IMG/VR virus record: IMGVR_UViG_3300034402_000018
Coordinates: 1-63,082 of that record
Reading direction: 5' to 3' (one strand)
Length of the DNA: 63,082 nucleotides
DNA from: a virus
Shown: positions 1 through 63,082 of the stretch, in pieces
Layout: each line of letters opens with the position of its first letter
Position numbering within the stretch: the first letter of the stretch is position 1
Translations under genes and position numbers: made by a program
Notes under the pieces: generated by a model
The model's database searches: none
The model's input: only the letters and a program-made list of their open reading frames with translations
Told to the model about the DNA's origin: nothing

Positions 1-216
1 ATGAGGCCACGCACAGGTAACGATAAAAAGATCGAAATCCGTATCAATCCCGACGTGCATAACGAGCTGTGCGTGCTCGCCGGTGCGAGCAACAAATCTC
101 TGTCTCAGTATCTTCGCGATATGATCTCAGCCAACCTCGCCGTCAATTCCCCCCTTCTTGCCAACCTCCGCAGACAGTCCGGCCAGGCCCCCCACCAGTC
201 CATTTCCACCCGATAA
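1..216 (+). CDS. Small ribbon-helix-helix (Arc/CopG/HicB-like) protein
   Basis: The 71-residue product has the pattern of a ribbon-helix-helix fold: a strand (KIEIRINPDVHNEL), a helix, and a second helix ending SLSQYLRDMI. Such proteins bind DNA as dimers and usually act as repressors or antitoxins. The C-terminal third is polar and probably disordered. The ATG is the first base of the window. If the molecule is circular, this frame is open through the window end and joins the helix-turn-helix gene at 62942 with no stop, so the two could be one 118-residue protein. Family level is likely; the exact role is unknown. Confidence 0.6.
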   Translation: MRPRTGNDKKIEIRINPDVHNELCVLAGASNKSLSQYLRDMISANLAVNSPLLANLRRQSGQAPHQSISTR

Positions 217-261
217 CTCCCTGCTCTCTCCCATTATATAGGAAGGGAGGGCGGGTACTTT

Positions 262-288
262 ATTGCACTCAGTCGAGTTGAGTGCGAT
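262..288. promoter_or_regulatory. 10-bp inverted repeat upstream of the early operon
   Basis: ATTGCACTCA (262-271) faces TGAGTGCGAT (279-288) across a 7-nt loop, with one T-G wobble if read as RNA. It lies in the gap between the first two genes, after an AT-rich stretch (TTATATA near 233). It could be an operator or a leader hairpin; it is not followed by a T-run, so it is a poor terminator. Confidence 0.35.
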
Positions 289-321
289 CTATCAGTCTCT
301 CAGTGACGCGGAGAAGTGGCG

Positions 322-645
322 ATGCAGAGGTACACAAATATCACAATTGCAACCACCAATCAAGAGGAGTACATCCAGGCGATTGAGTGCGCTGCACGTC
401 GGTGCCAGTGCCCCGGGATTGCCGGGGAGATTGCGGAAGCCGTCTATGGCTTGAGAGCTGAGTCTGTTGCACTTAACAGGGTTAAGCTGGACATTGAGGC
501 CGCTATACGCTGTTTGAAAGTTGGGGAGGAGAAGGCGCTCGACAAGAAGTTCAAGGCCAAAAAGAATGACCACGATCGTGTAGCTATGATCTACAAGCAC
601 CGTGCTGCGCCCACTACGCAGCACGGAGGCGAGAGGAGAAAGTGA
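322..645 (+). CDS. Hypothetical early protein, basic C-terminus
   Basis: 107 residues, not recognised. The middle looks helical and the last 40 residues are lysine/arginine rich, ending HGGERRK, so nucleic-acid binding is possible. I prefer ATG 322 over GTG 316 because GGAG at 310-313 is 8 nt before the ATG but only 2 nt before the GTG. Its stop (TGA 643-645) overlaps the ATG of the next small gene in a TGATG arrangement, implying coupled translation. Confidence 0.65.
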   Translation: MQRYTNITIATTNQEEYIQAIECAARRCQCPGIAGEIAEAVYGLRAESVALNRVKLDIEAAIRCLKVGEEKALDKKFKAKKNDHDRVAMIYKHRAAPTTQHGGERRK

Positions 646-806
646 TGCCGCAGAACACGGCGAGCGGTGCCCAGCGCTGGTTCGCACAGCTCTCTCCGCA
701 GCAAAAGATAATGCTGCGGGCGCTGTACGACGCGGCCCTGCGTCGGGGCACAATAATCACTCAGGAGGCACCGAAGTCGCGTCAATTAGAGGCGGTGCGG
801 AGATGA
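645..806 (+). CDS. 53-residue hypothetical protein just before the helicase
   Basis: An ATG at 645 overlaps the previous stop as TGATG, and the frame ends at TGA 804-806, which overlaps the helicase ATG (803) as ATGA. The peptide starts MPQNTASGAQRWFAQLSPQQ and looks helical with a basic end. The chain of two overlaps and the ribosome site GAGAGGAG upstream make it a likely real gene although it is short. It also fixes the helicase start. Function unknown. Confidence 0.6.
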   Translation: MPQNTASGAQRWFAQLSPQQKIMLRALYDAALRRGTIITQEAPKSRQLEAVRR

Positions 807-2572
807 CTGCGTCCGCCACCACTTCCCCTGAGCCGCGTATCTGGCTTGAGGGTGACACAGTCTGCTTTATGTTTCCCCCTATAGCGGGGATCAGGGCTCT
901 TGCCGCATCGCTAGGGGCGGCCCACCACCCGGCGTCGGGACGTTATGAGTTACAGTTGAGACCGTCCAAAGGCTCAGCGATTGCACGCCTGGCTCAAGCT
1001 GCCGGGTGGTTGAGCCTGCCGGCCGAGGTAGAGCGACGCCTGGAGGAGTTTGCCGACCATATTCGACAGAATATTGAGGGCTCGAATGCATTGGAGGCCG
1101 GGGAACCCATCGAGATACCAGGCCTGGCAAGACCGCTACACCCCTTCCAGCAGGCAGGCGTGCGCTACATGCTCCGCAATCCTCGTACATTAGTGGGCGA
1201 CCAACAGGGGCTCGGCAAGACGGTTGAGACGATAGCTGCCCTTCTCAAGCAAGATGCTTTTCCCGCTCTTATTGTCTGCCCGGCATCTGTAAAGCATGTA
1301 TGGGCTGGTGAATGGGGAGCATTTGCGCCCAATGTTTCGGTACAGGTAGTCGAGGGGCGGGCACCTGTCAAGTTTACGGCTGATGTAGTGATAGCGAACT
1401 ACGACGTCTTGGCTGCCCATGTTCGAGCTTTCCGACAATACGGCTTGAGGGCAGCGGCGGCGGACGAGGCACACCTGTTAAAGCACAAAGAAACACGTCG
1501 TGCCCAGGCAGTAAAGGCGCTCACGACTACGTTGGATGTGATTTATTTGTTGAGCGGCACCCCTGTCCCCAACAAACCTGTTGAACTCACAAATCTTCTG
1601 GATATTCTGGGCTATCTTGATGCTTTTGGCGGTTACTGGGCCTTTGTACGACGTTATTGTGATCCCCGGCGAAATCAATATGGCTGGGATCTTTCCGGCG
1701 CCGCCAACCTCCGGGAGCTTCACGATAAGCTGCGTGCTATTTGCATGCTGCGACGCACTACGCGCGATGTGCTCACCGAGCTTCCTGCCGTCCAGCGAGC
1801 AGCGCTCCCTGTCGACATAGACAATAGGGTTGAATATCGTCAGGCAGAAACGCAGTTGTTGCGGTACATCTATGAAAAGGCAATGCAGGACCAGGCTTTC
1901 CAGGCACGCATAGCCGAACTGCCCGAGCATGAGCAAAAACGGTGCAGGTCTGAATACGCGAGTGATAAAGCTCGAAAAGCGGCCAGGGCAGAAGTGCTGG
2001 TTCGTATCGAAACACTCAAGCAGTTGGCCGCTGCCGGCAAAATGCGGGCCGTCGCTGAGTGGATAGACAACTACCTGGCGGGCACCGACGATAAGCTGCT
2101 GATATTTGCCACCCACGTTGCTGTTCAGCACGCGCTATATGCTCGTTACCCTGATTCCGTTACGGTTTTCGCGGAGCACTCTTCGGAAGAACGTGTGAGC
2201 GCGGTCACTCGCTTTCAAACAGATCCTACCGCTCGCCTGGCTATCATGTCTTTGCAGGCAGGCGGTGTCGGCCTGACTATGACGGCTGCTCGACATGTTC
2301 TTTTTGTGGGATATGGGTGGCGTTCGATTGACCATGACCAGGCTGAGAGCCGAGCCTATGGCAGATTGAATGATCCCCACCCGATAACTTCGTATTGGGC
2401 GGTGGGTCGTGACACTATCGATGAGCAGATTGTTGCTTTGCTGGAAAGTAAGCGGGCTGTCACTGAAATGATTACCGATGGGGTTATGCAGGACAACAGC
2501 GGCTCCGTCTTGACTGATCTTATGCGGCAATACGAAGCGAGGGCGAGGGAAACATATGGCAGCTCAAATTAA
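803..2572 (+). CDS. SNF2-family (superfamily 2) DNA helicase/translocase
   Basis: 589 residues. Motif I GDQQGLGKT lies near residue 132, motif II DEAH near 221, motif III SGTP near 251, and the C-terminal motif VI region QAESRAYGR near 515. The two RecA lobes and these motifs match SNF2/SMARCAL1-like ATPases, which translocate on double-stranded DNA and remodel forks; phages encode them among replication and recombination genes. The frame is open further upstream to 602, but the ATG at 803 overlaps the preceding stop as ATGA and begins MTASATTSPEPRI, the natural start. An N-terminal HARP-like or accessory domain of about 100 residues precedes motif I. The product is cytoplasmic. Confidence 0.85.
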   Translation: MTASATTSPEPRIWLEGDTVCFMFPPIAGIRALAASLGAAHHPASGRYELQLRPSKGSAIARLAQAAGWLSLPAEVERRLEEFADHIRQNIEGSNALEAGEPIEIPGLARPLHPFQQAGVRYMLRNPRTLVGDQQGLGKTVETIAALLKQDAFPALIVCPASVKHVWAGEWGAFAPNVSVQVVEGRAPVKFTADVVIANYDVLAAHVRAFRQYGLRAAAADEAHLLKHKETRRAQAVKALTTTLDVIYLLSGTPVPNKPVELTNLLDILGYLDAFGGYWAFVRRYCDPRRNQYGWDLSGAANLRELHDKLRAICMLRRTTRDVLTELPAVQRAALPVDIDNRVEYRQAETQLLRYIYEKAMQDQAFQARIAELPEHEQKRCRSEYASDKARKAARAEVLVRIETLKQLAAAGKMRAVAEWIDNYLAGTDDKLLIFATHVAVQHALYARYPDSVTVFAEHSSEERVSAVTRFQTDPTARLAIMSLQAGGVGLTMTAARHVLFVGYGWRSIDHDQAESRAYGRLNDPHPITSYWAVGRDTIDEQIVALLESKRAVTEMITDGVMQDNSGSVLTDLMRQYEARARETYGSSN

Positions 2573-2771
2573 GAACGACCGGGCAGACACTCTCCTTGAG
2601 CAAGCAGAGCTCGTCGATTTACCCCAGGAGACCTGGCACGACGTTGCAACTTCCAACCTGGCTGCCGCTTACCTTGTGCTCCCAAGCGCCGCTGTTGCCG
2701 ACCATATCCGCGAGCATATAGCTGTAATTCAGCGGGAGCTGCGCTGGATGAAGGAGCATGTCGTCATATGA
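2556..2771 (+). CDS. Hypothetical protein, 71 residues
   Basis: Not recognised. An acidic N-terminal half is followed by a helix rich in alanine, leucine and histidine (DHIREHIAVIQRELRWMKEH). It starts inside the last 17 nt of the helicase gene and its own end overlaps the next start by 4 nt, so it belongs to the same translational chain. It may be a small partner of the helicase, but nothing in the sequence proves this. Confidence 0.55.
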   Translation: MAAQIKNDRADTLLEQAELVDLPQETWHDVATSNLAAAYLVLPSAAVADHIREHIAVIQRELRWMKEHVVI

Positions 2772-3133
2772 CAGCTAAAGATGTCACCGACGTGCCCGGC
2801 GGTAAAGGCTACATCGTGCGCGTGAGCGACGCGCACATCCTCGATGACCCGTTTGGCCGAGGCCTGGTGCTGGTCATGCAGATCAAGCGCCCTGTGGAGT
2901 TGCTCGACCAGTGCCTAGTCAAAGTGTGGGACATCAACCCTCTCAAGCGCGGGGCGCTGGCCGAGGCGACCGCCGACATGGCGAAGTGTGGCATCAGCTT
3001 GAGGAGGATGGTTAGAGGCAACATGACAGGCGATTTGAAGGGGCGCTACCTTGAAGTAAATTACACGGCGCCCCCCTCTGGGTCCAACAATGACTTCGTT
3101 GAGATCGTGCGCCGAGTGCGGTTACCACACTAG
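2768..3133 (+). CDS. Hypothetical early protein, 121 residues
   Basis: A mostly beta-strand protein: repeated short strands such as GKGYIVRVSDAHIL and GLVLVMQIKRPVEL, with a C-terminal NDFVEIVRRVRLPH. The layout is compatible with a small OB-like or DUF669-like phage replication protein, but I cannot assign it to a family. It starts at ATG 2768 overlapping the upstream stop (ATGA) and sits between the helicase and the SSB-like gene. Confidence 0.5.
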   Translation: MTAKDVTDVPGGKGYIVRVSDAHILDDPFGRGLVLVMQIKRPVELLDQCLVKVWDINPLKRGALAEATADMAKCGISLRRMVRGNMTGDLKGRYLEVNYTAPPSGSNNDFVEIVRRVRLPH

Positions 3134-3214
3134 GAGGAAGCCTATAGATTTATCCCTTGCAACACCAGTGACAACGACAGATTTCAACCAACTTACTTTA
3201 CGAGGAGAAATACA

Positions 3215-4237
3215 GTGGGAAGTTTTGCAGACACAATCGGCCAAACAGACGTTCCGGTAGTAGAGAGCGGCATGACCTACCAGGGGCCGCCACGGTTCAA
3301 CTTCATCAACGGCAAGCGCCTCACGGGCACCCAGTACCCCGACGTGCCCAGCGACTTCTATATCAGGGAGCGCGAGCTCAAGGGCATGGTGCCGGGTGCG
3401 CCCTGGAAGAGCCAGCAGGGGCGGTTTGCGGGCAACTCCGACGAGATCGGTTACCAGGCCCCCTCTCTCAACATCATCATCATCTCCCGCCGTTCCCAGC
3501 CCTTCCGGCAGATAGACCTGCCCAACAACAAGAAGGGGCGCGAATGGCACACCAGGTGGATATACCCGAATGCTACCCCCGAGGAGATCCGCGCCGCCGG
3601 CGGCACCGCACCTTCCGAGTCGGTCCACACGGAGTACCTCTGCCTCGCAGAGGGCCTCTACGACCCAGGCTCGGTCGCCACCTTCCTGCACCACGCTCGT
3701 GCAGCGGAAGGCAACGGCGAGGTCATAGACGCCTCCTTCTTCGACGGCCTGGGCCTTTCTGTCTGGACCATGAAAGGCTCGACGGGCATGGGCGTGGACG
3801 CTGCGCTCAAGCTCTACCGCGAGACGCTTTTGCGCGAGGCATCGAAAATCGCCTCCCAGGCCAAGGGCACGGCCACCAATCTGCCCGACTGGGCGTTCTC
3901 CCTCCCCTTCGGCCCCAAGGTCGATAAGAAGGGCAAGCCCGTGTTCGAGCAGAACAAGAAGTTTCAAACGGTGTATACCAACCCGCCCACCATCTACCTG
4001 CCCGAAAAGGTCGACAACGATCTGATCGAGAAACACTACGTGGGTGCCGATATGCTGGCTCTGTGCGGCTACATCTACCGTGCCTACCGTGACTGGCGCA
4101 ACACCATGCAGGTCAACAAGGCGTTCGAGGACGCCCAGCCACAGCGACCTGTCTTTGGGAGCGTACCTGGCGGGCGAGCGGCAGCGGGCAATGGTCACGG
4201 TGATATGGATGTCGATGACATCCCATTCCACTACTAA
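3215..4237 (+). CDS. Putative single-stranded-DNA-binding protein with SSB-like acidic tail
   Basis: 340 residues starting at GTG 3215 after AGGAG at 3203-3207. The body is not an obvious bacterial SSB, but the last residues, DMDVDDIPFHY, mimic the DDDIPF tail by which SSB proteins recruit replication partners. A flexible glycine/alanine/proline linker (about residues 305-325) precedes the tail, as in SSBs. The region around residues 80-110 is rich in basic and aromatic residues. Position among helicase and loader genes fits a replication role. The body could instead belong to an uncharacterised phage family. Confidence 0.55.
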   Translation: MGSFADTIGQTDVPVVESGMTYQGPPRFNFINGKRLTGTQYPDVPSDFYIRERELKGMVPGAPWKSQQGRFAGNSDEIGYQAPSLNIIIISRRSQPFRQIDLPNNKKGREWHTRWIYPNATPEEIRAAGGTAPSESVHTEYLCLAEGLYDPGSVATFLHHARAAEGNGEVIDASFFDGLGLSVWTMKGSTGMGVDAALKLYRETLLREASKIASQAKGTATNLPDWAFSLPFGPKVDKKGKPVFEQNKKFQTVYTNPPTIYLPEKVDNDLIEKHYVGADMLALCGYIYRAYRDWRNTMQVNKAFEDAQPQRPVFGSVPGGRAAAGNGHGDMDVDDIPFHY

Positions 4238-4294
4238 CATCTGTAGTAGGCGCGGAGCTCAAAAAATGCGCTCCGCGCCGGAGGGGAATTGGAA

Positions 4295-4585
4295 ATGGCC
4301 GAAACACAGAGGCCCTCGATAGGGCGAATCGTTCACTATGTGGCCAGGAAGAACGGCACAGCAGATACTAAATGCCAGGCGGCAATCATCACGGCTGTCA
4401 ATGACAACGAGACGGTCAATCTCCAGGTTTTCAACGACGGCCCCAATGACGGGTGGTCTGACTTCGACGGCTCAAATTGGAAGGGCCAGGTGGGCTTCGC
4501 AGCTGCGGAGAAACGTGTCGGAGAACACCTCATGCTGGCCGAGCGGCTGGACCTTAACACCTGGCACTGGCCTGAGCGCGTCTAA
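4295..4585 (+). CDS. Conserved small phage protein, SH3/beta-barrel-like
   Basis: 96 residues. The pattern GRIVHYVARKNG, CQAAIITAV, VNLQVFNDG and WHWPE recurs in small proteins of many siphoviruses whose function is unknown; predicted as a small beta barrel. I chose ATG 4295 because GAGGGG (4281-4286) lies 8 nt upstream; a TTG at 4289 is too close. A 50-nt gap separates it from the SSB-like gene. Confidence 0.6.
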   Translation: MAETQRPSIGRIVHYVARKNGTADTKCQAAIITAVNDNETVNLQVFNDGPNDGWSDFDGSNWKGQVGFAAAEKRVGEHLMLAERLDLNTWHWPERV

Positions 4586-4614
4586 CTTCCCTCTACCACA
4601 ACCAGGAGCTTCCA

Positions 4615-4914
4615 GTGGCAGCGAAGAAGCGAAAGATACCACTCTACGCCGCTTGTAGGGTGGTCACCACCACAGTGGCCGAAGCAGGCCCATGCACGTT
4701 CTGCAACAATAACGTCGAGTATTCGGGCGTTGTGCGCCGAGACGATGTTATCTACTCCCTTCGCTGGCGCAAGAACTCCCAGGTCGAGCACTCAATCAAC
4801 TTCTGCGACATATGCGCAGAATACAACGCTACCCTTCTCATGAAGGCGAAGGCAGCCTACGAGAAGGGGGCGCAAGGCGCTGCCCAGGTAGCCCAGGAAG
4901 CGTCGATCCTGTGA
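4615..4914 (+). CDS. Zinc-ribbon-like small protein
   Basis: 99 residues from GTG 4615. Two CxxC pairs (CTFC near residue 27 and CDIC near 65) are spaced as in a four-cysteine zinc ribbon. The C-terminal 30 residues form an alanine-rich helix. Role unknown; similar CxxC proteins recur through this early region. Its TGA stop overlaps the next start (GTGA). Confidence 0.6.
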   Translation: MAAKKRKIPLYAACRVVTTTVAEAGPCTFCNNNVEYSGVVRRDDVIYSLRWRKNSQVEHSINFCDICAEYNATLLMKAKAAYEKGAQGAAQVAQEASIL

Positions 4915-5420
4915 AGAGGGGCGCACCGCACCTGGGCCTGACTGCGCGCGTCGAAATGGCGGGGAACGTGTGGTGCCGGGCAACACGCCTGGCGTTGCTT
5001 CCCGTGGACGACGAGGCCCCGACACCCAGACTGCACCCGGCGAGCGCCACGGACTTTGACTACGACGCCCTGTGGGCAGCCGTCGCCAAACGCTTCGACG
5101 TGGTGCTCACCTGGTCGAGCAGGGACTATGTAAACGAGCGCCGGGCGGTCAAGGCTATTCTCGATGCCTACACCAACGGCTCGAGGCCCGACAACGCGGA
5201 GCTACTCGACTTCCTGGCGTTCATGGAGACCACCTGGCGGTCGGACGAGTACGCTCTACCGACCTTCCACAGGTACGGCAAGCACTTCGGCTCCTGGCGT
5301 TCCCGGGGCAGGCCGAAGAAAGAGGAGAAAAAAGATGCATCCAAAGGGGCAGGGCGAGGCAAAGTTACCTCATCCTGGGACAAACATTACGAACTCAACC
5401 CAGGCGGAGGAGCCGCTTAG
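4911..5420 (+). CDS. Hypothetical protein preceding the helicase loader
   Basis: 169 residues if started at GTG 4911, which overlaps the previous stop as GTGA; the frame is open upstream but there it runs inside the zinc-ribbon gene. The middle (about residues 40-130) is helical with many aromatic and acidic residues; the end carries a basic stretch GRPKKEEKKD and a glycine-rich tail. Its last 86 nt overlap the start of the DnaC-like gene. A DnaD-like or initiator role next to a loader is conceivable but not shown. Confidence 0.55.
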   Translation: MKRGAPHLGLTARVEMAGNVWCRATRLALLPVDDEAPTPRLHPASATDFDYDALWAAVAKRFDVVLTWSSRDYVNERRAVKAILDAYTNGSRPDNAELLDFLAFMETTWRSDEYALPTFHRYGKHFGSWRSRGRPKKEEKKDASKGAGRGKVTSSWDKHYELNPGGGAA

Positions 5421-6411
5421 CCCGCAGCAGATAGCGCTCCAGGTAATAAGGACGCCGCCCGTGGAGATACAGTCTCTGCAAATCTGGCGGGGGCCTATCG
5501 ATGCCCGGTGGTACCGCGAGCCTGTTGTGCCGAAGGGCGATGAAGAGACTGTGCTGCGCCGGCTATACAAGCACACGCTGGCGAACCCGCAGATAGTAAG
5601 TGCGGGCACCCCCAACCTCAATGCCGGTACCTTTGTGACGTTTGTGCAGCCCTGCATGGGCGATAGCTGCGAGGGTTATCTGCTTTACCGCTACGGCCCT
5701 GATGGGGAATATGCAAAGCAGGTGCCGTGCCCGTTCCACCTGAACAGGTTCTCCGGCAATGAGGAACCTGTTGAGGACTTAGACCCGAGCGGGCATGAAG
5801 CCATGCAGCAGCGCCGAGAGGTCATCTACCAGGAAGCCGACGTGCCCGTCTTCTTCCAGCCCTACACCCTGGAGAATTGGCCCGGCAGCGACATAGAAGC
5901 CCGCAGCCGCGCCTTCGACTACTGCAGGCAGGCTACCGTCACCAGCGGCCTGCTGGTCATGGGGCGGTTCGGCGTGGGCAAGACCTCGCTCGCGGTGAGT
6001 ATCATTGCCGAGCGCACCAGGCGCTACGGCGACTCGGCCCTCTTCATCACGGCTCCGGATCTATTAGATGGGCTGCGCCAGGGCGGGTTCGACGCCAACG
6101 AGGAGTTTCTCACCAAGCTCCGAAGGCGGCGCCTGCTGGTGATAGATGACCTGGGTGCGGAGCGGAGCAACAAAGAGTGGGCGCAAGAGCAGCTCTGGAA
6201 GGTCATCGGCTACCGCCACGACCACCGGCTGGCGACGGTCTGCACGACCAACCTGCAGTCGTCGCTTATTTGGGAGAAGCTAGGCTGGACGCTGCCCGAT
6301 GATAGCGACACGTTAGAGGACCGGGCGGGTGAGCGCCTGGTGCAGCGCTTCCTCGATAAGGAAGCGTTTGAGATTGTAGTGGTGGGCGGGCGCAACCTGC
6401 GCACCAAGTAG
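5335..6411 (+). CDS. DnaC-like AAA+ helicase loader
   Basis: 358 residues. Walker A is GRFGVGKTS (about residue 208) and Walker B is LLVIDDLGAE (about 268), followed by a sensor-like CTTN (about 304), the signature of DnaC/IstB AAA+ ATPases that load replicative helicases. The N-terminal part has CMGDSCEG and CPFH, a probable zinc-binding module (about residues 106-134). I chose ATG 5335 because AGAGGAG lies 7 nt upstream; the frame is open before that without a good site. It likely loads the DnaB-like helicase encoded at 12752. Confidence 0.8.
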   Translation: MHPKGQGEAKLPHPGTNITNSTQAEEPLSPQQIALQVIRTPPVEIQSLQIWRGPIDARWYREPVVPKGDEETVLRRLYKHTLANPQIVSAGTPNLNAGTFVTFVQPCMGDSCEGYLLYRYGPDGEYAKQVPCPFHLNRFSGNEEPVEDLDPSGHEAMQQRREVIYQEADVPVFFQPYTLENWPGSDIEARSRAFDYCRQATVTSGLLVMGRFGVGKTSLAVSIIAERTRRYGDSALFITAPDLLDGLRQGGFDANEEFLTKLRRRRLLVIDDLGAERSNKEWAQEQLWKVIGYRHDHRLATVCTTNLQSSLIWEKLGWTLPDDSDTLEDRAGERLVQRFLDKEAFEIVVVGGRNLRTK

Positions 6412-6424
6412 GAGGGGAAAGAAA

Positions 6425-7501
6425 ATGGCGCAGAACACAGGGGTTGGGCCCAGGCCCGGCTGGGAAGTGATCAATAAAAGGCTGGCGACTTCGCAACATA
6501 ATGTGGCACAGCAAGGACCAATGATGTCTGACATGTCCAATGGGCAAACGGCGTCAGGCACAGCACGGGTTTATACCCATGATAGGAAACATTGGCCTGA
6601 AGATGCACCGCATTACGTAGCGCCTATTGAGGACGGTGAGGAGGACAAGCCTAAAGATCCTGGGGTTGCAACGAAGGCCAAGTTCCTCGGCGAGTGGGAC
6701 AAAGTTGGCAGGGAGCTGGCCGATACATTGGAAGCTGCGCTCTCCCACCATCTAGGGTTGGAGGATAAAGTCCGGCAGCTAGAGGAGAGTAACGGCAGGC
6801 TGCGAGTTGCCTTTGCTAGTTCTATGAAATCCGAGATGAGGTTGCAGGGGGAGGTTAACGCCGCTAACGGTCGGATAGTTGATCTCAAAAAGCGACTGGA
6901 GGACACGGTGCTTGCATACGAAGAAGAGATCTCAGCAACCAGGGCTGCCGTAGGAAGGACTTTGAAAAGGGAGGCTAAGGCTTACTCAGCATTGAGGGAC
7001 CTTCGCGAGCACCTGGAAGCAGGCGAAAGCTCAATGTTGAAGCTCGAGGAGGACCTTGACGCGAAGGACAAAACGATAGAGCGCCTTGTGAAGCGCATCG
7101 AGCGCAAGGACGAGATCGCCTACAGGCTGCGTGTGCAGGCCAAGTTCTATCAGGACCAGGTGGAAGGCTCCCCGGAGATCCGCGACGACCTGTGGAGTTT
7201 CGTCATCTTCATGGAGCAGGAGCTGCGGCGGCACGACGAAGAGCGTGGGAAGACGGGCTGGCACGACATGGGGTTTGAGCCCCTCTTTTGCATGCTGTGG
7301 GAGCACGCCGATCGCCTTCACAAACTGCGGCCCGCGCTGAATGAGGCCGTGGGCCCGACCTACCATCGGGACATTATGGCGCGGTGTGTGGATATAGCCA
7401 ACATGGCGATGATGATTGCTACCAACATCCAGCGCCACATCGACTCGGCTAACGCATCCGAGCCTGCGGTGCGTGTGGAGGCCGCAGATGGAGACGATTA
7501 A
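6425..7501 (+). CDS. Coiled-coil protein with C-terminal MazG-like domain
   Basis: 358 residues. Residues about 75-240 form a long charged coiled coil. The C-terminal region (about 270-345) reads GWHDMGFEPLF ... RDIMARCVDIANMAMMIATN, the spacing of all-alpha NTP pyrophosphohydrolase-like (MazG-type) domains found in phages, with an acidic DIA core. If active it would trim nucleotides; the coiled coil may assemble it. The conventional ExxE metal ligands are not clearly all present (EHADRLHKLRP), so activity is uncertain. Ribosome site GGAGGGG precedes ATG 6425. Confidence 0.6.
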   Translation: MAQNTGVGPRPGWEVINKRLATSQHNVAQQGPMMSDMSNGQTASGTARVYTHDRKHWPEDAPHYVAPIEDGEEDKPKDPGVATKAKFLGEWDKVGRELADTLEAALSHHLGLEDKVRQLEESNGRLRVAFASSMKSEMRLQGEVNAANGRIVDLKKRLEDTVLAYEEEISATRAAVGRTLKREAKAYSALRDLREHLEAGESSMLKLEEDLDAKDKTIERLVKRIERKDEIAYRLRVQAKFYQDQVEGSPEIRDDLWSFVIFMEQELRRHDEERGKTGWHDMGFEPLFCMLWEHADRLHKLRPALNEAVGPTYHRDIMARCVDIANMAMMIATNIQRHIDSANASEPAVRVEAADGDD

Positions 7502-7730
7502 GCAAGATCCCGCCGAAAAGGACGTCCTGGAGAAAGCGCAGGAGGCCGCGGCAGCGGTCGACCCTAGCGGCTTGATGGGTCTCCTAGGCTTCGGCGGCGG
7601 CATCAGCAGGTTCCGGTTTGGGACTTACTCGCGGCGTAAGTACAAAGAGAACCGCAAGCGGCGCGAGCGTGAGCGGGCGAAGGCAGCGCGGTATACCAAG
7701 CAGCAGCAGCGAAGGAGGGCAAAGCGATGA
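7488..7730 (+). CDS. Small basic hypothetical protein
   Basis: 80 residues starting METIKQDPAEK at ATG 7488, inside the end of the MazG-like gene. The C-terminal half is strongly basic (RRKYKENRKRRERERAK and a KQQQRRRAKR tail), and a glycine-rich hydrophobic patch (GLMGLLGFGGGIS) lies in the middle. It may bind nucleic acid or a membrane; unknown. It overlaps the next gene by 4 nt. Confidence 0.55.
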   Translation: METIKQDPAEKDVLEKAQEAAAAVDPSGLMGLLGFGGGISRFRFGTYSRRKYKENRKRRERERAKAARYTKQQQRRRAKR

Positions 7731-7930
7731 CGTTCGATTTCAGAGAATTCATGCTGGCAAACGGTATGGACCATGTGGTCGACACCGGGGTGCTGCAGCG
7801 TATAGGCATCACCAACCCGCACGAAGAGACCGAGGAAGGTTATCTGGTGTACAACGTGGACGACAACGGCGGCTGCAACTCGGGTGGCGAGGACCAGGGA
7901 GGCCGTACATGGACGGAGCCGAAGTCGTGA
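7727..7930 (+). CDS. Hypothetical protein, 67 residues
   Basis: Short acidic protein, unrecognised, starting at ATG 7727 (ATGA overlap with the previous stop). The end is glycine/asparagine rich (VDDNGGCNSGGEDQGG). The next gene starts within it at 7909. Confidence 0.5.
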   Translation: MTFDFREFMLANGMDHVVDTGVLQRIGITNPHEETEEGYLVYNVDDNGGCNSGGEDQGGRTWTEPKS

Positions 7931-8352
7931 GCGCGGGCACCTATATTGACCCTAAACGCGAAGACGTGGAGGTTGTCTACTGCCTCACCGAGCGTGGCAT
8001 GATGCGCCCCTGCGGGCTCATCGACCACGCCAAGCATATCTTCCAGTTCAGGGGTCATCTGCGGCGCTTCTACTATCTGCGGGCCCACAAGCTGACGCTC
8101 TCGGCGGCGTTGTGGGACAGGCTGATCGTCATGGATCCTCCCATCCAGTGGCTGGAGTTTATAGACGTCGGCGCCAACGTGGTTTACCGAATTTTGATGG
8201 AGCACGCCATGCGATACGGCTCTCCCTACGATGGGTGGCTCAGCCCGCGCTGGGGCATCCCTTACACGCTGGCGGAGATAGCGGACGCCCGCGGGGAGAT
8301 AATCAAGCATTCCAACTTGCCAAGGGGGGTGGGGCATGCCGTTACACGCTAA
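7909..8352 (+). CDS. Hypothetical protein, 147 residues
   Basis: Starts at ATG 7909 with AGGGAGG at 7896-7902; the frame is open upstream but without a good start. The protein is globular, rich in aromatic residues, with repeated hydrophobic helices (HKLTLSAALWDRLIV, VVYRILMEHAMRYG). No family recognised. It overlaps the next gene by 17 nt. Confidence 0.55.
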   Translation: MDGAEVVSAGTYIDPKREDVEVVYCLTERGMMRPCGLIDHAKHIFQFRGHLRRFYYLRAHKLTLSAALWDRLIVMDPPIQWLEFIDVGANVVYRILMEHAMRYGSPYDGWLSPRWGIPYTLAEIADARGEIIKHSNLPRGVGHAVTR

Positions 8353-8635
8353 CCTGGCCTGGACGCTTGAATGCGACAACTGCACGCGCACTGTTGGGTG
8401 GTCCGGCAAGGGCGGTTTGCCCGAGGGTTGGGCGCTGGTCATGCGAGGCAATGAGTCGCTGGCCTTCTGCACGCTGGAGTGCGAGTCCATCTACTGCCGG
8501 CAGGAGTCCCGCGAGATGATCACCATACCCTGGAGCGGCACCGGCACTATCGAGACGGAGGAGACCGGCGGAAACGAGAGGGTAGTTTCCCTCAACATAA
8601 GCGCAGTGATAGGAGGTAATGATGGCAAAGGTTGA
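8336..8635 (+). CDS. Zinc-finger-like small protein
   Basis: 99 residues. CDNC near residue 13 and a second cluster CTLECESIYC near 45 could form a zinc site. The C-terminal part is polar and beta rich. No family recognised. The stop lies after the AGGAGG that serves the next gene. Confidence 0.5.
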   Translation: MPLHANLAWTLECDNCTRTVGWSGKGGLPEGWALVMRGNESLAFCTLECESIYCRQESREMITIPWSGTGTIETEETGGNERVVSLNISAVIGGNDGKG

Positions 8636-8852
8636 ATACGACGTAATTGAGGGCTACATAGTAGGGGACGGCATCAACGGTGTTGTGGTTGCCCTTAATC
8701 GGAAAGTCTCTGAGGGCTGGAAGGTCCACAGCTGGCAGGCTCTTACCTCCAATACGGGCGTTAACTACTACTTCCTGATTGAGCGTGAGATATCTGAAGC
8801 AGAAGATTGGCTGACACCCAAGCTGGAGGTACGGAATGATACAGCCAGGTGA
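8622..8852 (+). CDS. DUF1737/DUF4177-like small protein
   Basis: 76 residues. The pattern YDVIEGYIVG ... LNRKVSEGWKVHSWQAL ... YYFLIERE resembles small proteins with a VNELLxEGWxPxGG core of unknown function. AGGAGG at 8611-8616 points to ATG 8622, 5 nt downstream, rather than ATG 8619. The similarity is at pattern level only. Confidence 0.5.
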   Translation: MAKVEYDVIEGYIVGDGINGVVVALNRKVSEGWKVHSWQALTSNTGVNYYFLIEREISEAEDWLTPKLEVRNDTAR

Positions 8853-9288
8853 GACAGCATCGTTCCTGGCCTGGCAGAACGAGCAGCTGTCTAAACTGCG
8901 GGAGCTGGGCGAGCAGCGACGGGCTGCGGGGCAGAGGTTGATGGCTGCCAAATCAAAGGCGTCAAAGAAGATGGCTGATCGTGATAAGGTGATCAGTGAA
9001 GTGTTCGAACAAGAGATGCAGGAGCTGCTTGCAAAGCACGAGACAGAGATGGCTAAGTCGCGAGCTTTGTTTGAGCAGGACTGTGCTGCAGCCCAGGCAG
9101 GTGCAGACGAGGCCACCGGCGCCTACAATGGAGCCTGGGAAAGATTCATTGAATTGGCTGCAGAGCGAGGCATGGACTACAGCAAACTGCTTGAACCCAT
9201 GCAGATATTTGTTGGAGGAAAGCCTGTCGAGATGAACGTGGGCTTTAATATAGATACTTTGGAGGAATCTAATGGAAAACGACTTTGA
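8836..9288 (+). CDS. Coiled-coil hypothetical protein
   Basis: 150 residues; residues about 15-110 are a continuous charged helix rich in E, K, Q and A, probably a coiled coil. A globular end (IFVGGKPVEMNVGFNIDTL) follows. It overlaps both neighbours by about 17 nt. Function unknown. Confidence 0.55.
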   Translation: MIQPGETASFLAWQNEQLSKLRELGEQRRAAGQRLMAAKSKASKKMADRDKVISEVFEQEMQELLAKHETEMAKSRALFEQDCAAAQAGADEATGAYNGAWERFIELAAERGMDYSKLLEPMQIFVGGKPVEMNVGFNIDTLEESNGKRL

Positions 9289-10258
9289 GAAGATGCCAGG
9301 AAGCATAGGCTACGAAGGCCTGATGCAGAAGTTGGAGATCGGCCATGTAGAGATGGTAGAAGGCCCGTCCAGCTTGACACCGCTGAGCGCGGTGACTGCT
9401 CTCCCTGGCCGCATAGTGGAGGTTACCAGGCGCGACTATAACTCCGTGAAGGGCGGCATCTACACGCCCGGCATCAAGGTGGATGCCAGGGGCAACGGCT
9501 ACAGGTCCCGCATCGTCACTGACGGGAATACCGGGGCTACGATCGTTGAGCTCGAAAAAGTCAAGCCCGACGGCTCCATAGAGCGGAGCGTCTTCCCGCC
9601 GCCCTACGTGCCTAACCTGCCCGCGGACCAGAACCACCGCCTCGACCAGGTGGGGGCGTCGGCCTTCACCCTGCTGCCGGGGCACACCAAGGGCACCTGG
9701 CTGGTGCCAGTGTGCTCCCACGTTAATCACACCAAGAACGCCCAGGGCGAGCACACCAGGCGTACCACCATTGAATTTCACATCGTGGTGGACGACGTCG
9801 TAGAGTTGAACGCGCAGGGCCAGCTCGAGATGAAAGAGGACGGCCCCAACGCATTTATACCCGGCCCGTCCGGGGGAGGAGTACCCTCAGTGACAGAAGC
9901 AGAGTTTATGACATGGATTGCAAAATTTTTCGGCACGCCCGCAGGACAGACCTTCACGGAGGCGCTCTCAGGTAGGAAGCCCGGTGAGCAAGGCTACAGC
10001 ATTCGCCAGGGCATCGAAGATAAAGTGAAAGATGCGGTGTGGGAGCTGAATGACAAGGATAACTACGGTAAGCCGGAGCACCCGCTTTCCACGAAATACC
10101 AGGACGCTACCTTTACCCGCGACATGGAGCGCCTCTTTACAGGCCTGGTGAAGCACTTAGCCGGGGGCAATCCACCCCATATCCCCTATGGAAGCGCTCT
10201 GTTCGACGCCCACATGAAGAAGCTCATCAACGAAGTGCTCGATGCGAGGGGGAAGTAA
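9272..10258 (+). CDS. Hypothetical early protein, 328 residues
   Basis: Two-part protein: a beta-rich N-terminal region (about residues 40-205), then a glycine/proline linker (PGPSGGGVPS) and a helical C-terminal half. No catalytic motif is evident. Translation is coupled: its stop (TAA 10256-10258) shares its last base with the next ATG. Unassigned. Confidence 0.6.
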   Translation: MENDFEKMPGSIGYEGLMQKLEIGHVEMVEGPSSLTPLSAVTALPGRIVEVTRRDYNSVKGGIYTPGIKVDARGNGYRSRIVTDGNTGATIVELEKVKPDGSIERSVFPPPYVPNLPADQNHRLDQVGASAFTLLPGHTKGTWLVPVCSHVNHTKNAQGEHTRRTTIEFHIVVDDVVELNAQGQLEMKEDGPNAFIPGPSGGGVPSVTEAEFMTWIAKFFGTPAGQTFTEALSGRKPGEQGYSIRQGIEDKVKDAVWELNDKDNYGKPEHPLSTKYQDATFTRDMERLFTGLVKHLAGGNPPHIPYGSALFDAHMKKLINEVLDARGK

Positions 10259-10674
10259 TGCCTAACATCCACATAGTGCTCGAGGCCTTCGTAGAGAGCG
10301 ATACGCTCAAGCCCAAGGTTCAGATCCGCTGGGGCGAGAATGACATAGACCGCTGGACACCCGAAGAGGCTCGGCGTCTGGCTGGGAAGATCCTCATGGT
10401 GGCAGCCCAGGCGGAGACCGATGCCGACTTCTTCGGCATGATAGCAGCGGCCAATCAGGGAGATGTGTCGGGGGCTGCCTTCATGATCCAGGGCATGCGC
10501 GCCTACAGGGCCGACCCCAAGCTGCGCAAGAAGGCCATGCATGCCGTGCGCGTCTACCAGCAGTCGAAGAAAAACGGTAAGGCCCACCCCAAGCTCGTAG
10601 GCGAGCCTGTGTCGGGAGATATATCGGGGTTAGATAAAGGGGAGGAGGAAAGTGATGGGAAGGAGGTCGAGTAG
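10258..10674 (+). CDS. Hypothetical protein, 138 residues
   Basis: An N-terminal strand region (IHIVLEAFVESDTLKPKVQIRWG) precedes a helix-rich core with many alanines (EEARRLAGKILMVAAQAETDA) and an acidic tail. No family recognised. It shares one base with the preceding stop and contains the ribosome site of the next gene. Confidence 0.55.
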   Translation: MPNIHIVLEAFVESDTLKPKVQIRWGENDIDRWTPEEARRLAGKILMVAAQAETDADFFGMIAAANQGDVSGAAFMIQGMRAYRADPKLRKKAMHAVRVYQQSKKNGKAHPKLVGEPVSGDISGLDKGEEESDGKEVE

Positions 10675-11215
10675 AGGGCCAACGTGTGAACGTGCCCCTA
10701 TTGAAGGATCTGGTGGGCCGTGTGGTCAGCTAGCCGCGTATAGACTCATTAATGGGCGCTTCGAGTGCGAGGAACACGCACGTCACGGGATTGAAAAGCT
10801 GGGGGGCAGAGCGCACACCCCGCTCCCTTCATTCCCTCAGATCGTCTGCCTGTGCGGCTCTACGCGCTTCTGGAAAACATATCAGGAGGTCAGCCTCATC
10901 CAAACCCTGGCGGGATACATTGTACTGTCGGTGGGGGCTGCTACGGCGAGTGACGAGGAGCATTTTGGGCATCTGGCACCGGAAGAGGTAGCTCGTATCA
11001 AGGAGGCGCTCGATGAGTTGCATAAGCGCAAGATAGACCTGGCTGACCAGGTGCTCGTGCTCAATGTCGATGGGTATATCGGGGAGTCTACGGCATCGGA
11101 GATCGATTATGCGCTCTGGCAAATGAAGTGCGTGAGGTTCTTGGAACCAGCAAAGGGTGAGGCCTGGATGGCGGAGCACCACCCTACAGCGAAGGCTTGG
11201 CGCGGCGATGACTGA
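10655..11215 (+). CDS. Nucleoside 2-deoxyribosyltransferase-like protein with N-terminal Cys/His cluster
   Basis: 186 residues. After an N-terminal Cys/His-rich segment (C...C...CEEHA, residues 10-40), the core reads CLCGSTRFWKTYQEVS, then DLADQVLVLNVDGYIGESTASEIDYAL, the pattern of small NDT-like/DUF4406 proteins that phages use around nucleotides; the GSTRF loop and the ExxxEI region correspond to the active-site region of the family. It could act in nucleotide salvage or base exchange. ATG 10655 is 6-9 nt after GGAGGAGG. The substrate is not determined. Confidence 0.65.
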   Translation: MGRRSSRGPTCERAPIEGSGGPCGQLAAYRLINGRFECEEHARHGIEKLGGRAHTPLPSFPQIVCLCGSTRFWKTYQEVSLIQTLAGYIVLSVGAATASDEEHFGHLAPEEVARIKEALDELHKRKIDLADQVLVLNVDGYIGESTASEIDYALWQMKCVRFLEPAKGEAWMAEHHPTAKAWRGDD

Positions 11216-11230
11216 CCTGGAGGAACAGGT

Positions 11231-11631
11231 ATGTCCTACAAGGATCCTGAGAAACAAAAACAGTGGTATATCGATAATCGCGAGCGTGTCAGGGAGAGTC
11301 AGCGCAGGAACCGCGAAAAGAACATCGAGATGCACAGGCAGAAAGATGCAGCGTGGGCACGGAAAAGAAGAAGAGTGGCTCGCAACGCAGTAGTAGACAG
11401 GTTAGGCGGTAGGTGCGTTGGCTGCGGCAACACGGATGTAAGGTTGCTTGCTATACACCATACTCAGGATGACGGTAGCAGCGCGCGGAAAAAATACGGC
11501 AATAGCCGCGGTGGTAGCACCCCACAGTACTATCTGGCCATGTTAAAGCAATTGGATATGACCCGACGTACTTGGAGTTACTTTGCGCCAACTGCCATGT
11601 GATAAAACACTGGGAGTCTGATGATGACTGA
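11231..11631 (+). CDS. HNH endonuclease, reading frame split by an apparent -1 shift
   Basis: The zero frame starts MSYKDPEKQKQWY at 11231, carries CVGCG (residues ~62-66) and the HNH-like LLAIHH, then stops at 11602. The -1 frame, entered after TTA AAG at 11543-11548, continues AIGYDPTYLELLCANCHVI and ends at TGA 11629-11631, supplying the missing second CxxC (CANC) and terminal His. The joined product is about 133 residues and its stop overlaps the RNase H start region, like other genes here. So either a base was lost (mutation or sequencing) or the ribosome shifts -1 at G-TTA-AAG. The N-terminal 45 residues are a charged helix. Probably a homing-type nuclease. Confidence 0.65.
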
Positions 11632-12157
11632 CCAACAGATGCGGGAATTTGTGATTAACCAGCGTGTCATTGAAGTCTACGCAGATGGGGGTTGTATTAA
11701 TTCCAACCCGAGCCAAATTGGCGGCACCTGGGCGTGGTGCATGGTGGGGGAGGATGGCTACGTGGTGGCCTACTCCTCCGGCGTAGTGCGCGGATATGCC
11801 ACCAACAACCAGATGGAGATGGTGGCGCTGTGCAAGGCCCTGCGCTACCTGCCGAAGGGCTGGAGCGGCCTTGTCTGCTCGGACTCCGAGGTCACGCTGG
11901 GGCGGCTCTTCCGTGGCCACGCCATGAACAACATTCCCGTTGAATGGATACCCAGGGTGCGCGAGATCGTCTCGAACCTGGGAGAGGTCCAGATACGCTT
12001 GCTGCAGGGCCATCCCACAAAGGCAGACCTCATAGCAGGCATCGGCAAGAGGAAGGGCCTGCCCGTCTCCAAGTACAACGTCTATTGCGACGAGCTATGT
12101 GCGAAGGCGGGCAAGGAGTATCTAATTAAGTTAAAGAAGGAGGCAATCAATGTCTAG
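11624..12157 (+). CDS. RNase HI-like ribonuclease
   Basis: 177 residues. VYADGGCINSNP holds the first catalytic Asp, NNQMEMVAL the catalytic Glu, and VCSDSEVTL the second Asp; YCDELC near residue 165 could supply the last acidic residue. These are the RNase H core positions, so it should cleave RNA in RNA-DNA hybrids, for instance primers during phage replication. ATG 11624 lies 7 nt after GGGAG; ATG 11621 is only 4 nt away. It follows the HNH gene with an overlap and is followed by an overlapping small gene. Confidence 0.8.
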   Translation: MTDQQMREFVINQRVIEVYADGGCINSNPSQIGGTWAWCMVGEDGYVVAYSSGVVRGYATNNQMEMVALCKALRYLPKGWSGLVCSDSEVTLGRLFRGHAMNNIPVEWIPRVREIVSNLGEVQIRLLQGHPTKADLIAGIGKRKGLPVSKYNVYCDELCAKAGKEYLIKLKKEAINV

Positions 12158-12428
12158 CGATGCATTACTGGAAAACATACACAACGCGGAACCCGAGTCT
12201 ATGCCGGGAGAGCAGCGCGTGCGGGCCAACTGCCAGCGTATCCAACGCATCTTGAAGGCAAACGACATCAACACCAGGGCGGATCTTCTGGCCGGGTACA
12301 ACATCGACACCGACCTGGTGAAGATAGAGGGCCTCGGCCCCACCCTGATAGAACAGCTGCAGGGCGTGGTGTCCCGCGGCAGCAAACTGGAGTGGAAAGA
12401 AGCCTTCCCCGATCTGCCCTGGGAGTGA
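12150..12428 (+). CDS. Helix-hairpin-helix-like small protein
   Basis: 92 residues. After a helical N-terminal region, LVKIEGLGPTLIEQLQ looks like a helix-hairpin-helix motif, used for non-specific DNA contact. The end is acidic/aromatic (WKEAFPDLPWE). It overlaps RNase H by 8 nt. Possibly a DNA-binding accessory factor; unproven. Confidence 0.5.
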   Translation: MSSDALLENIHNAEPESMPGEQRVRANCQRIQRILKANDINTRADLLAGYNIDTDLVKIEGLGPTLIEQLQGVVSRGSKLEWKEAFPDLPWE

Positions 12429-12432
12429 TGTT

Positions 12433-12759
12433 ATGGCTAAACCCCAGACCTTAGACTCGAACTGGGCTTCTGTCCTCAACGAGGTCGGTAACAGGGACGG
12501 CGTAACTGTGCAAATGCAGGATGGCTCTATCTACTTCACCCCAACCCTCGCTGAAAAGATGGTAGTTATGGATGGAGCTGACAGTGTGGAAGCCCTTCAA
12601 TCTGTCAGGGAGCCTAACTTTCTGAGGATGCAGGAGATGCAGTTTGGCGGCAAGTTTTACGCTACTTACCTGGACCTGGGGCCTATTGGCCCAGCTCTGG
12701 TGAAACAGCACGGCCCTGTCATCCATTATCGACTATCCAGGAAGGTCGTAGATGACTGA
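12433..12759 (+). CDS. Hypothetical protein, 108 residues
   Basis: Mixed alpha/beta protein without recognisable motifs (VTVQMQDGSIYFTPTL, FLRMQEMQFGGKFYATY). Ends 8 nt inside the DnaB gene, so it is translationally linked to it. Confidence 0.5.
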   Translation: MAKPQTLDSNWASVLNEVGNRDGVTVQMQDGSIYFTPTLAEKMVVMDGADSVEALQSVREPNFLRMQEMQFGGKFYATYLDLGPIGPALVKQHGPVIHYRLSRKVVDD

Positions 12760-14065
12760 CCAGGTAACGACACCAGTCCCGTACAACATCGTCGCCGAGG
12801 AAGCTCTCCTCGGCGGTATTATCCTGGACCACGAAAACCTGGCCAGGGTGCGCGAGTACGTGCAGCCCGAAGACTTCTATATGGAGCGTCTGGGCACCGC
12901 GTATGCAGCGGCCATTCACCTGCAGAAGAAGGTGGGCTACGCAGATCTCACTGTCCTGGTCGCTGAGTGCGTGCGACGCATGGGCACCGACTCCACCGAG
13001 ACCTACCTCTGGTTGACAGACCTTGCCGCTCGTACGCCCACCAGCTCGTTTCTTTTCGCAGAGTACAATGCTGCAGAGATAGCCCGCCTCGCCACGCTGC
13101 GCCGACAGATCTCTGTAGGCGGGGAGATAGCAGCTCTTGCTTACGACACGGACCCCGGCAAGGACCCGCTGGCCGAGGCCAGGGAGCGCCTGGAGGCGGT
13201 GGAGCAGCGGCGGCCGCAGAGCTTCACCCACATTGAGCCGCTGGTCTCCAGCTACTTCGATAAGGTTGAGGCGGGGCCTACCAACGCGGGAATACCTACG
13301 GGCTTCTTCTGGCTCGACAAGGTGACCGGGGGCCTGCAGCGCAATGACCTGGTGCTCATAGCTGGTCGTCCCGGCCATGGCAAAACTTCGATTTCAACAG
13401 GCATTCTCCGTAACTCCGCCAGGTACGGCAGCCCCGGCGCTATCTTCTCCCTGGAGATGAAGCGCGAGGAGCTGGTGGGGAGGCTGCTTTCGGAGGAGGC
13501 AGGCATCGACGGCAGGCGGCTCGACATAGGAGAGATTAACGACAATGAGTGGGCGCGCCTGCAGGACAAGGGGGGCAGGCTCTCGAAGCTGCCCATCTAC
13601 ATCAACGATCGCGCCTCGCAGACGGTGGAGACGATAAGCACGGCCACCAGGCGCGTGGTGCGCGAGTACGGCGTCTCCCTGGTGATAATCGACTACATAC
13701 AGCTTGTGGAGGGCACCGATAAGCGCGAGCGCAACCGCGTGCAGGAGGTCACGGAGATCTCGAGGGGTCTCAAGAAGCTGACGATGGAGCTTGATATATG
13801 CGTTGTAGCGTGTGCCCAGCTGTCGCGGGCGGTCGAGCACCGAAAGAGCAACGAGCCAGTCCTCTCCGACCTGAGAGAGTCTGGGAGTCTGGAGCAAGAC
13901 GCGGACATTGTCATGTTCATCCACAGGGAGGAGCTGTACGACCGCGAGACGGACAAGAAGGGCCTGGGCGAGGTAATCATCGCGAAGCACCGCTCCGGCC
14001 CACTGGCGCGCATCCCGCTTCGCTGGGTGCCCCAACTGACGGCGTTTCAAGATATATGGTACTAG
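12752..14065 (+). CDS. dnaB: DnaB-like replicative DNA helicase
   Basis: 437 residues, close to the usual length. The N-terminal domain (PYNIVAEEALLGGIIL...) has the DnaB N-terminal helical pattern. The RecA-like core has Walker A GRPGHGKTS (about residue 205), SLEMKREELVGRLL (about 232) and Walker B LVIIDYIQLVEG (about 309), then the DLRESGSLEQDAD segment. It unwinds the fork as a hexamer in the 5'-3' direction and is probably loaded by the DnaC-like protein at 5335. No primase is obvious nearby, so priming may rely on host DnaG. Confidence 0.92.
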   Translation: MTDQVTTPVPYNIVAEEALLGGIILDHENLARVREYVQPEDFYMERLGTAYAAAIHLQKKVGYADLTVLVAECVRRMGTDSTETYLWLTDLAARTPTSSFLFAEYNAAEIARLATLRRQISVGGEIAALAYDTDPGKDPLAEARERLEAVEQRRPQSFTHIEPLVSSYFDKVEAGPTNAGIPTGFFWLDKVTGGLQRNDLVLIAGRPGHGKTSISTGILRNSARYGSPGAIFSLEMKREELVGRLLSEEAGIDGRRLDIGEINDNEWARLQDKGGRLSKLPIYINDRASQTVETISTATRRVVREYGVSLVIIDYIQLVEGTDKRERNRVQEVTEISRGLKKLTMELDICVVACAQLSRAVEHRKSNEPVLSDLRESGSLEQDADIVMFIHREELYDRETDKKGLGEVIIAKHRSGPLARIPLRWVPQLTAFQDIWY

Positions 14066-14075
14066 GAGGAAAACA

Positions 14076-14306
14076 ATGAGTAAGCCGACCTGCATAAGGT
14101 GTTTTGAGGATTTCCCTGTAGTGCAGGAAGCGAAGGGGTCGCGCAAGGCGTGGCGCATGGGGGAGATGCGGGAGATATTGATTGGGACTGCGGCCAATAG
14201 AACCGAGCTTGAAAATTATGTGCCGGTGCTGGAGCTACAGCAGAAACTCTACCTATGTGGTAATTGCTTCTTTGACCTAACGGACGAGGCGGACGAAGAG
14301 GATTAG
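14076..14306 (+). CDS. Zinc-ribbon protein, paralogue of the 17.5-kb gene
   Basis: 76 residues. CIRCF at residues 6-9 and CGNCFFDL near 63-68 form a CxxC...CxxC pair with about 52 residues between. The same layout appears in the C-terminal part of the protein at 17544 (CVRCLKPYPVA, CGDCYFDLMEE), so the two look paralogous. It follows DnaB after AGGAGG. Confidence 0.6.
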   Translation: MSKPTCIRCFEDFPVVQEAKGSRKAWRMGEMREILIGTAANRTELENYVPVLELQQKLYLCGNCFFDLTDEADEED

Positions 14307-14319
14307 CTAGGAGGGCTGT

Positions 14320-14508
14320 ATGAACACTATCTGTGAGGCGTGCGGACGCCCGTCCTGCGTCCTGGTGAAGGTAGGCTGGGTGTGGTATTGCGGGTGGTGC
14401 TTCATAGACTACAAAGCAGCAAGACATGCAAAACTGAGAGAGGCTGCCTGGCTCAAAAGGACAGGCACCACGAAAGCAGAATGGAGGGCAAGGCAAGCCA
14501 ATGGCTAA
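14320..14508 (+). CDS. Zinc-finger-like small protein
   Basis: 62 residues. CEAC at residues 5-8 and CGWC near 25-28 make a compact zinc knuckle; the rest is basic and helical (RHAKLREAAWLKRTGTTKAEW). It could bind nucleic acid. It overlaps the next gene by 8 nt. Confidence 0.55.
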   Translation: MNTICEACGRPSCVLVKVGWVWYCGWCFIDYKAARHAKLREAAWLKRTGTTKAEWRARQANG

Positions 14509-14860
14509 CCTCGAAGGGCTGGACCTGGGTCAGCAACTATACATCCGTCAGCAAGAACTGGCCTGGACGCCTAATTCAGAGTTGCCAGATGACTTCTTAC
14601 AGATGGCACCTATCTATACCTATAGCCAGGAGTATGCTGCCCTCCCTGACGAACTGAGGGAAGAGTATGAAGACCTGGCGCAGTATGTAGTGGCTCACTA
14701 CTTATACGAGCGGGCAAACAGACAGTACCGGATCAACTGCTCCGGCTGCGGGCGCTTCATACCCAAGAGCGCGGTCCACAAAGCAGGCGGCTATGAAGTG
14801 CCTTCGTGGGCTGCCGATTGGGACTGCCCACACTGTGGCATACATGATGGTAATTATTAG
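14501..14860 (+). CDS. Zinc-ribbon-containing hypothetical protein
   Basis: 119 residues with a helical first half (residues 1-70), then CSGCGRFIP and CPHCGIHDGNY, a C-terminal zinc ribbon. Unknown role. The overlap with the previous gene suggests co-expression. Confidence 0.55.
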   Translation: MANLEGLDLGQQLYIRQQELAWTPNSELPDDFLQMAPIYTYSQEYAALPDELREEYEDLAQYVVAHYLYERANRQYRINCSGCGRFIPKSAVHKAGGYEVPSWAADWDCPHCGIHDGNY

Positions 14861-14870
14861 GAGGAGAATG

Positions 14871-15143
14871 ATGGCAGGTAGAGACCCTATAGAGCAATTA
14901 CCCTGGAGTTTCATGGAGGGGCTAAACAGGGAGCACCCACGCCCCAGCGTTGCTGAATGCAGAGCAGCCCTGTTCATAGCGCAGCAGCTGGGAACAGCGC
15001 GCAACCTACTCTTTGAGGCCGAGCGTATCTTAGTCTCGCAGGGTGAGGACAGCGTTGCTATATTCGAGGCGCGCATGCGCCTGGCCGACAAGGCGGAGCG
15101 CGCTGAGCGGGCTGCTGTGCAGCTCATGAGAGGAGAAAAGTGA
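14871..15143 (+). CDS. Hypothetical helical protein
   Basis: 90 residues, MAGRDPIEQLPW; the second half is a continuous charged helix (AIFEARMRLADKAERAERAAVQL). GAGGAG at 14861 lies before tandem ATGs at 14868 and 14871; I take 14871. The stop TGA 15141-15143 overlaps the next ATG. Confidence 0.5.
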   Translation: MAGRDPIEQLPWSFMEGLNREHPRPSVAECRAALFIAQQLGTARNLLFEAERILVSQGEDSVAIFEARMRLADKAERAERAAVQLMRGEK

Positions 15144-15547
15144 TGACTAGCGAGGAACTGAACGAGAAGCTGAGGGAGATTGAGAACCGCGGAGCCTACA
15201 GCATCTCCGAATTGGATCGGCATGGCAAGATGCTGCCCTACGTCGGCTGGTACTGGCGCGACGTGGACTTTGCCACGCCGGCGATCCGGCTCGGTGACTG
15301 CGGCTCTTTCAAGGGCTTCATGGAGGACAATAAGTGGGACCACATCGAGTGGTCACCGAGTGCCGAGGAGAGTGCGGATATCGTTCGCCTGGTGCATGCG
15401 GTAGCCGAAAAGCCGGGGCCTGAGAGCCTGCGCGCCCTGTATAACTACATCCAGGGCCTGAAGCCTCCCGAAGATGTTGTGAAAGAGCACGCAGAGTTTG
15501 AGGCACGCTACAGCGACATGCTAAACATACCGACTATAGGGTTTTAG
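15143..15547 (+). CDS. Hypothetical protein, 134 residues
   Basis: Globular and acidic (pattern YVGWYWRDVDFATPAIRLGDCGSF). No family recognised. Start ATG 15143 follows AGGAG at 15131 and overlaps the preceding stop as TGATG. Confidence 0.5.
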   Translation: MTSEELNEKLREIENRGAYSISELDRHGKMLPYVGWYWRDVDFATPAIRLGDCGSFKGFMEDNKWDHIEWSPSAEESADIVRLVHAVAEKPGPESLRALYNYIQGLKPPEDVVKEHAEFEARYSDMLNIPTIGF

Positions 15548-15551
15548 AGCT

Positions 15552-16184
15552 GTGGACGATAAAGACTACACCCTGGTGCGCCTGTATAAAAGGGAGCTGA
15601 TGCGGATATCGCTCAAGTATGGAGTGCCCACAAAGTTGAGCAATGAAGGCCTTTCTGAGGTCAGGGCGGAGATCTACTGGAAAGTGTGGCAGCGGGTCAT
15701 GGCTGTGCTGGCTGCGGGCGTGCCGTTCGGTGTGAAGTTTCTTCCTTTGGATGACCGGACTTACTTTGACTTTGCGGAAGGGGAAGAGCCGAGCGGCGAG
15801 TACCGCGAGTTTGAGCTCGCGGCCCTGCTGGGCCCCCTCCAGGATGCGGAGGAGCTGGCCAGGGGCGTAGACTACAGCCTCTATCGTAAGTATGAGCGAG
15901 AGACCATGGAGATCGTCGTCACCGCAGAGACCGACAAGCTGGACCTGCTCAACAATACGACGGTCTCCCCCAAGAAAGGCATCTATTATAGGACGTGGCA
16001 GGAGTTGGCGGAGCTACTGACCGGGAGGCAGGCGGTCTCCGTGCAATTCAAGGGGCTTATAATAGGGGAGGACCCGATCGCTCCCTGGACAACAAGGTAT
16101 AAACTGACAGTGCTAGCAGCGCCGCTCCACCACATAGGTGGGTCCGGCACGGGCTTAGAGGAGGAAGTCGATGGACCTCGGTAA
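15552..16184 (+). CDS. Hypothetical protein with two similar ~100-residue halves
   Basis: 210 residues from GTG 15552. Residues 6-64 (YTLVRLYKRELMRI ... IYWKVWQRVMAVLAAG ... VKF) and 111-171 (YSLYRKYERETMEI ... IYYRTWQELAELLTGR ... VQF) match in order and spacing, so an internal tandem duplication is likely. The repeated pattern is Y-L-x-R-x-Y-x-RE-x-M-x-I ... IYxxxWQ ... VxF. No function known; no strong ribosome site is visible. Confidence 0.5.
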   Translation: MDDKDYTLVRLYKRELMRISLKYGVPTKLSNEGLSEVRAEIYWKVWQRVMAVLAAGVPFGVKFLPLDDRTYFDFAEGEEPSGEYREFELAALLGPLQDAEELARGVDYSLYRKYERETMEIVVTAETDKLDLLNNTTVSPKKGIYYRTWQELAELLTGRQAVSVQFKGLIIGEDPIAPWTTRYKLTVLAAPLHHIGGSGTGLEEEVDGPR

Positions 16185-16605
16185 ACTGATAGACCAGATA
16201 GGCAGCGGCACTTTTGAGCCGAAGGTCGTGGAACTGATTAATGGGTTGACGTTTGTAGTGGTAAGCCTACGGGTCAATAAATGCCCCACCTGTGGGAAGC
16301 TGATGATCTTTATAGGAAACTGGTCAGATTCGCACTTGCTTAGGCAATTGACGCAGGCGGGCATAATGAAGGAGACCCTCTGGACCTACCGCAATAGAAA
16401 CATTTGCGAGGAATGCTTTGCTGCGGGGAAGGCGGGCTTCAAGTGTTTCCTCTGCGAGAAGGACCGCACCAGCGACGAGGAGAAAGAGAGCTGGGGAGAC
16501 CCCCCAGAGTATCTCTGCACCATGTGCTTTGAGACGGGCACTGCGAAGGCGTGGGCAGAGGCTCAGAAGAAGTTGTATGAGAGGCACAAGCACGACCATG
16601 AGTGA
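16171..16605 (+). CDS. Multi-cysteine zinc-finger protein
   Basis: 144 residues with four CxxC pairs (CPTC, CEEC, CFLC, CTMC) in the central and C-terminal region, enough for two zinc ribbons. Starts 14 nt inside the previous gene. The end is a charged helix with histidines (YERHKHDHE). Role unknown. Confidence 0.55.
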   Translation: MDLGKLIDQIGSGTFEPKVVELINGLTFVVVSLRVNKCPTCGKLMIFIGNWSDSHLLRQLTQAGIMKETLWTYRNRNICEECFAAGKAGFKCFLCEKDRTSDEEKESWGDPPEYLCTMCFETGTAKAWAEAQKKLYERHKHDHE

Positions 16606-17074
16606 CCCTAGCCACGATGAATACGGCCCGATACCGCCGGAGCCCGAGCCTTACGTGTGCGTCTGCGGGGCAAAGACTGACAGTCCGCACAGGTACAGCT
16701 GCTGCTACTACTGCGGGGCGCTGATCCCCTACGAGGTGCGCAAAGCAGCAGCTGAGCTCACGGGCCATACGGGGGTCGTCATTGATCCTTCGACCAGGCC
16801 AGGCACCACTCGCCACCATTTTGTAGTGAGTACGCGCTTTGGAGGGTCTCAGCGTGCCTATGAGATGGCTGCTTGCCTGGCGCTTGGCGGCCATAATGCA
16901 GCAGTGATGAAGTCTGATGGCTCGATAGAGGGGATGGAGGCCGTCAACCAGAGGAATATAATTATAGGCAGGCTGCGCGATTTGGTAGAGCAGCATGCAA
17001 TTATTTTGCGGCAGCCTACTCCTGACTGGCTGGAGGAACTACACGATTTTCCGAGGAGGGAAGAAAATGAGTAA
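16598..17074 (+). CDS. Cysteine-rich N-terminal protein, hypothetical
   Basis: 158 residues from ATG 16598 (overlaps the previous stop). CVCG (about 18-21) and CCYYCG (about 33-38) form an N-terminal zinc knuckle; the remainder (GHTGVVIDPSTRPGTTRHHFV ... GGSQRAYEMAACLALGGHNAAVMKSDG) is an alpha/beta domain. No assignment. Confidence 0.5.
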   Translation: MSDPSHDEYGPIPPEPEPYVCVCGAKTDSPHRYSCCYYCGALIPYEVRKAAAELTGHTGVVIDPSTRPGTTRHHFVVSTRFGGSQRAYEMAACLALGGHNAAVMKSDGSIEGMEAVNQRNIIIGRLRDLVEQHAIILRQPTPDWLEELHDFPRREENE

Positions 17075-17339
17075 ATATATTGTAATGGTTGTAGACACTG
17101 AAGGCAATGCAAAGTGGGCAGTTAAGGGCCCATTCGCCGACCATCTGATTCACATGTTGAATGCGCAGGAAGAAGTCTTTGGAGTAGAGTCTTTGAAACC
17201 GCAGCCTGGTATTAAGTTGACACCAATGCTTTCTCGACCTGCGGAAGATGCAGGTAAACCGTTTACTACCCACCCGGCTGACTGGTGGCTGGAGCCTGTA
17301 TTGGAGGAGGATAATAACGAGGAGACGTCACACTTATGA
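17067..17339 (+). CDS. Hypothetical protein, 90 residues
   Basis: ATG 17067 with an upstream GAGGAGG at 17053-17059. The N-terminus is a short beta domain (YIVMVVDTEGNAKWAVKG), then a polar tail. Overlaps both neighbours. Unrecognised. Confidence 0.5.
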   Translation: MSKYIVMVVDTEGNAKWAVKGPFADHLIHMLNAQEEVFGVESLKPQPGIKLTPMLSRPAEDAGKPFTTHPADWWLEPVLEEDNNEETSHL

Positions 17340-17554
17340 CCAAACATATAGCCAGTCTAACGGCATTTAGTTGGGAGTACAAGGTGTTGTGCGGAACAGA
17401 ACAGCCGGATAATGAAAATATATTGGAGTCGCACGAGTTGACAACACCAGGTCGTACCATGTCGGACGTGTGTCTCGCTTGTTTTGTTGAATGGGTTATT
17501 ATCAGAATAGATCAGGCTGTAAAGGGTTTTGGGGAGGGCGAAGATGGCAGGTGA
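17336..17554 (+). CDS. Small cysteine-containing hypothetical protein
   Basis: 72 residues. A lone CLAC motif (near residue 46) and an upstream CGTEQ leave an incomplete zinc site. Ends 11 nt inside the next gene. Confidence 0.45.
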   Translation: MTKHIASLTAFSWEYKVLCGTEQPDNENILESHELTTPGRTMSDVCLACFVEWVIIRIDQAVKGFGEGEDGR

Positions 17555-17987
17555 TGTAGAGTTTCGGTATATACCAATAGGGAAGCTCAAGGAGCTGCTG
17601 GCCGCCTACGAAGACACCGATATGGTGTGGCCCAACGATGTGCATAATTTGACAATCTTTCGCCCTGACCCTGATTGCGAAGACGGGCTGCGCATGATAG
17701 CGGCCATCAACGTGCGGTCTGAGGAGGTTGAGTGGGAGCCCGATGAGGAGGAAAGTGGAGAAGAAAAGAAGCCACCTATAGCAAATGCAGATAACAGACT
17801 CACATGCGTACGGTGCTTAAAGCCTTACCCTGTCGCAACTGAGCCATCGGGCTGGAGCATGCGGTTTATACGGCCTATAAGCGTGCTGCCTGAGCATTTG
17901 TTGAACAAGCTGGAGCACTCAATGGGAGTAATAGATCCTGCTTCCTACCTGTGCGGAGACTGTTACTTTGACCTGATGGAGGAATGA
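17544..17987 (+). CDS. Two-domain protein with C-terminal zinc ribbon
   Basis: 147 residues from ATG 17544 after GGGGAGGG. Residues 1-70 form an alpha/beta domain ending in an acidic linker; residues 80-147 repeat the zinc ribbon of the 14076 gene (CVRCLKPYPVA ... YLCGDCYFDLMEE). A fusion of the shared ribbon to a different N-terminal domain is the simplest reading. Confidence 0.55.
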   Translation: MAGDVEFRYIPIGKLKELLAAYEDTDMVWPNDVHNLTIFRPDPDCEDGLRMIAAINVRSEEVEWEPDEEESGEEKKPPIANADNRLTCVRCLKPYPVATEPSGWSMRFIRPISVLPEHLLNKLEHSMGVIDPASYLCGDCYFDLMEE

Positions 17988-17988
17988 A

Positions 17989-18234
17989 ATGAGCGACTTT
18001 CAATACTCTACGTATGCCCCACCCCTGGTGCTGCTCAACCTGGGCACCGATCGCTGCCCAACATGGGTGAACCCTGAAGAGATCGCTGCAATGGAGTATC
18101 CGGAGTTCGACCAAAGACGCACCAAAATAATCTTGAAGTCGGGGCAAGCTGTTTACTCTCAACGCCCTATCTATGAAGTTGAGAGGATAATACGAGGATC
18201 GTCCAAGAATAAAAGTACACCTGCTGGAGAATAA
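17989..18234 (+). CDS. Hypothetical protein, FlbD-like small beta domain
   Basis: 81 residues. VLLNLGTDRCPTWVNPEEIAAMEYPEFD then RTKIILKSGQAVYSQRPIYEVERII recalls the small FlbD/YlzI fold, in which a strand pair is followed by a helix. The match is only by pattern, and no function is known for it in phages. Confidence 0.45.
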   Translation: MSDFQYSTYAPPLVLLNLGTDRCPTWVNPEEIAAMEYPEFDQRRTKIILKSGQAVYSQRPIYEVERIIRGSSKNKSTPAGE

Positions 18235-18236
18235 CT

Positions 18237-18635
18237 ATGGATCCTGATTTTGACATAATGCTACAGCACCCCCCTGGGTCCCAGCTCAACGACTGGGTAG
18301 CCAGGTATGCTATGGACCAGCGCAGAGTGGGTGACTGCTCCTTGGGCGACCCCCTATGTTTGGGGAAATACGAGCCGCAGGTGGGGCGCTGGCCCTGCCT
18401 CCCACCCTACAGCAACAGTGACGACATGGCCGCTGCCTGGCTGGTGCTGAAGAAGCTGGGCCTGAGTATAGGCCCTCACGATGGACAGTGGCTGGTAACC
18501 AACAACAATCGCTGGGACGGCAACTGGGGTTACCCGGACTCATTCGATGTGAATGCCGATGAACCGGCCCTTGCTATCTGCAGGGCCGCACTCAAACTTG
18601 CACAGCAGAGGCAGGCAGGTGTACAATTACCGTGA
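18237..18635 (+). CDS. Phage ABA-sandwich-like protein
   Basis: 132 residues. The arrangement LNDWVARYAM ... PYSNSDDMAAAWLVLKKLGL ... ALAICRAALKLAQ matches the phage ABA sandwich family common in siphovirus early regions: a conserved PYS-DxAAAW segment and a terminal ALAICRAAL helix. Function unknown, probably a small early regulator. Confidence 0.7.
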   Translation: MDPDFDIMLQHPPGSQLNDWVARYAMDQRRVGDCSLGDPLCLGKYEPQVGRWPCLPPYSNSDDMAAAWLVLKKLGLSIGPHDGQWLVTNNNRWDGNWGYPDSFDVNADEPALAICRAALKLAQQRQAGVQLP

Positions 18636-18718
18636 TGCTATATGTGGGAAGTGGAGTTCGCAACGGCCGCCCACAAAAAGACCCGTGGTTCGAGGTAGCA
18701 TTCAAGTCCTGGCTGTAA
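18635..18718 (+). CDS. Possible 27-residue peptide
   Basis: ATG 18635 overlaps the TGA of the previous gene (TGATG). It reads MLYVGSGVRNGRPQKDPWFE and stops at 18716-18718 (TAA). Only the overlap argues for it. Downstream to about 18828 I see no convincing gene. Confidence 0.25.
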   Translation: MLYVGSGVRNGRPQKDPWFEVAFKSWL

Positions 18719-18767
18719 GATCTGTGAATGTTCTAGGCGTGAGCAGGGAAGACAGTTAAGGTGGAGT

Positions 18768-18800
18768 CGTACGGCGTTGCAATGCGAGTGGCGCCGTACG
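18768..18800. repeat. Inverted repeat CGTACGGCG / CGCCGTACG
   Basis: A 9-bp perfect inverted repeat (18768-18776 and 18792-18800) with a 15-nt spacer in the non-coding gap before 18829. The right side extends to GGCGCCGTACGGCC, itself containing the palindrome GCCGTACGGC. The same GTA(C/T)GGC core recurs three times at 25515-25542. A likely regulator-binding site or leader hairpin. Confidence 0.4.
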
Positions 18801-18828
18801 GCCAGGACCAGCATATAGGAGGAAAGCA

Positions 18829-19065
18829 GTGGCGGACGAGGTAGTAAGTGGGAAGGTATATGGAGAGGGGACCGGGGCCACAGTCACTTTACTGTGCAGC
18901 GGCTATGTAAGCAAGTCGCCTATCACGATTGATGGCCGCAAGACTGTAGCGCCTAGGACCGGCATCAATGTGTGGTTGTGGCTCCAACTGGCGTACTTGC
19001 TGGACCGCGCTCGTGCGTGGGCCGCACGCAAAGCTAACAAGGCCAGGTGGGGAGAGGACAGTTAA
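18829..19065 (+). CDS. Small hypothetical protein
   Basis: 78 residues from GTG 18829 with AGGAGG about 6 nt upstream. The N-terminal half is beta rich (VVSGKVYGEGTGATVTLL); the second half is a basic amphipathic helix (LDRARAWAARKANKARWGE). The last gene before the first tRNA-like element. Confidence 0.5.
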   Translation: MADEVVSGKVYGEGTGATVTLLCSGYVSKSPITIDGRKTVAPRTGINVWLWLQLAYLLDRARAWAARKANKARWGEDS

Positions 19066-19068
19066 TGT

Positions 19069-19175
19069 GGGCGGGTAGCTCAAGCGGGAGAGCGGGTTGA
19101 AGGGCGGCAGCACTGATCAGCGTAAGTCCGGCTTAGTATGCCAGGTCGCAGGTTCGAGGCCTGCCCCGTCCACCA
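19069..19175 (+). tRNA. tRNA-like gene with canonical acceptor, D-arm, T-arm and CCA, oversized centre
   Basis: Acceptor GGGCGGG (19069-19075) pairs with CCCGTCC (19165-19171, one G-U); discriminator A and encoded CCA end at 19175. D-stem GCTC/GAGC closes an 8-nt loop with GG; T-arm GCAGG-TTCGAGG-CCTGC is perfect. Between D-stem and T-stem are 54 nt instead of about 23. A weak stem GGGTT (19094)/AGTCC with a 26-nt loop plus a GGC/GCC hairpin is possible, but I cannot name an anticodon. Options: a class II tRNA with a small intron, an inactive tRNA, or a tRNA mimic. Confidence 0.6.
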
Positions 19176-19196
19176 AACTTCTTTTGGAGGGACAAT

Positions 19197-19463
19197 ATGA
19201 CCCAGGATAACGAGCCTGAACCGACACCAATAGAGCTTGCAGTCCAATATGCGGGTGCAGAAGCTGTAACAGAGTTAACAAGGGAGCGTGACGAAACCCT
19301 GGAGCAGGTATTCGAAGAACTATTGGAGAGGTTCAAGGAAGCCGACACAGGTTGGACGCAGCATGCTGGGGCAGACCTCAGCGGCGCGGCTGTATTTCTG
19401 GAAATGGAGCTACAATCTTATAGGGATCGCTTCAAAAAAGCACAGGGGAGGAAAAGCAACTAA
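19197..19463 (+). CDS. Hypothetical acidic helical protein
   Basis: 88 residues between the two tRNA-like genes, with GGAGGG about 7 nt before the ATG. The sequence is mostly one long acidic helix (ELTRERDETLEQVFEELLERFKEAD). Unrecognised. Confidence 0.5.
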   Translation: MTQDNEPEPTPIELAVQYAGAEAVTELTRERDETLEQVFEELLERFKEADTGWTQHAGADLSGAAVFLEMELQSYRDRFKKAQGRKSN

Positions 19464-19466
19464 CGA

Positions 19467-19587
19467 AGCAGAGCAGCTGGTGATAGCGCAGGCGACCGGG
19501 CAGCCCGTTCGATTCGGGCTTAATCAATGGACTGTGTGCCGAATGAAGCAGGTGCCTGAGCGGGTTTGATCCCCGGCTCTGCTACCA
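19467..19587 (+). tRNA. Second tRNA-like element, 121 nt, encoded CCA
   Basis: AGCAGAG (19467-19473) pairs with CTCTGCT (19577-19583), followed by A and CCA. The T-arm region CGGG-TTTGATC-CCCG has only four pairs because of a G-G mismatch at the base. The D-arm is short (GCT/AGC). The 72-nt centre includes a T-arm-like hairpin GCCCG-TTCGATT-CGGGC (19502-19518) and an alternative stem ATTCGG/CCGAAT. Like the first element it is too long for a standard tRNA, and no anticodon can be assigned. A tRNA remnant, intron-bearing tRNA, or tRNA-like regulatory RNA. Confidence 0.45.
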
Positions 19588-19590
19588 AAT

Positions 19591-19617
19591 AAGGGCCGGG
19601 GATCAAACCCGGCCCTT
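19591..19617. terminator. Bidirectional hairpin terminator at the convergence of early and late regions
   Basis: AAGGGCCGGG (19591-19600) pairs perfectly with CCCGGCCCTT (19608-19617) around a 7-nt loop GATCAAA. T-rich sequence follows on both strands (CTTGTGTAT; CTTATTTGG). It closes the rightward early arm and faces leftward genes. 19595-19610 is also the exact reverse complement of 19562-19577, the T-arm/acceptor region of the second tRNA-like gene. Confidence 0.6.
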
Positions 19618-19708
19618 GTGTATCCAATTGTATTATGGTATTATGTAGTCCTACCCCGGCGATCGTATTGCCGGACAAGGGCCGCCCGTGAGAGTGGCCC
19701 TTCTTTAT
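19616..19708 (+). ncRNA. Candidate short RNA unit (promoter plus hairpins)
   Basis: TTGTGT (19616-19621), 17-nt spacer, TATTAT (19639-19644) resembles a sigma70 promoter. About 60 nt downstream a hairpin AAGGGCC/GGCCCTT (19677-19683/19696-19702) is followed by CTTTAT. A smaller hairpin CCGGC/GCCGG precedes it. It may be a short RNA or simply a second terminator beyond the RusA gene. Weak -35 and weak T-run keep confidence low. Confidence 0.3.
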
Positions 19709-20097
19709 GCGTCCAGCTCGTAGATCTCAAATGAGACCCTGGGCTCCCCCACCCCGTCGTAAATCAGTAGCACCTGGGGGATCGTCTGCTCGTTGTCATC
19801 GAGCCACAGGCCGGCGTCGGTGAAGCCGTCTAAGATTGGTTTACAATACAGGTTGTGGATGTCGCGCCGGATTTTGTTCTCCCTGGTGACGCGCACGACG
19901 ATCAGGGCGTGAGCAAAGACGTAGTTGTGCTTGTTGACCCAGTTGAGGGCTACCATCTTGCCCTCGTTACGCCAGTTTTGCTCGAACCTGTTCCTGGCGT
20001 GGGTGTTGGCGGCCACCTTTATCATATCGTTCACCGAGGGGAGCCTCGGAAAGTCTATGACAACGACCGGCGTGCCGTGGATCACGATGTGTGCCAT
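19705..20097 (-). CDS. rusA: RusA-like Holliday-junction resolvase
   Basis: 130 residues. RRDIHNLYCKPILDGFTDAGLWLDDNEQTI carries the RusA core: Asp in RRDIHN, Asp in LDGF, and the DDN acidic pair that coordinate metal. RusA nucleases cut four-way junctions and may resolve replicating phage concatemers before packaging. It is the last gene of the leftward transcript and overlaps the upstream stop by one nucleotide. Confidence 0.82.
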   Translation of the reverse strand: MAHIVIHGTPVVVIDFPRLPSVNDMIKVAANTHARNRFEQNWRNEGKMVALNWVNKHNYVFAHALIVVRVTRENKIRRDIHNLYCKPILDGFTDAGLWLDDNEQTIPQVLLIYDGVGEPRVSFEIYELDA

Positions 20098-20753
20098 TAG
20101 GCAGGTGTCGTGTTAGTCTTGATGTCCTCAAGCAACCCTACCATCTCTTCCAGCAAGGCTTCTACGCCACTGTTGTCCACAACCACACCGTACACAGCGG
20201 GCACCGCATCCTCGCCCCCCGTAAGAGTTGCCCCCGATGGCGTCAGATTTGGGTCATTCGTTGAGATAGTAAAGGCGTTGCCTGCGGCACCGGGGGTGTC
20301 GTGCGTGATAACAACGCTAGTAAACACCCCGGTGTCTACAACATAGGTCGCAGCCCTGACTAGGGGGGAGGCATGAGCATTAAGGACGGCTGCTATGTTG
20401 GTTGCAAAAGCGGTTTCGTCTACGCCTCTGTTGATTATCGTACCTCCCAGGGTTTGGCCAGACGTTGCAATACCGAACGCCACTCCGTTGATCGTGAGTA
20501 CGCGCCCGGTCGTACCCTGATCGGAAAGAGTAAGCATGCCCGTAGCCGCCACTGCTGCCACTGCTGCCACCAGCCCCACCAGGGGTAGGACTTGCACGGC
20601 GCCTCCAACAACACCTCCTACCACCACGGGGTTACCCACAACCTCCTCACCCACCTCGGTGGTGCCCTGCATCTGCCGCGCATCTGCGCCCACTGCTGCG
20701 GATGAATCGGTGTTATCGATGAGCGCCTTCAATAGCTCACTCTGAGATGGCAT
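20097..20753 (-). CDS. Putative virion-associated beta-structural protein
   Basis: 218 residues with AGGAGG at good spacing. A hydrophobic alanine/valine/glycine-rich stretch (about residues 38-75, LPLVGLVAAVAAVAATGML) may be a membrane or core segment. The later part, with TPGAAGNAFTI and PSGATLTGGEDA, matches a short pattern that recurs in phage tail and fibre proteins. The ends are charged. A structural role is likely, the exact one unknown. Confidence 0.5.
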   Translation of the reverse strand: MPSQSELLKALIDNTDSSAAVGADARQMQGTTEVGEEVVGNPVVVGGVVGGAVQVLPLVGLVAAVAAVAATGMLTLSDQGTTGRVLTINGVAFGIATSGQTLGGTIINRGVDETAFATNIAAVLNAHASPLVRAATYVVDTGVFTSVVITHDTPGAAGNAFTISTNDPNLTPSGATLTGGEDAVPAVYGVVVDNSGVEALLEEMVGLLEDIKTNTTPA

Positions 20754-20763
20754 GTGCTTCCTC

Positions 20764-21618
20764 CTAGTTTGCTGAACGCCAGTCCCGCACCTGGCGGTAG
20801 CATTCGGTTGAGTTCATCAGTTGTTTAGGGGACCAGCCGCCGCCTGCGGGATCCCCGTTCATCACAAACGGGAACATCGCTATCACCCTTTGAATGGGGA
20901 GAGTGGCGGTCGCGATGTTAAGGGTGCGGGCCATGTGCTCCTCGGTCGTCAGGCGGTTGTCGCGCACGTTCACCTCGTCGAGGATTACTTCCTTGTGCCG
21001 CGACGCCACCACCTGGTTGAGCTTGCGCATGTAGCGCTCGCGTATATCGTAGTCGCTGCCATCCCAGGGGTAGATATGGTCGCAGTTATAGGTGCAGGCG
21101 TCGTAGGCGTTGCGAGTGTCCTCTATCCAGGGATAGAACCCCGGCTGTGGCCCTTCGTCGGGTGCAGGCCCGAAGGCCATACCGGGATCTCGGTGCGTCC
21201 AGCCGGGGGAGCAGAAGCGCACCTTCTGCCACTGAGCTATCAAGCGCATGCGCTCGACCGCCCTCGCGTGCCGGCGAACAGGGTTGTCGCCTTTATCGTT
21301 GGTCCTGTTGCCCCAGTCTCTGGAGCCGTAGTGCCACTTGAAGCGATTCTCAGGCTCGCAGCCGCAAATCACCGCCCACACGTAGTCTTTCCAGATAGTG
21401 AGCCAGCTGCTGAAGTCCGCTGCGTCGTCTGGGCGGTCGTAGTCGCTCTCTTCAAGACGCACGATCGTGCGGATTTTACGGTCGCGCAGATAAGGCATAT
21501 CCTGGGCAGCATGAGCCTTCACCAGCATCACCAGGTCGACGCCTGACAGCTCAAGGCCATCACGCTCGCGCTTGCCCATCGGCAGTGAAAAAAATAGGCC
21601 CAGGTTCCGCTTTTCCAT
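20764..21618 (-). CDS. Putative TIM-barrel glycoside hydrolase-like protein
   Basis: 284 residues. Alternating strands and helices (VDLVMLVKAHA, IRTIVRLEES, YVWAVICGCEPEN, HKEVILDEVNVRDN) read as a (beta/alpha)8 barrel. CEPEN and ILDEVN sit where clan-A glycosidases place their two catalytic glutamates. It may hydrolyse cell-surface or wall polysaccharide, either as a virion enzyme or an accessory lysin. The upstream region holds the plus-strand RNA unit at 21.65 kb. No signal peptide is visible. Confidence 0.5.
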   Translation of the reverse strand: MEKRNLGLFFSLPMGKRERDGLELSGVDLVMLVKAHAAQDMPYLRDRKIRTIVRLEESDYDRPDDAADFSSWLTIWKDYVWAVICGCEPENRFKWHYGSRDWGNRTNDKGDNPVRRHARAVERMRLIAQWQKVRFCSPGWTHRDPGMAFGPAPDEGPQPGFYPWIEDTRNAYDACTYNCDHIYPWDGSDYDIRERYMRKLNQVVASRHKEVILDEVNVRDNRLTTEEHMARTLNIATATLPIQRVIAMFPFVMNGDPAGGGWSPKQLMNSTECYRQVRDWRSAN

Positions 21619-21619
21619 C

Positions 21620-21648
21620 TTGCTATCCTGATAAAACCCTGCTATAAT
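21620..21648 (+). promoter_or_regulatory. Sigma70-like promoter for a small RNA
   Basis: TTGCTA (21620-21625), a 17-nt spacer, then TATAAT (21643-21648): a perfect -10 box with ideal spacing, on the strand opposite to flanking genes. The next 100 nt carry no gene and end in a T-run hairpin. Confidence 0.6.
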
Positions 21649-21654
21649 AGGGGT

Positions 21655-21753
21655 GCGTTAGACGCGCGCTACCCCTGACGACTGCCATCTAATGGGGATA
21701 GTTTTGAGAGGTTGCCTGCTACCCCTAAAGCTCTTGCAGGTGGCCTCTTTTTC
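21655..21753 (+). ncRNA. Candidate ~100-nt small RNA with intrinsic terminator
   Basis: Downstream of the promoter at 21620-21648, GAGGTTGCCTGC (21708-21719) pairs with GCAGGTGGCCTC (21736-21747; 12 pairs including three G-U), followed by TTTTTCTT: a good intrinsic terminator on the plus strand. The RNA also contains two GGGG and two ACCCCT segments (21650-21653 lies at the start, 21694-21697; 21671-21676, 21721-21726) that can pair in alternative ways. No open frame of note. It lies exactly between the stop of one leftward gene (21754) and the start of another (21618). Confidence 0.55.
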
Positions 21754-22902
21754 TTATGCGCGGTTTCCGGCCCGGCGCTCAGCCTCTTCGTTTTTGGCCC
21801 TGGTGAGGCCGCGGCTGAGCTTGGGGGCAGGCGGTGCTTTGGCGGGCTTCTCTTCGACAGCAGGCTCTTCAGCTTCTCCGACGGTCCAGGTGCCGCTGGG
21901 CACAGGACCCGGGGAAAACGCCGGTTGCTCAGGGAGAAGAAGGGGAGCAGCCACAACCCCTTCTTCTCCCTGCTGACCGGAACCAGGAGGAAAGTCGGAT
22001 AGTTGGTCGCCAGGTGACGACCCCGAAGCTGTTCCCAGATTCTCCTCCCCCTCATAGACTATAGTTTCTTCTGGATCCACAATTTCCTCCTTATTGAACA
22101 CGGGCGTCAGGCGCTCGCTTACTTTTTTTTTACCCTTCTCGTTACCTATGGGACCCGCATTGACCGGGGCCCCGGACAGAGGCTCAAGCTCGGTCTCCGT
22201 GCCGTCGGCCGGCGAAAAGCCCTCGCCCATTTGTATGCCCTCGCCGAGCAGCCCCTCCATCTCCTCTTCGACACCCTGGACCTCCTTGGCTTCGCTGTAG
22301 CATTCAAAGAACGGCTCAGGGTGCCACTCCCCCTGGAGTACCTGCACCTTTCCTGGAGGGGTCCACTCTACTTTTTCGACCAGCGGGGTGGTGGGCGGGC
22401 TACCATACTCAGCGTCGCCCTGGTCGTCGTCCGGCTGCAGGGGGTTCATATTGGACTGGGGGGCAAGCATGGGGTGGACGCTTGCGGTTATCGCATTGGG
22501 GAGCACATAGTCTACGGGCGGCGCTACGGGGACCTCCTTGCGCATGGTGAAGCCGTGGATGATTTGAGAAAAGCCGAAGGCCGCACCCATGACTGCGAGG
22601 TGGACCTCTTTATCGTAGACCCAGTATTCGAGCCACCAGACCCCCAGGCCCACGTAGAGAAGCGTGGGTATACCCATGCCGAGGGCCACGGCCAGGAAGC
22701 GCTTGCCACGGGGGCCGGGCTCCCAGTACCACGTCCAGGGGCCCACCTTGAGGCCGTCCTTCAACACATCGAGGGCCCTGGGCATCACCCACTGCTGGAG
22801 CAGGCCGGCGCCCGGGCCGAGGGCCAGCAGCAGCAGCCCCCTCACGTCGACGCCCGTATCGGGCTGCTGCAGGGCAAGTAAGTAGAGCAGTATCAGGTCC
22901 AA
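21754..22902 (-). CDS. Membrane protein with acidic, proline-rich C-terminus (holin-associated candidate)
   Basis: 382 residues from TTG 22902, which lies 6 nt after AGGAGG; the frame is open upstream only on the strand opposite the HNH gene. Hydrophobic segments lie near residues 1-10 and 20-35 (VRGLLLLALGPGAGLL), 68-90 (FLAVALGMGIPTLLYVGLGVWWL) and 97-115 (HLAVMGAAFGFSQIIHGF). From about residue 140 the chain is acidic, glutamate/proline/glycine rich and probably disordered, ending in a basic segment. Its place beside the amidase suggests a lysis-related membrane role; function is unproven. Confidence 0.5.
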   Translation of the reverse strand: MDLILLYLLALQQPDTGVDVRGLLLLALGPGAGLLQQWVMPRALDVLKDGLKVGPWTWYWEPGPRGKRFLAVALGMGIPTLLYVGLGVWWLEYWVYDKEVHLAVMGAAFGFSQIIHGFTMRKEVPVAPPVDYVLPNAITASVHPMLAPQSNMNPLQPDDDQGDAEYGSPPTTPLVEKVEWTPPGKVQVLQGEWHPEPFFECYSEAKEVQGVEEEMEGLLGEGIQMGEGFSPADGTETELEPLSGAPVNAGPIGNEKGKKKVSERLTPVFNKEEIVDPEETIVYEGEENLGTASGSSPGDQLSDFPPGSGQQGEEGVVAAPLLLPEQPAFSPGPVPSGTWTVGEAEEPAVEEKPAKAPPAPKLSRGLTRAKNEEAERRAGNRA

Positions 22903-22947
22903 TCTTTTCCTCCTATGCTGCCGGCTGTAAGAGCGCCGGCTCAAGGT

Positions 22948-22985
22948 TTCTGTCGTAAAACGACCTAGATGTGATAAAATAGGCA
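22948..22985 (+). promoter_or_regulatory. Possible promoter/operator before the HNH gene
   Basis: GTCGT-AAA-ACGAC, a 5-bp inverted repeat, is followed by TGTGATAAAAT (a TG-N-TA-like extended -10, TAAAAT). The ACGACC/AAAACGAC core is the reverse complement of part of the leftward promoter motif seen at 25.49, 55.08 and 62.15 kb. It may drive the HNH gene or bind a phage regulator. Confidence 0.35.
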
Positions 22986-23046
22986 CAACAAAACCTCGCG
23001 CTGCTGCTAACAGCCGAGGCACGGTCAATCTACCAAGGAGACTGAC

Positions 23047-23781
23047 ATGCCCATTATAACAGATACTGATATGCCCCCACAGCCTGAGGGCAAAATTTGC
23101 TCGAAGTGCGGAAATTGGCGACCAAGTGATAGTTACTTCTTTGACAGAGGTAAGCGTCGCGCTGACTGCAGCGGCTGCAATAAAGCGCAAAGTCGTGCTT
23201 ATCACGCGGCTCATCGTACTCAATGTATTGAAAATCGACTTGCAAACATTGAAGAATGCCGAGCTTACGGACGCCGAGCGGCCAAACAAGCATACGCACG
23301 TCACCAGCAACGCATCCTTGAGCGTAATAGAGCTTGGCGCGCAGCAAATCCCGACAAGAAGCGGGCCAGCGACCGAAACTATGTTTTGTCGCACAGAGAG
23401 GATGTCCAGGCTCGAAGCCGTGCGTATTATACGGCTAACAAAGGGAAGCGTCTGCGCCCGCCCGCGAACCGCGAGCAGCACCGTCTCTATGAACGGGCCT
23501 ACAGGCAGCGACATCCAGATCGACGGCTCGCCAGCGACCACGCCAGACGCGCCAGACTCTCTGGGAGTTACGGTGCATTCACAGCAGAGCAGTGGGAACA
23601 GCTGAAGGCCCGTTATGATCGTAGGTGTCTCTGCTGTGGGTTGCAGGAGCCCGGCATCGTTCTTACAAGGGATCATGTGGTCCCTCTGAAGCATGGTGGG
23701 TTGAATACGATTGAGAACATTCAACCGTTGTGCGGCTCTTGCAATTCGCGTAAACATTTGAAGCATATTGATTACCGATAA
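23047..23781 (+). CDS. HNH homing endonuclease, opposite strand to its neighbours
   Basis: 244 residues. RYDRRCLCCGLQEP then RDHVVPLKHGG, NIQPLCGSCNSRKH forms the HNH motif with two CxxC pairs. An N-terminal CSKCG/CSGC pair (residues ~17-45) and a long charged helix precede it. It is the only rightward gene in the leftward lysis region, with AAGGAG just upstream, as expected for a mobile free-standing nuclease inserted between genes. Confidence 0.8.
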   Translation: MPIITDTDMPPQPEGKICSKCGNWRPSDSYFFDRGKRRADCSGCNKAQSRAYHAAHRTQCIENRLANIEECRAYGRRAAKQAYARHQQRILERNRAWRAANPDKKRASDRNYVLSHREDVQARSRAYYTANKGKRLRPPANREQHRLYERAYRQRHPDRRLASDHARRARLSGSYGAFTAEQWEQLKARYDRRCLCCGLQEPGIVLTRDHVVPLKHGGLNTIENIQPLCGSCNSRKHLKHIDYR

Positions 23782-23785
23782 TCTT

Positions 23786-24397
23786 CTAGGCCGCTATTTG
23801 TAACAATGCAGGTTCTAAGTTTCTATCAGGGCGATACCAAAGTGGAATTTGCCATTCGGCGCTTGGCCAATGTGCTCTAATTTCCATCACGCGCCGCCAC
23901 ATGCGAGCGCCGTCGAAGTCGGTGGGGTCCGACTTGCGTCCTCGCGGGAGGGCTACCTCACGGTGATAGCGCACCCAGTAATCGAAGATGTGGAAGCGGG
24001 CCGTATCGTAGGCGATCGACTGGGCCACAGCCTCGTATTGCAGATCAGTAATGTTGTTGACGCCGTGCTTGTGCTCGACCTCATAGCCGATCGAGAAGTT
24101 GTTCCAGTCGCTGCGCCCGCCAAAGCCGCTGACGCCCGCGTGCCAGGCCCTGTCCCACTCATTCACCATCTTGATGATTACGCCGTCGCGCCGGATCAGT
24201 TTGTGGATCGACACCCCGTGGCAGCAGACCATCCACGGCTCAGAGTCGAGGCCCTCGGTGGTGTGGAGCAAGATCGCACCGCGACCGTCGACGATGTCCT
24301 GCAGACCACGCCTGCGGGCGTCATAGACACCGCCATCGCCCTTCTTGAGCTGCCTCCTGGTGAGGTGCGTTCTATCCTTTACAATCACTCCGTTCAC
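23786..24397 (-). CDS. N-acetylmuramoyl-L-alanine amidase (endolysin)
   Basis: 203 residues. ILLHTTEG, AWHAGVSGFGG, NNFSIGYEVEHKHG and VRYHREVALPRGRKSDPTDFD are the amidase_2/PGRP core, with zinc ligands probably His in LHTT, His in RYHRE and Asp in DPTDFD. It would cut the amide between muramic acid and the stem peptide during lysis. No signal peptide is seen, so release would depend on a holin. It overlaps the spanin-like gene start by 4 nt. Confidence 0.82.
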   Translation of the reverse strand: MNGVIVKDRTHLTRRQLKKGDGGVYDARRRGLQDIVDGRGAILLHTTEGLDSEPWMVCCHGVSIHKLIRRDGVIIKMVNEWDRAWHAGVSGFGGRSDWNNFSIGYEVEHKHGVNNITDLQYEAVAQSIAYDTARFHIFDYWVRYHREVALPRGRKSDPTDFDGARMWRRVMEIRAHWPSAEWQIPLWYRPDRNLEPALLQIAA

Positions 24398-24828
24398 TGG
24401 CTCTCCTCCTCGGCCTGGGTCTTCGTTTGCTTATCCGCGTCAATGCCCATCTCGGTCATACCGGGTACCCGCTTGCGCCAGCCGGGGCCGAGCTCCCGGT
24501 TCAATGTCTGCAGAAAAAACTTCGCTTCGTGCTGCCAGGACCCTATTATCTTGTTCAGATACTCAACTTCGCGATCGTGGTCGGCTTTTTCACCCTCCAG
24601 CAGCACGATTTTGACGGCATCTTCCTGGCGAGCTTTGCGACACTCATCAAGTTCCTTGCGTTGAGCTGCCACATCTTCCCGCAGGCCCTTGTAATATGCC
24701 TGCTCGTCCGTGGCCTGCGAGTCCGCAGAGCGCGTGCGTCGCCCCCAGATATTGCCTGCAATGTTGATAAGAGCTATCAACACGGTGGTAATTAACGCCG
24801 CGTAAGGCCCCCACTGGGAGACGTCCAC
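24394..24828 (-). CDS. Membrane-anchored coiled-coil protein, spanin- or holin-like
   Basis: 144 residues. One N-terminal transmembrane helix (YAALITTVLIALINIAGNIWG, about residues 9-29) is followed by a charged coiled coil (about 45-100) and a polar tail. This matches Rz-like spanins and class III-like holins. Four-nucleotide overlap with the amidase supports a lysis role. Confidence 0.6.
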   Translation of the reverse strand: MDVSQWGPYAALITTVLIALINIAGNIWGRRTRSADSQATDEQAYYKGLREDVAAQRKELDECRKARQEDAVKIVLLEGEKADHDREVEYLNKIIGSWQHEAKFFLQTLNRELGPGWRKRVPGMTEMGIDADKQTKTQAEEESQ

Positions 24829-25428
24829 TCACCTCGTCCTCCGACGACTAGCAATACGTTGCACTCTGCTTACCGCCACCGGGAGCTCAGCGCCGATCAG
24901 CTTCCAGTAGGCGATCGAGCAGACGGCAGTGAAGGCCGCGTAAGGGAGCGCAGCTACTTTCTGGGCACCGAGAAACCCTATCAACACGGCAACACCCCCC
25001 CAGAAGGGAGCGGCGATAAGACTCGTAGAGACCCGCATCCAGCGAATAGACCACAGCGCGCCTATTACCTGCACCAGGCCTATCACTGTAATGACGTTTC
25101 CCCACACCGCCCGGCTGCCCATCAGAGCAAACATGGTGGTCATAACCATTGACCCCGCGGTGTCTGAGGGCGCTCTGTCCAGGATATTGAGACCCCAGCC
25201 GACCGCGAGTAAACCCGCCAAGCACTCCGCGATGCGCATGGGCCCTCGGAAAAGGTCGACCGGCTGTTTGACGAGGTTCCGTAGAACGTACTCGGCCCTG
25301 AGCCTGGCTACTCGAAGCCACACCGGCACCCACACTCTCAGCTTCCCTCGCAAAACATCCCACCTGGAGCGTGGGGGTAACACAAAAGTCGTCCTCTGGA
25401 AGCGATAAAGCCTTCCTGTTTTTATCAA
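24829..25428 (-). CDS. Multi-pass membrane protein, holin candidate
   Basis: 199 residues from TTG 25428. After a basic N-terminus (about 60 residues) come several hydrophobic helices (CLAGLLAVGWGLNIL, MVMTTMFALMGSRAVWG, VITVIGLVQVIGALWSI, FWGGVAVLIGFLGAQKVAALPYAAFTAVCSIAYW), and a basic tail. Four or five membrane passes fit a holin-like channel protein. It directly precedes the spanin-like and amidase genes and is the first gene after promoter 25468-25496. Confidence 0.55.
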   Translation of the reverse strand: MIKTGRLYRFQRTTFVLPPRSRWDVLRGKLRVWVPVWLRVARLRAEYVLRNLVKQPVDLFRGPMRIAECLAGLLAVGWGLNILDRAPSDTAGSMVMTTMFALMGSRAVWGNVITVIGLVQVIGALWSIRWMRVSTSLIAAPFWGGVAVLIGFLGAQKVAALPYAAFTAVCSIAYWKLIGAELPVAVSRVQRIASRRRTR

Positions 25429-25467
25429 TAACGTGCCCTCTATCTAGCGTATTCACCTGTTACCTTA

Positions 25468-25496
25468 AGTATACCATGATGGCATAAAAACGACGT
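25468..25496 (-). promoter_or_regulatory. Leftward promoter (motif copy 1), lysis region
   Basis: Reading leftward: ACGTCG (25496-25491), 17-nt spacer (TTTTTATGCCATCATGG), then TATACT (25473-25468) preceded by TGG, an extended -10. The copy at 62122-62150 has the same GTCG box, the same 17-nt spacing, and a TATATT -10. The lysis gene starts at 25428, about 35 nt after the likely start. Confidence 0.6.
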
Positions 25497-25513
25497 GGCG
25501 TTTTGCACATGCC

Positions 25514-25542
25514 TCGTATGGCGCTGTACGGCACCGTATGGC
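25514..25542. repeat. Three GTA(C/T)GGC sites with 10-bp periodicity
   Basis: CGTATGGC (25515-25522), TGTACGGC (25525-25532) and CGTATGGC (25535-25542) repeat every 10 bp, so they sit on one face of the helix. They lie upstream of promoter 25468-25496. Related GCCGTACGGC sites occur at 18768-18800. Consistent with a regulator-binding array. Confidence 0.45.
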
Positions 25543-25591
25543 TTCGTCGTAAATATGCATAGCTCTACACACCGATGCTCGGATCTTTGAC

Positions 25592-25846
25592 CTACCGGCC
25601 CACAGGCCCCGGCTCCTTGCCACCCGGCAGGTACTTTACCGACAATGCGGCCACACCGCTATCGAATGCCGCCCTCTCGAGTGTTACCACCCAGTCGCCC
25701 AGTCGGAACATGTGCAAGAAGGCGTGATGCGCCTCGTTCCCCTTATCCAGCGTTTGTTCAACGATCGGCTTGCCGCCCTTTGCCGGCACCCTGGTAACGA
25801 TCGTGAGGTTGCCTTCTACGGTCCTGGGTTGAATGTGATCCGCCAT
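25592..25846 (-). CDS. Hypothetical protein, 84 residues
   Basis: Starts at ATG 25846 after AGGAGG. Beta-rich with a helix (HHAFLHMFRLGDWVVTLERAAFDS), ending glycine/proline rich. It is a separate leftward unit upstream of the repeat array and may be virion or lysis related. Confidence 0.5.
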   Translation of the reverse strand: MADHIQPRTVEGNLTIVTRVPAKGGKPIVEQTLDKGNEAHHAFLHMFRLGDWVVTLERAAFDSGVAALSVKYLPGGKEPGPVGR

Positions 25847-25870
25847 TTGATACCTCCTAAATCTAGTGTT

Positions 25871-26788
25871 CTATGATAAAAGCCCTAGTGCCCTGAGCGC
25901 GTCGTATGCTTTTTGGAGCATGGCTTGCTCGGTAGCCGTATAAGAGCTGCCCGCCTTCGCGGCCCCTCCAGCTTGCTGGCCTATTGAAGGGACCCCAAAG
26001 AGACCCACTGTGCCGTTCGCGTTCAACTCACCCCCTACATTTGCATCGCCTCCCAGCAACAGGTCCCCTGATACCACAGCTTGACCCAAAGTAGCGGTGC
26101 CTGCCGCAAACCCACCTACGGCATCGCGCCTCATCAGCGTAGAAACGGTGGGTGCATCCGTAGCAGCGTCGAGCATCGCCTTGTCTGCCGTGGACATGGA
26201 CCCGGGCGTGAATATAGTTGCCGGCTCTATGCCTAAAACAGGGACATCGGGCGTGCCTGTGTCCGTAAGAGGAGCCGTGACAGCAACCGAAGCCACTCCT
26301 TCATCAACCCCCTCGGACACCTCTACAACTCGCCCGTACACATCAACCGTGACCGTAGCATTTTCGTAAGTGCCCTCTACCACGCCTGACGCCGACATGC
26401 CTATGCGGGAGACAGCCCCCAGCGTCACGATGTCTATCGGCCCAAGAGCTTGCAGCTCGGTGAGGTAGGGCCCGGACTCCGGGGAGACTGTCTCCACCTC
26501 ACCGTCGGTGTGTATCACTGCCTCGTACTGGTGGAAAGAGCGGTCCACTATCTCGGTCACCAGGTAGGTGGCGCCCAGGGGCGAGGTAGTGGGGTCATCG
26601 TTGGCGGGCAGGTTGAAGCGAGCGGTGCCCGTCTCGTCCAGGCTCTCCGACCAGGTGTCGATCGGCTGGACGTCCCCGGTCTTCGTGTCCCGCATCTCCC
26701 GTACCAGCCGGTACGCGAGGTAGCCCGACGACGGGGAGCCGTCGGGCTTGATCTTCGTTACGGGGATGTGAACGGTGGTGAACGGCAT
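25871..26788 (-). CDS. Tail fibre-like protein
   Basis: 305 residues. The N-terminal ~110 residues are a beta domain (VTKIKPDGSPSSGYLAYRLV...). Later, VEGTYENATVTVDVYGRVVEVSEG, GSMSTADKAMLDAA and glycine-rich GGDANVGGELNANGTVGLFG are hallmarks of phage tail fibre/receptor-binding shafts. The C-terminal helix (TATEQAMLQKAYDALRALG) may trimerise. It follows the tail-tip genes and probably contributes to host adsorption. Confidence 0.7.
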   Translation of the reverse strand: MPFTTVHIPVTKIKPDGSPSSGYLAYRLVREMRDTKTGDVQPIDTWSESLDETGTARFNLPANDDPTTSPLGATYLVTEIVDRSFHQYEAVIHTDGEVETVSPESGPYLTELQALGPIDIVTLGAVSRIGMSASGVVEGTYENATVTVDVYGRVVEVSEGVDEGVASVAVTAPLTDTGTPDVPVLGIEPATIFTPGSMSTADKAMLDAATDAPTVSTLMRRDAVGGFAAGTATLGQAVVSGDLLLGGDANVGGELNANGTVGLFGVPSIGQQAGGAAKAGSSYTATEQAMLQKAYDALRALGLLS

Positions 26789-26790
26789 GG

Positions 26791-27201
26791 CTAGTTGTGC
26801 GTGATTATCCAGGCGCCGGCAGCTATGGTAAGCGAGCCGCCACTCAATACCTCCCGCACGTCATTGGCATCGCCACGCCACCTGAGATTGCCGCCGGTCG
26901 GCGCGTCGTATAGGCCGCCCCCGGTTACTACCCCCCAGTTTGACGATGCGGGTCCAAAAGATATGGGCAGGGCATTGGACTTGACACCCCCCGGCGCTAT
27001 CAAGGGGAAGTTGATCAGGTTGTTGGCGATAGCCACCCGCGCGTAGCCGCCGCCGCTCACCTCTACCCCGCCCGTGCCGTCGTCGAAGGGCGTTGTAAGG
27101 AACAGCGCCGCGTAATAGGTGCCCACGGGCGTGTAGGCCACCCCTCCGAACTGCATATTCGAAATCTTGGCCTCTTCAAAATCTGTCATACTACCAGGCA
27201 T
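26791..27201 (-). CDS. Tail-tip accessory protein, paralogue group A
   Basis: 136 residues. YYAALFLTTPFDDGTGGVEVSGGGYARVAIANN ... FGPASSNWGVVTGGGLYDAPTGGNLRWRGDA is a recurrent phage family (short beta proteins with a GGGYARV core). Two more copies lie at 31976 and 32386, so the phage has three related tail-tip proteins. Start at ATG 27201 after GGAG. Confidence 0.6.
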   Translation of the reverse strand: MPGSMTDFEEAKISNMQFGGVAYTPVGTYYAALFLTTPFDDGTGGVEVSGGGYARVAIANNLINFPLIAPGGVKSNALPISFGPASSNWGVVTGGGLYDAPTGGNLRWRGDANDVREVLSGGSLTIAAGAWIITHN

Positions 27202-27217
27202 TTGTTTCTCCTTCTAA

Positions 27218-27529
27218 CTAGGGCAGCACCGGCAGCCCATCTATCCCCCTGACGGGGGAGTCTCCTAACGGCGTTATCCGTGTGACCCACTTCATGCGGG
27301 TCTCCGGCATCAGCAATATCTGCGGCTCGGCGTCCGACACGATGCGTGTGAGCACCAGGCCGGACGGTGTGGAGGCCACCTCGGCGAGCGTTGGCCGCCC
27401 GATACGCTCCATGTTGGGCGCGCACGGCACACACGACGTGCCATGTCCGTTGCGCACGATGACATGGTGGTCGTCGTACTTCTCGATGCACGAGAGTATC
27501 CTCGTGCCTGACATACCTCTCCTAGACAT
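27218..27529 (-). CDS. Hypothetical protein, 103 residues
   Basis: Starts MSRRGMSGTRILS at 27529, inside the end of the upstream gene, with AAAGGA just before. Contains CVPC and is beta rich. Between fibre-type genes; probably virion related, function unknown. Confidence 0.5.
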   Translation of the reverse strand: MSRRGMSGTRILSCIEKYDDHHVIVRNGHGTSCVPCAPNMERIGRPTLAEVASTPSGLVLTRIVSDAEPQILLMPETRMKWVTRITPLGDSPVRGIDGLPVLP

Positions 27530-27734
27530 ACCTTTTCCTTTCGGCTGCAAGCACCTCACCGACATCGACCCACTGCGCTGCGTTTTCCGGCTTGCACAAA
27601 TCACACATGCAATTGTGATAGTGGATCGTTACCCCCTCCGGATGTGCCAGGGCGCATAGATCGCACGAGCACTCCGGATCCGGGTAAGGCATCGGGTGAA
27701 CGCCGCCTTTTAGTTTGTTTACCTTGCCGATCAT
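27522..27734 (-). CDS. Small zinc-knuckle protein
   Basis: 70 residues with CSCDLC (about 22-27) and CMCDLC (about 42-47), each with CxxC or CxCxxC, enough to hold zinc. Sits between the fibre-type genes and the large tail protein. Function unknown. Confidence 0.5.
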   Translation of the reverse strand: MIGKVNKLKGGVHPMPYPDPECSCDLCALAHPEGVTIHYHNCMCDLCKPENAAQWVDVGEVLAAERKRYV

Positions 27735-27744
27735 CTGGCTCCTC

Positions 27745-30700
27745 CTAAACTAGATAAGGTTTATCCACCGACACCTGCGCCATCTCGGTCACCAGCTCCT
27801 GGGTATTCCACCACGTGGTAATGCGAGTAGAGCGCCACTTGCCCCGAAGCTCAGGCGGGGGGTCCCGGTACTCGATAATCAGGTCGGGCCGCACGTAAGG
27901 GAAGGCGTCCATCAAGGTGACCAGGGCGCGGGCCCCCATCCACTCACGCTGCAGGGCCCTGTGAACGATCCCCTTGGCATACATCATGGCCTGCCCGTGC
28001 TGCGACGGCAGGCCCGCCGCCACCGACACCGACTGGGTGACCGTGCCCGCGCCGTCAGGCCAGGGAGCGACGCGCCCCGATGCGGTGTTGGGCCGCGCTT
28101 CCACGTTGTCCACCACCGTCACCACATTGCCCGCCCGGCCCCAATCATCCTCCTGCATCTGTATGGGCAGGGAGATCGCATAACGTGGGTCGATCTCCAT
28201 ATCTACCTCGGCGTTTCTGGTCGGGGGTAGAGACGCGCGCAGCACGCCACCCGCCCAGAAGTCGTACCACCAGGTGAGGCCCAGGTCCCCCCACATACGC
28301 TGCACGTCCTGCATCAGGTCCACGTCCTCGCCCGTCTCGTTCACGGTGAAGTGGGGCGGGGTGATGCCCAGGCGTGGCACCTGCAGCTTGAACTGGTCGA
28401 GGCCCAGCATGTGGCACCACACGTAGTAAGCAATGTAGTCATCGTTGTGCATCGACATGCCGAGCTTGGCGTCCCACGGCAAATTGGGGTCGGCGGCGTA
28501 TACCTTGTCGCGCATCATCACCAGCTGCCACTCGCGCACCCTCTCCTCCGGCGTTTTGTACTCGTCCCGGTATTCGCGCCCCCTCGGCCAAGGGAGGCCC
28601 ATGAACCCCTGCGTCTGGTAGGAGCGCGTCATGGCCCGCAGCGGGCTGAAGAGGCGCATGGTGATGATCGGCCCCTCCTCTGAGCGCAGAGGCTGGCCGG
28701 TATCCGCGGTGCCGAAGAAGGGGCAGGTCCAGGCGCCCCAGCCTCCAATATCGAGGAACTCCAGGCCCCCAAGCCCCGTCTTGTCGCGCCAGCCCCCCTT
28801 CACCCAGATCATGGCGTTGTGACCTTTTACGTCGCCGTACAGGGACGTGTGGTTGTAGTTATCGACGTCGAGGAGCTTGATCTCGGCCTGGTCCGGCCCG
28901 CCGTCGACGCCCCAGTCGGCTCTGCCCTCGAAAGCCGTGAAGACGTCCTGCCAGGGGTAGCCGTAGGTGAGGCGGTGAACGCGCTTCTGTCGCCGGTCGA
29001 CGTAGAAGACATCCAATCCGCCCGACAGGCGCGGCACGAAGGCACCCTGGCCAACGGGCATGCAGGCCTCCATGGTAGCGCGCCCGGTCACCTTGAGCGG
29101 TCCCACCCACATGGTGGTCTGCTGGGCGATCGCCGGCTGCACACCCGAGTGGCCGATGAAGAAGCGCCTGGGCCACCGGCCATTGCGAGGCTGCTCCCAG
29201 TACTTCTCAGTGGGGTGGGGCATATACCGGTTCTGCGTGGGGTGAGCGTCGCTACCCCCTATATCGACGTACTCACGCTCGTCGAGCAGCCCCGTCTCGC
29301 GGTTGATATACCCCTTGTAAGGTATGAAAGGTAGCCACGCTTCCGCCCTCGAGCGCCTCCAGTAGAGGCGAAACATATCGTCCGCGGGCGTGTACGTCAG
29401 CCGGAAAAGGTAAGGCTTCGCCGAGTTATCCGCACGGCGCTCGAAACCCTCGAACGCCCAGGGTATGGGGTGCTGGAAATACTCATCGGCATCGCCGCCG
29501 TGCCCCACCGGCAGGCGGGCGTTGGCGATACGCTTGTCGTTGAGGATGGGTTTACAGAAAGTCACCCGCATGCCGCGGGCTATATCGTGCGGGTGGGGCA
29601 AGCGGTCGGGCAGGTAGGCGTCGTTACCCGCATGTGCATCCAGGCGGAAGATCGGGGTCTCGGGGTTCGCCGGGTCGTCTATCACGAACCAGATGTTGTG
29701 GTAGGCCATCAACGGCTTGCTGAAGCGCACGGAGAACTCGGCCTCCATCGGCACGCCGGGGGTGAAGGGCGGGAAGGCCTTAGACTCGTCTTCGGTAGAG
29801 CGGGTCCACCAGTGCCCGAAGGAGTCGACCTGGTCATGTTTGTCGGGGTCGCTCTCGTCGGGCGGGTCCCCTTTGGAATCTATGCGCACCGACCGCCCGA
29901 ACTCGGGATCGAACCCGTACTGGAGGCGCGTGGAGGGGGTCTTTATCCCCAGCCAGGTCTCGCGATCGTTGAGAGGCTGAACCTCATCACCGTTTTGGTC
30001 CAGCCGTACATTCCAGTCCTCTCGCCACTCCGAATTGTACGGCCCCGCAGGGTCGGGCTTGGCGTCGAATATCCCCCACTTCGAGCCGTTGAAGGGCACC
30101 AGCTTGTTCTCCACCGTCCAGGTGAAGGGCCTGGTGGAGGCGTCGAATACAGAGTGCTTGAGGCGGGAGGTGCCGGTGGTACGCAGCGAATAGAGGATCA
30201 CCCGCCGCCCCTTTGGAAAGTGCCCGAACTCGTTGTTACCGCCCGCGCGCCCGATCGACAGCCACTCGACAGCGTTGGTCGACCCCAGGTCCAGACCGAT
30301 AGACTTTGTCTCCGTATAGATGCCGGTGGGGTCTTCGTTGAGCAACTTATGGCCCACCTGGAATTTGAGCTCGTCCGCTATGTTCTGCGGGGTCGCAGAA
30401 CGGTTGACGTGCGCCACTGCCAGGTTCCAGTAGCCACCCGCGGCGCTGATATCGTACACCTTCTCATAGGGCAGCCAGTTGAGGTCTATGCCCGACACCA
30501 CGCCAGAGGCGTCCCACTCGAAGCCGCGCGGCCTCCAGTCCGCCGGGGATTGAGAGGTTGCGTGCCAGCGCAGCAGGTGGTCGGTGTAGTGCTTGTAGAA
30601 GAGGAATATGCGCCCGTCCGGGTGTGCAACGAGCTTCGGCTGCATGTGGGTATAATCCCCCACCCACACCTTTTGCCAGGTTACGCCGCGGTCCAAAGAA

Positions 30701-31974
30701 ACGTAGAGAAAGGTCAGCCAGGAGTTCGAGCCGTCTTGCACGCGGGTCGCCAGGATCAGCGCGGTCTCGCGGTCCATATCCGCGGCCCCGGCCCCCGTGA
30801 TTGGGTCGTAACCCGCCACCATGCTTAACGTATGGACCGGCCGGCGCCCATTGTTGAACACCATGCGGGGGCGCCCGTACGCCTCTGCCCCACCCTGCAG
30901 ACGAAACTCTACCTTATTGGCGAAGCCTTTGTTGGTGCCTATGCTCTTGACGGTGGCCATCGCGTAGCGCATGTCGCCCATGCGGCACATGGCGAGCGCA
31001 TCGGGGCCGCGGTGCTCGGGCCCAGGATCGCCTATAATATCCCCCTCGATGTCAGGGCCGTCAGGTATATCCGCGTCTGTGTCGTCGTCCTCCATGTACT
31101 GGCGGCGCGGGTTGTGCGACCAGCCGGGCCGGAGCACGTTGGGGGCGATCTCCACGTATACCCCCGAGCGACGCAGTGGGTGGTTGCCTATATCTATATT
31201 CTCGTTCGCCGGCACTATACGCGCGGGGATAGAGGCGCCTTGCGTCCGCGTCTCGCCGGGATCGAGGCCTTCAGGCAGGGCAGGGTACGTGACCGTGAGA
31301 TCCAGGTCCACCTGGTCGTCGCCCCGCCCCTTGCGCTTGAAGGTGATGGGTAGGAGCTGGGTATTGAGATAGAGGTCCACCGAGGAGCCGCCGTCGAAAG
31401 TGAACGACAGGAGATTGTGAGTAGTGAAGGAGAGGAGCATCTTGGTCTCCCCGCCCATCTCCAGCTCCAGGGGGTAGTCGTGCATCTCCTCCATGTCGAT
31501 ATCTACCGAGGAGCCGCCGTCGAAGGTGAACGACGTTGACTCGGCGCCCAGCAGAAGGTCTACCGAGGAGCCGCCGTCGAAAGTAAATGACAGGGGCTGC
31601 ACGGACGTGAGATCCAGCGTCGAGCGAGACCCGCCGCCCCGCATATTGAACGACAGGTGGGAGAGATTGATGCGAATATCGCCCTCTCCCGTGACCCTTA
31701 TCTCGTAGTCCGACCCGGAGTCGTACGATGAAGAGAGCTTGAGGTCTATCGAGGAGCCGCCATCGAAAGCGAAGGAGAGTTGGATATAGGCCTCTCCCTT
31801 GGCGAAGCCGCCTATCTCTATGATGCCGCTGGAGCGCCCTTCGTTGGCGAAGGAAAGATCGAGAGATAGGCCGGACTCGCCCTTGGAGACGAGCTCCAAC
31901 GGCACGGCCCGGCCTATACCCGGAACGGGCGGGCCTTCGAGCTCAATAAATCCGGAAGAATACCCCTCGGCCAC
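27745..31974 (-). CDS. Large tail-tip protein with SFTFDGGSSVDL repeats and a sialidase-like Asp-box region
   Basis: 1409 residues from GTG 31974. Residues about 40-220 contain several copies of (L/T)SFTFDGGSSVDL plus degraded variants separated by 12-30 residues. Near residue 420, YVSLDRGVTWQKVW matches an Asp-box (SxDxGxTW) of sialidase-type propellers. The remainder includes YVWCHMLGL and a C-terminal STRITTWWNTQ segment like tail-hub proteins. Next to the small tail-tip genes and before the fibre, it probably forms the tip/central fibre. Enzyme activity is unproven. Confidence 0.6.
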   Translation of the reverse strand: MAEGYSSGFIELEGPPVPGIGRAVPLELVSKGESGLSLDLSFANEGRSSGIIEIGGFAKGEAYIQLSFAFDGGSSIDLKLSSSYDSGSDYEIRVTGEGDIRINLSHLSFNMRGGGSRSTLDLTSVQPLSFTFDGGSSVDLLLGAESTSFTFDGGSSVDIDMEEMHDYPLELEMGGETKMLLSFTTHNLLSFTFDGGSSVDLYLNTQLLPITFKRKGRGDDQVDLDLTVTYPALPEGLDPGETRTQGASIPARIVPANENIDIGNHPLRRSGVYVEIAPNVLRPGWSHNPRRQYMEDDDTDADIPDGPDIEGDIIGDPGPEHRGPDALAMCRMGDMRYAMATVKSIGTNKGFANKVEFRLQGGAEAYGRPRMVFNNGRRPVHTLSMVAGYDPITGAGAADMDRETALILATRVQDGSNSWLTFLYVSLDRGVTWQKVWVGDYTHMQPKLVAHPDGRIFLFYKHYTDHLLRWHATSQSPADWRPRGFEWDASGVVSGIDLNWLPYEKVYDISAAGGYWNLAVAHVNRSATPQNIADELKFQVGHKLLNEDPTGIYTETKSIGLDLGSTNAVEWLSIGRAGGNNEFGHFPKGRRVILYSLRTTGTSRLKHSVFDASTRPFTWTVENKLVPFNGSKWGIFDAKPDPAGPYNSEWREDWNVRLDQNGDEVQPLNDRETWLGIKTPSTRLQYGFDPEFGRSVRIDSKGDPPDESDPDKHDQVDSFGHWWTRSTEDESKAFPPFTPGVPMEAEFSVRFSKPLMAYHNIWFVIDDPANPETPIFRLDAHAGNDAYLPDRLPHPHDIARGMRVTFCKPILNDKRIANARLPVGHGGDADEYFQHPIPWAFEGFERRADNSAKPYLFRLTYTPADDMFRLYWRRSRAEAWLPFIPYKGYINRETGLLDEREYVDIGGSDAHPTQNRYMPHPTEKYWEQPRNGRWPRRFFIGHSGVQPAIAQQTTMWVGPLKVTGRATMEACMPVGQGAFVPRLSGGLDVFYVDRRQKRVHRLTYGYPWQDVFTAFEGRADWGVDGGPDQAEIKLLDVDNYNHTSLYGDVKGHNAMIWVKGGWRDKTGLGGLEFLDIGGWGAWTCPFFGTADTGQPLRSEEGPIITMRLFSPLRAMTRSYQTQGFMGLPWPRGREYRDEYKTPEERVREWQLVMMRDKVYAADPNLPWDAKLGMSMHNDDYIAYYVWCHMLGLDQFKLQVPRLGITPPHFTVNETGEDVDLMQDVQRMWGDLGLTWWYDFWAGGVLRASLPPTRNAEVDMEIDPRYAISLPIQMQEDDWGRAGNVVTVVDNVEARPNTASGRVAPWPDGAGTVTQSVSVAAGLPSQHGQAMMYAKGIVHRALQREWMGARALVTLMDAFPYVRPDLIIEYRDPPPELRGKWRSTRITTWWNTQELVTEMAQVSVDKPYLV
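31376..31780 (-). repeat. Repeat block encoding SFTFDGGSSVDL units
   Basis: Within the large tail-tip gene, at least four near-identical copies of a unit encoding TFDGGSSVDL occur (around 31376, 31505, 31560 and 31745, plus further degraded copies to 31960). The nucleotide copies share GAGGAGCCGCCGTCGAAAG on the plus strand. Expansion by duplication is likely. Confidence 0.6.
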
Positions 31975-31975
31975 T

Positions 31976-32377
31976 CTAATCGTACCTCGTGTAGATCGCT
32001 ATCGACCCCGGCGGAAAGTCGGGAGGCGCACCGGTGGCTATATGCAGCACCGCAGTCAAAGCCTGCCCGTAGACGAAAGCCTCTTCATCATCGTCGGATG
32101 ATGCATCCCAGAAACCGATGTGGGTAGCGTCGTACGGGCTCGTAGCCTCCGGGAAGAGAATGCGTACGTTGTTCGACACTCTCGGGTCTAGGGCATCGGG
32201 AAAAGAGTGGGTTACTTCAACGCGCGCGTAGCCGTGCCCGCTCACCTCATGGAGGCCGAGGCCACCGGGGTCGTCGGTGTGCAGCGACATCCAGATACGC
32301 GATATGCGCCGCGGTGCGGCGCCGTTGAAGAGGTAGTTGAGGTGGTCGATCCCCCTGACCCTTGATATTCCTGCCAT
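31976..32377 (-). CDS. Tail-tip accessory protein, paralogue group B
   Basis: 133 residues; start ATG 32377 after AGGAGG (the frame is open further upstream but lacks a site). WMSLHTDDPG ... GHGYARVEVTHSF ... ATHIGFWDASSD matches the 26791 and 32386 proteins. Probably a tail-tip component of unknown detail. Confidence 0.55.
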   Translation of the reverse strand: MAGISRVRGIDHLNYLFNGAAPRRISRIWMSLHTDDPGGLGLHEVSGHGYARVEVTHSFPDALDPRVSNNVRILFPEATSPYDATHIGFWDASSDDDEEAFVYGQALTAVLHIATGAPPDFPPGSIAIYTRYD

Positions 32378-32385
32378 GTTGCCTC

Positions 32386-32775
32386 CTAGGCCCGAACGCG
32401 CAGCGCGCCCGCCGGTATGGTTACGGGCGTGCTCGGCTGTATAGTGCGAGGTATATTGAACGCGGTAAAGAATCGAAAGTGGATGGGCGAAGTCGACGTC
32501 GGGTGGGACCACACGCCCCAGTGGGTGGCCACCTGCAGGGCATCGATTTCCGCGACCTCTATATCGGCGGGGTTCGTCACCAGCCGGCCGCTGCGGTCGA
32601 ACCCCCCGGTGACGTCCACGCGCGTATAGCCCCCGGCCGTCATCTCGTGGGTGACCACCGAGTGCGTCAACTGGTTCTCCACCGGCTGGGCGGTATGCAG
32701 CGAGAGGTAGAGGGATGGCGGGGCTATGAGCAGGGCGTCCAGGGTCTCACCCGCGGTCTGTTCGGTCAGGCCCAT
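32386..32775 (-). CDS. Tail-tip accessory protein, paralogue group C
   Basis: 129 residues. SLYLSLHTAQPVENQLTHS ... EMTAGGYTRVDVTGGFD ... ATHWGVWSHPTSTSPIHFRFF matches its two relatives. Lies directly before the small distal-tail gene. The three copies probably arose by duplication. Confidence 0.6.
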   Translation of the reverse strand: MGLTEQTAGETLDALLIAPPSLYLSLHTAQPVENQLTHSVVTHEMTAGGYTRVDVTGGFDRSGRLVTNPADIEVAEIDALQVATHWGVWSHPTSTSPIHFRFFTAFNIPRTIQPSTPVTIPAGALRVRA

Positions 32776-32783
32776 CTTTACTC

Positions 32784-33179
32784 CTATAATTGAACTTCAA
32801 TCTCTCTCCACACGATCGAGAAGGGCTCGTAAAACCCACGATTGTCAGCGGTCTTAAGGGGCGGAAAGGTCACCGCAACCTTGAGGTCGCGCCAAACGAT
32901 GTCTGTGCCGTCTGGGTTCTTGCCGGCGTAGGTGTCGATGTAGCAGATCGGGTTCGACCCGATGTACGACTTGATGGCGTTGATGGCCTCCGCACGGCGC
33001 TGCCCGAAATGCCAGGTCACGATACGCAGCCTGCCCCCCGGCGGCTCGATCACTATAACCCCGCCAAGCACCGCCTTCTCTATGGTGGGCGTGAGATCCA
33101 CCTCGTGAGATGTGGGCCAGGTGAGGTCCACTACCGATGCGCCCGAATTGTCGAGCGGGTTGCCGTTGATGGCGTACAT
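32784..33179 (-). CDS. Small distal tail-like protein
   Basis: 131 residues immediately downstream of the tape measure (its start and the tape measure stop share a base). IVTWHFGQRRAEAINAIKSYIGSNPICYIDTYAGKN ... WRDLKVAVTFPPLKTADNRGFYEPFSIVWREIEV is a beta-rich small protein in the position of distal tail components. Assignment is by place and composition. Confidence 0.5.
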   Translation of the reverse strand: MYAINGNPLDNSGASVVDLTWPTSHEVDLTPTIEKAVLGGVIVIEPPGGRLRIVTWHFGQRRAEAINAIKSYIGSNPICYIDTYAGKNPDGTDIVWRDLKVAVTFPPLKTADNRGFYEPFSIVWREIEVQL

Positions 33180-36100
33180 CAGCCCCTCCCTTCCCTGGGC
33201 AGCGTGCCCGCCAAAGACCGCAACTGCCAGGTCTGCGCGTTCGCTATCTGTGCCGCCGTGGCGTGCGGGTCGTGGGTCTCCGTGACGTTGTTGGTGATGT
33301 TCGCGACAAAGCTGGATCCCACCGAGAAGGGGGTAGGCCCGCCTGGACCTGGTCGCGGCATAACGGGCTCCCCACCCACGGTCGTGCCAGGCGCAGGCGG
33401 TGCAGCCGCTGCTGCTTCCCTGGCCCTGGCTTCGCGTTCCAGGCGGTCCATCTCAGCCTCGGCGGCTTCCAGGCGCCGCTTGGCCTCACGAGCGGAAGCC
33501 GCGTCCCCCTTGCGCCGGGCTTCTTCGAGAGCGCGCCGGTAACGCTCGATGCCGAACTGGGCGCGGGCGATCAGGTTCTGCTCAGACTCCGCGTCCTTCA
33601 CCCCCAGTTCTACCGCCGCATCGGCCGCCTCTTTGAACTGGTCGGCGGCAGGCGACGTCTCCTTGACGCGCTCCAGCATCTCCTGTAGCGCTGCCTGCAT
33701 GTCGGGCAGCTCCCGGCCCTCAAAGGCATCCACCAGGCCCACCAGGTTCTCGATAGCCGCCTGCGCGCGCTTAAGGCGCGCCCTCAACTGCTCTGCCAGC
33801 TTGTCGTCACCACGCTTCTCGGCAGCGTCGATCGCTCGCAGCAGGTCTTGCTCCAGTGTTCTCAGGCCGTCCAGCTTGCGATTAGCCGCCCCCAGACGCG
33901 CCTGCTCCTCGTCCGAAAGTGCGCCCGTCCAGCTCTCCGGCGAAATCCCCGGTATGGCAGGTATACCGGGTACAGGCACCGCAGGCACCGCAGGCACCGC
34001 AGGCACCGCAGGCGTGCCCGGTGTTCCAGGTATCGGGGGCGTGGGGGGTGTTGCGTCTTCAGTGTGCTCCGCTGTATCTTCGGTATTCTTTGCCGTTTCT
34101 TCCGCGCTGCCTGCAATCCTCTCGACGTGCTCGACCAGGCGGGAGTTGGACGCCAGCACCTGCTGCCACAACTCGTCTATGTTGATGCCCGCGGCCTTGG
34201 CGATCGCTGCCGTGTTGAGCTCGACGGCCAGCGTATTGCGGTCGAGCGCCGTGGTGTTCTCGTCGGAAAGATCGGCGAACAGGCCCGCCTGCACGTCACC
34301 CAGGGTGGCATCGGGGCTGGCGGATGCAAGCTCCCGCAGCCGCGCAACGAAGCGCCCCAGCGAAGAAGTATCATCGGAGGGCAGGTCGGGGAGGCCGCTG
34401 ATAATGTCCGCGATCTTGGCGTTGGGGTCAGCCTCTTTCAGCTGGCGCAGGATCGCCGTGATCCCGGGCTCGTCGATCCCTGCGGTGCCCAGACCCTTCA
34501 AGAATTCCCGCAAGCCGAGGGCGATGCGGCGAGCACCCGCCGACAGGTTGACCACGTCACCAGGCGCCCCGACCCCCAGCTCCTGAGCCTGGCGCAGCCT
34601 GTTGAGCTCAGGATCCTCGAAGATCAGCTTGCGCAGCGCGTCGATCGTAGTGTTCGGGTCGAGCATCGCGATCAAGACCTTGAGGCGCTCGGCGAAGGGG
34701 CCCTTGGCCTGCACCAGCAGGGCCTGCACATCCCCGATGGTGCGCGTGCCCTCGACACGGCGCAAGGCGTTCAGGAAGTCGGCAACGAAGGGATCTATCT
34801 CGCCGGGAGGCGCCGACTGCAGCTGGAGCAGTATAGCGTTCGCCACCAGGGCGGTAGCGTTACGCACCGAGCCGTTCCCCTCGAAGAGGAGGGCCTTGAT
34901 GTCGGCCGCCGTGATGCGGTCTCGCGACACGCCCAGGGCCTGGAGTATATCGAGTATACGCTGGAGGATCGGGTCGCCAGGGGTCGCCCGAAGCTGGCCC
35001 TGCAGCTCGAAGAGGGTACGGTCGTCGGGCGCGCCCGCTATCACCTTGAGGAAGTCGGCGATCTCTTCCTTGCCGGAGTTCGCCGTGAGGAGCGCTATGA
35101 GCTCGGGGACCAGGGTGCGGTCTGCGGTCGCCGCCGCCACGTTGCGTATCGCCTGGCGTTCAGGGTGCGCGCGGTTCAGCTCCTCTTCGGCGAACTGATC
35201 GCGCAGCCCCGGGTGGCGGGCGAAGAAGTCGTCCCACGCCTTCTGTATCGCCACCTCGTCGAGACCCACGTCAAGCCCTACCTCTATCTTGCGAGGCAGG
35301 CCGTTCGGGAACATCTCCTCCATGAACTGCTGGGTGACCGACTTGCCTGACGCGGCTGCCCCCTTCTTGCCGCCCGGCAAGAGGCCAAGCTCCTGCAGCA
35401 CCAAGCGGATCTGCTCAATACCGCCGGCACCGAGCAGCTGGGCCGAGGCCCGCAGCGCCTCGAACGCCACTTTCATCTGGGAGCGCGCGAAGCCCGAGAA
35501 GCGCGCCAACTTGTTGGCCGCAAGCTCGGTGGCCCCCGATAGAAAAGCGTCTATCACCACGCTCATATCCCCGCCCGCCTCCTCGACGATACTCACCATG
35601 TCGGTGAGCACCTTGCGGGCGGCCGCGATCTTGGTGGTGGAGGTGCCCGCGCCCGGCTCCGCGCCGCCAACATCGGCCCCGCCCACTGCGGGCAGCACCC
35701 TGCGCGGGTTGACCGGCACCTGGGAGGTGGGGTTCTTTCCCTCACGAAACTCGAAGTGCAGGTGCGGTCCCGTAGACTTACCCGTAGAGCCGACGTAGCC
35801 TATCACCTGGCCCTTGGTGACGTGCTGGCCCACGCTCACCCAGGGGAAGGTCTTCCCCTTGTGTGGCAAGTGATCCATGTGAGCGTACCAGGTGGAATAG
35901 CCGTCATGGTCTACCACCACCAGGTTACCGTAGCCCACCGTAGACCAGCCTGCCACGCGCACTTTGCCGTCGTCGTAGGCCCTGATCTCTGTCCCCTGGA
36001 CGGCCGCCAGGTCGATACCCGTATGCTGGCCACGCTGGGTGCCGGAGAACTCCTGGGTAACGCGGGAGAAGCCCGGGCCGAGCGGGAAGATACCGCCCCT

Positions 36101-39100
36101 GGCACCATCTCGCCCGATAGCTGTCGAGGGCCTCACCGGCACGCCCGAGTCGGCGTCGCCCGTGGCCTGCGCCATCGCCTCTTCAGTAGCTTCTTTGATA
36201 TCGGAAGCGCTCTCGCGCACGGAGTTCAGGATACCCTCGATGAAGGACTGCCCTACCCTGATCCCCAGATTGCTGAACCCGATGCCTCTGTCCGCGTCAC
36301 CCGTCGTAGTATCGCCGAAGAGCGACTCCTCAAGAGAAGTATTGATGCTTGACCCGAACTGGTCCGCCACCGCTTTGATCGCCGCCTGGCCCGCATCGGT
36401 TGAAAGGTACGCCAGGCCCTTGGGCCCTATCAGGCGCTGCGCCAGCTCGCCGGCTTTATTGATGGGCTGGTCGTCTCCCAGTGATATACCCATCGCGAGC
36501 AGCATGGTATCGATGACATCTTGACTGTACTGGCTGACCGCTGCCTGCGCGCCGGGACCTGCCATAACGCCCAGGCCCTCCGGCCCAACGACGCCCGCGC
36601 CTGCCGCACCCGCGGCTTCCGGCATGCCCATGAGAAGACGCGTAACGGCATCCACCTGAGCCCGCACCACGTCGCGCATGGCGGGGGAACCCTCCTCCAC
36701 CCCGGCGGCCACGGCAGGGGGCACCGCCGCGCCCGCCTCCTTAGCCTCCACCGCCAACCCACTGACGCTGCGTTGCACGGGCTCTACGATGCCCTCGGCA
36801 GTAGCATTTGCAATTACGCTTTTACCTGCCTGAAGCCCCTCTGCCACTTTCTCACTAATCGTATTTGCAAGGCGCTGCATCTCGGGCCCAAACGGGCCTG
36901 CTATGCCCCCCAGGAGGCCTTTCAAACTCTCACGCAGCTGGTCGTTCAAACCGATGCGCTCGAGCAGTACGCGCCATTCTTCAGGGTGAGCAAGCAATTC
37001 TTCTCTGAGCGTGTCCCTGCCTTCTTGCGTTTTGAGGGCTTCTACGAGAGCATCCCGAATTGCTTTCTGTTGCTCGTGGGGAACAGGGTTGCCCAGGCTG
37101 GCTGGTGACAGCGCAGAGAATATCGCACTGCGCTGTACATCAGTGCCAAACAAAGGCGCAAAGGCCTGCACAACACCAGGCACCTTGAGATTTAATGGCG
37201 GTAGCACCGCCTGCACTCTGTCGGCTATACGCTCTTCGATAGGCCTCACCGCATCCACGGCTTCAGGGGCTAGGGCACGGGCCACCGCCTGCAGATCGCG
37301 CGCCGCTCGCGTTATCTCCTGTGCAGCAGCCGACTGTTCATATGCAGCTCCAATCTGGTCCCTGGCGGCCTTGTCCCAGCCCGTCACGTCCAGCACAGTA
37401 GCCGCGCCAGCTACCACGGCGCCGGCAGCGTCGAGGCCCAACGCCTTGCGGATAGCCTCTACCTCGCTACCTCCAAATACGCCGCTTCCCAGAATGGCGT
37501 TAAGGCGCTCAAGCGTGGCTCCCGACCCGGTAGCCGTAGGCTCGCCCTTCTCGCCCACCGTGCCTCGCACCGCTCTCGCCAACTTCTCAAGGAAAGCCGG
37601 GTCTTCGAAGAAGCGAGCAAGCTCTTCGCGGGTGCCACCGGCAGCGGCGAGTATCAGGAAATGAACCACGTCCGCATCCACCCCCACCTGGGGAACAAAG
37701 CTATCTGGAGGGATAAGGCCCTCGACTATTTCGGCTGCGGACAGGTTGAGGCCCGCCCTATCCGCCAGGCGCACCACCTTTTCCACCAGAGCAACCATCG
37801 TCTCCATGTCGCCGTTAAGCAGGTCCAGCTGGGCCTTGGCAAGCTCGATGTCTAAACGGTTCCGGTCAACGAACTGCTGCACCCTCTGAGTAGAGCTCAA
37901 GGGCTCAGTCCCAGGCAGCTTAGGCGGCGGCGTCTCAGTGGACACGCGCTTGGCGGCATCCTTGATGGATTTCTCCGCGGCCATGCGCTTCTCGATCGCC
38001 TCGGTCTCTTTGTTGAGCGCGTCGATCCGCGTCTGAGTATTGGCGACCGCATCGGTCGTTCGGTCGATCTCTTGCTGGCGCAGGCGGTCTGCTACTTCAA
38101 ACTGGCCCTTGAGTATTTCAAGCTCGTTCTCAAGAGGCTTGGTTACTGCATCAGATTTTCGCTGGGCCGCCTTCTCCGCCCGCTCCATCGTCTCGATCTG
38201 GAGGTTCAGGCCATCGATAATCTCATCTATGGTCTGGTTAAACTGCCCCTTCTCCTCTTTGATCCCGTCGAGGGCCTTGCCCTGCTTTTCGAAAAGTATG
38301 TCATACGAGGACTTAAAGGTATCCAGTTGGCGCTGGGCCGCGCGCTCGGCGCCCTCCGCAGCCGCAAGCTCCTGGCCCTGCAGCGCAGCCACGTCTTCTT
38401 TGGTGCGGCCCAGCAGGTCGAGGAAGGCCTGGGCCACCTTTATCTTGGCGGCGGTCGCAAGGATAGAGGCATCGCGGTCGGCCTCCACCTTTTCGCGGTT
38501 CGCCGCCAGCAACTCGCCTTCGCGCTCCAGGCGATCGGCATTGCGAGCGCCGTCACGCTGTATATCTTCCAGGCGCTCTTTGGCGGCGCGCTGCTGCTCC
38601 TCGGCCTCGTCACGTATACGCTCGGCCTCATCGGCCTGCACCTGGAGGAGGGCGCGCCTTGCGGCAATGTCGTTCTCAAAGTTGAGGCGCGACTGCTCCT
38701 TCTCCTCTTGAAGGCGCTTGACCTCTTCCTGGTCGCCACGTTGGCGGGCAGCCAGGATACGCTGCTCGAAGTCGAGGTCGCGCTTATTCTGCTCGCGCTG
38801 AGCTGCCTTGATCTCCTTGGAAGTGCCACGCACCGCGGCATCCCGTACCTTGAGCTCGGCGCGGTACTTATCCTCGATGCGGTCGATCTCCTCTTGCTGG
38901 AGGCGCACATTCTCGCGCAGATCGAGCTGGGCCGACTTGACCACCGCCGCGTGGGCTTTCTCGGCCGCGGTCGCCCGGTCTATGAGCGATGCGTAGCTCT
39001 CCTCCTTGCGGGCACGCTCGTCCTGCAGGTCCGCGATCACCCTCTGCTCGTGGAGGTTGGCCACCTCAAAGGAGGCCGCCACCGCCGCCTGCTGGGTGCG

Positions 39101-42100
39101 CAGGTCCTCGAGCGCGCTAGATGCCCGGTCGTGCGCCGCCTCAAAAGCCTTCAGCACCGGGTCAAATTGGGCGTGGAAACCCTTGATGGTCCCTTCCTGG
39201 TTGAAAATGCGAGCATCGGCGGCTCGATTGAAGAGACGCTTCTCAAAATTGAGATCGTCTACCCGGTCTTTTACGGCATCGATCTGCAGTCGCGCCGCAT
39301 CCGCCTCTTTCTCGCGGGCGTCAGTGAGCTTCTTGATGGCGGCCGTCTTATCTTCAATCGTCTGCTGCTCGGCGCGTGAGCGGCGCGTGTCCTCCAGCTG
39401 CAGAGCCTTGAGGGCCCTCTGCTGGCTCTCGAGATTGCTCTGCTCCCCCACCAGGGCGGCCAGATCCTGGCCCAGCTTGGTGATCTCAGCATCCTCGAAG
39501 ATATTGGGTATCTTGAGGCGCTCGCCGAGGTTGTCGATCACCGCCTGTATCTGGGCCACGCTCGGCGCATCGCCCAGCTTCGCAAGCTCCGATAAGAAGA
39601 CCTCCCGGAAACGGGCGGCTATAGTGGCCGCGGGCCGCCCCGCCTCGGCGTCGACCGCTAGGCGCTGGTCTAGGTCATCGAGGAAGCGCTTGAGCACATC
39701 GAGCGCCGGCCCCTGCAGGCCGTTGATCAAGTCCTCTTCGGAGCCAGGCTCGAAGCCCACGATCTTGCCGGAGACCTTGATAGGCACCGGCACGTCAGCG
39801 ATATCGTTCGGTATCTGCGCGATCTGCGCGCGCAGCATGTCCTCGATCTCGGTCTTGAACCCAGCCTCTTTGCCCTTGGCTATCTCGATCTGAAGGTGCT
39901 CCGCCGACACCTTCAAGTCGATTACTTGCTTGCCGAAGTTAGCCGACTTTGCAGCTTTGGCCTGGGCCTCCTGGAAGATCTCCGACATGACCTTGCTCAT
40001 CTGGTCGGAGATCTCGTTGGATCTCGTAAAATCGAAGCCGATATCGCCCTGGGTGGGATCGAGGTTGAACTTCATCTCTGAGAGGAAGATTTGCAGCCTC
40101 TTGAGCTCGCCGCCCACCTGATCGACTATGGTAGGCATCAGGCGTGCAAAAGAGAGAATGCCGTCCTGCGCCGAGAAGAACCCTTCTCGGGCCCTTCGAG
40201 CAACGCCCCCTATCAAATCGCCCAGTGTCTCGGCGGCGCGTATCATACCGGAGTCCTGCAGCAGGTTGGCCGCGCCCTCCAGGAACTTCTTGAGCTCATC
40301 AGTAAGGGGGGCGCCGATACGCCCGACGAAGATGGTGAGCACATCACCGAAATTGGCCAGCCGCCCGTTGAAAGTGTCCATCTGAGCCAACAGCGCCCCG
40401 CCGTAGAGCCTGTTCATGCCCCGGATCAAGGCGTCGACGCCCTCCTTCGAGTTGATGGCCTGGCGGCCGATGTCGAACACCTGGTCGGCGGTCAGGCCCA
40501 GCTCACGCTGCAAGATCGCAAAGGCGGGAATACCGGCCTCCGCCAACTGGCGCAGGTCCTGGGAGATGAGGACATTCTTAGCGCGGATCTGCCCGTAAGC
40601 CAGGATCACCCGGTTGAGCGTATCTTTGTCGCCTCCCACGGCAGCCACCGCCGCACCCAGCGTGCGGAATACGGGCAACACCTCGTTGGCGGCAACACCC
40701 ATGGCCAGCAAGCGCTTGGTGGCGCCCAGCAGCTCGTCCACGTTGAAGGGGGTGGAGGTCGCGAACTTGAGGATGTCCTCGGAGAGTCTTGCAGCCTCCC
40801 TGCCGCCCTTCACGAACACCCGCAGGCCGACTGTCGCCGTCTCCATGCGGGCGTTGAAGCCGATGAGGGCATCACCTATATTGGTGAGGCCCGATCTGAG
40901 CGCGTAAGATGCCTGGAGAAGAGCCGATCCTATAACGCCACCTACGATGCCGGAGCGAAGCGACCCGCCGCCCCTGCCACCCAGGAAGCCGGACCCCGCC
41001 ATCTTCTGCTCGACGTTCCCTACCGCCTGGCCCAGCTTGCCCAGGACAGGTATGAGGCCCAGGAAATTGCCCTTGCCCTGCTTCTCGAAGCGAGCGGTCT
41101 CGTTGGTGAGCTTGCGTATGCGCGCCTCAACTCGCTCGGCCGCCCTGTCGAGGCCTTTGTAGGCAGCCACCTGGTCGGCTGTAGCCCGGCCCCCACCCGC
41201 CGAATCTATCAGGTGCAGCTGCTCCGCGCGCAGCCCTTTGAGCGTGACCTGCAGCTTTTCGACCGCCGCCTTCTGCTCGATGTACTTGCGCGTCCTGAAA
41301 TCGAATTGATCCAGGCCTGCCCGCGCATTATCCAGGGGTCCAGTCTTTAAGAGGTCGGGCACCGTGCCCCTGCCTGCCAACGCTGCAACACCGGGGACCG
41401 CAGCAAGCGGGTTAAGATCACCCTTGAGAACACGAGCCGCTGCCACCGCCCCCTGCAGCACGCGCTCAAAGCGCGTCATATTATGCGTCGAGCGAGCTAA
41501 CGTATCTTCTATATTGGCGAAGGCCGTCGCCTGGGCCCTGGCAGCAATCGCCCCCTCATTGATGCGCGCCGACTCGATCTCGATGGCACGCGAGCGCTCG
41601 CCCACGGTCTTTTCGGTGAGATCGCGCTCCAGGTTGGCCTGACGCTGCAGGTGCTTCTCCAACTGGTCGTGCTGCCCGGTGACCTTGCGAAGCTCAACCT
41701 CGATCTCTTTGTAGCGGTCGCGGGCAGCGGCGATCTCTTTGGTGACCAGCTTGCCGTCCCGCAGCAGGCCCTGGAGGGCCGACCCTTCGATCTCGAGGGC
41801 GGCCCTGCGCTCCTTGAGAATGGCAAGCTCGTCAAAGCCGGCCGCCAGCTTACCTCGCACGTCGAAGAGGGTATTCTGGCGCTCCGTGGCATTGCGCTGT
41901 CGCGCCGCTGCCTGCAGGTCCGCCAGAGAGCCTGAAAACCTCTTGCCGTCTTTGTCTATCCCGCCGAACACCCTGTCAAAATCATCGACCGGTATAGTGG
42001 GCCCTGTCTTCAGCGTAGAAAAGGCAACCTTGACCTGGCGAATAGCGTCTTCGATCTCATCGACATGCTTCTGCAAAATGGCAGTGGGCAACAACGCTGC

Positions 42101-45100
42101 GGCTGCCGCAGCAAGCTCAGCTCGCTTACTCAACAACGTCGCCTCGAGGTCGTCTATCAACCCCCCGGCAAACGTGCGTACAGCCGCGTCCGCATCGGTC
42201 ACCAGCCCCGCATTCACCGCCTGCTTTATATGGTTGATGGTGACCCGGATATCCTTGAGCAACTCAGCGCCCAGGTTGTACCCCTCGAAGCCTACCAGCA
42301 GGCCCGCCGCCATCGCCTCACCTATGTGGCGGGTAACGCGGGAAGGGGACTTAATCTGGAGCACATCTTCCATGTCCGTAATGAGCAGGCGCATCTGGGT
42401 GCGTATCTCTTCGCGCGTACCCTCAAAGCCTATGTGCGCCCCTTCGGTCATGCCCTCGCCCAGGGCCTCCCCCGCGTGAACGCCCGCCGCCCGCATAACC
42501 GCAGCATCGTCGGCGCGTATGCCCGCGCCCAGCAGCTTGATATCGGTGACGGGCGGCCCAATATGGCGTGTCGCCCCGCCCTGCACAGGACCACCCGGTA
42601 TCCGCTCGAAACGCTGTATGGTGGCGCGGCCAAGCTCGGTGCCGAAATCCGAGCGCTTTTTCGCCACCAGATTGCCCAGCTCCTCGAGCTTGTCGTCGCT
42701 CACCCGGCCCAAGAGACGGGCACCGTCGGTGTAGAAGGCGGCCACCTTCTTACCCAGGAGGACCGCCGCGCCCAGGTTGAACGCCAGAGCGTTGTCAAAG
42801 GCGTCGGCACCCTCGCGCACCAGGGCGACCACAGTGTCGGCCTGCTCAGCTATGGCCAGCGATTTTTCAACGCCCGCGGCCTCTCGGGTCAGGCGGCCGG
42901 TTTCGCTCTTGGCGCGCCGCACGATCTCGCCTACGCTGGAGAGCTGGCCCTGGGCGTTCAGCACCTGTTTGTCCCAGACGGCATTCACCATATCCACAGG
43001 ATTGGCATCCACCATCAACGCGCGCAGCAGGCTGCCGATCTTGCGCTGCTGGGCGCCCGATGCATCCACGATAGAGCGGCCTATAGGGTCGGCGCCCGCC
43101 TCCGCGACGGCTTGCTGTAATAGATTGCGAAGCGCGCCCGCCGAAACATCCATCATCCTGGCAGAGGTCAGGAAGGCCGCATCGACCGCTCTCTTAGTCT
43201 CCTCCTTTGCAACCGCTTCCAGCCTTTCGACAGCTTCTTCCACGGGGGCTGATAACCGCGCCACGCCCTCAGGCTCGACCACCTGCACATTCTCGATACG
43301 CCCACCTATGGCCTTGAAGACCTGGTCATTGAGACGCTTGAGCCGGGCAGCGTGGTCCGTGCCCTCGAAGCGCTGAAGCGCCTGGGCGAGGGCCACATCT
43401 CGCAGGCCGCCGCCGCCGGCAGCGAGTCCCGCGGCCTGCAGCTTGGCGTGAACGCCGGCGAGGGTGGCCTCCCAGTCCTGCAGGTTCTGCCCTTCGGCCA
43501 GCAACAGTGCCTGGATGGCCGCATCCTCGCGAATGATACCCTCTACCGCGGCGCGCATCTCCGCTTGCCTGGTTGCAAGCTCGGCAAGCTGCTGGCCCCG
43601 CAGCTGCTCCTGGAGCTTCGGCTCCCGGCCCGACCTTATACGCACCTGCTGAGAGGTGTCGCCCAGGAAGAAGCCCGATGCCGGGTTCCTGGGGTCGAAA
43701 GCATCGATACCTTCCTGGTCGGGGCTGCGCTGGAACTGGCCGAAAGCACCCTCGGTAAAACGACGCAAGAAAGCGGAGCGGGCCAGGGAGATGCCGGCAC
43801 GCTGCAGGTCCTCGAACCGAAACTGCACGTAACCGCGCATGAAGTCCTGGACAAACTCCGTGAGACCAGCTTTCTCCAGGGCAGACGCCAGATCATGGGC
43901 GCCCTGTGCAGCTAAAGCGTCAAAATCAAAGTCCAGGTCCTCTTGTTTGCCGATTTCGGCAGAGAACTCCTTAGCGAAGGTGGCCACCTTGAAGCCGGCT
44001 GGGGAGGCGGGGATAATCGCGCGCCCGCCCAGTATCTTGAGCGCATCGCGCAGGTCGTCGGGCGTGCTCGTAGGCACCTTGTTATTGAGGAGGGCCCGCA
44101 GCACCACGGCGGGCTGCTGCTGAACGTAGTCGTTGACTAAGGCCTGCATGCGGCGTAGGTTGGCCTCTATTACGGGCCTGCGGCGTCTGACCTCTTCGGA
44201 GAGGGGGTTGAAGCGCACGCGGTGCACCTGGGGCTCCGTGGTTGCGCGTCGTCTGGCATCGGCCTGCAGATCGCGGCGCAGATCCTCCTCGACCTCCCGC
44301 ACGAACTCCTCGTCCTTGGAGAGGATGTCAGCAGCCTGAGAGATACGCTTCGTATCGCCATCTACGATGCGCGCCGCCATCCCCTGCAAATTGGAAGGAT
44401 TAGCCTTGAGGCCCCGCACACGGGCCAGCTCCGCCGCCGCCTGAGCCACGCGCTCCCTGGCGCCCTCAAGATCGGCGTCAAAAGCGCTGGAGGCGCGCGC
44501 CCTGGCCTGCGCCGGGGCCAGGGCGCCAGACCTGATCGCCGGGCCCAGCGCCTGCAGAAAGGCCCGCTTACCCTCAACCAGGCGGCCCAGGGCCTTCTGC
44601 GCATCGGTGACCTCATCCTGCACATCCTTAAAAGCCTTGTTGAGGCTGTTGTCGAGTGCGGCCTGCGCCTCGCGTGCCCCCACCAGGTCGATGGCCAGCT
44701 GGCGAGCGGGAGCCGGGGAGAGGCCGCCCTGGAGGGCCCGGGCGCGGGCGCGCCGTCGCAGCTCGCCCGACTCGCGCTGCCGCTCTATCTCCGCCTCTAC
44801 CTGCAGCGCAATGCTGTTGCGGGCGCGTATCTCCTCGCGCTCGCGCTCTATGGCGTCTTGTAACGCCGATTGGTTCAGGTCACGCGCGCGAGCCTGAGAA
44901 GCTGCCACAGGCACGGGGCGCATCAAGAAGAGGGTGCGGTCGCCCCCGGCTATGCGCCGGCGGGCCGCCTCGTGTCCCTGCGGATCCTCCTGGAAAAGCC
45001 TAAAGAGCGATTCCTGGTGGCGGACATCGCGCAGGCTGGCAAACTGGGGTCCGCGCTCCTTGGGGGCCCTGGCCAGCAATGCATCCTGCTCTCGGATCGC

Positions 45101-48100
45101 CGTATTCAAGGCCTCGGAGAGGAGGGCCTGCTGCTCCCGGCCGCGCCTGCGCGCCTCTACCAGAAGCAGACGGGTGGAGTCCACGCCCAGCGTTTTCGAG
45201 AGCGCCGTCAGCATGCGCTGGTTGCCGGGGCCGAACGCCTGCAAACGGCGCACAGAAGCACGGGCCTGGCCAATGAAGGCTTGCTCCTGCTCGGCCATGC
45301 GCACCAGGCCCTCGCGCTCGGCGGCTATTCGGCCCAGCCACTTCTCGCGGCCCGCCTCGTCGCGGGCCGCCTCGGCGTTGAGGGTGAAGAGCCTGACGGC
45401 ATCGGCGACGTCTCGCTGCCTTTTACGCAGCTTCTCAATCTCGTGCAGTATGTCGCCGAGACCCGCGAACCCGAAGCCTGCGTCGGCCGTGAGCTTATTG
45501 AGATCGTCAAAGAGGGCGAGCGCGCTCCCCTCGAGAGGCCTGCCGCTGGCCACCGACCTCTGCAGGAAGCCCTGCAGCGTGCCTATAACACGCTGTATCG
45601 GCTCCCCGCCTATCCTGGGCGTATGGTTCTCGGCGACCAACCGCCGGACCTCGGCCTCGAAAGCCGCAAGGCCCGCCTCATTGGCCCCACGCGGTGCCGG
45701 TGGCTTCGCACCTGCTCGCCCCACCATGAGGGCCATGCGGCGCACCAGGGCATCCGAGGAGAGCGAGAGGGGGTCGCGGTTGGGGTCGCGCACGTCCAGC
45801 ACCGACTGCACGTCGGCCGGGATAAACGTACCGGCGGCGCCGGATGCCTGCCGTAGGCGCTCGGCTTTGGCCTCGATCGATACAGCCAGGCGCTGCTGCT
45901 TATCGAAGAGATCTATTACAGTGGCGGCCGCCACGTTGTCACCGCGCAGCTTGACCGCCAGCTGCCTGAACTGGCGCGTCTCGAGGTCTATCTCCTGCTT
46001 GAGAGACTCGATCTCCGAAAGCCCGCCCACCAGGCGCTTCGAGCTGGGGTCGCCGGGGTTGCGCAGGGGCCTGGTGCGGGTAACCCCGACAAGGGCGGCC
46101 TTGCCCCTCTGCACCAGAAAGCGGTCGATGGCGAGAGCCCCCTGCCCCCTGGCCAGCGCTAAGTCCTGCTCGTCGAAGCGGTCAGCCTCGGAGCCCAGGT
46201 TAGCCTGGTCAACGCGGGCAAGCATCTGGCGGTTGATCGCCTCGAAACGCTCCAGCTTGCGCTCAAACTCGGCGAACCGCCTCTCGGCACCCGCGGGGCG
46301 CGGCAGGCGCCTATCGGAAAGGCCCAGCTCCGAGAGGCTGCGCGCTTCAAGCATCGCAAGGCCCGCCTCAAGGGAGGCGATACGGGCCAGCGCCCCCGCG
46401 TGCTCACGCTCAGCAATAACAAGCTGACCCTCTTTGCCCTTGGAGCCTACAATCAACTGCTCAAGCCGAGCGCGCTTGTCAGGGTCGTCAGGCCCCCGTA
46501 CCAGCTGGTCGGTGAGGCGCTTCGCCTCGGCTTGGCGAGTACGTAACTGCGCCCCCAGGCGGGGCAGGTCGCTCTGCAGGGCGAGGAGAGCCGTATGCAT
46601 ATCGACGACCGACCCACCGAATTCCGCTATGGTGCGCAGAACGTGGGGCGTGCGGGACCTCGATAACTGCGTCAAGTCGAGCAACGCATCTGTGGCGACG
46701 GTCGTGGTGCCGGTGGCAGCAGCAGCCGTACCCAGCCAGGCATCAAGTGCCCGGCGGGTCCCCTCACCTACCCGCTGGCCCACCTGATCGGCTACCTGCT
46801 GGGTAGCTTTGAGGGCGGCCGCCGAGATCGCGGGCGCCGCCCGCTCCATGTCCTTGAGCGTCTCACGCAGGAACATCTCCGAGGCATTCCGGGGCAGCTG
46901 CACCCGGCGCGCCGTGCCCGTGGGGTCCACCGCGGTAACGTTGGCTGAGTTCACGTCCTGGGCTAGACCCCGCAGCAGCGTGTTGCGCAGGGCCGCCGCC
47001 TGCTTGGGCGTGACCCCTCCCACCGCCTGTGCCGTAGTGAGGCGCTCGAGAGACCGGAGAGCATGCCCGATCTCCCCGATGGCCCGGCTCTGCGTGGAGA
47101 GATCGGAGAGGAGCTCCCCCGCCCGCAACAGCTTCCTGTTGAGGCCCTCGTCCAGGTCGATCTCGTTGAGCAGGCGCATCTCACGCTCGACGTCGTGTAG
47201 TTCTTCAGAGGCCCTGGCAGAGTGCTGCTCGATGCGCAGGATAGAAGCCTCTACCTCCTTGAGCACCGCCTTATCGTCGTCGGGGTCGACGAAGGTTGGG
47301 GATTTGACGCGCAGGCCTCTGTCGCCCTGCTCGAACTGGCGTAGCGCATCGAAATTGGCGCGGCGTATGGCGGTAGAGCGCAGCAGCCCCAGCCCCTCGG
47401 CGCTCTGGATATTGGGGTGCTCGAGGATCGCCGCACGGTCTGCGCGCAGCTCTTCAATAGCTTTGTCGTTCTCGCGCACCGTGCGGCGCAGGTCCTCGCT
47501 GCGGCCGGAGAGGAGACGCTTGCGCTCGGCGGCGGCCGCGAGCTGGGCCGCAGTAATGGAACGCTCCGACTCCTCCACCATCGTGAGGAAAGCGTTGTAG
47601 GCCTGACCGAGGGCCGTCTTATTGCTCTCGAGACCCGCTCGCACCTCTCTGCCCGCGTGCAGCAGGCTTTGCCCGATCTGCTTGCGCACCGAATCGTCTA
47701 TCTCGGCGAGCGCGGGCCCTATCTCGCGCTGAAACTCGGCAACCAATTCCTGGCGCAGACCCTGAAGCTCCCGGCGGGTGCGGGCGCCCACGTCTTTTGC
47801 CAACGAAAGGGCGCCCCTCGAAAGGAGGGAGAAGGTATCGAAGGAGGGGAGCTTGCGGCCCATGGTGACGAAGATATCGTCAGCCAGGCGCTGGTACTCC
47901 TGGAGGGTGGTTTTGGAGGTGATCAGCCCCTTCTGGAAGGCATCGAGCTTGAAAATATCAGGGTCGAGGTCATTTATATCCTCGAGGACGCGCTTGTACC
48001 TGGCGAAGGCGACCGTGCTCTGGGTGGCCTCGGTGCGCAGGCGAGCTATCTCGCGGGAGGCCTTTTCGGCCACTACGCGGATGCGCCTGGGGACCTCCTT

Positions 48101-48226
48101 CTCCAGGCGATCGAGGTCGCGGTCGATGGCGTCGTCGTCCAGCCGCAGGCGCATAGTGGCGTCAACGTCGCCCGCGCTTGCCCCTCCGGCCTGGACTATA
48201 TCGTCATCGAACAGCTCGTCTGCCAT
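33179..48226 (-). CDS. Giant tape measure protein, 5015 residues, with M23 peptidase domain
   Basis: The gene spans 15 kb. Most of the chain is alpha-helical coiled coil (notably residues 2700-3150). The classic tape-measure domain lies near 2410-2590: FNARMETATVGLRVFVKGG, STPFNVDELLGATKRLLAMG. Near 4050-4165 is an M23 zinc endopeptidase (QHTGIDLA with the first His and Asp, GPHLHFEF with the HxH), suited to cutting peptidoglycan at infection. A proline/alanine/valine repeat (VPA) lies near residue 4740. At about 0.15 nm per residue the tail would be about 750 nm. Start ATG 48226 is preceded by GAGGAG. Confidence 0.92.
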   Translation of the reverse strand: MADELFDDDIVQAGGASAGDVDATMRLRLDDDAIDRDLDRLEKEVPRRIRVVAEKASREIARLRTEATQSTVAFARYKRVLEDINDLDPDIFKLDAFQKGLITSKTTLQEYQRLADDIFVTMGRKLPSFDTFSLLSRGALSLAKDVGARTRRELQGLRQELVAEFQREIGPALAEIDDSVRKQIGQSLLHAGREVRAGLESNKTALGQAYNAFLTMVEESERSITAAQLAAAAERKRLLSGRSEDLRRTVRENDKAIEELRADRAAILEHPNIQSAEGLGLLRSTAIRRANFDALRQFEQGDRGLRVKSPTFVDPDDDKAVLKEVEASILRIEQHSARASEELHDVEREMRLLNEIDLDEGLNRKLLRAGELLSDLSTQSRAIGEIGHALRSLERLTTAQAVGGVTPKQAAALRNTLLRGLAQDVNSANVTAVDPTGTARRVQLPRNASEMFLRETLKDMERAAPAISAAALKATQQVADQVGQRVGEGTRRALDAWLGTAAAATGTTTVATDALLDLTQLSRSRTPHVLRTIAEFGGSVVDMHTALLALQSDLPRLGAQLRTRQAEAKRLTDQLVRGPDDPDKRARLEQLIVGSKGKEGQLVIAEREHAGALARIASLEAGLAMLEARSLSELGLSDRRLPRPAGAERRFAEFERKLERFEAINRQMLARVDQANLGSEADRFDEQDLALARGQGALAIDRFLVQRGKAALVGVTRTRPLRNPGDPSSKRLVGGLSEIESLKQEIDLETRQFRQLAVKLRGDNVAAATVIDLFDKQQRLAVSIEAKAERLRQASGAAGTFIPADVQSVLDVRDPNRDPLSLSSDALVRRMALMVGRAGAKPPAPRGANEAGLAAFEAEVRRLVAENHTPRIGGEPIQRVIGTLQGFLQRSVASGRPLEGSALALFDDLNKLTADAGFGFAGLGDILHEIEKLRKRQRDVADAVRLFTLNAEAARDEAGREKWLGRIAAEREGLVRMAEQEQAFIGQARASVRRLQAFGPGNQRMLTALSKTLGVDSTRLLLVEARRRGREQQALLSEALNTAIREQDALLARAPKERGPQFASLRDVRHQESLFRLFQEDPQGHEAARRRIAGGDRTLFLMRPVPVAASQARARDLNQSALQDAIEREREEIRARNSIALQVEAEIERQRESGELRRRARARALQGGLSPAPARQLAIDLVGAREAQAALDNSLNKAFKDVQDEVTDAQKALGRLVEGKRAFLQALGPAIRSGALAPAQARARASSAFDADLEGARERVAQAAAELARVRGLKANPSNLQGMAARIVDGDTKRISQAADILSKDEEFVREVEEDLRRDLQADARRRATTEPQVHRVRFNPLSEEVRRRRPVIEANLRRMQALVNDYVQQQPAVVLRALLNNKVPTSTPDDLRDALKILGGRAIIPASPAGFKVATFAKEFSAEIGKQEDLDFDFDALAAQGAHDLASALEKAGLTEFVQDFMRGYVQFRFEDLQRAGISLARSAFLRRFTEGAFGQFQRSPDQEGIDAFDPRNPASGFFLGDTSQQVRIRSGREPKLQEQLRGQQLAELATRQAEMRAAVEGIIREDAAIQALLLAEGQNLQDWEATLAGVHAKLQAAGLAAGGGGLRDVALAQALQRFEGTDHAARLKRLNDQVFKAIGGRIENVQVVEPEGVARLSAPVEEAVERLEAVAKEETKRAVDAAFLTSARMMDVSAGALRNLLQQAVAEAGADPIGRSIVDASGAQQRKIGSLLRALMVDANPVDMVNAVWDKQVLNAQGQLSSVGEIVRRAKSETGRLTREAAGVEKSLAIAEQADTVVALVREGADAFDNALAFNLGAAVLLGKKVAAFYTDGARLLGRVSDDKLEELGNLVAKKRSDFGTELGRATIQRFERIPGGPVQGGATRHIGPPVTDIKLLGAGIRADDAAVMRAAGVHAGEALGEGMTEGAHIGFEGTREEIRTQMRLLITDMEDVLQIKSPSRVTRHIGEAMAAGLLVGFEGYNLGAELLKDIRVTINHIKQAVNAGLVTDADAAVRTFAGGLIDDLEATLLSKRAELAAAAAALLPTAILQKHVDEIEDAIRQVKVAFSTLKTGPTIPVDDFDRVFGGIDKDGKRFSGSLADLQAAARQRNATERQNTLFDVRGKLAAGFDELAILKERRAALEIEGSALQGLLRDGKLVTKEIAAARDRYKEIEVELRKVTGQHDQLEKHLQRQANLERDLTEKTVGERSRAIEIESARINEGAIAARAQATAFANIEDTLARSTHNMTRFERVLQGAVAAARVLKGDLNPLAAVPGVAALAGRGTVPDLLKTGPLDNARAGLDQFDFRTRKYIEQKAAVEKLQVTLKGLRAEQLHLIDSAGGGRATADQVAAYKGLDRAAERVEARIRKLTNETARFEKQGKGNFLGLIPVLGKLGQAVGNVEQKMAGSGFLGGRGGGSLRSGIVGGVIGSALLQASYALRSGLTNIGDALIGFNARMETATVGLRVFVKGGREAARLSEDILKFATSTPFNVDELLGATKRLLAMGVAANEVLPVFRTLGAAVAAVGGDKDTLNRVILAYGQIRAKNVLISQDLRQLAEAGIPAFAILQRELGLTADQVFDIGRQAINSKEGVDALIRGMNRLYGGALLAQMDTFNGRLANFGDVLTIFVGRIGAPLTDELKKFLEGAANLLQDSGMIRAAETLGDLIGGVARRAREGFFSAQDGILSFARLMPTIVDQVGGELKRLQIFLSEMKFNLDPTQGDIGFDFTRSNEISDQMSKVMSEIFQEAQAKAAKSANFGKQVIDLKVSAEHLQIEIAKGKEAGFKTEIEDMLRAQIAQIPNDIADVPVPIKVSGKIVGFEPGSEEDLINGLQGPALDVLKRFLDDLDQRLAVDAEAGRPAATIAARFREVFLSELAKLGDAPSVAQIQAVIDNLGERLKIPNIFEDAEITKLGQDLAALVGEQSNLESQQRALKALQLEDTRRSRAEQQTIEDKTAAIKKLTDAREKEADAARLQIDAVKDRVDDLNFEKRLFNRAADARIFNQEGTIKGFHAQFDPVLKAFEAAHDRASSALEDLRTQQAAVAASFEVANLHEQRVIADLQDERARKEESYASLIDRATAAEKAHAAVVKSAQLDLRENVRLQQEEIDRIEDKYRAELKVRDAAVRGTSKEIKAAQREQNKRDLDFEQRILAARQRGDQEEVKRLQEEKEQSRLNFENDIAARRALLQVQADEAERIRDEAEEQQRAAKERLEDIQRDGARNADRLEREGELLAANREKVEADRDASILATAAKIKVAQAFLDLLGRTKEDVAALQGQELAAAEGAERAAQRQLDTFKSSYDILFEKQGKALDGIKEEKGQFNQTIDEIIDGLNLQIETMERAEKAAQRKSDAVTKPLENELEILKGQFEVADRLRQQEIDRTTDAVANTQTRIDALNKETEAIEKRMAAEKSIKDAAKRVSTETPPPKLPGTEPLSSTQRVQQFVDRNRLDIELAKAQLDLLNGDMETMVALVEKVVRLADRAGLNLSAAEIVEGLIPPDSFVPQVGVDADVVHFLILAAAGGTREELARFFEDPAFLEKLARAVRGTVGEKGEPTATGSGATLERLNAILGSGVFGGSEVEAIRKALGLDAAGAVVAGAATVLDVTGWDKAARDQIGAAYEQSAAAQEITRAARDLQAVARALAPEAVDAVRPIEERIADRVQAVLPPLNLKVPGVVQAFAPLFGTDVQRSAIFSALSPASLGNPVPHEQQKAIRDALVEALKTQEGRDTLREELLAHPEEWRVLLERIGLNDQLRESLKGLLGGIAGPFGPEMQRLANTISEKVAEGLQAGKSVIANATAEGIVEPVQRSVSGLAVEAKEAGAAVPPAVAAGVEEGSPAMRDVVRAQVDAVTRLLMGMPEAAGAAGAGVVGPEGLGVMAGPGAQAAVSQYSQDVIDTMLLAMGISLGDDQPINKAGELAQRLIGPKGLAYLSTDAGQAAIKAVADQFGSSINTSLEESLFGDTTTGDADRGIGFSNLGIRVGQSFIEGILNSVRESASDIKEATEEAMAQATGDADSGVPVRPSTAIGRDGARGGIFPLGPGFSRVTQEFSGTQRGQHTGIDLAAVQGTEIRAYDDGKVRVAGWSTVGYGNLVVVDHDGYSTWYAHMDHLPHKGKTFPWVSVGQHVTKGQVIGYVGSTGKSTGPHLHFEFREGKNPTSQVPVNPRRVLPAVGGADVGGAEPGAGTSTTKIAAARKVLTDMVSIVEEAGGDMSVVIDAFLSGATELAANKLARFSGFARSQMKVAFEALRASAQLLGAGGIEQIRLVLQELGLLPGGKKGAAASGKSVTQQFMEEMFPNGLPRKIEVGLDVGLDEVAIQKAWDDFFARHPGLRDQFAEEELNRAHPERQAIRNVAAATADRTLVPELIALLTANSGKEEIADFLKVIAGAPDDRTLFELQGQLRATPGDPILQRILDILQALGVSRDRITAADIKALLFEGNGSVRNATALVANAILLQLQSAPPGEIDPFVADFLNALRRVEGTRTIGDVQALLVQAKGPFAERLKVLIAMLDPNTTIDALRKLIFEDPELNRLRQAQELGVGAPGDVVNLSAGARRIALGLREFLKGLGTAGIDEPGITAILRQLKEADPNAKIADIISGLPDLPSDDTSSLGRFVARLRELASASPDATLGDVQAGLFADLSDENTTALDRNTLAVELNTAAIAKAAGINIDELWQQVLASNSRLVEHVERIAGSAEETAKNTEDTAEHTEDATPPTPPIPGTPGTPAVPAVPAVPAVPVPGIPAIPGISPESWTGALSDEEQARLGAANRKLDGLRTLEQDLLRAIDAAEKRGDDKLAEQLRARLKRAQAAIENLVGLVDAFEGRELPDMQAALQEMLERVKETSPAADQFKEAADAAVELGVKDAESEQNLIARAQFGIERYRRALEEARRKGDAASAREAKRRLEAAEAEMDRLEREARAREAAAAAPPAPGTTVGGEPVMPRPGPGGPTPFSVGSSFVANITNNVTETHDPHATAAQIANAQTWQLRSLAGTLPREGRG
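33972..34016 (-). repeat. 9-bp direct repeat (GCAGGCACC) in the tape measure gene
   Basis: About four to five consecutive copies of GCAGGCACC or close variants code for repeated VPA in a proline-rich linker. Slippage-prone; length may differ among relatives. Confidence 0.7.
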
Positions 48227-48550
48227 CTACTCCTCGCGCCATTTGCCCCCGGCTTTGATGTACCTCTTCTTCATTTCAGGGGAGATCTCTCCTATGACGC
48301 CCGAAATAACACCTGAGAACTTGCCCTTGCCCGCTATGTCGAGCACCCCGGCGTCCCCTTGCTGCTTGTCTTTCCGGGGTGGGTCGTCACGATGCTGCTC
48401 CTGCTCCTCGTGGCGTTTGATCTCCTCCAGCACCCCCCGGTAGTAGACCCCCTCGTTGAAGCAGTACCACTCGTAGGCGGTCATCTCCCTACGCGGATCT
48501 ACTAACTCTGCGGGGCACACCCCATAGCGTTGGGCCATTCGATCCAGCAC
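48227..48550 (-). CDS. Tail assembly chaperone, downstream frame
   Basis: 107 residues if started at 48550; the frame is open further upstream to about 48605. The LDRMAQRYGVCPAELVDPRREMTAYEWYCFNEGVY pattern is typical of the second part of tail assembly chaperones (the T part of G-T). It overlaps the first chaperone frame by 62 nt and lies directly before the tape measure. It is probably made only as a frameshift fusion with the upstream gene. Confidence 0.7.
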   Translation of the reverse strand: MLDRMAQRYGVCPAELVDPRREMTAYEWYCFNEGVYYRGVLEEIKRHEEQEQHRDDPPRKDKQQGDAGVLDIAGKGKFSGVISGVIGEISPEMKKRYIKAGGKWREE

Positions 48551-49040
48551 CGGCGCCTGTGGACCCTGGACGAAAATTAGCCAGGGTACCGATGTCAGTT
48601 TGAGAGAGCTGGATGATCATGGTCTTGTCGTAGCTCACCAGCCTCCCCACCCACACGGTATCCTGGGCCTCATCTTTTTCTTCAAGCACCAACTTCGGGG
48701 ACTCGACGAGTGCCACAACCATAGCATCGCGCGCCAGGTCCTGGTCTCGCTTGTGCTCGAGCTCCTCTTCAGGGGTATATTCTTTGTCGGAGATAGAGGG
48801 TGACGCCCCGTCCACAAACCGGTACGCGGCCGCCACCAGGGGGTTCGGGATCTTGCCCGACTGTATGAGGGAATAGAGGTCGAGCCGCCGGAGCGTGACA
48901 CACAGCTTGGAGGGCAGAACGACCAGGTGAGTGCGCTTGAAGTCCGCGACGGATGTCGGGCCCTGAGGCGCCTCTGGTTGGATGTCGAGCTTTTCGCGGG
49001 TATCGACCCTGGCAGGGGTCTTTCTAGCTTTGGTAGCCAT
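48489..49040 (-). CDS. Tail assembly chaperone, upstream frame
   Basis: 183 residues from ATG 49040 (GGAG upstream; open earlier frame lacks a site). Acidic and helical, MATKARKTPARVDTREKLD to PTLWGVPRRVSRSA. Position between major tail protein and tape measure, and the overlapping second frame, fit the G part of a G/GT chaperone pair that coats the tape measure during tail assembly. The second frame sits in +1 phase relative to this one. Confidence 0.7.
   Translation of the reverse strand: MATKARKTPARVDTREKLDIQPEAPQGPTSVADFKRTHLVVLPSKLCVTLRRLDLYSLIQSGKIPNPLVAAAYRFVDGASPSISDKEYTPEEELEHKRDQDLARDAMVVALVESPKLVLEEKDEAQDTVWVGRLVSYDKTMIIQLSQTDIGTLANFRPGSTGAGAGSNGPTLWGVPRRVSRSA
48569..48578 (-). 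promoter_or_regulatory. Candidate +1 frameshift site
   Basis: In the chaperone overlap, reading leftward, codons AAT-TTT-CGT occur at 48578-48570. A phenylalanine tRNA on TTT could slip forward to TTC and enter the downstream frame (VQGPQAPVLDRMAQR). The second frame is in +1 phase, so a +1 (or -2) shift is required; this TTT-C and the GGG-T further on are the best candidates. Site choice is inferred. Confidence 0.4.
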
Positions 49041-49055
49041 CGGTCTCCTTACTAT

Positions 49056-49079
49056 GAAGGGGGCTTTTCGGCCCCCTTC
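49056..49079 (-). terminator. Hairpin between major tail protein and chaperone genes
   Basis: GAAGGGGGC (49056-49064) pairs perfectly with GCCCCCTTC (49071-49079) around TTTTCG. No T-run follows leftward, so it is not a strong terminator. It may lower downstream expression or stabilise the tail-protein transcript, as expected where the tube protein is needed in large excess. Confidence 0.4.
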
Positions 49080-49107
49080 GCTGCTTACTACCAACTACAC
49101 CCGCGGA

Positions 49108-49917
49108 CTATGATACTGTGCGCATGAAGTCCACGGCGTAGGTAGCGCCGCCCGAGGGCACGCCGGGGAGGGCCGCTCCCACGATGTCCGTCTCGGTCTT
49201 CTTCGCCGCCCAGTCGATCTCGAACACCTGCTTGGTGCGGTTGCCGAGGTCGCCTGCCTTGAAAGGCTGTGCGCGGGCCTTGAAGATGGTGATGCGGATG
49301 TCGCGGCCGACTTCCGGCGTCACATCTTCCTGGATCGCGGCCGCGGTGACCACAATCTCGACATAGGCCGGGGTGAACTCGGCGTTATCGCCGAAGTAGA
49401 TGCGCTTCGCCGTACCGTCAGGCAGGGTGCCCAAAGACGAGGTAGCCGCAGCACCCGACCCGGCGCCGCCGGATATGGTGATCGAAGGCGCCGACATGAA
49501 GCCGGAACCGGGGGTCACCACGTTGATAGCGGTGATCACGCCGCCCGAACGCACCGAGCTGAAGGTCGCGCCCGACCCGCCACCGCCAGAGGTACCGATG
49601 GCGGGGGCCGAGGTGTAGCCTGTACCGCCGTTGGTGACGGTGACCGCGGCCACTTCGTCCACGGCGTATTCGACGCCGGTCTTGCCGAAGATCGCCTCGA
49701 TGACGTCGTCGGACCACTTGTCGGCCGTGAATCGCCCGCTGAGGTCCGCGGACATGAATATCTCCTCCGTCTCGTTGTCACCTTCGTAGGTGATGTTCTG
49801 GACGTTGGTAGACATCGTGAAAGAGTTGCCGAAAGGCACATCGACGTAGGTTATCTCGCCGGCCACGTTGTAGCCGACTTTCGTATCCTTGATCGATGCA
49901 ATTCTGTACTTAGCCAT
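49108..49917 (-). CDS. Major tail (tube) protein with a glycine-rich inserted domain
   Basis: 269 residues. It sits just upstream of chaperones and tape measure, and IASIKDTKVGYNVAGEITYVDVPFGNSFTMS ... MSADLSG is a plausible tube fold. Residues about 88-165 contain VTNGGTGYTSAPAIGTSGGG and VTPGSGFMSAPSITISGG, an insert that also occurs in the protein at 53444 (VTNGGSGYTSDP, NPGSGFTSVP). The insert probably decorates the tube surface. Confidence 0.75.
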   Translation of the reverse strand: MAKYRIASIKDTKVGYNVAGEITYVDVPFGNSFTMSTNVQNITYEGDNETEEIFMSADLSGRFTADKWSDDVIEAIFGKTGVEYAVDEVAAVTVTNGGTGYTSAPAIGTSGGGGSGATFSSVRSGGVITAINVVTPGSGFMSAPSITISGGAGSGAAATSSLGTLPDGTAKRIYFGDNAEFTPAYVEIVVTAAAIQEDVTPEVGRDIRITIFKARAQPFKAGDLGNRTKQVFEIDWAAKKTETDIVGAALPGVPSGGATYAVDFMRTVS

Positions 49918-49928
49918 TTAGTTGCCTC

Positions 49929-50339
49929 CTATAGTCCCACCAGGGAAAACCGGCAGAACATCATGTTTTTGTCCCACCCGCCGTCCGTGAGCTGCCCTGA
50001 CACGTATTCAGCGCGCGCCCGCTGGAACTGCGGAAAGTACGGCTCGGAGGGCGGCACTTTCCACTCGTGGAACCCGCGCCGCAGCTCCTTGATAATTCGT
50101 CGAATGTACCTGTAGCGCCTGATGTGCTCGTCGTAGACGTACATCGTCCAGGACGTGGCGATGACCAGGTTGCCCGCCTCGCCCGAAAACTTCGAGACGA
50201 TAAAGGGTGTCATTGCCTGCCCATCGGGCGATACCTTGGGCCTGGGGAAGTAAGAGTTGATCCCGTCCCCCAGAAGCGTAAGTACGTCAGGCAGCGCCTT
50301 CATGCGGTCGAGCACATGCTCCTCGAGGGTCTCGCGCAT
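49929..50339 (-). CDS. Tail terminator-like protein
   Basis: 136 residues starting MRETLEEHVLDRMKALPDVL at 50339, overlapping the preceding stop. Position between connectors and major tail protein is that of the tail terminator (gpU/gp-type) that caps the tube. Assignment is by place and size. Confidence 0.5.
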   Translation of the reverse strand: MRETLEEHVLDRMKALPDVLTLLGDGINSYFPRPKVSPDGQAMTPFIVSKFSGEAGNLVIATSWTMYVYDEHIRRYRYIRRIIKELRRGFHEWKVPPSEPYFPQFQRARAEYVSGQLTDGGWDKNMMFCRFSLVGL

Positions 50340-50704
50340 CAGCGCAACACCCCGAGACCAGCCGCCGCGAGCCGCTCCATGAGGATGGGTGCCCACACTT
50401 GCAGGGCCGGCCCCAGAATCGCGAACTCCCCCGCATGGTCGTGCTCAAGAAAGACTATGTAAGGCGCTTCGGACGTGAAGCGAAAGGTGAAGTCCCCCGC
50501 GTACTTGCGGATCACCTGGAGAGTGCGGCGGGCAAAGCCCGTATCGTCGCTCCATAGGGCGTTAGCCTTCATCCACTCAACCACATCGTCCGCCCACTGC
50601 TCGCAGATGCGGCGAGCAAGTGCGCGGCGTGCGGCCTTCACCCGAGCTACTTTTGCTCGCAGCCCGTCGAAGTTCACCCACACGTCGTAACTCGTCACCG
50701 CCAT
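50339..50704 (-). CDS. HK97 gp10-like head-tail connector protein
   Basis: 121 residues. DDVVEWMKANALWSDDTGFARRTLQVI and YIVFLEHDHAGEFAILGPAL match the HK97 gp10-like family: helix, then a DDTGxARRxL strand region and a C-terminal helix. Forms part of the neck between head and tail. Confidence 0.65.
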   Translation of the reverse strand: MAVTSYDVWVNFDGLRAKVARVKAARRALARRICEQWADDVVEWMKANALWSDDTGFARRTLQVIRKYAGDFTFRFTSEAPYIVFLEHDHAGEFAILGPALQVWAPILMERLAAAGLGVLR

Positions 50705-50707
50705 CTG

Positions 50708-51106
50708 CTACCTCTTGCGTAAGATCGACTCCCAGTGAGTCGTGAGATTTCGGGTCATCGTGATCTGGTACTTCAGCCCGTCGGGGCGTAGAACAGCATC
50801 GGTGTCGACGATAGGCTCCTCGGGTCCCGAGATCATCAGGTACTCCTTGCGGAACCGCTCTCCTTCGGGCACTATCGAGGAGGTATTGTCCTGGTACGGC
50901 ATCACGATGGCGCCCTTGAGCGGCACCGTGATCGTCTGCACCTCTTCCTCATCGTCGTCCTCGTCCTCTTCCGTATCCCCCTCTTCGGGCAGGTCGTCAT
51001 CGTCCTCGGGAGACGTGTCGATCGTAACCAGCTCGGTGCGCAGGATATTCACGTCCTCGACCCAGCCGGAGAACGAGGCGCGAAACGACGGCATTATGTC
51101 AAACAC
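50708..51106 (-). CDS. Head-closure-like connector with acidic insert
   Basis: 132 residues. Beta-rich, with a long Asp/Glu insert (residues about 32-55). Located between adaptor and gp10-like genes, it occupies the head-closure (stopper) position. The acidic insert is unusual for this class and lowers certainty. Confidence 0.5.
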   Translation of the reverse strand: MFDIMPSFRASFSGWVEDVNILRTELVTIDTSPEDDDDLPEEGDTEEDEDDDEEEVQTITVPLKGAIVMPYQDNTSSIVPEGERFRKEYLMISGPEEPIVDTDAVLRPDGLKYQITMTRNLTTHWESILRKR

Positions 51107-51446
51107 CGTGCTCGGCCCCCGCCGCGACCGGGTAAAGGTCCGTGCGCACCACCTCGTCGATCGCCACCTCGGCGCCCCCCTTGCGGGAGAGCGCCCTGTA
51201 GTAGGCCACCCGGCGGAAGACCACCGGCTGTGAGAAACCGAGCAACCCGATGTTGTGCGCCATGAAGTTCACGTCGAGGGAGAAGTACTCCCAGATGTCC
51301 GCGACCGTGCCATTGATGTCCACCGATTCCTGGTAAGAGGCGTCGGTGTTGTCGGCGGCAAACTCGAGGATCTTTTCATCCGGGAGCTTGGTCTCATCGG
51401 GCGTGGTCTTGTTGCGCACCTGGCGGATTATCTCGTCGTCGCTCAC
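51099..51446 (-). CDS. Head-tail adaptor-like protein
   Basis: 115 residues, helix rich (DEIIRQVRNKTTPDETKLPDEKILEFAADN). Overlaps the closure gene by 8 nt. The place after capsid genes and the helical pattern fit the adaptor that docks on the portal. Assignment by position. Confidence 0.5.
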   Translation of the reverse strand: MSDDEIIRQVRNKTTPDETKLPDEKILEFAADNTDASYQESVDINGTVADIWEYFSLDVNFMAHNIGLLGFSQPVVFRRVAYYRALSRKGGAEVAIDEVVRTDLYPVAAGAEHGV

Positions 51447-51455
51447 AGGTCTTGC

Positions 51456-51677
51456 CTACAGCTTGGAATTGATGTTGATGCCGGCCTGGCGCAGCAGCTT
51501 GTTGCGCGTCGCCAGGGGCATGTCCTCGGGCTCCATAGCCTTGATCTGCGAGAAGCGCCCGGCGTCGCCGTTCTGCGCCTCCTGGGCATTCTGCTTGATC
51601 AGCGGCACGCCCTCCTCGAAGATCTTGTGGCTGGTCCGCTTGCGCGGGGCCTTGCCGGATGTGATGTTGTTGGTCAT
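51456..51677 (-). CDS. Small hypothetical protein in the head cluster
   Basis: 73 residues. Basic N-terminus, helical middle, ends RQAGININSKL. Between the capsid and connector genes. Unrecognised; may be a head-completion protein. Confidence 0.45.
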   Translation of the reverse strand: MTNNITSGKAPRKRTSHKIFEEGVPLIKQNAQEAQNGDAGRFSQIKAMEPEDMPLATRNKLLRQAGININSKL

Positions 51678-51884
51678 CTATTTGCCCTCCTCTTGGACGT
51701 CGCTCTGTACGGGCTGCGGCTCCCCGCCATCATTGGTACCGGCAGGGGCGTTCGATCCCACCACAGGCCCGTCGCCGGGAAGCATGGTGTGGGTGCCGAG
51801 GCCGCCCGATGCAGGCACGGCACCTGCATCGGACGCGGGGAGAGGGCCGCCATCGGGGGCGGGCGTAGGCACGTTATCCGCCAT
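51678..51884 (-). CDS. Proline/glycine-rich hypothetical protein
   Basis: 68 residues from ATG 51884 after AAGGAGG. Low complexity, rich in Pro, Ala, Gly and Asp; probably disordered. Starts 11 nt inside the previous gene and stops directly before the next. Confidence 0.4.
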   Translation of the reverse strand: MADNVPTPAPDGGPLPASDAGAVPASGGLGTHTMLPGDGPVVGSNAPAGTNDGGEPQPVQSDVQEEGK

Positions 51885-52275
51885 TGGAGGCCTCCTTCTC
51901 GGCATCGGCTTTCGCCTTGGCATCAGCTTTCGCCTTCGCCTTGCGCTGGGCCGCCGTCATACCCTCTTCACCCTCGCTGCCCTCGCCACCCTCTTCGCCC
52001 TCTTCGCCCTCTTCGCTCTCCTCCCCCTCGTCGGGGTTCTCCGGCTCTTCGGGCCCTTCGGGCCCTTCGGGCTGGGAAACGGTGGCCACCATCTGGGCCT
52101 CGGCCCCTGTCGCCAGGAGCGTTGGCCGCTTGGCGCGCAGGCCGTGGTACTCGGCGGCCTTCATCTCAGCCTGGGCACGGGCCTGCATCGGATCGTCGAC
52201 CTCGATGCCCAGCTTCTTGCAGATGGCAAGAAGCATGTAATAGCTGGACTCTTGGAGGATCTCTGCTTTAGGCAT
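51874..52275 (-). CDS. Head-cluster protein with acidic repeat and basic alanine-lysine tail
   Basis: 133 residues. The N-terminal 65 residues form a helical domain, then residues about 70-105 are Glu/Gly rich (EEGEEGEEGG) and the tail is Lys/Ala rich (AKAKADAKAKADAEK). Located between the capsid and connector genes; perhaps a head accessory or assembly factor. No family recognised. Confidence 0.45.
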   Translation of the reverse strand: MPKAEILQESSYYMLLAICKKLGIEVDDPMQARAQAEMKAAEYHGLRAKRPTLLATGAEAQMVATVSQPEGPEGPEEPENPDEGEESEEGEEGEEGGEGSEGEEGMTAAQRKAKAKADAKAKADAEKEASNGG

Positions 52276-52278
52276 CGG

Positions 52279-53421
52279 TTAGACCCCCTCTCCGTCCCAC
52301 TCGTCGTCGTCCCACTCGGGCGGGTTGTACGAGCCGCCGTCCCAGTTGGAGACCTGCAGCACCACACCGTTACCGCGCTGGCCGATGCCCGCGCCGTAGT
52401 ACTCGTCGAAGTGGACGTTGATGAAGGGGAAGACCGGGTCGTTGTGGACGTGCATGCCCACGAGCGCCGCTATGTTGGGAACGCGGATGATCAGGGGGTT
52501 CGCCCGAGAGCGCACGCCCTGGTGAGAGAAGCCGAAGATGTAGCCGTCCGGCATCTGGTCGGTGACGCAGATCTTGGCGCGGCCCCGGTAGGAGCCGACC
52601 TGCTGCCAGAGAGCATTGACGGGGATCGCCACCGGCACCAGGATCCCCTCCTGGTTGATGTTGACCACGTCATCGGGGATGTCAGGGTCGCGCTCGAAGA
52701 ACTCGGTGACCACCGGGGACCCTACCTCCATCATCAGCTGCGCGGTGTTCTCCGTGGTCAGGAAGACCACGTTCTCCGTGTAGCCGTGCTCCGAGAGGTT
52801 GAGCCAGAAGGCGTCAAGATCCGCCGCCGTAATCACGTCCTCGGTCGCTGTGCGCATGAAGTGATCGTGGTCGACGTCGAAGGTCTTATAGCCGTTGCGC
52901 GGGGGCTTGGTCTCTTCAGTCAGGTCGCCGTTGTAGAACGGCAACTGGGGCACCCGCAGCCGGGACAGCTCATCGACGATGAAGAACGACGTGTTGTCGA
53001 ACACCCGCCGGAAGAGCATGTTGTACTTGAAGAGCTCGTTGGCCTCGACTACCGCGTTGATCTCGGCGCGAATACCCGAGGAGTCGAGGATCAGGATCTC
53101 CGCGTCGCGGGTCCAGCCGAGGTAGGACTCGAAAGCCTCGAGACCCACGGTGACCGTGATGTCTCTCTTCAGCCTGGTCCTCTGGTCGGCCTTACCGTGC
53201 TCGGCGCGGCGCATCCACTTCGCCGTGGCCTGCGTCACCTTATCGCCGTCAGGTTTATTGGTCACGAAACCCATAAACTGCTCGACAATCAGCTGGCGCT
53301 TGCGTATTAAAGCGGTGAGGGTACTCACTTCCTTCCACAGATCGACGACCCGGACACCGTCCGTGGTCATCTTCTGCGCAAGGTCAGAGTGGATAGTGCC
53401 CTCATAGAAAAACTCTGCCAT
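52279..53421 (-). CDS. Major capsid protein
   Basis: 380 residues. Its size, its position after scaffold and putative decoration genes, and its acidic C-terminal (PPEWDDDEWDGEGV) fit an HK97-fold major capsid subunit. Typical helical spine and loop elements are present (residues 100-200; VNALWQQVGSYRGRAKICVTDQMPDGYIFGF) but I see no individually diagnostic motif. An unclear point is whether the N-terminus is cleaved on maturation. Confidence 0.7.
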   Translation of the reverse strand: MAEFFYEGTIHSDLAQKMTTDGVRVVDLWKEVSTLTALIRKRQLIVEQFMGFVTNKPDGDKVTQATAKWMRRAEHGKADQRTRLKRDITVTVGLEAFESYLGWTRDAEILILDSSGIRAEINAVVEANELFKYNMLFRRVFDNTSFFIVDELSRLRVPQLPFYNGDLTEETKPPRNGYKTFDVDHDHFMRTATEDVITAADLDAFWLNLSEHGYTENVVFLTTENTAQLMMEVGSPVVTEFFERDPDIPDDVVNINQEGILVPVAIPVNALWQQVGSYRGRAKICVTDQMPDGYIFGFSHQGVRSRANPLIIRVPNIAALVGMHVHNDPVFPFINVHFDEYYGAGIGQRGNGVVLQVSNWDGGSYNPPEWDDDEWDGEGV

Positions 53422-53443
53422 TACGGTCTCCTTCTATTGAGGG

Positions 53444-54157
53444 CTAAAGGGTAGTAGCTCGCTCTATGCGAACCCGAATTCCGTTGGCCTTATCACCCGC
53501 TTTATTGCGAGCGGTACTCACCCGATACGCACGACCGATGAATTGCTTCAACTTGCCGGTACCCGTGGGCACTACGCGCTGTGCAGCCCCCGGCACGGTA
53601 ATTGAGAGCCACACCGCATCGGGTGGTACAAGGCCTGCCAGTTGGCCGGAGTCGGTTTTGAACCCGTTGATACGAGCCATGTCCCAAACTGCATCAAAAG
53701 CCCCGGCCTTCATATCCTTGAGAACCATGCCCAACGCTTCGAGCTGGGTGTAGGTCTCCGCGGTGAGCACTGCCGTCGCTGCCGCGCCGGTGCCACCCCC
53801 GCCGGAGAAACCGATTGTGGGAACCGAGGTAAACCCGGACCCTGGGTTGGATACTGTAACTGCCGTGATCACGCCGGCTACGCGAGTGACGCCTGCTGCC
53901 GCGCCGGTGCCCCCACCACCCGTGATGGTGACCGTGGGGTCGGACGTATAGCCCGAGCCACCGTTGGTGACCTCAATGGTCGCCAAGCCCTTGCCGGTGA
54001 GACCGCCAAAGGCCTTGTACCAGCGCACGACAGAGTCCTCACCCTGCCGCATACCTACAAGGTCGCAGGCTTTGACATCCTCGCCAATCTCCATAGAGGG
54101 GTACTCCACATTGGGCATGACCCCCTTCAGAGTGGCGACTGAGCCGTTTTGTCCCAT
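53444..54157 (-). CDS. Putative head decoration protein sharing a domain with the tail tube protein
   Basis: 237 residues. Residues 60-130 carry VTNGGSGYTSDPTVTITGGGG and VSNPGSGFTSVPTIGFSGGGG, closely like the insert in the tube protein at 49108. The rest (GVMPNVEYPSMEIGEDVKACD, YRVSTARNKAGDKANGIRVRIE) is a small beta protein. Its place between scaffold and capsid fits a capsid decoration protein. The shared domain may be a surface adhesin-like module. Confidence 0.6.
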   Translation of the reverse strand: MGQNGSVATLKGVMPNVEYPSMEIGEDVKACDLVGMRQGEDSVVRWYKAFGGLTGKGLATIEVTNGGSGYTSDPTVTITGGGGTGAAAGVTRVAGVITAVTVSNPGSGFTSVPTIGFSGGGGTGAAATAVLTAETYTQLEALGMVLKDMKAGAFDAVWDMARINGFKTDSGQLAGLVPPDAVWLSITVPGAAQRVVPTGTGKLKQFIGRAYRVSTARNKAGDKANGIRVRIERATTL

Positions 54158-54176
54158 ATTGCCTCCGTGGGCTCGC

Positions 54177-54878
54177 TCACCTCACCCGGACGCGCCCGTT
54201 ACGGTTTGCCGCGGGGTAATGAGTGAGCACTTGCTGTTCATCGGAGAGCTTCTTCTTCTCCTTGCCGCCGCCGGAGCCGCGGCCTGGAGAGGCGTCGCCG
54301 CCCGAATCGTCGTCGTCGTCTTTCTTCTTCTGGGGCCGCGGGTTGTCCCTGACGTACTCCGCGACCGCCTTGTCGACGGCCTCTTTGAGGTCGTCTTCGT
54401 CGTAGTAGCGCTCGTCAATGACCGAGTCATCCGAGAGCGTCACCTGCGGCAGGATGTACTTCACCGAGGTCAGGTATTCCTTGAGCCTGTCGGTGGTGCT
54501 CAGGTGGTCGCGGACTGCGTCCTTTACCTGGAGCGTGCGGAGATCGGCGCGTGTTTGGCGAAGCAAAGTAAGTGCTTCGTCGCGTTCCTGGGCGGCATCG
54601 GACTCCTCGTCCTCTTTGCCCGACTGGACCTTCTTGAGATCTCGCTCTGCCCGGTCCTTGGCCTTCAGGGCCTCGCGGGTAGCCTTCTTCTGCTCCCGCA
54701 GCTCTCGGGCTAGACGCTGCTCATTCGTCTCTTTGGGGGGCTTCTTCTCGCCCTCTTCTTCTTCGTCGCCCTCTTCTTCCTCGTCGTCCTCGTCGTCGTG
54801 CTGGGTCTCTTCCTCCTCAAGCTCGTCGTCTTGAGAGGCGCCCTCGTCTCCGGCAACCTTGTCTAACTTCTTACCCAT
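54177..54878 (-). CDS. Scaffold protein
   Basis: 233 residues from ATG 54878 (GAAGGAG 11 nt upstream; the upstream open frame crosses the terminator and is unlikely to be translated). Residues 1-50 are very acidic; residues 50-130 are a helical coiled coil (ARELREQKKATREALKAKDRAERDL); the C-terminus has a basic motif (RVRVR) usual for docking of scaffold to capsid protein. Located just before the capsid genes. It is downstream of the promoter/terminator unit at 54909-55080. Confidence 0.75.
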   Translation of the reverse strand: MGKKLDKVAGDEGASQDDELEEEETQHDDEDDEEEEGDEEEEGEKKPPKETNEQRLARELREQKKATREALKAKDRAERDLKKVQSGKEDEESDAAQERDEALTLLRQTRADLRTLQVKDAVRDHLSTTDRLKEYLTSVKYILPQVTLSDDSVIDERYYDEDDLKEAVDKAVAEYVRDNPRPQKKKDDDDDSGGDASPGRGSGGGKEKKKLSDEQQVLTHYPAANRNGRVRVR

Positions 54879-54908
54879 GAGAAAGTGATCTCCTTCGTGA
54901 GCAGTAAT

Positions 54909-54970
54909 AAAAAGGGAGCGACCAGCTGCGGGGGCACGATGCACGCACCGTGTCGCAGCTGGTCGCTCCC
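54909..54970 (-). terminator. Intrinsic terminator, leftward, inside the head operon
   Basis: GGGAGCGACCAGCTGCG (54914-54930) pairs perfectly over 17 bp with CGCAGCTGGTCGCTCCC (54954-54970). Leftward, the stem is followed by CTTTTTATT. It lies upstream of the scaffold gene and downstream of a promoter at 55055-55080, so transcription of the head/tail genes must pass it. Confidence 0.75.
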
Positions 54971-55048
54971 GAAGCGGCCCCGCCTGCCAGCAGAACCACC
55001 ATTAGCTACCTAGCTATTTACCCCCGCAGCCTAAGCTGCTAAGCTCTA
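54914..55048 (-). ncRNA. Candidate leader/small RNA ending at the terminator
   Basis: From the promoter at 55055-55080 an RNA starting near 55048 would run about 135 nt to the terminator at 54914. It contains GCAGC-TTAG-GCTGC and other small stems and no clear gene. This matches a short leader RNA like the lambda 6S RNA, where the late promoter is followed by an early terminator that an antiterminator overrides. No antiterminator gene is identified. Confidence 0.5.
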
Positions 55049-55054
55049 TAATTC

Positions 55055-55080
55055 ACTATAACATGCCATACAAACGACGT
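55055..55080 (-). promoter_or_regulatory. Leftward promoter (motif copy 2), before scaffold genes
   Basis: Leftward: ACGTCG (55080-55075), then TTTGTATGGCATGT, then TATAGT (55060-55055) with TG-T extended -10. The first 14 bases after ACGTCG match the other copies except that three are missing (spacing 14 instead of 17). Confidence 0.5.
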
Positions 55081-55103
55081 AGATGGCTGTGGAAAAGTAG
55101 TAT

Positions 55104-56843
55104 TTACGATGACCCGCGGTTGGTATTGGGCTGGGCGTTGGGCTGCCCTGCTGTGCGGGGGTTTGCCGCCCTGATCGTCCGGTCGGGGGCGGTGGGCCTT
55201 GGGGCCTTGGACCGCTCGGCCGTGCGCTGCTGGGGCTTCTTACCGGTAGAAGACGCGGGTTTCGGGGCGAGGGCGGCCAGCGTCTTCGCCTTACGCATTT
55301 CCCGCTCGTCCTCCTCGGCCTTTTCCTTGCGAATCTGCTCCTCCTCGGCATCGGCCTCCCGCTCGGTCATGCCCTTATCGAGGCGCGCCCGACGCCTGGA
55401 GATAACCCCGCCCGCCACCTCGCTCGCGCTGATCTGGGCCTGGGTGGCCACGTCCTTGCCTAGCACCGGGTCGACTATGAACTTGAGGTCGTAGGTCACC
55501 CGCGACTCATCTACCTTGGCACGCGATTCGTCCAGGCTCGGATCCTCGGGGAAACCCACGGCATCGGAGACTAAGGCCAGCTGGAGCGCATCTTCCACAG
55601 CGTTGAACTGCACCTCGCGGATCTCCTCGACTTTGTCGACTAGGAGGGTGAGCTGGAGGCCCAGGGCATAGCCGGAATTGGCCGAGAGGTGTTTGATCCT
55701 CTTGAGGTGGGCTTCAGGCACCGCCGCCTCGCAGTCCTCGATCACCAGCTTCAAAAATTCAAGGAGCTGCGGGAGGTTCTTGGCCTCCCACTCCAGGTAC
55801 TCGGCCCTCGCCTGCGGCGTGCCGCCCACGGTGCCGAAGTTGGGGGGCTGGGGGATATACCAGACCGTGGTGCCGTCGCCCAGGGTCTTTTTCTCGAGCT
55901 TGGTCTTGGGGTTGACCCCGTACAGCACTAAGATTGGGTCGGAGTTCATCTTGATATTCTGGGCGAACATCGTGCCCATCTCGTTGATAGAGTCGAGGGT
56001 CGGGATGATATGCTCAAACGTGGCCCGGCCCTCGCCGTGACCGATGTCATTGAAAGGCACCGGTATCACGGGCACCACGCCGAGCGGGTTGGGCCAGCGC
56101 TTACCCAGCTTGCCGTAGGCGTAGAGCTTATGGTCGCGGAAAGAAAAATATTCCTCGTCGGTGATGATCAGCGTGCGCCAGCGCTGCTTACCCTCGGAAA
56201 GGAGAGCCGACGGGTCCATGCGAGCGGTGACCCATGCACCCAGGCTACCGAGGAGTCCTTTACCCCCCTCCTCGGGCTCGGTGTACATGTACTCGATCTT
56301 GGCGCCCAGGAGCCGCTCGTGATTGTGGGGATCCTTGAGCACCGTCATCACTTCGGGATCGTACACATCGAGGCGGGAGGGGGCCTTGGGCTTGCCCTCG
56401 AGCCAACCGGGGATCACCCGCAGGTAAGAGCGGCGAGCCACAGCCCCGTACAGCACGCTGCGCTTGACGCGCATCTCCCAGTGCTCGGTCTCCCACTTCT
56501 TGTCGATGTCGTCCTGGTTCTTATCATTGCGCTTGCGCAGCTGGGGCCGGGCACCCTTGAAGACCAGGCGCTTGTCGACGTCGGCCGCCTCCGTGCAAAG
56601 GGAGAACAGGGGCCGCGTGCCCTGCCAAAACTGCTTGGCCCTCTGTATCTCGGCGGCGGGGTCCCCGGCATCACCCAGAAACTCGGCGTTGTAAGCGTCG
56701 TTCTCGTAATAGCGCCAGTTGAGGGCCGTGCGCGTCTGCACAGCCCCCTCATAGGGGCTGCCCGACATCTTGAGGAGCTGGCGCACCACCAGGGGGAGAC
56801 TGGGGTTATCCTCGTCCGTATCACCACCGAAAAAGGTCGGCAT
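55104..56843 (-). CDS. Portal protein
   Basis: 579 residues, a normal length. NWRYYENDAYNAEFLGDAGDP, WQGTRPLFSLCTEAADVDKRLVF and the long C-terminal helices (ASEVAGGVISRRRARLDKGMTERE) fit SPP1-type portals, the dodecameric ring at one vertex through which DNA enters. The end is basic and alanine/proline rich. It directly follows terminase genes. No break is seen. Confidence 0.82.
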   Translation of the reverse strand: MPTFFGGDTDEDNPSLPLVVRQLLKMSGSPYEGAVQTRTALNWRYYENDAYNAEFLGDAGDPAAEIQRAKQFWQGTRPLFSLCTEAADVDKRLVFKGARPQLRKRNDKNQDDIDKKWETEHWEMRVKRSVLYGAVARRSYLRVIPGWLEGKPKAPSRLDVYDPEVMTVLKDPHNHERLLGAKIEYMYTEPEEGGKGLLGSLGAWVTARMDPSALLSEGKQRWRTLIITDEEYFSFRDHKLYAYGKLGKRWPNPLGVVPVIPVPFNDIGHGEGRATFEHIIPTLDSINEMGTMFAQNIKMNSDPILVLYGVNPKTKLEKKTLGDGTTVWYIPQPPNFGTVGGTPQARAEYLEWEAKNLPQLLEFLKLVIEDCEAAVPEAHLKRIKHLSANSGYALGLQLTLLVDKVEEIREVQFNAVEDALQLALVSDAVGFPEDPSLDESRAKVDESRVTYDLKFIVDPVLGKDVATQAQISASEVAGGVISRRRARLDKGMTEREADAEEEQIRKEKAEEDEREMRKAKTLAALAPKPASSTGKKPQQRTAERSKAPRPTAPDRTIRAANPRTAGQPNAQPNTNRGSS

Positions 56844-56846
56844 TTA

Positions 56847-57152
56847 CTACTCCTTGTCGGGTCGCGGGCCCCAGGGCCTGTGCAGATCGACCGTCCGCTC
56901 CTCGACCACGATAGAGAGGCCCTCTTCCGCCTCCCGTAACTCTTCATCTTCGATCTCGTCCTCGGCCTCCAATATGTGGAGGTACTCCTTAGCCCGATCA
57001 ATGCGGGCAAAGTACCTGGGGAAAAGGCCTAGCTTACGCACCAGGAAGATCAGGGCCGCGTAGCCAAGTGCCCAAATGGTAGAGCCGACCAAGCTGGCAA
57101 GCACCCACCACCAAAAAATCTCCGGACTCACTCTTCCGCCTTTGGGGACCAA
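56847..57152 (-). CDS. Single-pass membrane protein with acidic tail
   Basis: 101 residues from GTG 57152. A transmembrane helix (FWWWVLASLVGSTIWALGYAALIFLV, residues 13-38) is followed by a charged acidic coiled coil (YLHILEAEDEIEDEELREAEEG). Rare in a head cluster; overlaps its upstream neighbour by 25 nt. Function unknown. Confidence 0.55.
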   Translation of the reverse strand: MVPKGGRVSPEIFWWWVLASLVGSTIWALGYAALIFLVRKLGLFPRYFARIDRAKEYLHILEAEDEIEDEELREAEEGLSIVVEERTVDLHRPWGPRPDKE

Positions 57153-57601
57153 TCGGGCCCGCCGCGCTCTCGCCGGAGCGATATGACCTGCTGGTGAGCG
57201 GCCTCTACCGCCTCTTCAAGCGTCCCGCCTGACGAGGTCATAGTGAGAATGCGCTTCTCCTCCTTGGTGCCGGGGCGCGGGGGCATCGGTATGCCCTTAC
57301 CGGGCGGGAAGGTGAAGGTGGCGCGGTTTTGGACGACCTCCTCCATGCGCTGCTCCGGCACTTCAGGCCAGGTCAGGAAGCGCAGCACCGCCTTGGCCGA
57401 ATAGGTGCCATCGGGCAGGTGGAAGTCAACATCGGCCTCGGCAACAATCTCCGCGCTCTCCGCGGTGGCCTCATCGAGCAGGCGCACCTGCTGCACCGAG
57501 AGATCCTCGGCCGGAAACTTCACCACGTCTTCCTTCTCGCGGACTATCCTCTCTTTTTTGGGGTCAAAGCGCTCCATCGCCTCTGAAGTATCATCGAACA
57601 T
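57128..57601 (-). CDS. Hypothetical protein, 157 residues
   Basis: Acidic protein with a helical N-terminus and a beta-rich middle (DVDFHLPDGTYSAKAVLRFLTWP). ATG 57601 is adjacent to the terminase nuclease stop. Between terminase and portal genes; unrecognised. Confidence 0.5.
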   Translation of the reverse strand: MFDDTSEAMERFDPKKERIVREKEDVVKFPAEDLSVQQVRLLDEATAESAEIVAEADVDFHLPDGTYSAKAVLRFLTWPEVPEQRMEEVVQNRATFTFPPGKGIPMPPRPGTKEEKRILTMTSSGGTLEEAVEAAHQQVISLRRERGGPDWSPKAEE

Positions 57602-58426
57602 CTACCATCTCCTCCCTAGCTGCTCTTTGCGCTCTTCCACTTCGCCGTCGCCGCCGGCGAGTATCTCGATGCACATGAAATAGCCCCCCGACACCGAGTC
57701 GACGATGTCGTCTTTGGAGCCGTTGGGGAAAGACTCGCACTCGTCATAGAATGGGTTGAGCCACGAGCCGTCGCGCAGGTACATGAAGCCCTCGCGAGCG
57801 CGGTCCATCCAGGGCTGGGCCTTGGCCACCTTGTCGCGCAGCACGTTGAGGCCGAATATCGCGTAATTGGCGAGCTCGGGGTCCGCCACCAGGTCAAGGT
57901 AAGCCGCCATCTGGGGGCCGTTCTTCTCGCACCCTATCCGCACCATCTCCCCGTCCTCTTTGGCCACCTCGCGGATATTCTTTTTGACCTTGGACCAGTC
58001 GGTGCGCCACCTGACCTGCCCGTAGACGAAGATCTCAAACTGGGTGTAATACTCGTCGAACTTGAAGGCCATGCGGGTGCCGACGGTGTAGTCGGGATCC
58101 TGTTTGGCCACGGCCTTCTCAGTGAAAGCGCAGTCGTAGAAGCGCGCCCAATCGAGCCCCTCGGTGCGCCGGTCGAAGTCCCTGGGCGTGAGCACGCGGC
58201 GACGGTCATCGGACGTGAAGAAAGAGCGATCGAACATGCCGCCGCCGGGAAGACGCGGAGTCTGCTGCCACATCGAGGCCCACTCCTGTGGTCCCTGCAC
58301 GGCCTCTATCTGAGCCAATTGCTTTGCGGTATGGCGCAGGGGGTCGAGAGGCTCCCCCTCGCGGCGGCCAAGTGGGTCCTTGAACGTAGCGTTGCCGTGC
58401 AGGATGGCGGCTTTCAGGTAGGTCAC
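57602..58426 (-). CDS. Terminase large subunit, nuclease part (separate gene)
   Basis: 274 residues from GTG 58426 (overlap GTGA). It begins where a TerL linker normally lies: DPLGRREGEPLDPLRHTAKQLAQIEAVQGPQEWASMWQQTP, then the RNase H-like nuclease with FYDCAFTEK (first Asp), a central acidic region, and NGSKDDIVDSVSGGY. Walker motifs are absent; these lie in the separate gene at 59312-61183. The two genes therefore together make one TerL, with two small genes between them. Confidence 0.85.
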   Translation of the reverse strand: MTYLKAAILHGNATFKDPLGRREGEPLDPLRHTAKQLAQIEAVQGPQEWASMWQQTPRLPGGGMFDRSFFTSDDRRRVLTPRDFDRRTEGLDWARFYDCAFTEKAVAKQDPDYTVGTRMAFKFDEYYTQFEIFVYGQVRWRTDWSKVKKNIREVAKEDGEMVRIGCEKNGPQMAAYLDLVADPELANYAIFGLNVLRDKVAKAQPWMDRAREGFMYLRDGSWLNPFYDECESFPNGSKDDIVDSVSGGYFMCIEILAGGDGEVEERKEQLGRRW

Positions 58427-58986
58427 GGAAGCACCTGCGCACCAGGTGCAAAGCCGTCAGGGGGCGGCCCCGGCACTCCAAACTCGGTCAGACGCCCCTC
58501 CCGCCGCCGCTCGAAGTCAGCCACCAACAGCGGAGTTATTACTCGAGCCTCGCGCTCCGTGTACTTTTCGAGGAAGTCATACAGCACAAACCCGAGAGCG
58601 CGCGCCGCCCCGCCCGCCTCCTTCATGCGAGCAAGAACCAAAAAGAGATCGTTCTGCAGCAGATGGAGCAACTCGTGATACAGAGAAGCGTAGCCGACAG
58701 GGCCCGGCCGCAGCTCAGCCCGGAGGCGCAAAGGCGCGTTCCAGGCAACGGAGCCTGCTCCGATGTTCGCGAATACCACCTGGAAGCCGTCCGCATCGTC
58801 ATCCTCGAAACTCTCCGACATCACCACCTGAATGCGCCACAGTTGCAAATGGAATTTTTCTACGAAATACTCCAAGAACTCCCGCACCCATTCGGGCACG
58901 TCCTCAGCGCACTTGATGCCCGGCTCCGCTTCGTCAGGGAAGCGCAGAGGCGACAGCGCGGCGAACGGCGATATATTCTTACTCAC
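58423..58986 (-). CDS. HELLH zinc-metallopeptidase-like protein between terminase halves
   Basis: 187 residues from GTG 58986, overlapping the preceding stop as GTGA. YHELLHLLQNDLFL contains HExxH, the zincin signature, in a helix, and a downstream YTEREARVITPLL could offer a third ligand. The N-terminus is helical (EWVREFLEYFVEKFHLQLW). It might process head proteins or act elsewhere; no evidence shows which. Its GTGA overlaps on both sides tie it to the terminase genes. Confidence 0.55.
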   Translation of the reverse strand: MSKNISPFAALSPLRFPDEAEPGIKCAEDVPEWVREFLEYFVEKFHLQLWRIQVVMSESFEDDDADGFQVVFANIGAGSVAWNAPLRLRAELRPGPVGYASLYHELLHLLQNDLFLVLARMKEAGGAARALGFVLYDFLEKYTEREARVITPLLVADFERRREGRLTEFGVPGPPPDGFAPGAQVLP

Positions 58987-59315
58987 GGCACACCCCCTAC
59001 CCACATAAGCTGCTCAATAGGATCGGGGAAAACAGGCACAAAGGGCGACAAAGAGAGATTATCCGTCGGTATGAGCGGGTGAGCATACACCTTGCGAGGG
59101 TCGACGCCCAGAATAGCCCGCAACGCCTCCCACCGGTCGGGGTTCGTGAGGATATAAAGATCGTGCAACTCCATGCCCATATCGTGCTTGAGCGTGCGCG
59201 CCAGGTCCATCAAGCATAGAATGGCTGGGTCCGTGATAGGAGGATCTTCGTATGCCTCCAACATGAGTTCCTGGCCAAGGGTGAAGGCGTCCTCCAAATT
59301 AAAGATCTTACTCAC
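58983..59315 (-). CDS. Small hypothetical protein between terminase halves
   Basis: 110 residues from GTG 59315, overlapping the TerL-N stop (GTGA). Helical, acidic N-terminal half (NLEDAFTLGQELMLEAYEDPP) and hydrophobic proline-rich C-terminal half. No family recognised. Confidence 0.5.
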   Translation of the reverse strand: MSKIFNLEDAFTLGQELMLEAYEDPPITDPAILCLMDLARTLKHDMGMELHDLYILTNPDRWEALRAILGVDPRKVYAHPLIPTDNLSLSPFVPVFPDPIEQLMWVGGVP

Positions 59316-61183
59316 GAGTACCCCCTGTTGTTGCGGGAGACCATGTCGGACACGATGAATCTCTCTTTCGACACATTATTCCTCTCCGCCCACACGCGGG
59401 TCTGCTCAGGCGACTCGGCCACTGCCGGTAGGCGCAGCACGTAGTAGAGCTCCCCGCCGTTGGCCTGCTCTTTGAGGAGCCAGCCGCAGATGTCGTTCTC
59501 GTCCCAGCGGGTATTGTGGACTACCACACCGTCAGCTATGAAATTCTCATTGCCTTCGACACTCAGGTCGAAGACCTCCTCTTCCTCATCCTCAAGCTCT
59601 ACCGACGTTACCCTGGTAAGCGCAAAGGGGGCATCTTCAAAATTGACTACGGAGAACCCCATAGCCCAGCTGGTAGCCCAGATAGGCTCAGGGCTGTGGG
59701 GAGGATCATACAGGCGTGTCTGCATGGTCAGGTTGGTCACGCGATAGCCGCAACTCTGCGCCAAAAGCTTTGCGTCGGTAAGCAGCCCGCTATTTGCCGA
59801 GCGGATATTGCACCGCTGGTGCCTGTCGTAGCACCCATCCGCGTCCGAGTACCCCTGTATAAATGCCCGGCGCCGATCAAGGGGCCAAAGAAAGACGTCA
59901 TCCGGAATACGCTTTGTCTTGGCTGTCTTGCCGAACCCCAAACCCAGCCCCTCGAACCACCGGCCCGCTGCCGAGATTTCCGTCCGGTAATAGCCATACT
60001 TTGTTTCCTTTGGGGCCTTACCGAACTTCTCCGTAAAATAGTCCAGGGCCCGGTCGTTGACCTCTTCATGCACGCCGCGGGCAAAGCAGGTCACCCAGCC
60101 CATTGACCCCTTGGCGTTGGGGCGGCGAGTAACCCAACCGTCACCGTACATGAAACCAAGCGCCCAGGCGTCCTCAACAGTGATACCGGGGTCGGGAGCC
60201 AGTGATTCCCAGGAATGCGAGGTAACCACCATGTCCCCGCGTTTCAGGTCCGCCATTTCGACGTAACGATACTCGCCGTCGAACACCAGCACAGGGTGGT
60301 TGCCGGTGCCCCGGACAGTGTGGTTGCCTGTCCTGAGCCTATATATCGGGGCCTTCCCCTGTGGGATAAAGTGCTGGACGACTTTGGGCTCGTGCTTCCC
60401 CTTATTCCAGGTCATCACCCGGTCACCCTCGCAGGCAGATGCCAGCTTGCGCCAGGTGCCGTCCCCCATCAGGACATTTGTATCGCCCACCAAGCACATG
60501 GTGATAGCGATAGCACCGTCCGGGGATATGCGGTTGAAGAGGGAGGTGCGGAACCACCTGATGTGGGAGGCCCGCGTCTTCTCGGACTCCATGTCCTTGA
60601 TGTCGGAGACAGGGTCGTCGACCAGGATCTGGTGGGCGCCGTAGCCGGCGATGGCCCCCGAGACGCCCGTGGCCTTCATGCGGCCTCGGTGGGGCGGTGC
60701 GAGGCGCCACTCGCGGGTGGAAGCGACCTTGCCCGAGATACGGACGGGGGCAAAGCCCGGCGTATCGACGGTGCTGAAGTTACCCTTCTCACCGAAGACG
60801 CGCCCGAAGGCAGGCTCCTGAATCTTGGAGCGCGCCTCGTATGAGAGGTTGTACGCCAGGTCCGCCGTGTGGGAGATCAGGATCTGCAGGTGGTTGGGGT
60901 TGCGCCCGAAATACCAGGCAGGGTAGGCGCGGGAGAATATCTCCGATTTCCCGTACTGCGACGGGACGAAGATCATCAGGCGGTTGATCTTGCGCGACTC
61001 GAGCCATTCGAGGGCGCCCGCGATCAGCTCACGGTGAGGGCGTGTGATGAAGCCGAGGTTGTTCTTGGGGTCCGGGGGCCACATGTACTCGCAGAAGGGG
61101 ATCAGGCGCTGGCGGGCCAGGCGGCGTCGCTCAAGCTCCCGGCGCATCTCCTCTTCCGAAGGCATGTAGCGTGGATTAAGCAC
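59312..61183 (-). CDS. Terminase large subunit, ATPase part, interrupted by an intein
   Basis: 623 residues from GTG 61183 (GAGG 7 nt upstream, overlapping TerS). Extein: Walker A VPSQYGKSE (near residue 80), Walker B QILVDDP, then AIAITM; after the intein, TRWDENDICGWLL and LRLPAVAESPEQ. The protein stops before the nuclease domain, which is a separate gene at 57602-58426. The mature ATPase extein is about 295 residues. It would package DNA with TerS and the nuclease gene product. Confidence 0.85.
   Translation of the reverse strand: MLNPRYMPSEEEMRRELERRRLARQRLIPFCEYMWPPDPKNNLGFITRPHRELIAGALEWLESRKINRLMIFVPSQYGKSEIFSRAYPAWYFGRNPNHLQILISHTADLAYNLSYEARSKIQEPAFGRVFGEKGNFSTVDTPGFAPVRISGKVASTREWRLAPPHRGRMKATGVSGAIAGYGAHQILVDDPVSDIKDMESEKTRASHIRWFRTSLFNRISPDGAIAITMCLVGDTNVLMGDGTWRKLASACEGDRVMTWNKGKHEPKVVQHFIPQGKAPIYRLRTGNHTVRGTGNHPVLVFDGEYRYVEMADLKRGDMVVTSHSWESLAPDPGITVEDAWALGFMYGDGWVTRRPNAKGSMGWVTCFARGVHEEVNDRALDYFTEKFGKAPKETKYGYYRTEISAAGRWFEGLGLGFGKTAKTKRIPDDVFLWPLDRRRAFIQGYSDADGCYDRHQRCNIRSANSGLLTDAKLLAQSCGYRVTNLTMQTRLYDPPHSPEPIWATSWAMGFSVVNFEDAPFALTRVTSVELEDEEEEVFDLSVEGNENFIADGVVVHNTRWDENDICGWLLKEQANGGELYYVLRLPAVAESPEQTRVWAERNNVSKERFIVSDMVSRNNRGYS
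59513..60496 (-). mobile_element. Intein with LAGLIDADG homing endonuclease, in TerL ATPase
   Basis: 328 residues, beginning at Cys (CLVGDTNVLMGDGTW, position 60496) and ending VVVHN at 59513; the next extein residue is Thr. GNHPVLV is block B. LGFMYGDGWV and IQGYSDADGCYD are two LAGLIDADG motifs, and block F is EEEVFDLSVEGNENFIADG. It sits inside the conserved TRWD ATPase motif, a typical intein site that forces precise splicing. Confidence 0.93.
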
Positions 61184-61811
61184 CGGCGGCCCTCTTCTTT
61201 GCCAGGTGCATCTGAATGTCGTTGTCCGACATCTCCTCCAGGTCCAGATCCTCCTCCTGGGCGGGCAGGGCCAGCTTGTTCGGGTTCGAGGCGGGCACCG
61301 CCATGCCGAGGCCGGAGCGGGAGAGACGCACGGCCGCCGAGATAAACTTGGGGATGTCGGCGTCGGCGATCTTGAGAGGCTTATCGGAAGAAGGCTGCAT
61401 GGCCTCTTCAAGGCGGCTCTTGATCAGGCTGAGCATCATGTGACCGACCTTGTACTCCTCCTCCTGCTGCTGGACGATGCGCTCAGCCAGCTTGTCCAGC
61501 TTGCGGTCGACTTTCCTCTGCAGCTTAGAATCGGCCGGGCCGTGCTCGATCCTGAAGCGGTCATACTCGGCGGCGCGCATTATCCAGGCGTAGTGTTGGG
61601 AGGCATCGCCCAGGGCGCCCGAGATCGTGGGCTGGCCGAGGGCGCGAGACATAGCAGTCAGCGAGCGGTCGATGCCCATATCGCGGTACATGGCGAACTG
61701 CTTGAACATCTTCTCGGGCTCGCAATCGAGCCTGTCCCATATGGGGAGGCCATTACTCTGGCGGCGCGCGATCTCTTCAGCCACCTGCGGGTAATGCTTC
61801 TGTGTGGGCAT
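61176..61811 (-). CDS. terS: Terminase small subunit
   Basis: 211 residues. MFKQFAMYRDMGIDRSLTAMSRAL with YAWIMRAAEYDRF is a helix-turn-helix-like DNA-recognition N-terminus, then a coiled coil (DRKLDKLAERIVQQQEEEYK), then an acidic C-terminus for TerL contact. It precedes and overlaps TerL (by 8 nt). It should recognise packaging DNA. Confidence 0.75.
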   Translation of the reverse strand: MPTQKHYPQVAEEIARRQSNGLPIWDRLDCEPEKMFKQFAMYRDMGIDRSLTAMSRALGQPTISGALGDASQHYAWIMRAAEYDRFRIEHGPADSKLQRKVDRKLDKLAERIVQQQEEEYKVGHMMLSLIKSRLEEAMQPSSDKPLKIADADIPKFISAAVRLSRSGLGMAVPASNPNKLALPAQEEDLDLEEMSDNDIQMHLAKKRAAGA

Positions 61812-61847
61812 GCAGCCCCTCCTTTGAGAGCGTGGGGAGCTTGCGCC

Positions 61848-62102
61848 CTACCAGTTATTGAGTAGGACGCCGGTCGAAAGACGCAGCGTTCGGCGGGTCC
61901 AGCGCGATGCCGGGTCCTGCAGGTCGTGGTTGATAGCCAGCGATCTCGAGCACTGGAAGCAAACAAGCTCTGCCCAGGCCGGGGTCTCCTCCTCAAGCCG
62001 GGCATTGTAATGAGCCCTGTAGCGCCTGACGAAAAAGACCTGGCACCCGCAGACCGGGCACTGCTCCACCTCGCTGCCAACTGGTGGTGGGGCGTGGTCC
62101 AA
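61848..62102 (-). CDS. Zinc-ribbon small protein at the start of the late operon
   Basis: 84 residues from TTG 62102 (TTAGGAG 8 nt upstream). CPVCG and CFQC make a zinc ribbon; the rest is basic and beta rich. It is the first gene after promoter 62122-62150. A DNA-binding regulator of late genes is one option, but nothing proves it. Confidence 0.55.
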   Translation of the reverse strand: MDHAPPPVGSEVEQCPVCGCQVFFVRRYRAHYNARLEEETPAWAELVCFQCSRSLAINHDLQDPASRWTRRTLRLSTGVLLNNW

Positions 62103-62121
62103 ATTAAAAGCTCCTAATTCA

Positions 62122-62150
62122 AATATACCATATCGTCATAAAAACGACGC
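62122..62150 (-). promoter_or_regulatory. Leftward promoter (motif copy 3), start of the late region
   Basis: Leftward: GCGTCG (62150-62145), 17-nt spacer (TTTTTATGACGATATGG), TATATT (62127-62122) with an extended TGG. The match to copy 1 at 25468-25496 spans box, spacer start and -10. It is well placed to transcribe the terminase, head and tail genes. Confidence 0.6.
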
Positions 62151-62184
62151 AAACAGGCACAAATACAGGCAAAAGGCATGTGGA

Positions 62185-62215
62185 AAAGGGGTTGCAGCAT
62201 TGCTGCAACCCCTTT
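62185..62215 (-). terminator. Intrinsic terminator of the regulator gene
   Basis: AAAGGGGTTGCAGC (62185-62198) pairs perfectly over 14 bp with GCTGCAACCCCTTT (62202-62215), loop ATT. Leftward, the stem runs into TTTTCC. It lies 21 nt after the stop of the gene at 62237. Confidence 0.7.
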
Positions 62216-62236
62216 GAAAGTATGCGAGTGGACTAC

Positions 62237-62848
62237 TTAGAGAGGAACCTCTTCCCCGGCATCCCGCGCCGCCACCATGCGGTTGTGGCTCTCCACAGCC
62301 TTTTCAACGATGGCCTTCGAATGCTCGGAAAGGTCGTAGATGGGGACCGATGTGCCGTTCAGCATGTCCACGTACAGAATAGGCCCGTACTTGCCAATTC
62401 GGTCCCACAGGAAATCAGGATTGGCCAGCCAGCGGTCCGTAACCCAGGCTATCAAGAGCACGATCTCTTGAGTGACCGAGCGATGGTGATTGCGGCATAT
62501 AGTCCGAAACTGGTTCATCAGCGACTTCGGTGCCTGAATGTGGTCCAACCGTTCAAGCCGCTTATCACTTCGAGACCAGCCCTCCCCCGGCACCGGGCGC
62601 TCCTGGGGAGGCGCTACGTAAGGCGCCTCGTCCTCGGGAAGCACCGGGTGATCGGTGCTGAACAAACGCAACTCAGAGTAGCGTTTTTCCGCCCCCACGC
62701 ACCACTCCACGAAGAACTCCGCCTGGCTGCGCACAGAGCGGCCCTCCCGCTCGGCAATCGCCTCCAGATCTTTATAGACCTCCGGGTCCAGGTTGATACG
62801 GCCTATCTCCTTGCCCTGCGGCTCCAATTTGTAAGATGTCTGTGCCAT
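62237..62848 (-). CDS. Double ribbon-helix-helix regulator
   Basis: 203 residues. KEIGRINLDPEVYKDLEAIA (with a helix EGRSVRSQAEFFVEWCV) and HIQAPKSLMNQFRTICRNHHRSVTQEIVLLIAWV look like two ribbon-helix-helix units in one chain, separated by a flexible proline-rich linker. A pseudo-dimeric repressor is likely. Divergent from the helix-turn-helix gene at 62942 with an inverted repeat (ATGAT-TAT-ATCAT) between, as expected for a regulatory switch. Confidence 0.6.
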   Translation of the reverse strand: MAQTSYKLEPQGKEIGRINLDPEVYKDLEAIAEREGRSVRSQAEFFVEWCVGAEKRYSELRLFSTDHPVLPEDEAPYVAPPQERPVPGEGWSRSDKRLERLDHIQAPKSLMNQFRTICRNHHRSVTQEIVLLIAWVTDRWLANPDFLWDRIGKYGPILYVDMLNGTSVPIYDLSEHSKAIVEKAVESHNRMVAARDAGEEVPL

Positions 62849-62895
62849 TTGTTCTCCTCCTGGTAGTAAATATGATACACTGGTAACAGCTCAGC

Positions 62896-62919
62896 ATGAT
62901 TATATCATATTCTCGACGT
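62896..62919 (-). promoter_or_regulatory. Promoter with overlapping inverted repeat, regulator region
   Basis: Leftward extended -10 TGATATAAT (62906-62899 region) sits inside ATGAT-TAT-ATCAT (62896-62908), a candidate operator. ACGTCG occurs again at 62919-62914 but only 9 nt from the -10, so that match may be chance. The repeat could mediate self-repression. Confidence 0.45.
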
Positions 62920-62941
62920 AACTAAGAAAGGATGGTGCATT

Positions 62942-63082
62942 GTGGAAAACTTACTCACTGCGGACGAGGTAGCAAAGATACTCAAGGTGGAGCGGAGCAC
63001 GGTAATGAAAATGCTACGGGGTGGGCAGCTGCCCGGCTTCAAGCCCGGGGGCCTCAAGCACTGGAGAGTCAGAGGGGCCGAT
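62942..63082 (+). CDS. Helix-turn-helix/excisionase-like protein (runs off the window)
   Basis: Start GTG 62942 (AAAGGATG upstream). LLTADEVAKILKVERSTVMKMLRGGQLPGFKPGG is the MerR/excisionase-type DNA-binding helix-turn-helix with its wing start. The window ends after 47 complete codons with no stop. If the DNA is circular, reading continues in frame into position 1. Divergent from the ribbon-helix-helix regulator. Confidence 0.65.
   Translation, partial: MENLLTADEVAKILKVERSTVMKMLRGGQLPGFKPGGLKHWRVRGAD

Follow-up and report, generated by a model that had tools for sequence, protein, structure and literature searches.

The window, the whole 63-kb viral record analyzed here, holds a well-formed split terminase rather than an ordinary single-chain large subunit (TerL), with the ATPase and the nuclease encoded by separate genes and two small genes lying between them. 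In a profile search of all frames of the record, a single TerL ATPase and a single TerL nuclease turned up, and no second TerL. An ordinary single chain does not fit this DNA, because 11 in-frame stops, counted in the ATPase frame, lie between the halves and each half has a start of its own. The resemblance of the halves to terminase families (E 5e-44 for the ATPase, 2e-26 for the nuclease) is not a matter of chance. We think it likely that TerL has been divided into two chains at a loop past the ATPase core, and that these chains reassemble non-covalently into a working packaging and cutting enzyme.

Once an intein in the ATPase gene is taken out, the ATPase spans positions 260-493 of phrog_38 and the nuclease positions 476-711, so that together they cover 260-711. 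Besides its profile match, the ATPase half has the PSQYGKS of Walker A, the ILVDDP of Walker B and an aligned C-motif region (TM/TRW), as expected of a terminase ATPase, and keeps the catalytic GKS and the two aspartates of Walker B. The corresponding Pfam profiles score lower: PF03237 gives 16.9 bits on the ATPase, under its 22-bit cut-off, and PF17289 gives 17.2 bits on the nuclease against a cut-off of 22.6 bits. For the nuclease, an alignment of 68 homologues shows D98, D240 and D243 to be invariant and E167 to be conserved in at least 90%. From this alignment an AF2 model was built, with a mean pLDDT of 83 and the fold of RNase H. Foldseek matched it to solved TerL nucleases (8dgc, 5m1f, 5tge, 2wc9 and 3c6h), and the solved terminase nucleases that it matches come from a herpesvirus and from phages PhiV-1, G20c, P74-26, SPP1 and RB49. 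The nuclease half thus has both the RNase H-like fold and the acidic metal-binding residues expected of it. Third-position GC is also alike in the two halves (0.87/0.87 and 0.83).

The nuclease protein starts at the TerL linker (DPLGRREGEPLDP) and holds a linker/lid segment, residues 17-60, in which the model places a helix at 34-54. The break falls in a variable loop past the ATPase core, between LRLPAVAE and DPLGRREGEPL (LRLPAVAE / DPLGRREGEPLDPLRH). The ends that are specific to this phage are short: the ATPase closes with SRNNRGYS, and in the nuclease DPLGR comes after about 16 residues. The original prediction had placed both genes at the correct coordinates, and its two main points, that the ATPase gene ends before any nuclease and that the nuclease gene begins in the linker, are borne out: the profile search finds no nuclease in the ATPase gene, and the assignment of the second gene as a TerL RNase H-type nuclease is upheld by phrog_38, the catalytic columns and the model with its Foldseek matches. 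The pattern that it had named as contrary evidence, an unrelated enzyme beside an ATPase gene with an intact nuclease of its own, is not what we find.

The halves sit inside the order TerS-TerL-portal-capsid. The packaging module lies on the minus strand and extends from the small subunit (TerS) through the ATPase, 110 aa, 187 aa and nuclease genes to two further small genes, the portal and the major head protein (Table 1). For the 187 aa gene, a start at 58986 is more plausible than the 59004 given by the ORF finder.

Table 1. Features of the packaging module in the window.
Feature	Coordinates	Strand	Remarks
Terminase small subunit	61176-61811	-	phrog_6299 E 1e-12; directly upstream of the ATPase gene, 8-base overlap with it
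TerL ATPase gene with in-frame intein	59312-61183	-	GTG start; 623 codons; phrog_4758 E 5e-44, phrog_38
Intein	59513-60496	-	328 aa, LAGLIDADG; residues 230-557 of the ATPase ORF
Inserted gene 1	58983-59315	-	110 aa; GTGA overlap with ATPase stop; AGGGGGT upstream
Inserted gene 2	58423-58986	-	187 aa; HELLH and downstream YTEREA
TerL nuclease gene	57602-58426	-	274 aa (274 codons); phrog_38 E 2e-26
Small gene between nuclease and portal	57128-57601		
Small gene between nuclease and portal	56847-57152		
Portal protein	55104-56843	-	PF05133 5e-11, phrog_64 2.5e-16
Major head protein	52279-53421	-	further on past the portal

All three junctions in the series ATPase/110 aa/187 aa/nuclease are GTGA stop/start overlaps (59312-59315, 58983-58986 and 58423-58426). 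The GTG starts are preceded by a Shine-Dalgarno-like AGGGGGT at the first two and by CAGGTG at the third. That two small genes lie between the halves, with all four genes joined by GTGA overlaps, had been predicted, as had an organized gene set; both are confirmed. Read-through or frameshifting as a way of fusing the halves was considered and is ruled out by the 11 in-frame stops together with the separate ribosome-binding sites.

This arrangement also bears on the idea that a recent insertion broke the gene and left the halves as decaying remnants, or that the contig is misassembled. We regard this as improbable. The split as arranged in the window is known from one metagenomic contig, and the third-position GC of the inserted genes (0.68-0.71) is below that of the TerL halves (0.83-0.87), as would be the case for newer DNA. 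Every motif and all four frames are nevertheless intact, the exact 4-base overlaps couple stops to starts with a ribosome-binding site before each start, and the window has no other TerL. A random join is unlikely because it would have to produce three exact GTGA overlaps with their ribosome-binding sites. The low third-position GC of the inserted genes is consistent with their later arrival. The intein also has a lower value than the TerL halves, and some other small genes in the genome have values as low as those of the inserted genes.

The inserted genes themselves have no relatives in the collections searched. For inserted gene 1, these collections, phages among them, gave none; for inserted gene 2, phages, viral contigs and genome contigs likewise gave none, with no Pfam or PHROG match. 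At the level of motifs, the HELLH of inserted gene 2 and the YTEREA that follows it hint at a small protein of the zincin (zinc-metallopeptidase-like) kind. It weakly resembles a HEMVH protein encoded near a single-chain TerL in locus L092 (pairwise E 0.043). Its single-sequence model is poor (pLDDT 59) and has no meaningful structural matches. As for marks of a mobile element, the repeat search listed no direct repeats that pair one end of the insert with the other. The two gene starts share just a short GGGGGT...GTGAGTAAGA similarity, which is accounted for by a ribosome-binding site and a start codon.

Pieces of TerL separated by other genes can also be the product of an RNA intron, with the message rejoined by splicing. 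In the Jug phages, a terL split has been attributed to group I introns, with splicing seen in RNA (PMC12363816), and the terL of Campylobacter phage IBB_35 carries an intein as well as an intron, its pieces being attributed to the intron (PMC3322345). In both, as in the window, other genes separate the pieces of the TerL coding sequence, and documented cases of this kind make a group I or group II intron worth weighing. The ATPase and nuclease also share one reading frame, as would suit a rejoined message, which has a one in three chance of arising anyway. Unlike the intron-attributed cases, though, the window has no detectable intron: neither of two permissive Rfam scans gave a group I or II match between the halves. 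The interval is coding throughout, filled by two overlapping frames with ribosome-binding sites that leave little space for a ribozyme; no intron-type endonuclease was recognized there; and the extra residues at both coding ends suit separate stop and start codons. An intron is therefore a quite remote explanation, in our estimate slightly less probable than a broken gene or a misassembled contig.

The original prediction missed a 328-residue intein in the ATPase ORF. It matches PF14890 (E 9.9e-19), TIGR01443 (1.2e-8) and TIGR01445 (2.8e-5), with a weak LAGLIDADG_3 match. It begins with Cys1, has TGNH in block B and ends in VVVHN before a +1 Thr; its LAGLIDADG-type motifs are ALGFMYGDGW and FIQGYSDADGCY. 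With Cys1, a block B TxxH, a C-terminal HN, a +1 C/S/T residue and endonuclease motifs, it is a class 1 intein of LAGLIDADG type. It is inserted between AITM and TRWDEND, at the C-motif position, and makes up about half of the ORF. The spliced ATPase half would be only 295 aa, out of a 623 aa precursor, because residues 230-557 are intein.

By alignment, the insertion site is that of the annotated intein in the TerL of mycobacteriophage Phlyer and of the insert in the TerL of Gordonia phage Vivi2. A survey of mycobacteriophage inteins describes TerL6 site f in B3/B4 phages such as Chandler (PMC5050341), and the Phlyer site is taken to be this site f. The mycobacteriophage TerL inteins (Phlyer, Chandler), like that of the window, follow the end of the C-motif strand and precede TRW, and have Cys1, a terminal HN and a +1 Thr. 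The sequence of the window intein is distant from theirs, at about 37% across the first 90 residues, and the mycobacteriophage TerLs that carry an intein are single chains, whereas that of the window is split. As the same gene holds an intein, one might ask whether a split intein joins the two chains after translation. This is very hard to credit: the intein is contiguous, complete and internal to the ATPase ORF, and no intein half is present at the ATPase C-terminus or at the nuclease N-terminus.

To place the split among its relatives, we surveyed 194 loci from phage records, viral contigs and genome contigs, a redundant sample that includes the window. In 187 of the 194, a single ORF holds both TerL domains, in line with the prediction that TerL is normally one chain. 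The remaining seven are the window, four loci truncated at the edge of a contig, L012 (a single ORF, its ATPase part under threshold) and L069 (two overlapping frames that look like a frameshift). None of the other loci has inserted genes between the TerL domains. Scans of viral contigs with the nuclease, the capsid and inserted gene 2, and of genome contigs with inserted gene 2, gave no second genome with the window's arrangement.

The nearest relative, from a Bacillota MAG (L080), is 37-39% identical over both halves and is one chain. Aligning single-gene homologues across the junction, a check proposed in the original prediction, shows no extra linker residues in L080 and about 20 residues in the break loop of three others (L013, L016 and L149). 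The single-chain phrog_38-type TerLs (L080; Rctr41k, vir524 and BDU-MI-1) have the same ATPase and nuclease as the window. They differ in being one ORF with 0-20 linker residues at the place that in the window is taken up by a stop codon, two genes and a start codon. The split therefore is derived, since 187 of the 194 loci are single ORFs and the closest relative is one chain, and on these alignments it lies in a loop that accommodates insertions. In the tree, the window TerL stands on a long end branch (1.62), which makes its exact sister uncertain; the length of this branch could reflect relaxed selection as well as divergence.

How might such an enzyme work? In the two-chain assembly that we favor, the intein would leave the 623-residue precursor by splicing to give a 295-residue ATPase, and the overlapping gene set would be co-translated. 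The 274-residue nuclease would then dock on the ATPase through its retained linker/lid segment, and the resulting two-chain units, arranged on the portal as the usual ring, would carry out packaging and cutting. Alternatively, the two proteins may act separately, with the ATPase packaging and the nuclease called in just for the first and the last cut, forming no stable joint subunit. Separation of the domains would permit this, and there are TerL nuclease domains that were expressed, and had their structures solved, alone (SPP1 2wc9, G20c 5m1f). We consider it unlikely, as retention of the linker/lid by the nuclease would make best sense if the protein still docks on the ATPase. Slightly less unlikely, and still doubtful, is a broader proposal: that the nuclease is a separate, exchangeable subunit joining the ATPase only for cutting, that the inserted genes are regulators or adaptors of this cutting step, and that the loop is a recurrent natural break point for two-part terminases.

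Truncations are the usual means of studying whether the nuclease of TerL needs a tether to the ATPase, be it to pass force or to change over between packaging and cutting. Terminases split by nature that appear to work would put this requirement to a direct test. Phages with a split TerL will also be missed or misread by gene finders and by TerL-based classifications.

A split of this kind has a precedent. Cluster AT Arthrobacter phages have been described as having two genes related to the terminase large subunit (PMC5513430), and the GenBank records of four cultured Arthrobacter phages, Kitkat, KellEzio, BeatusComedenti (all three cluster AT/Kelleziovirus) and DanielleIgnace, annotate TerL genes as ‘ATPase domain’ and ‘nuclease domain’. 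The earlier expectation that a packaging motor of two polypeptides would be unusual thus holds for splits with inserted genes, absent from the other surveyed loci, but its implication that there is no counterpart does not. Between the halves lie three genes in DanielleIgnace, five in KellEzio and six in Kitkat, a RusA-like resolvase among them. In Kitkat and DanielleIgnace, the ATPase protein (gp4) stops shortly past YRFRRYAAEF and the nuclease protein (gp11 in Kitkat) has an LWPERW or LWPTRW motif close to its start; no Rfam intron was found in either. Their break loop is that of the window, at phrog_38 470-498 in Kitkat and 476-493 in the window. The window shows the features of the Kelleziovirus-type split: an ATPase and a nuclease gene, a break past the ATPase core strand, foreign genes between and no RNA intron found.

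The ATPase halves of the two systems match at E 2e-4 over 56 residues and the nuclease halves have no pairwise match, the intervening genes of the Arthrobacter phages (the RusA-like resolvase and others) are not those of the window, and the Arthrobacter phages have no intein. Common descent of the two splits is not borne out, with the nuclease halves unmatched and the window's nearest relatives single-chain. With the halves so nearly unrelated between the two systems, the split most likely arose twice, and on these comparisons the window and the Arthrobacter phages probably acquired it independently. DanielleIgnace retains the split at 64-67% identity to Kitkat, which argues that it works in plaque-forming phages, and the arrangement appears viable. 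Apparently independent splits at one loop, in two distant TerL lineages, would mean that the chain can be opened there without loss. Our literature search for a described two-gene terminase found only the intron cases and the Arthrobacter paper (PMC5513430). Collectively, this kind of split is already annotated in Arthrobacter phages, where as far as the literature searched shows it has not been studied, and the window is apparently an independent second instance of it.

Several further features lie in the window that holds the split terminase (TerL). An ORF of 5015 residues matches the tape-measure family TMP_3 (1.2e-13) and carries an M23 peptidase match (4.7e-29), identifying its predicted product as a very large tape measure protein. 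The two proteins flanking the head genes match PHROG virion structural, tail-fibre and head-closure families, all over one repeated-type domain, and are perhaps Ig-like decoration proteins. The 1409-residue ORF has no match in Pfam or PHROG.

Additional features of the window
Feature	Position	Strand	Remarks
Very large tape measure protein (predicted)	33179-48226	-	one ORF, 5015 residues
LAGLIDADG intein, complete	59513-60496		within TerL ATPase, at C-motif
Protein beside head genes	53444-54157	-	PHROG matches
Protein beside head genes	49108-49917	-	PHROG matches
1409-residue ORF	27745-31974	-	

The intein, which was absent from the original prediction, retains both its splice residues and its endonuclease motifs intact.

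Among the homologous loci surveyed, terL of a prophage-like locus in Acetobacter persici (L069, 4935-6409) places ATPase and nuclease in different, overlapping frames, an arrangement that suggests a frameshift or an error in sequencing. PHROGs also include half-length terminase families of 233-250 positions (phrog_4758, matched by the window's ATPase half, phrog_7579, phrog_9453 and phrog_5573), hinting at more split TerL genes, or else at intron-split annotation.
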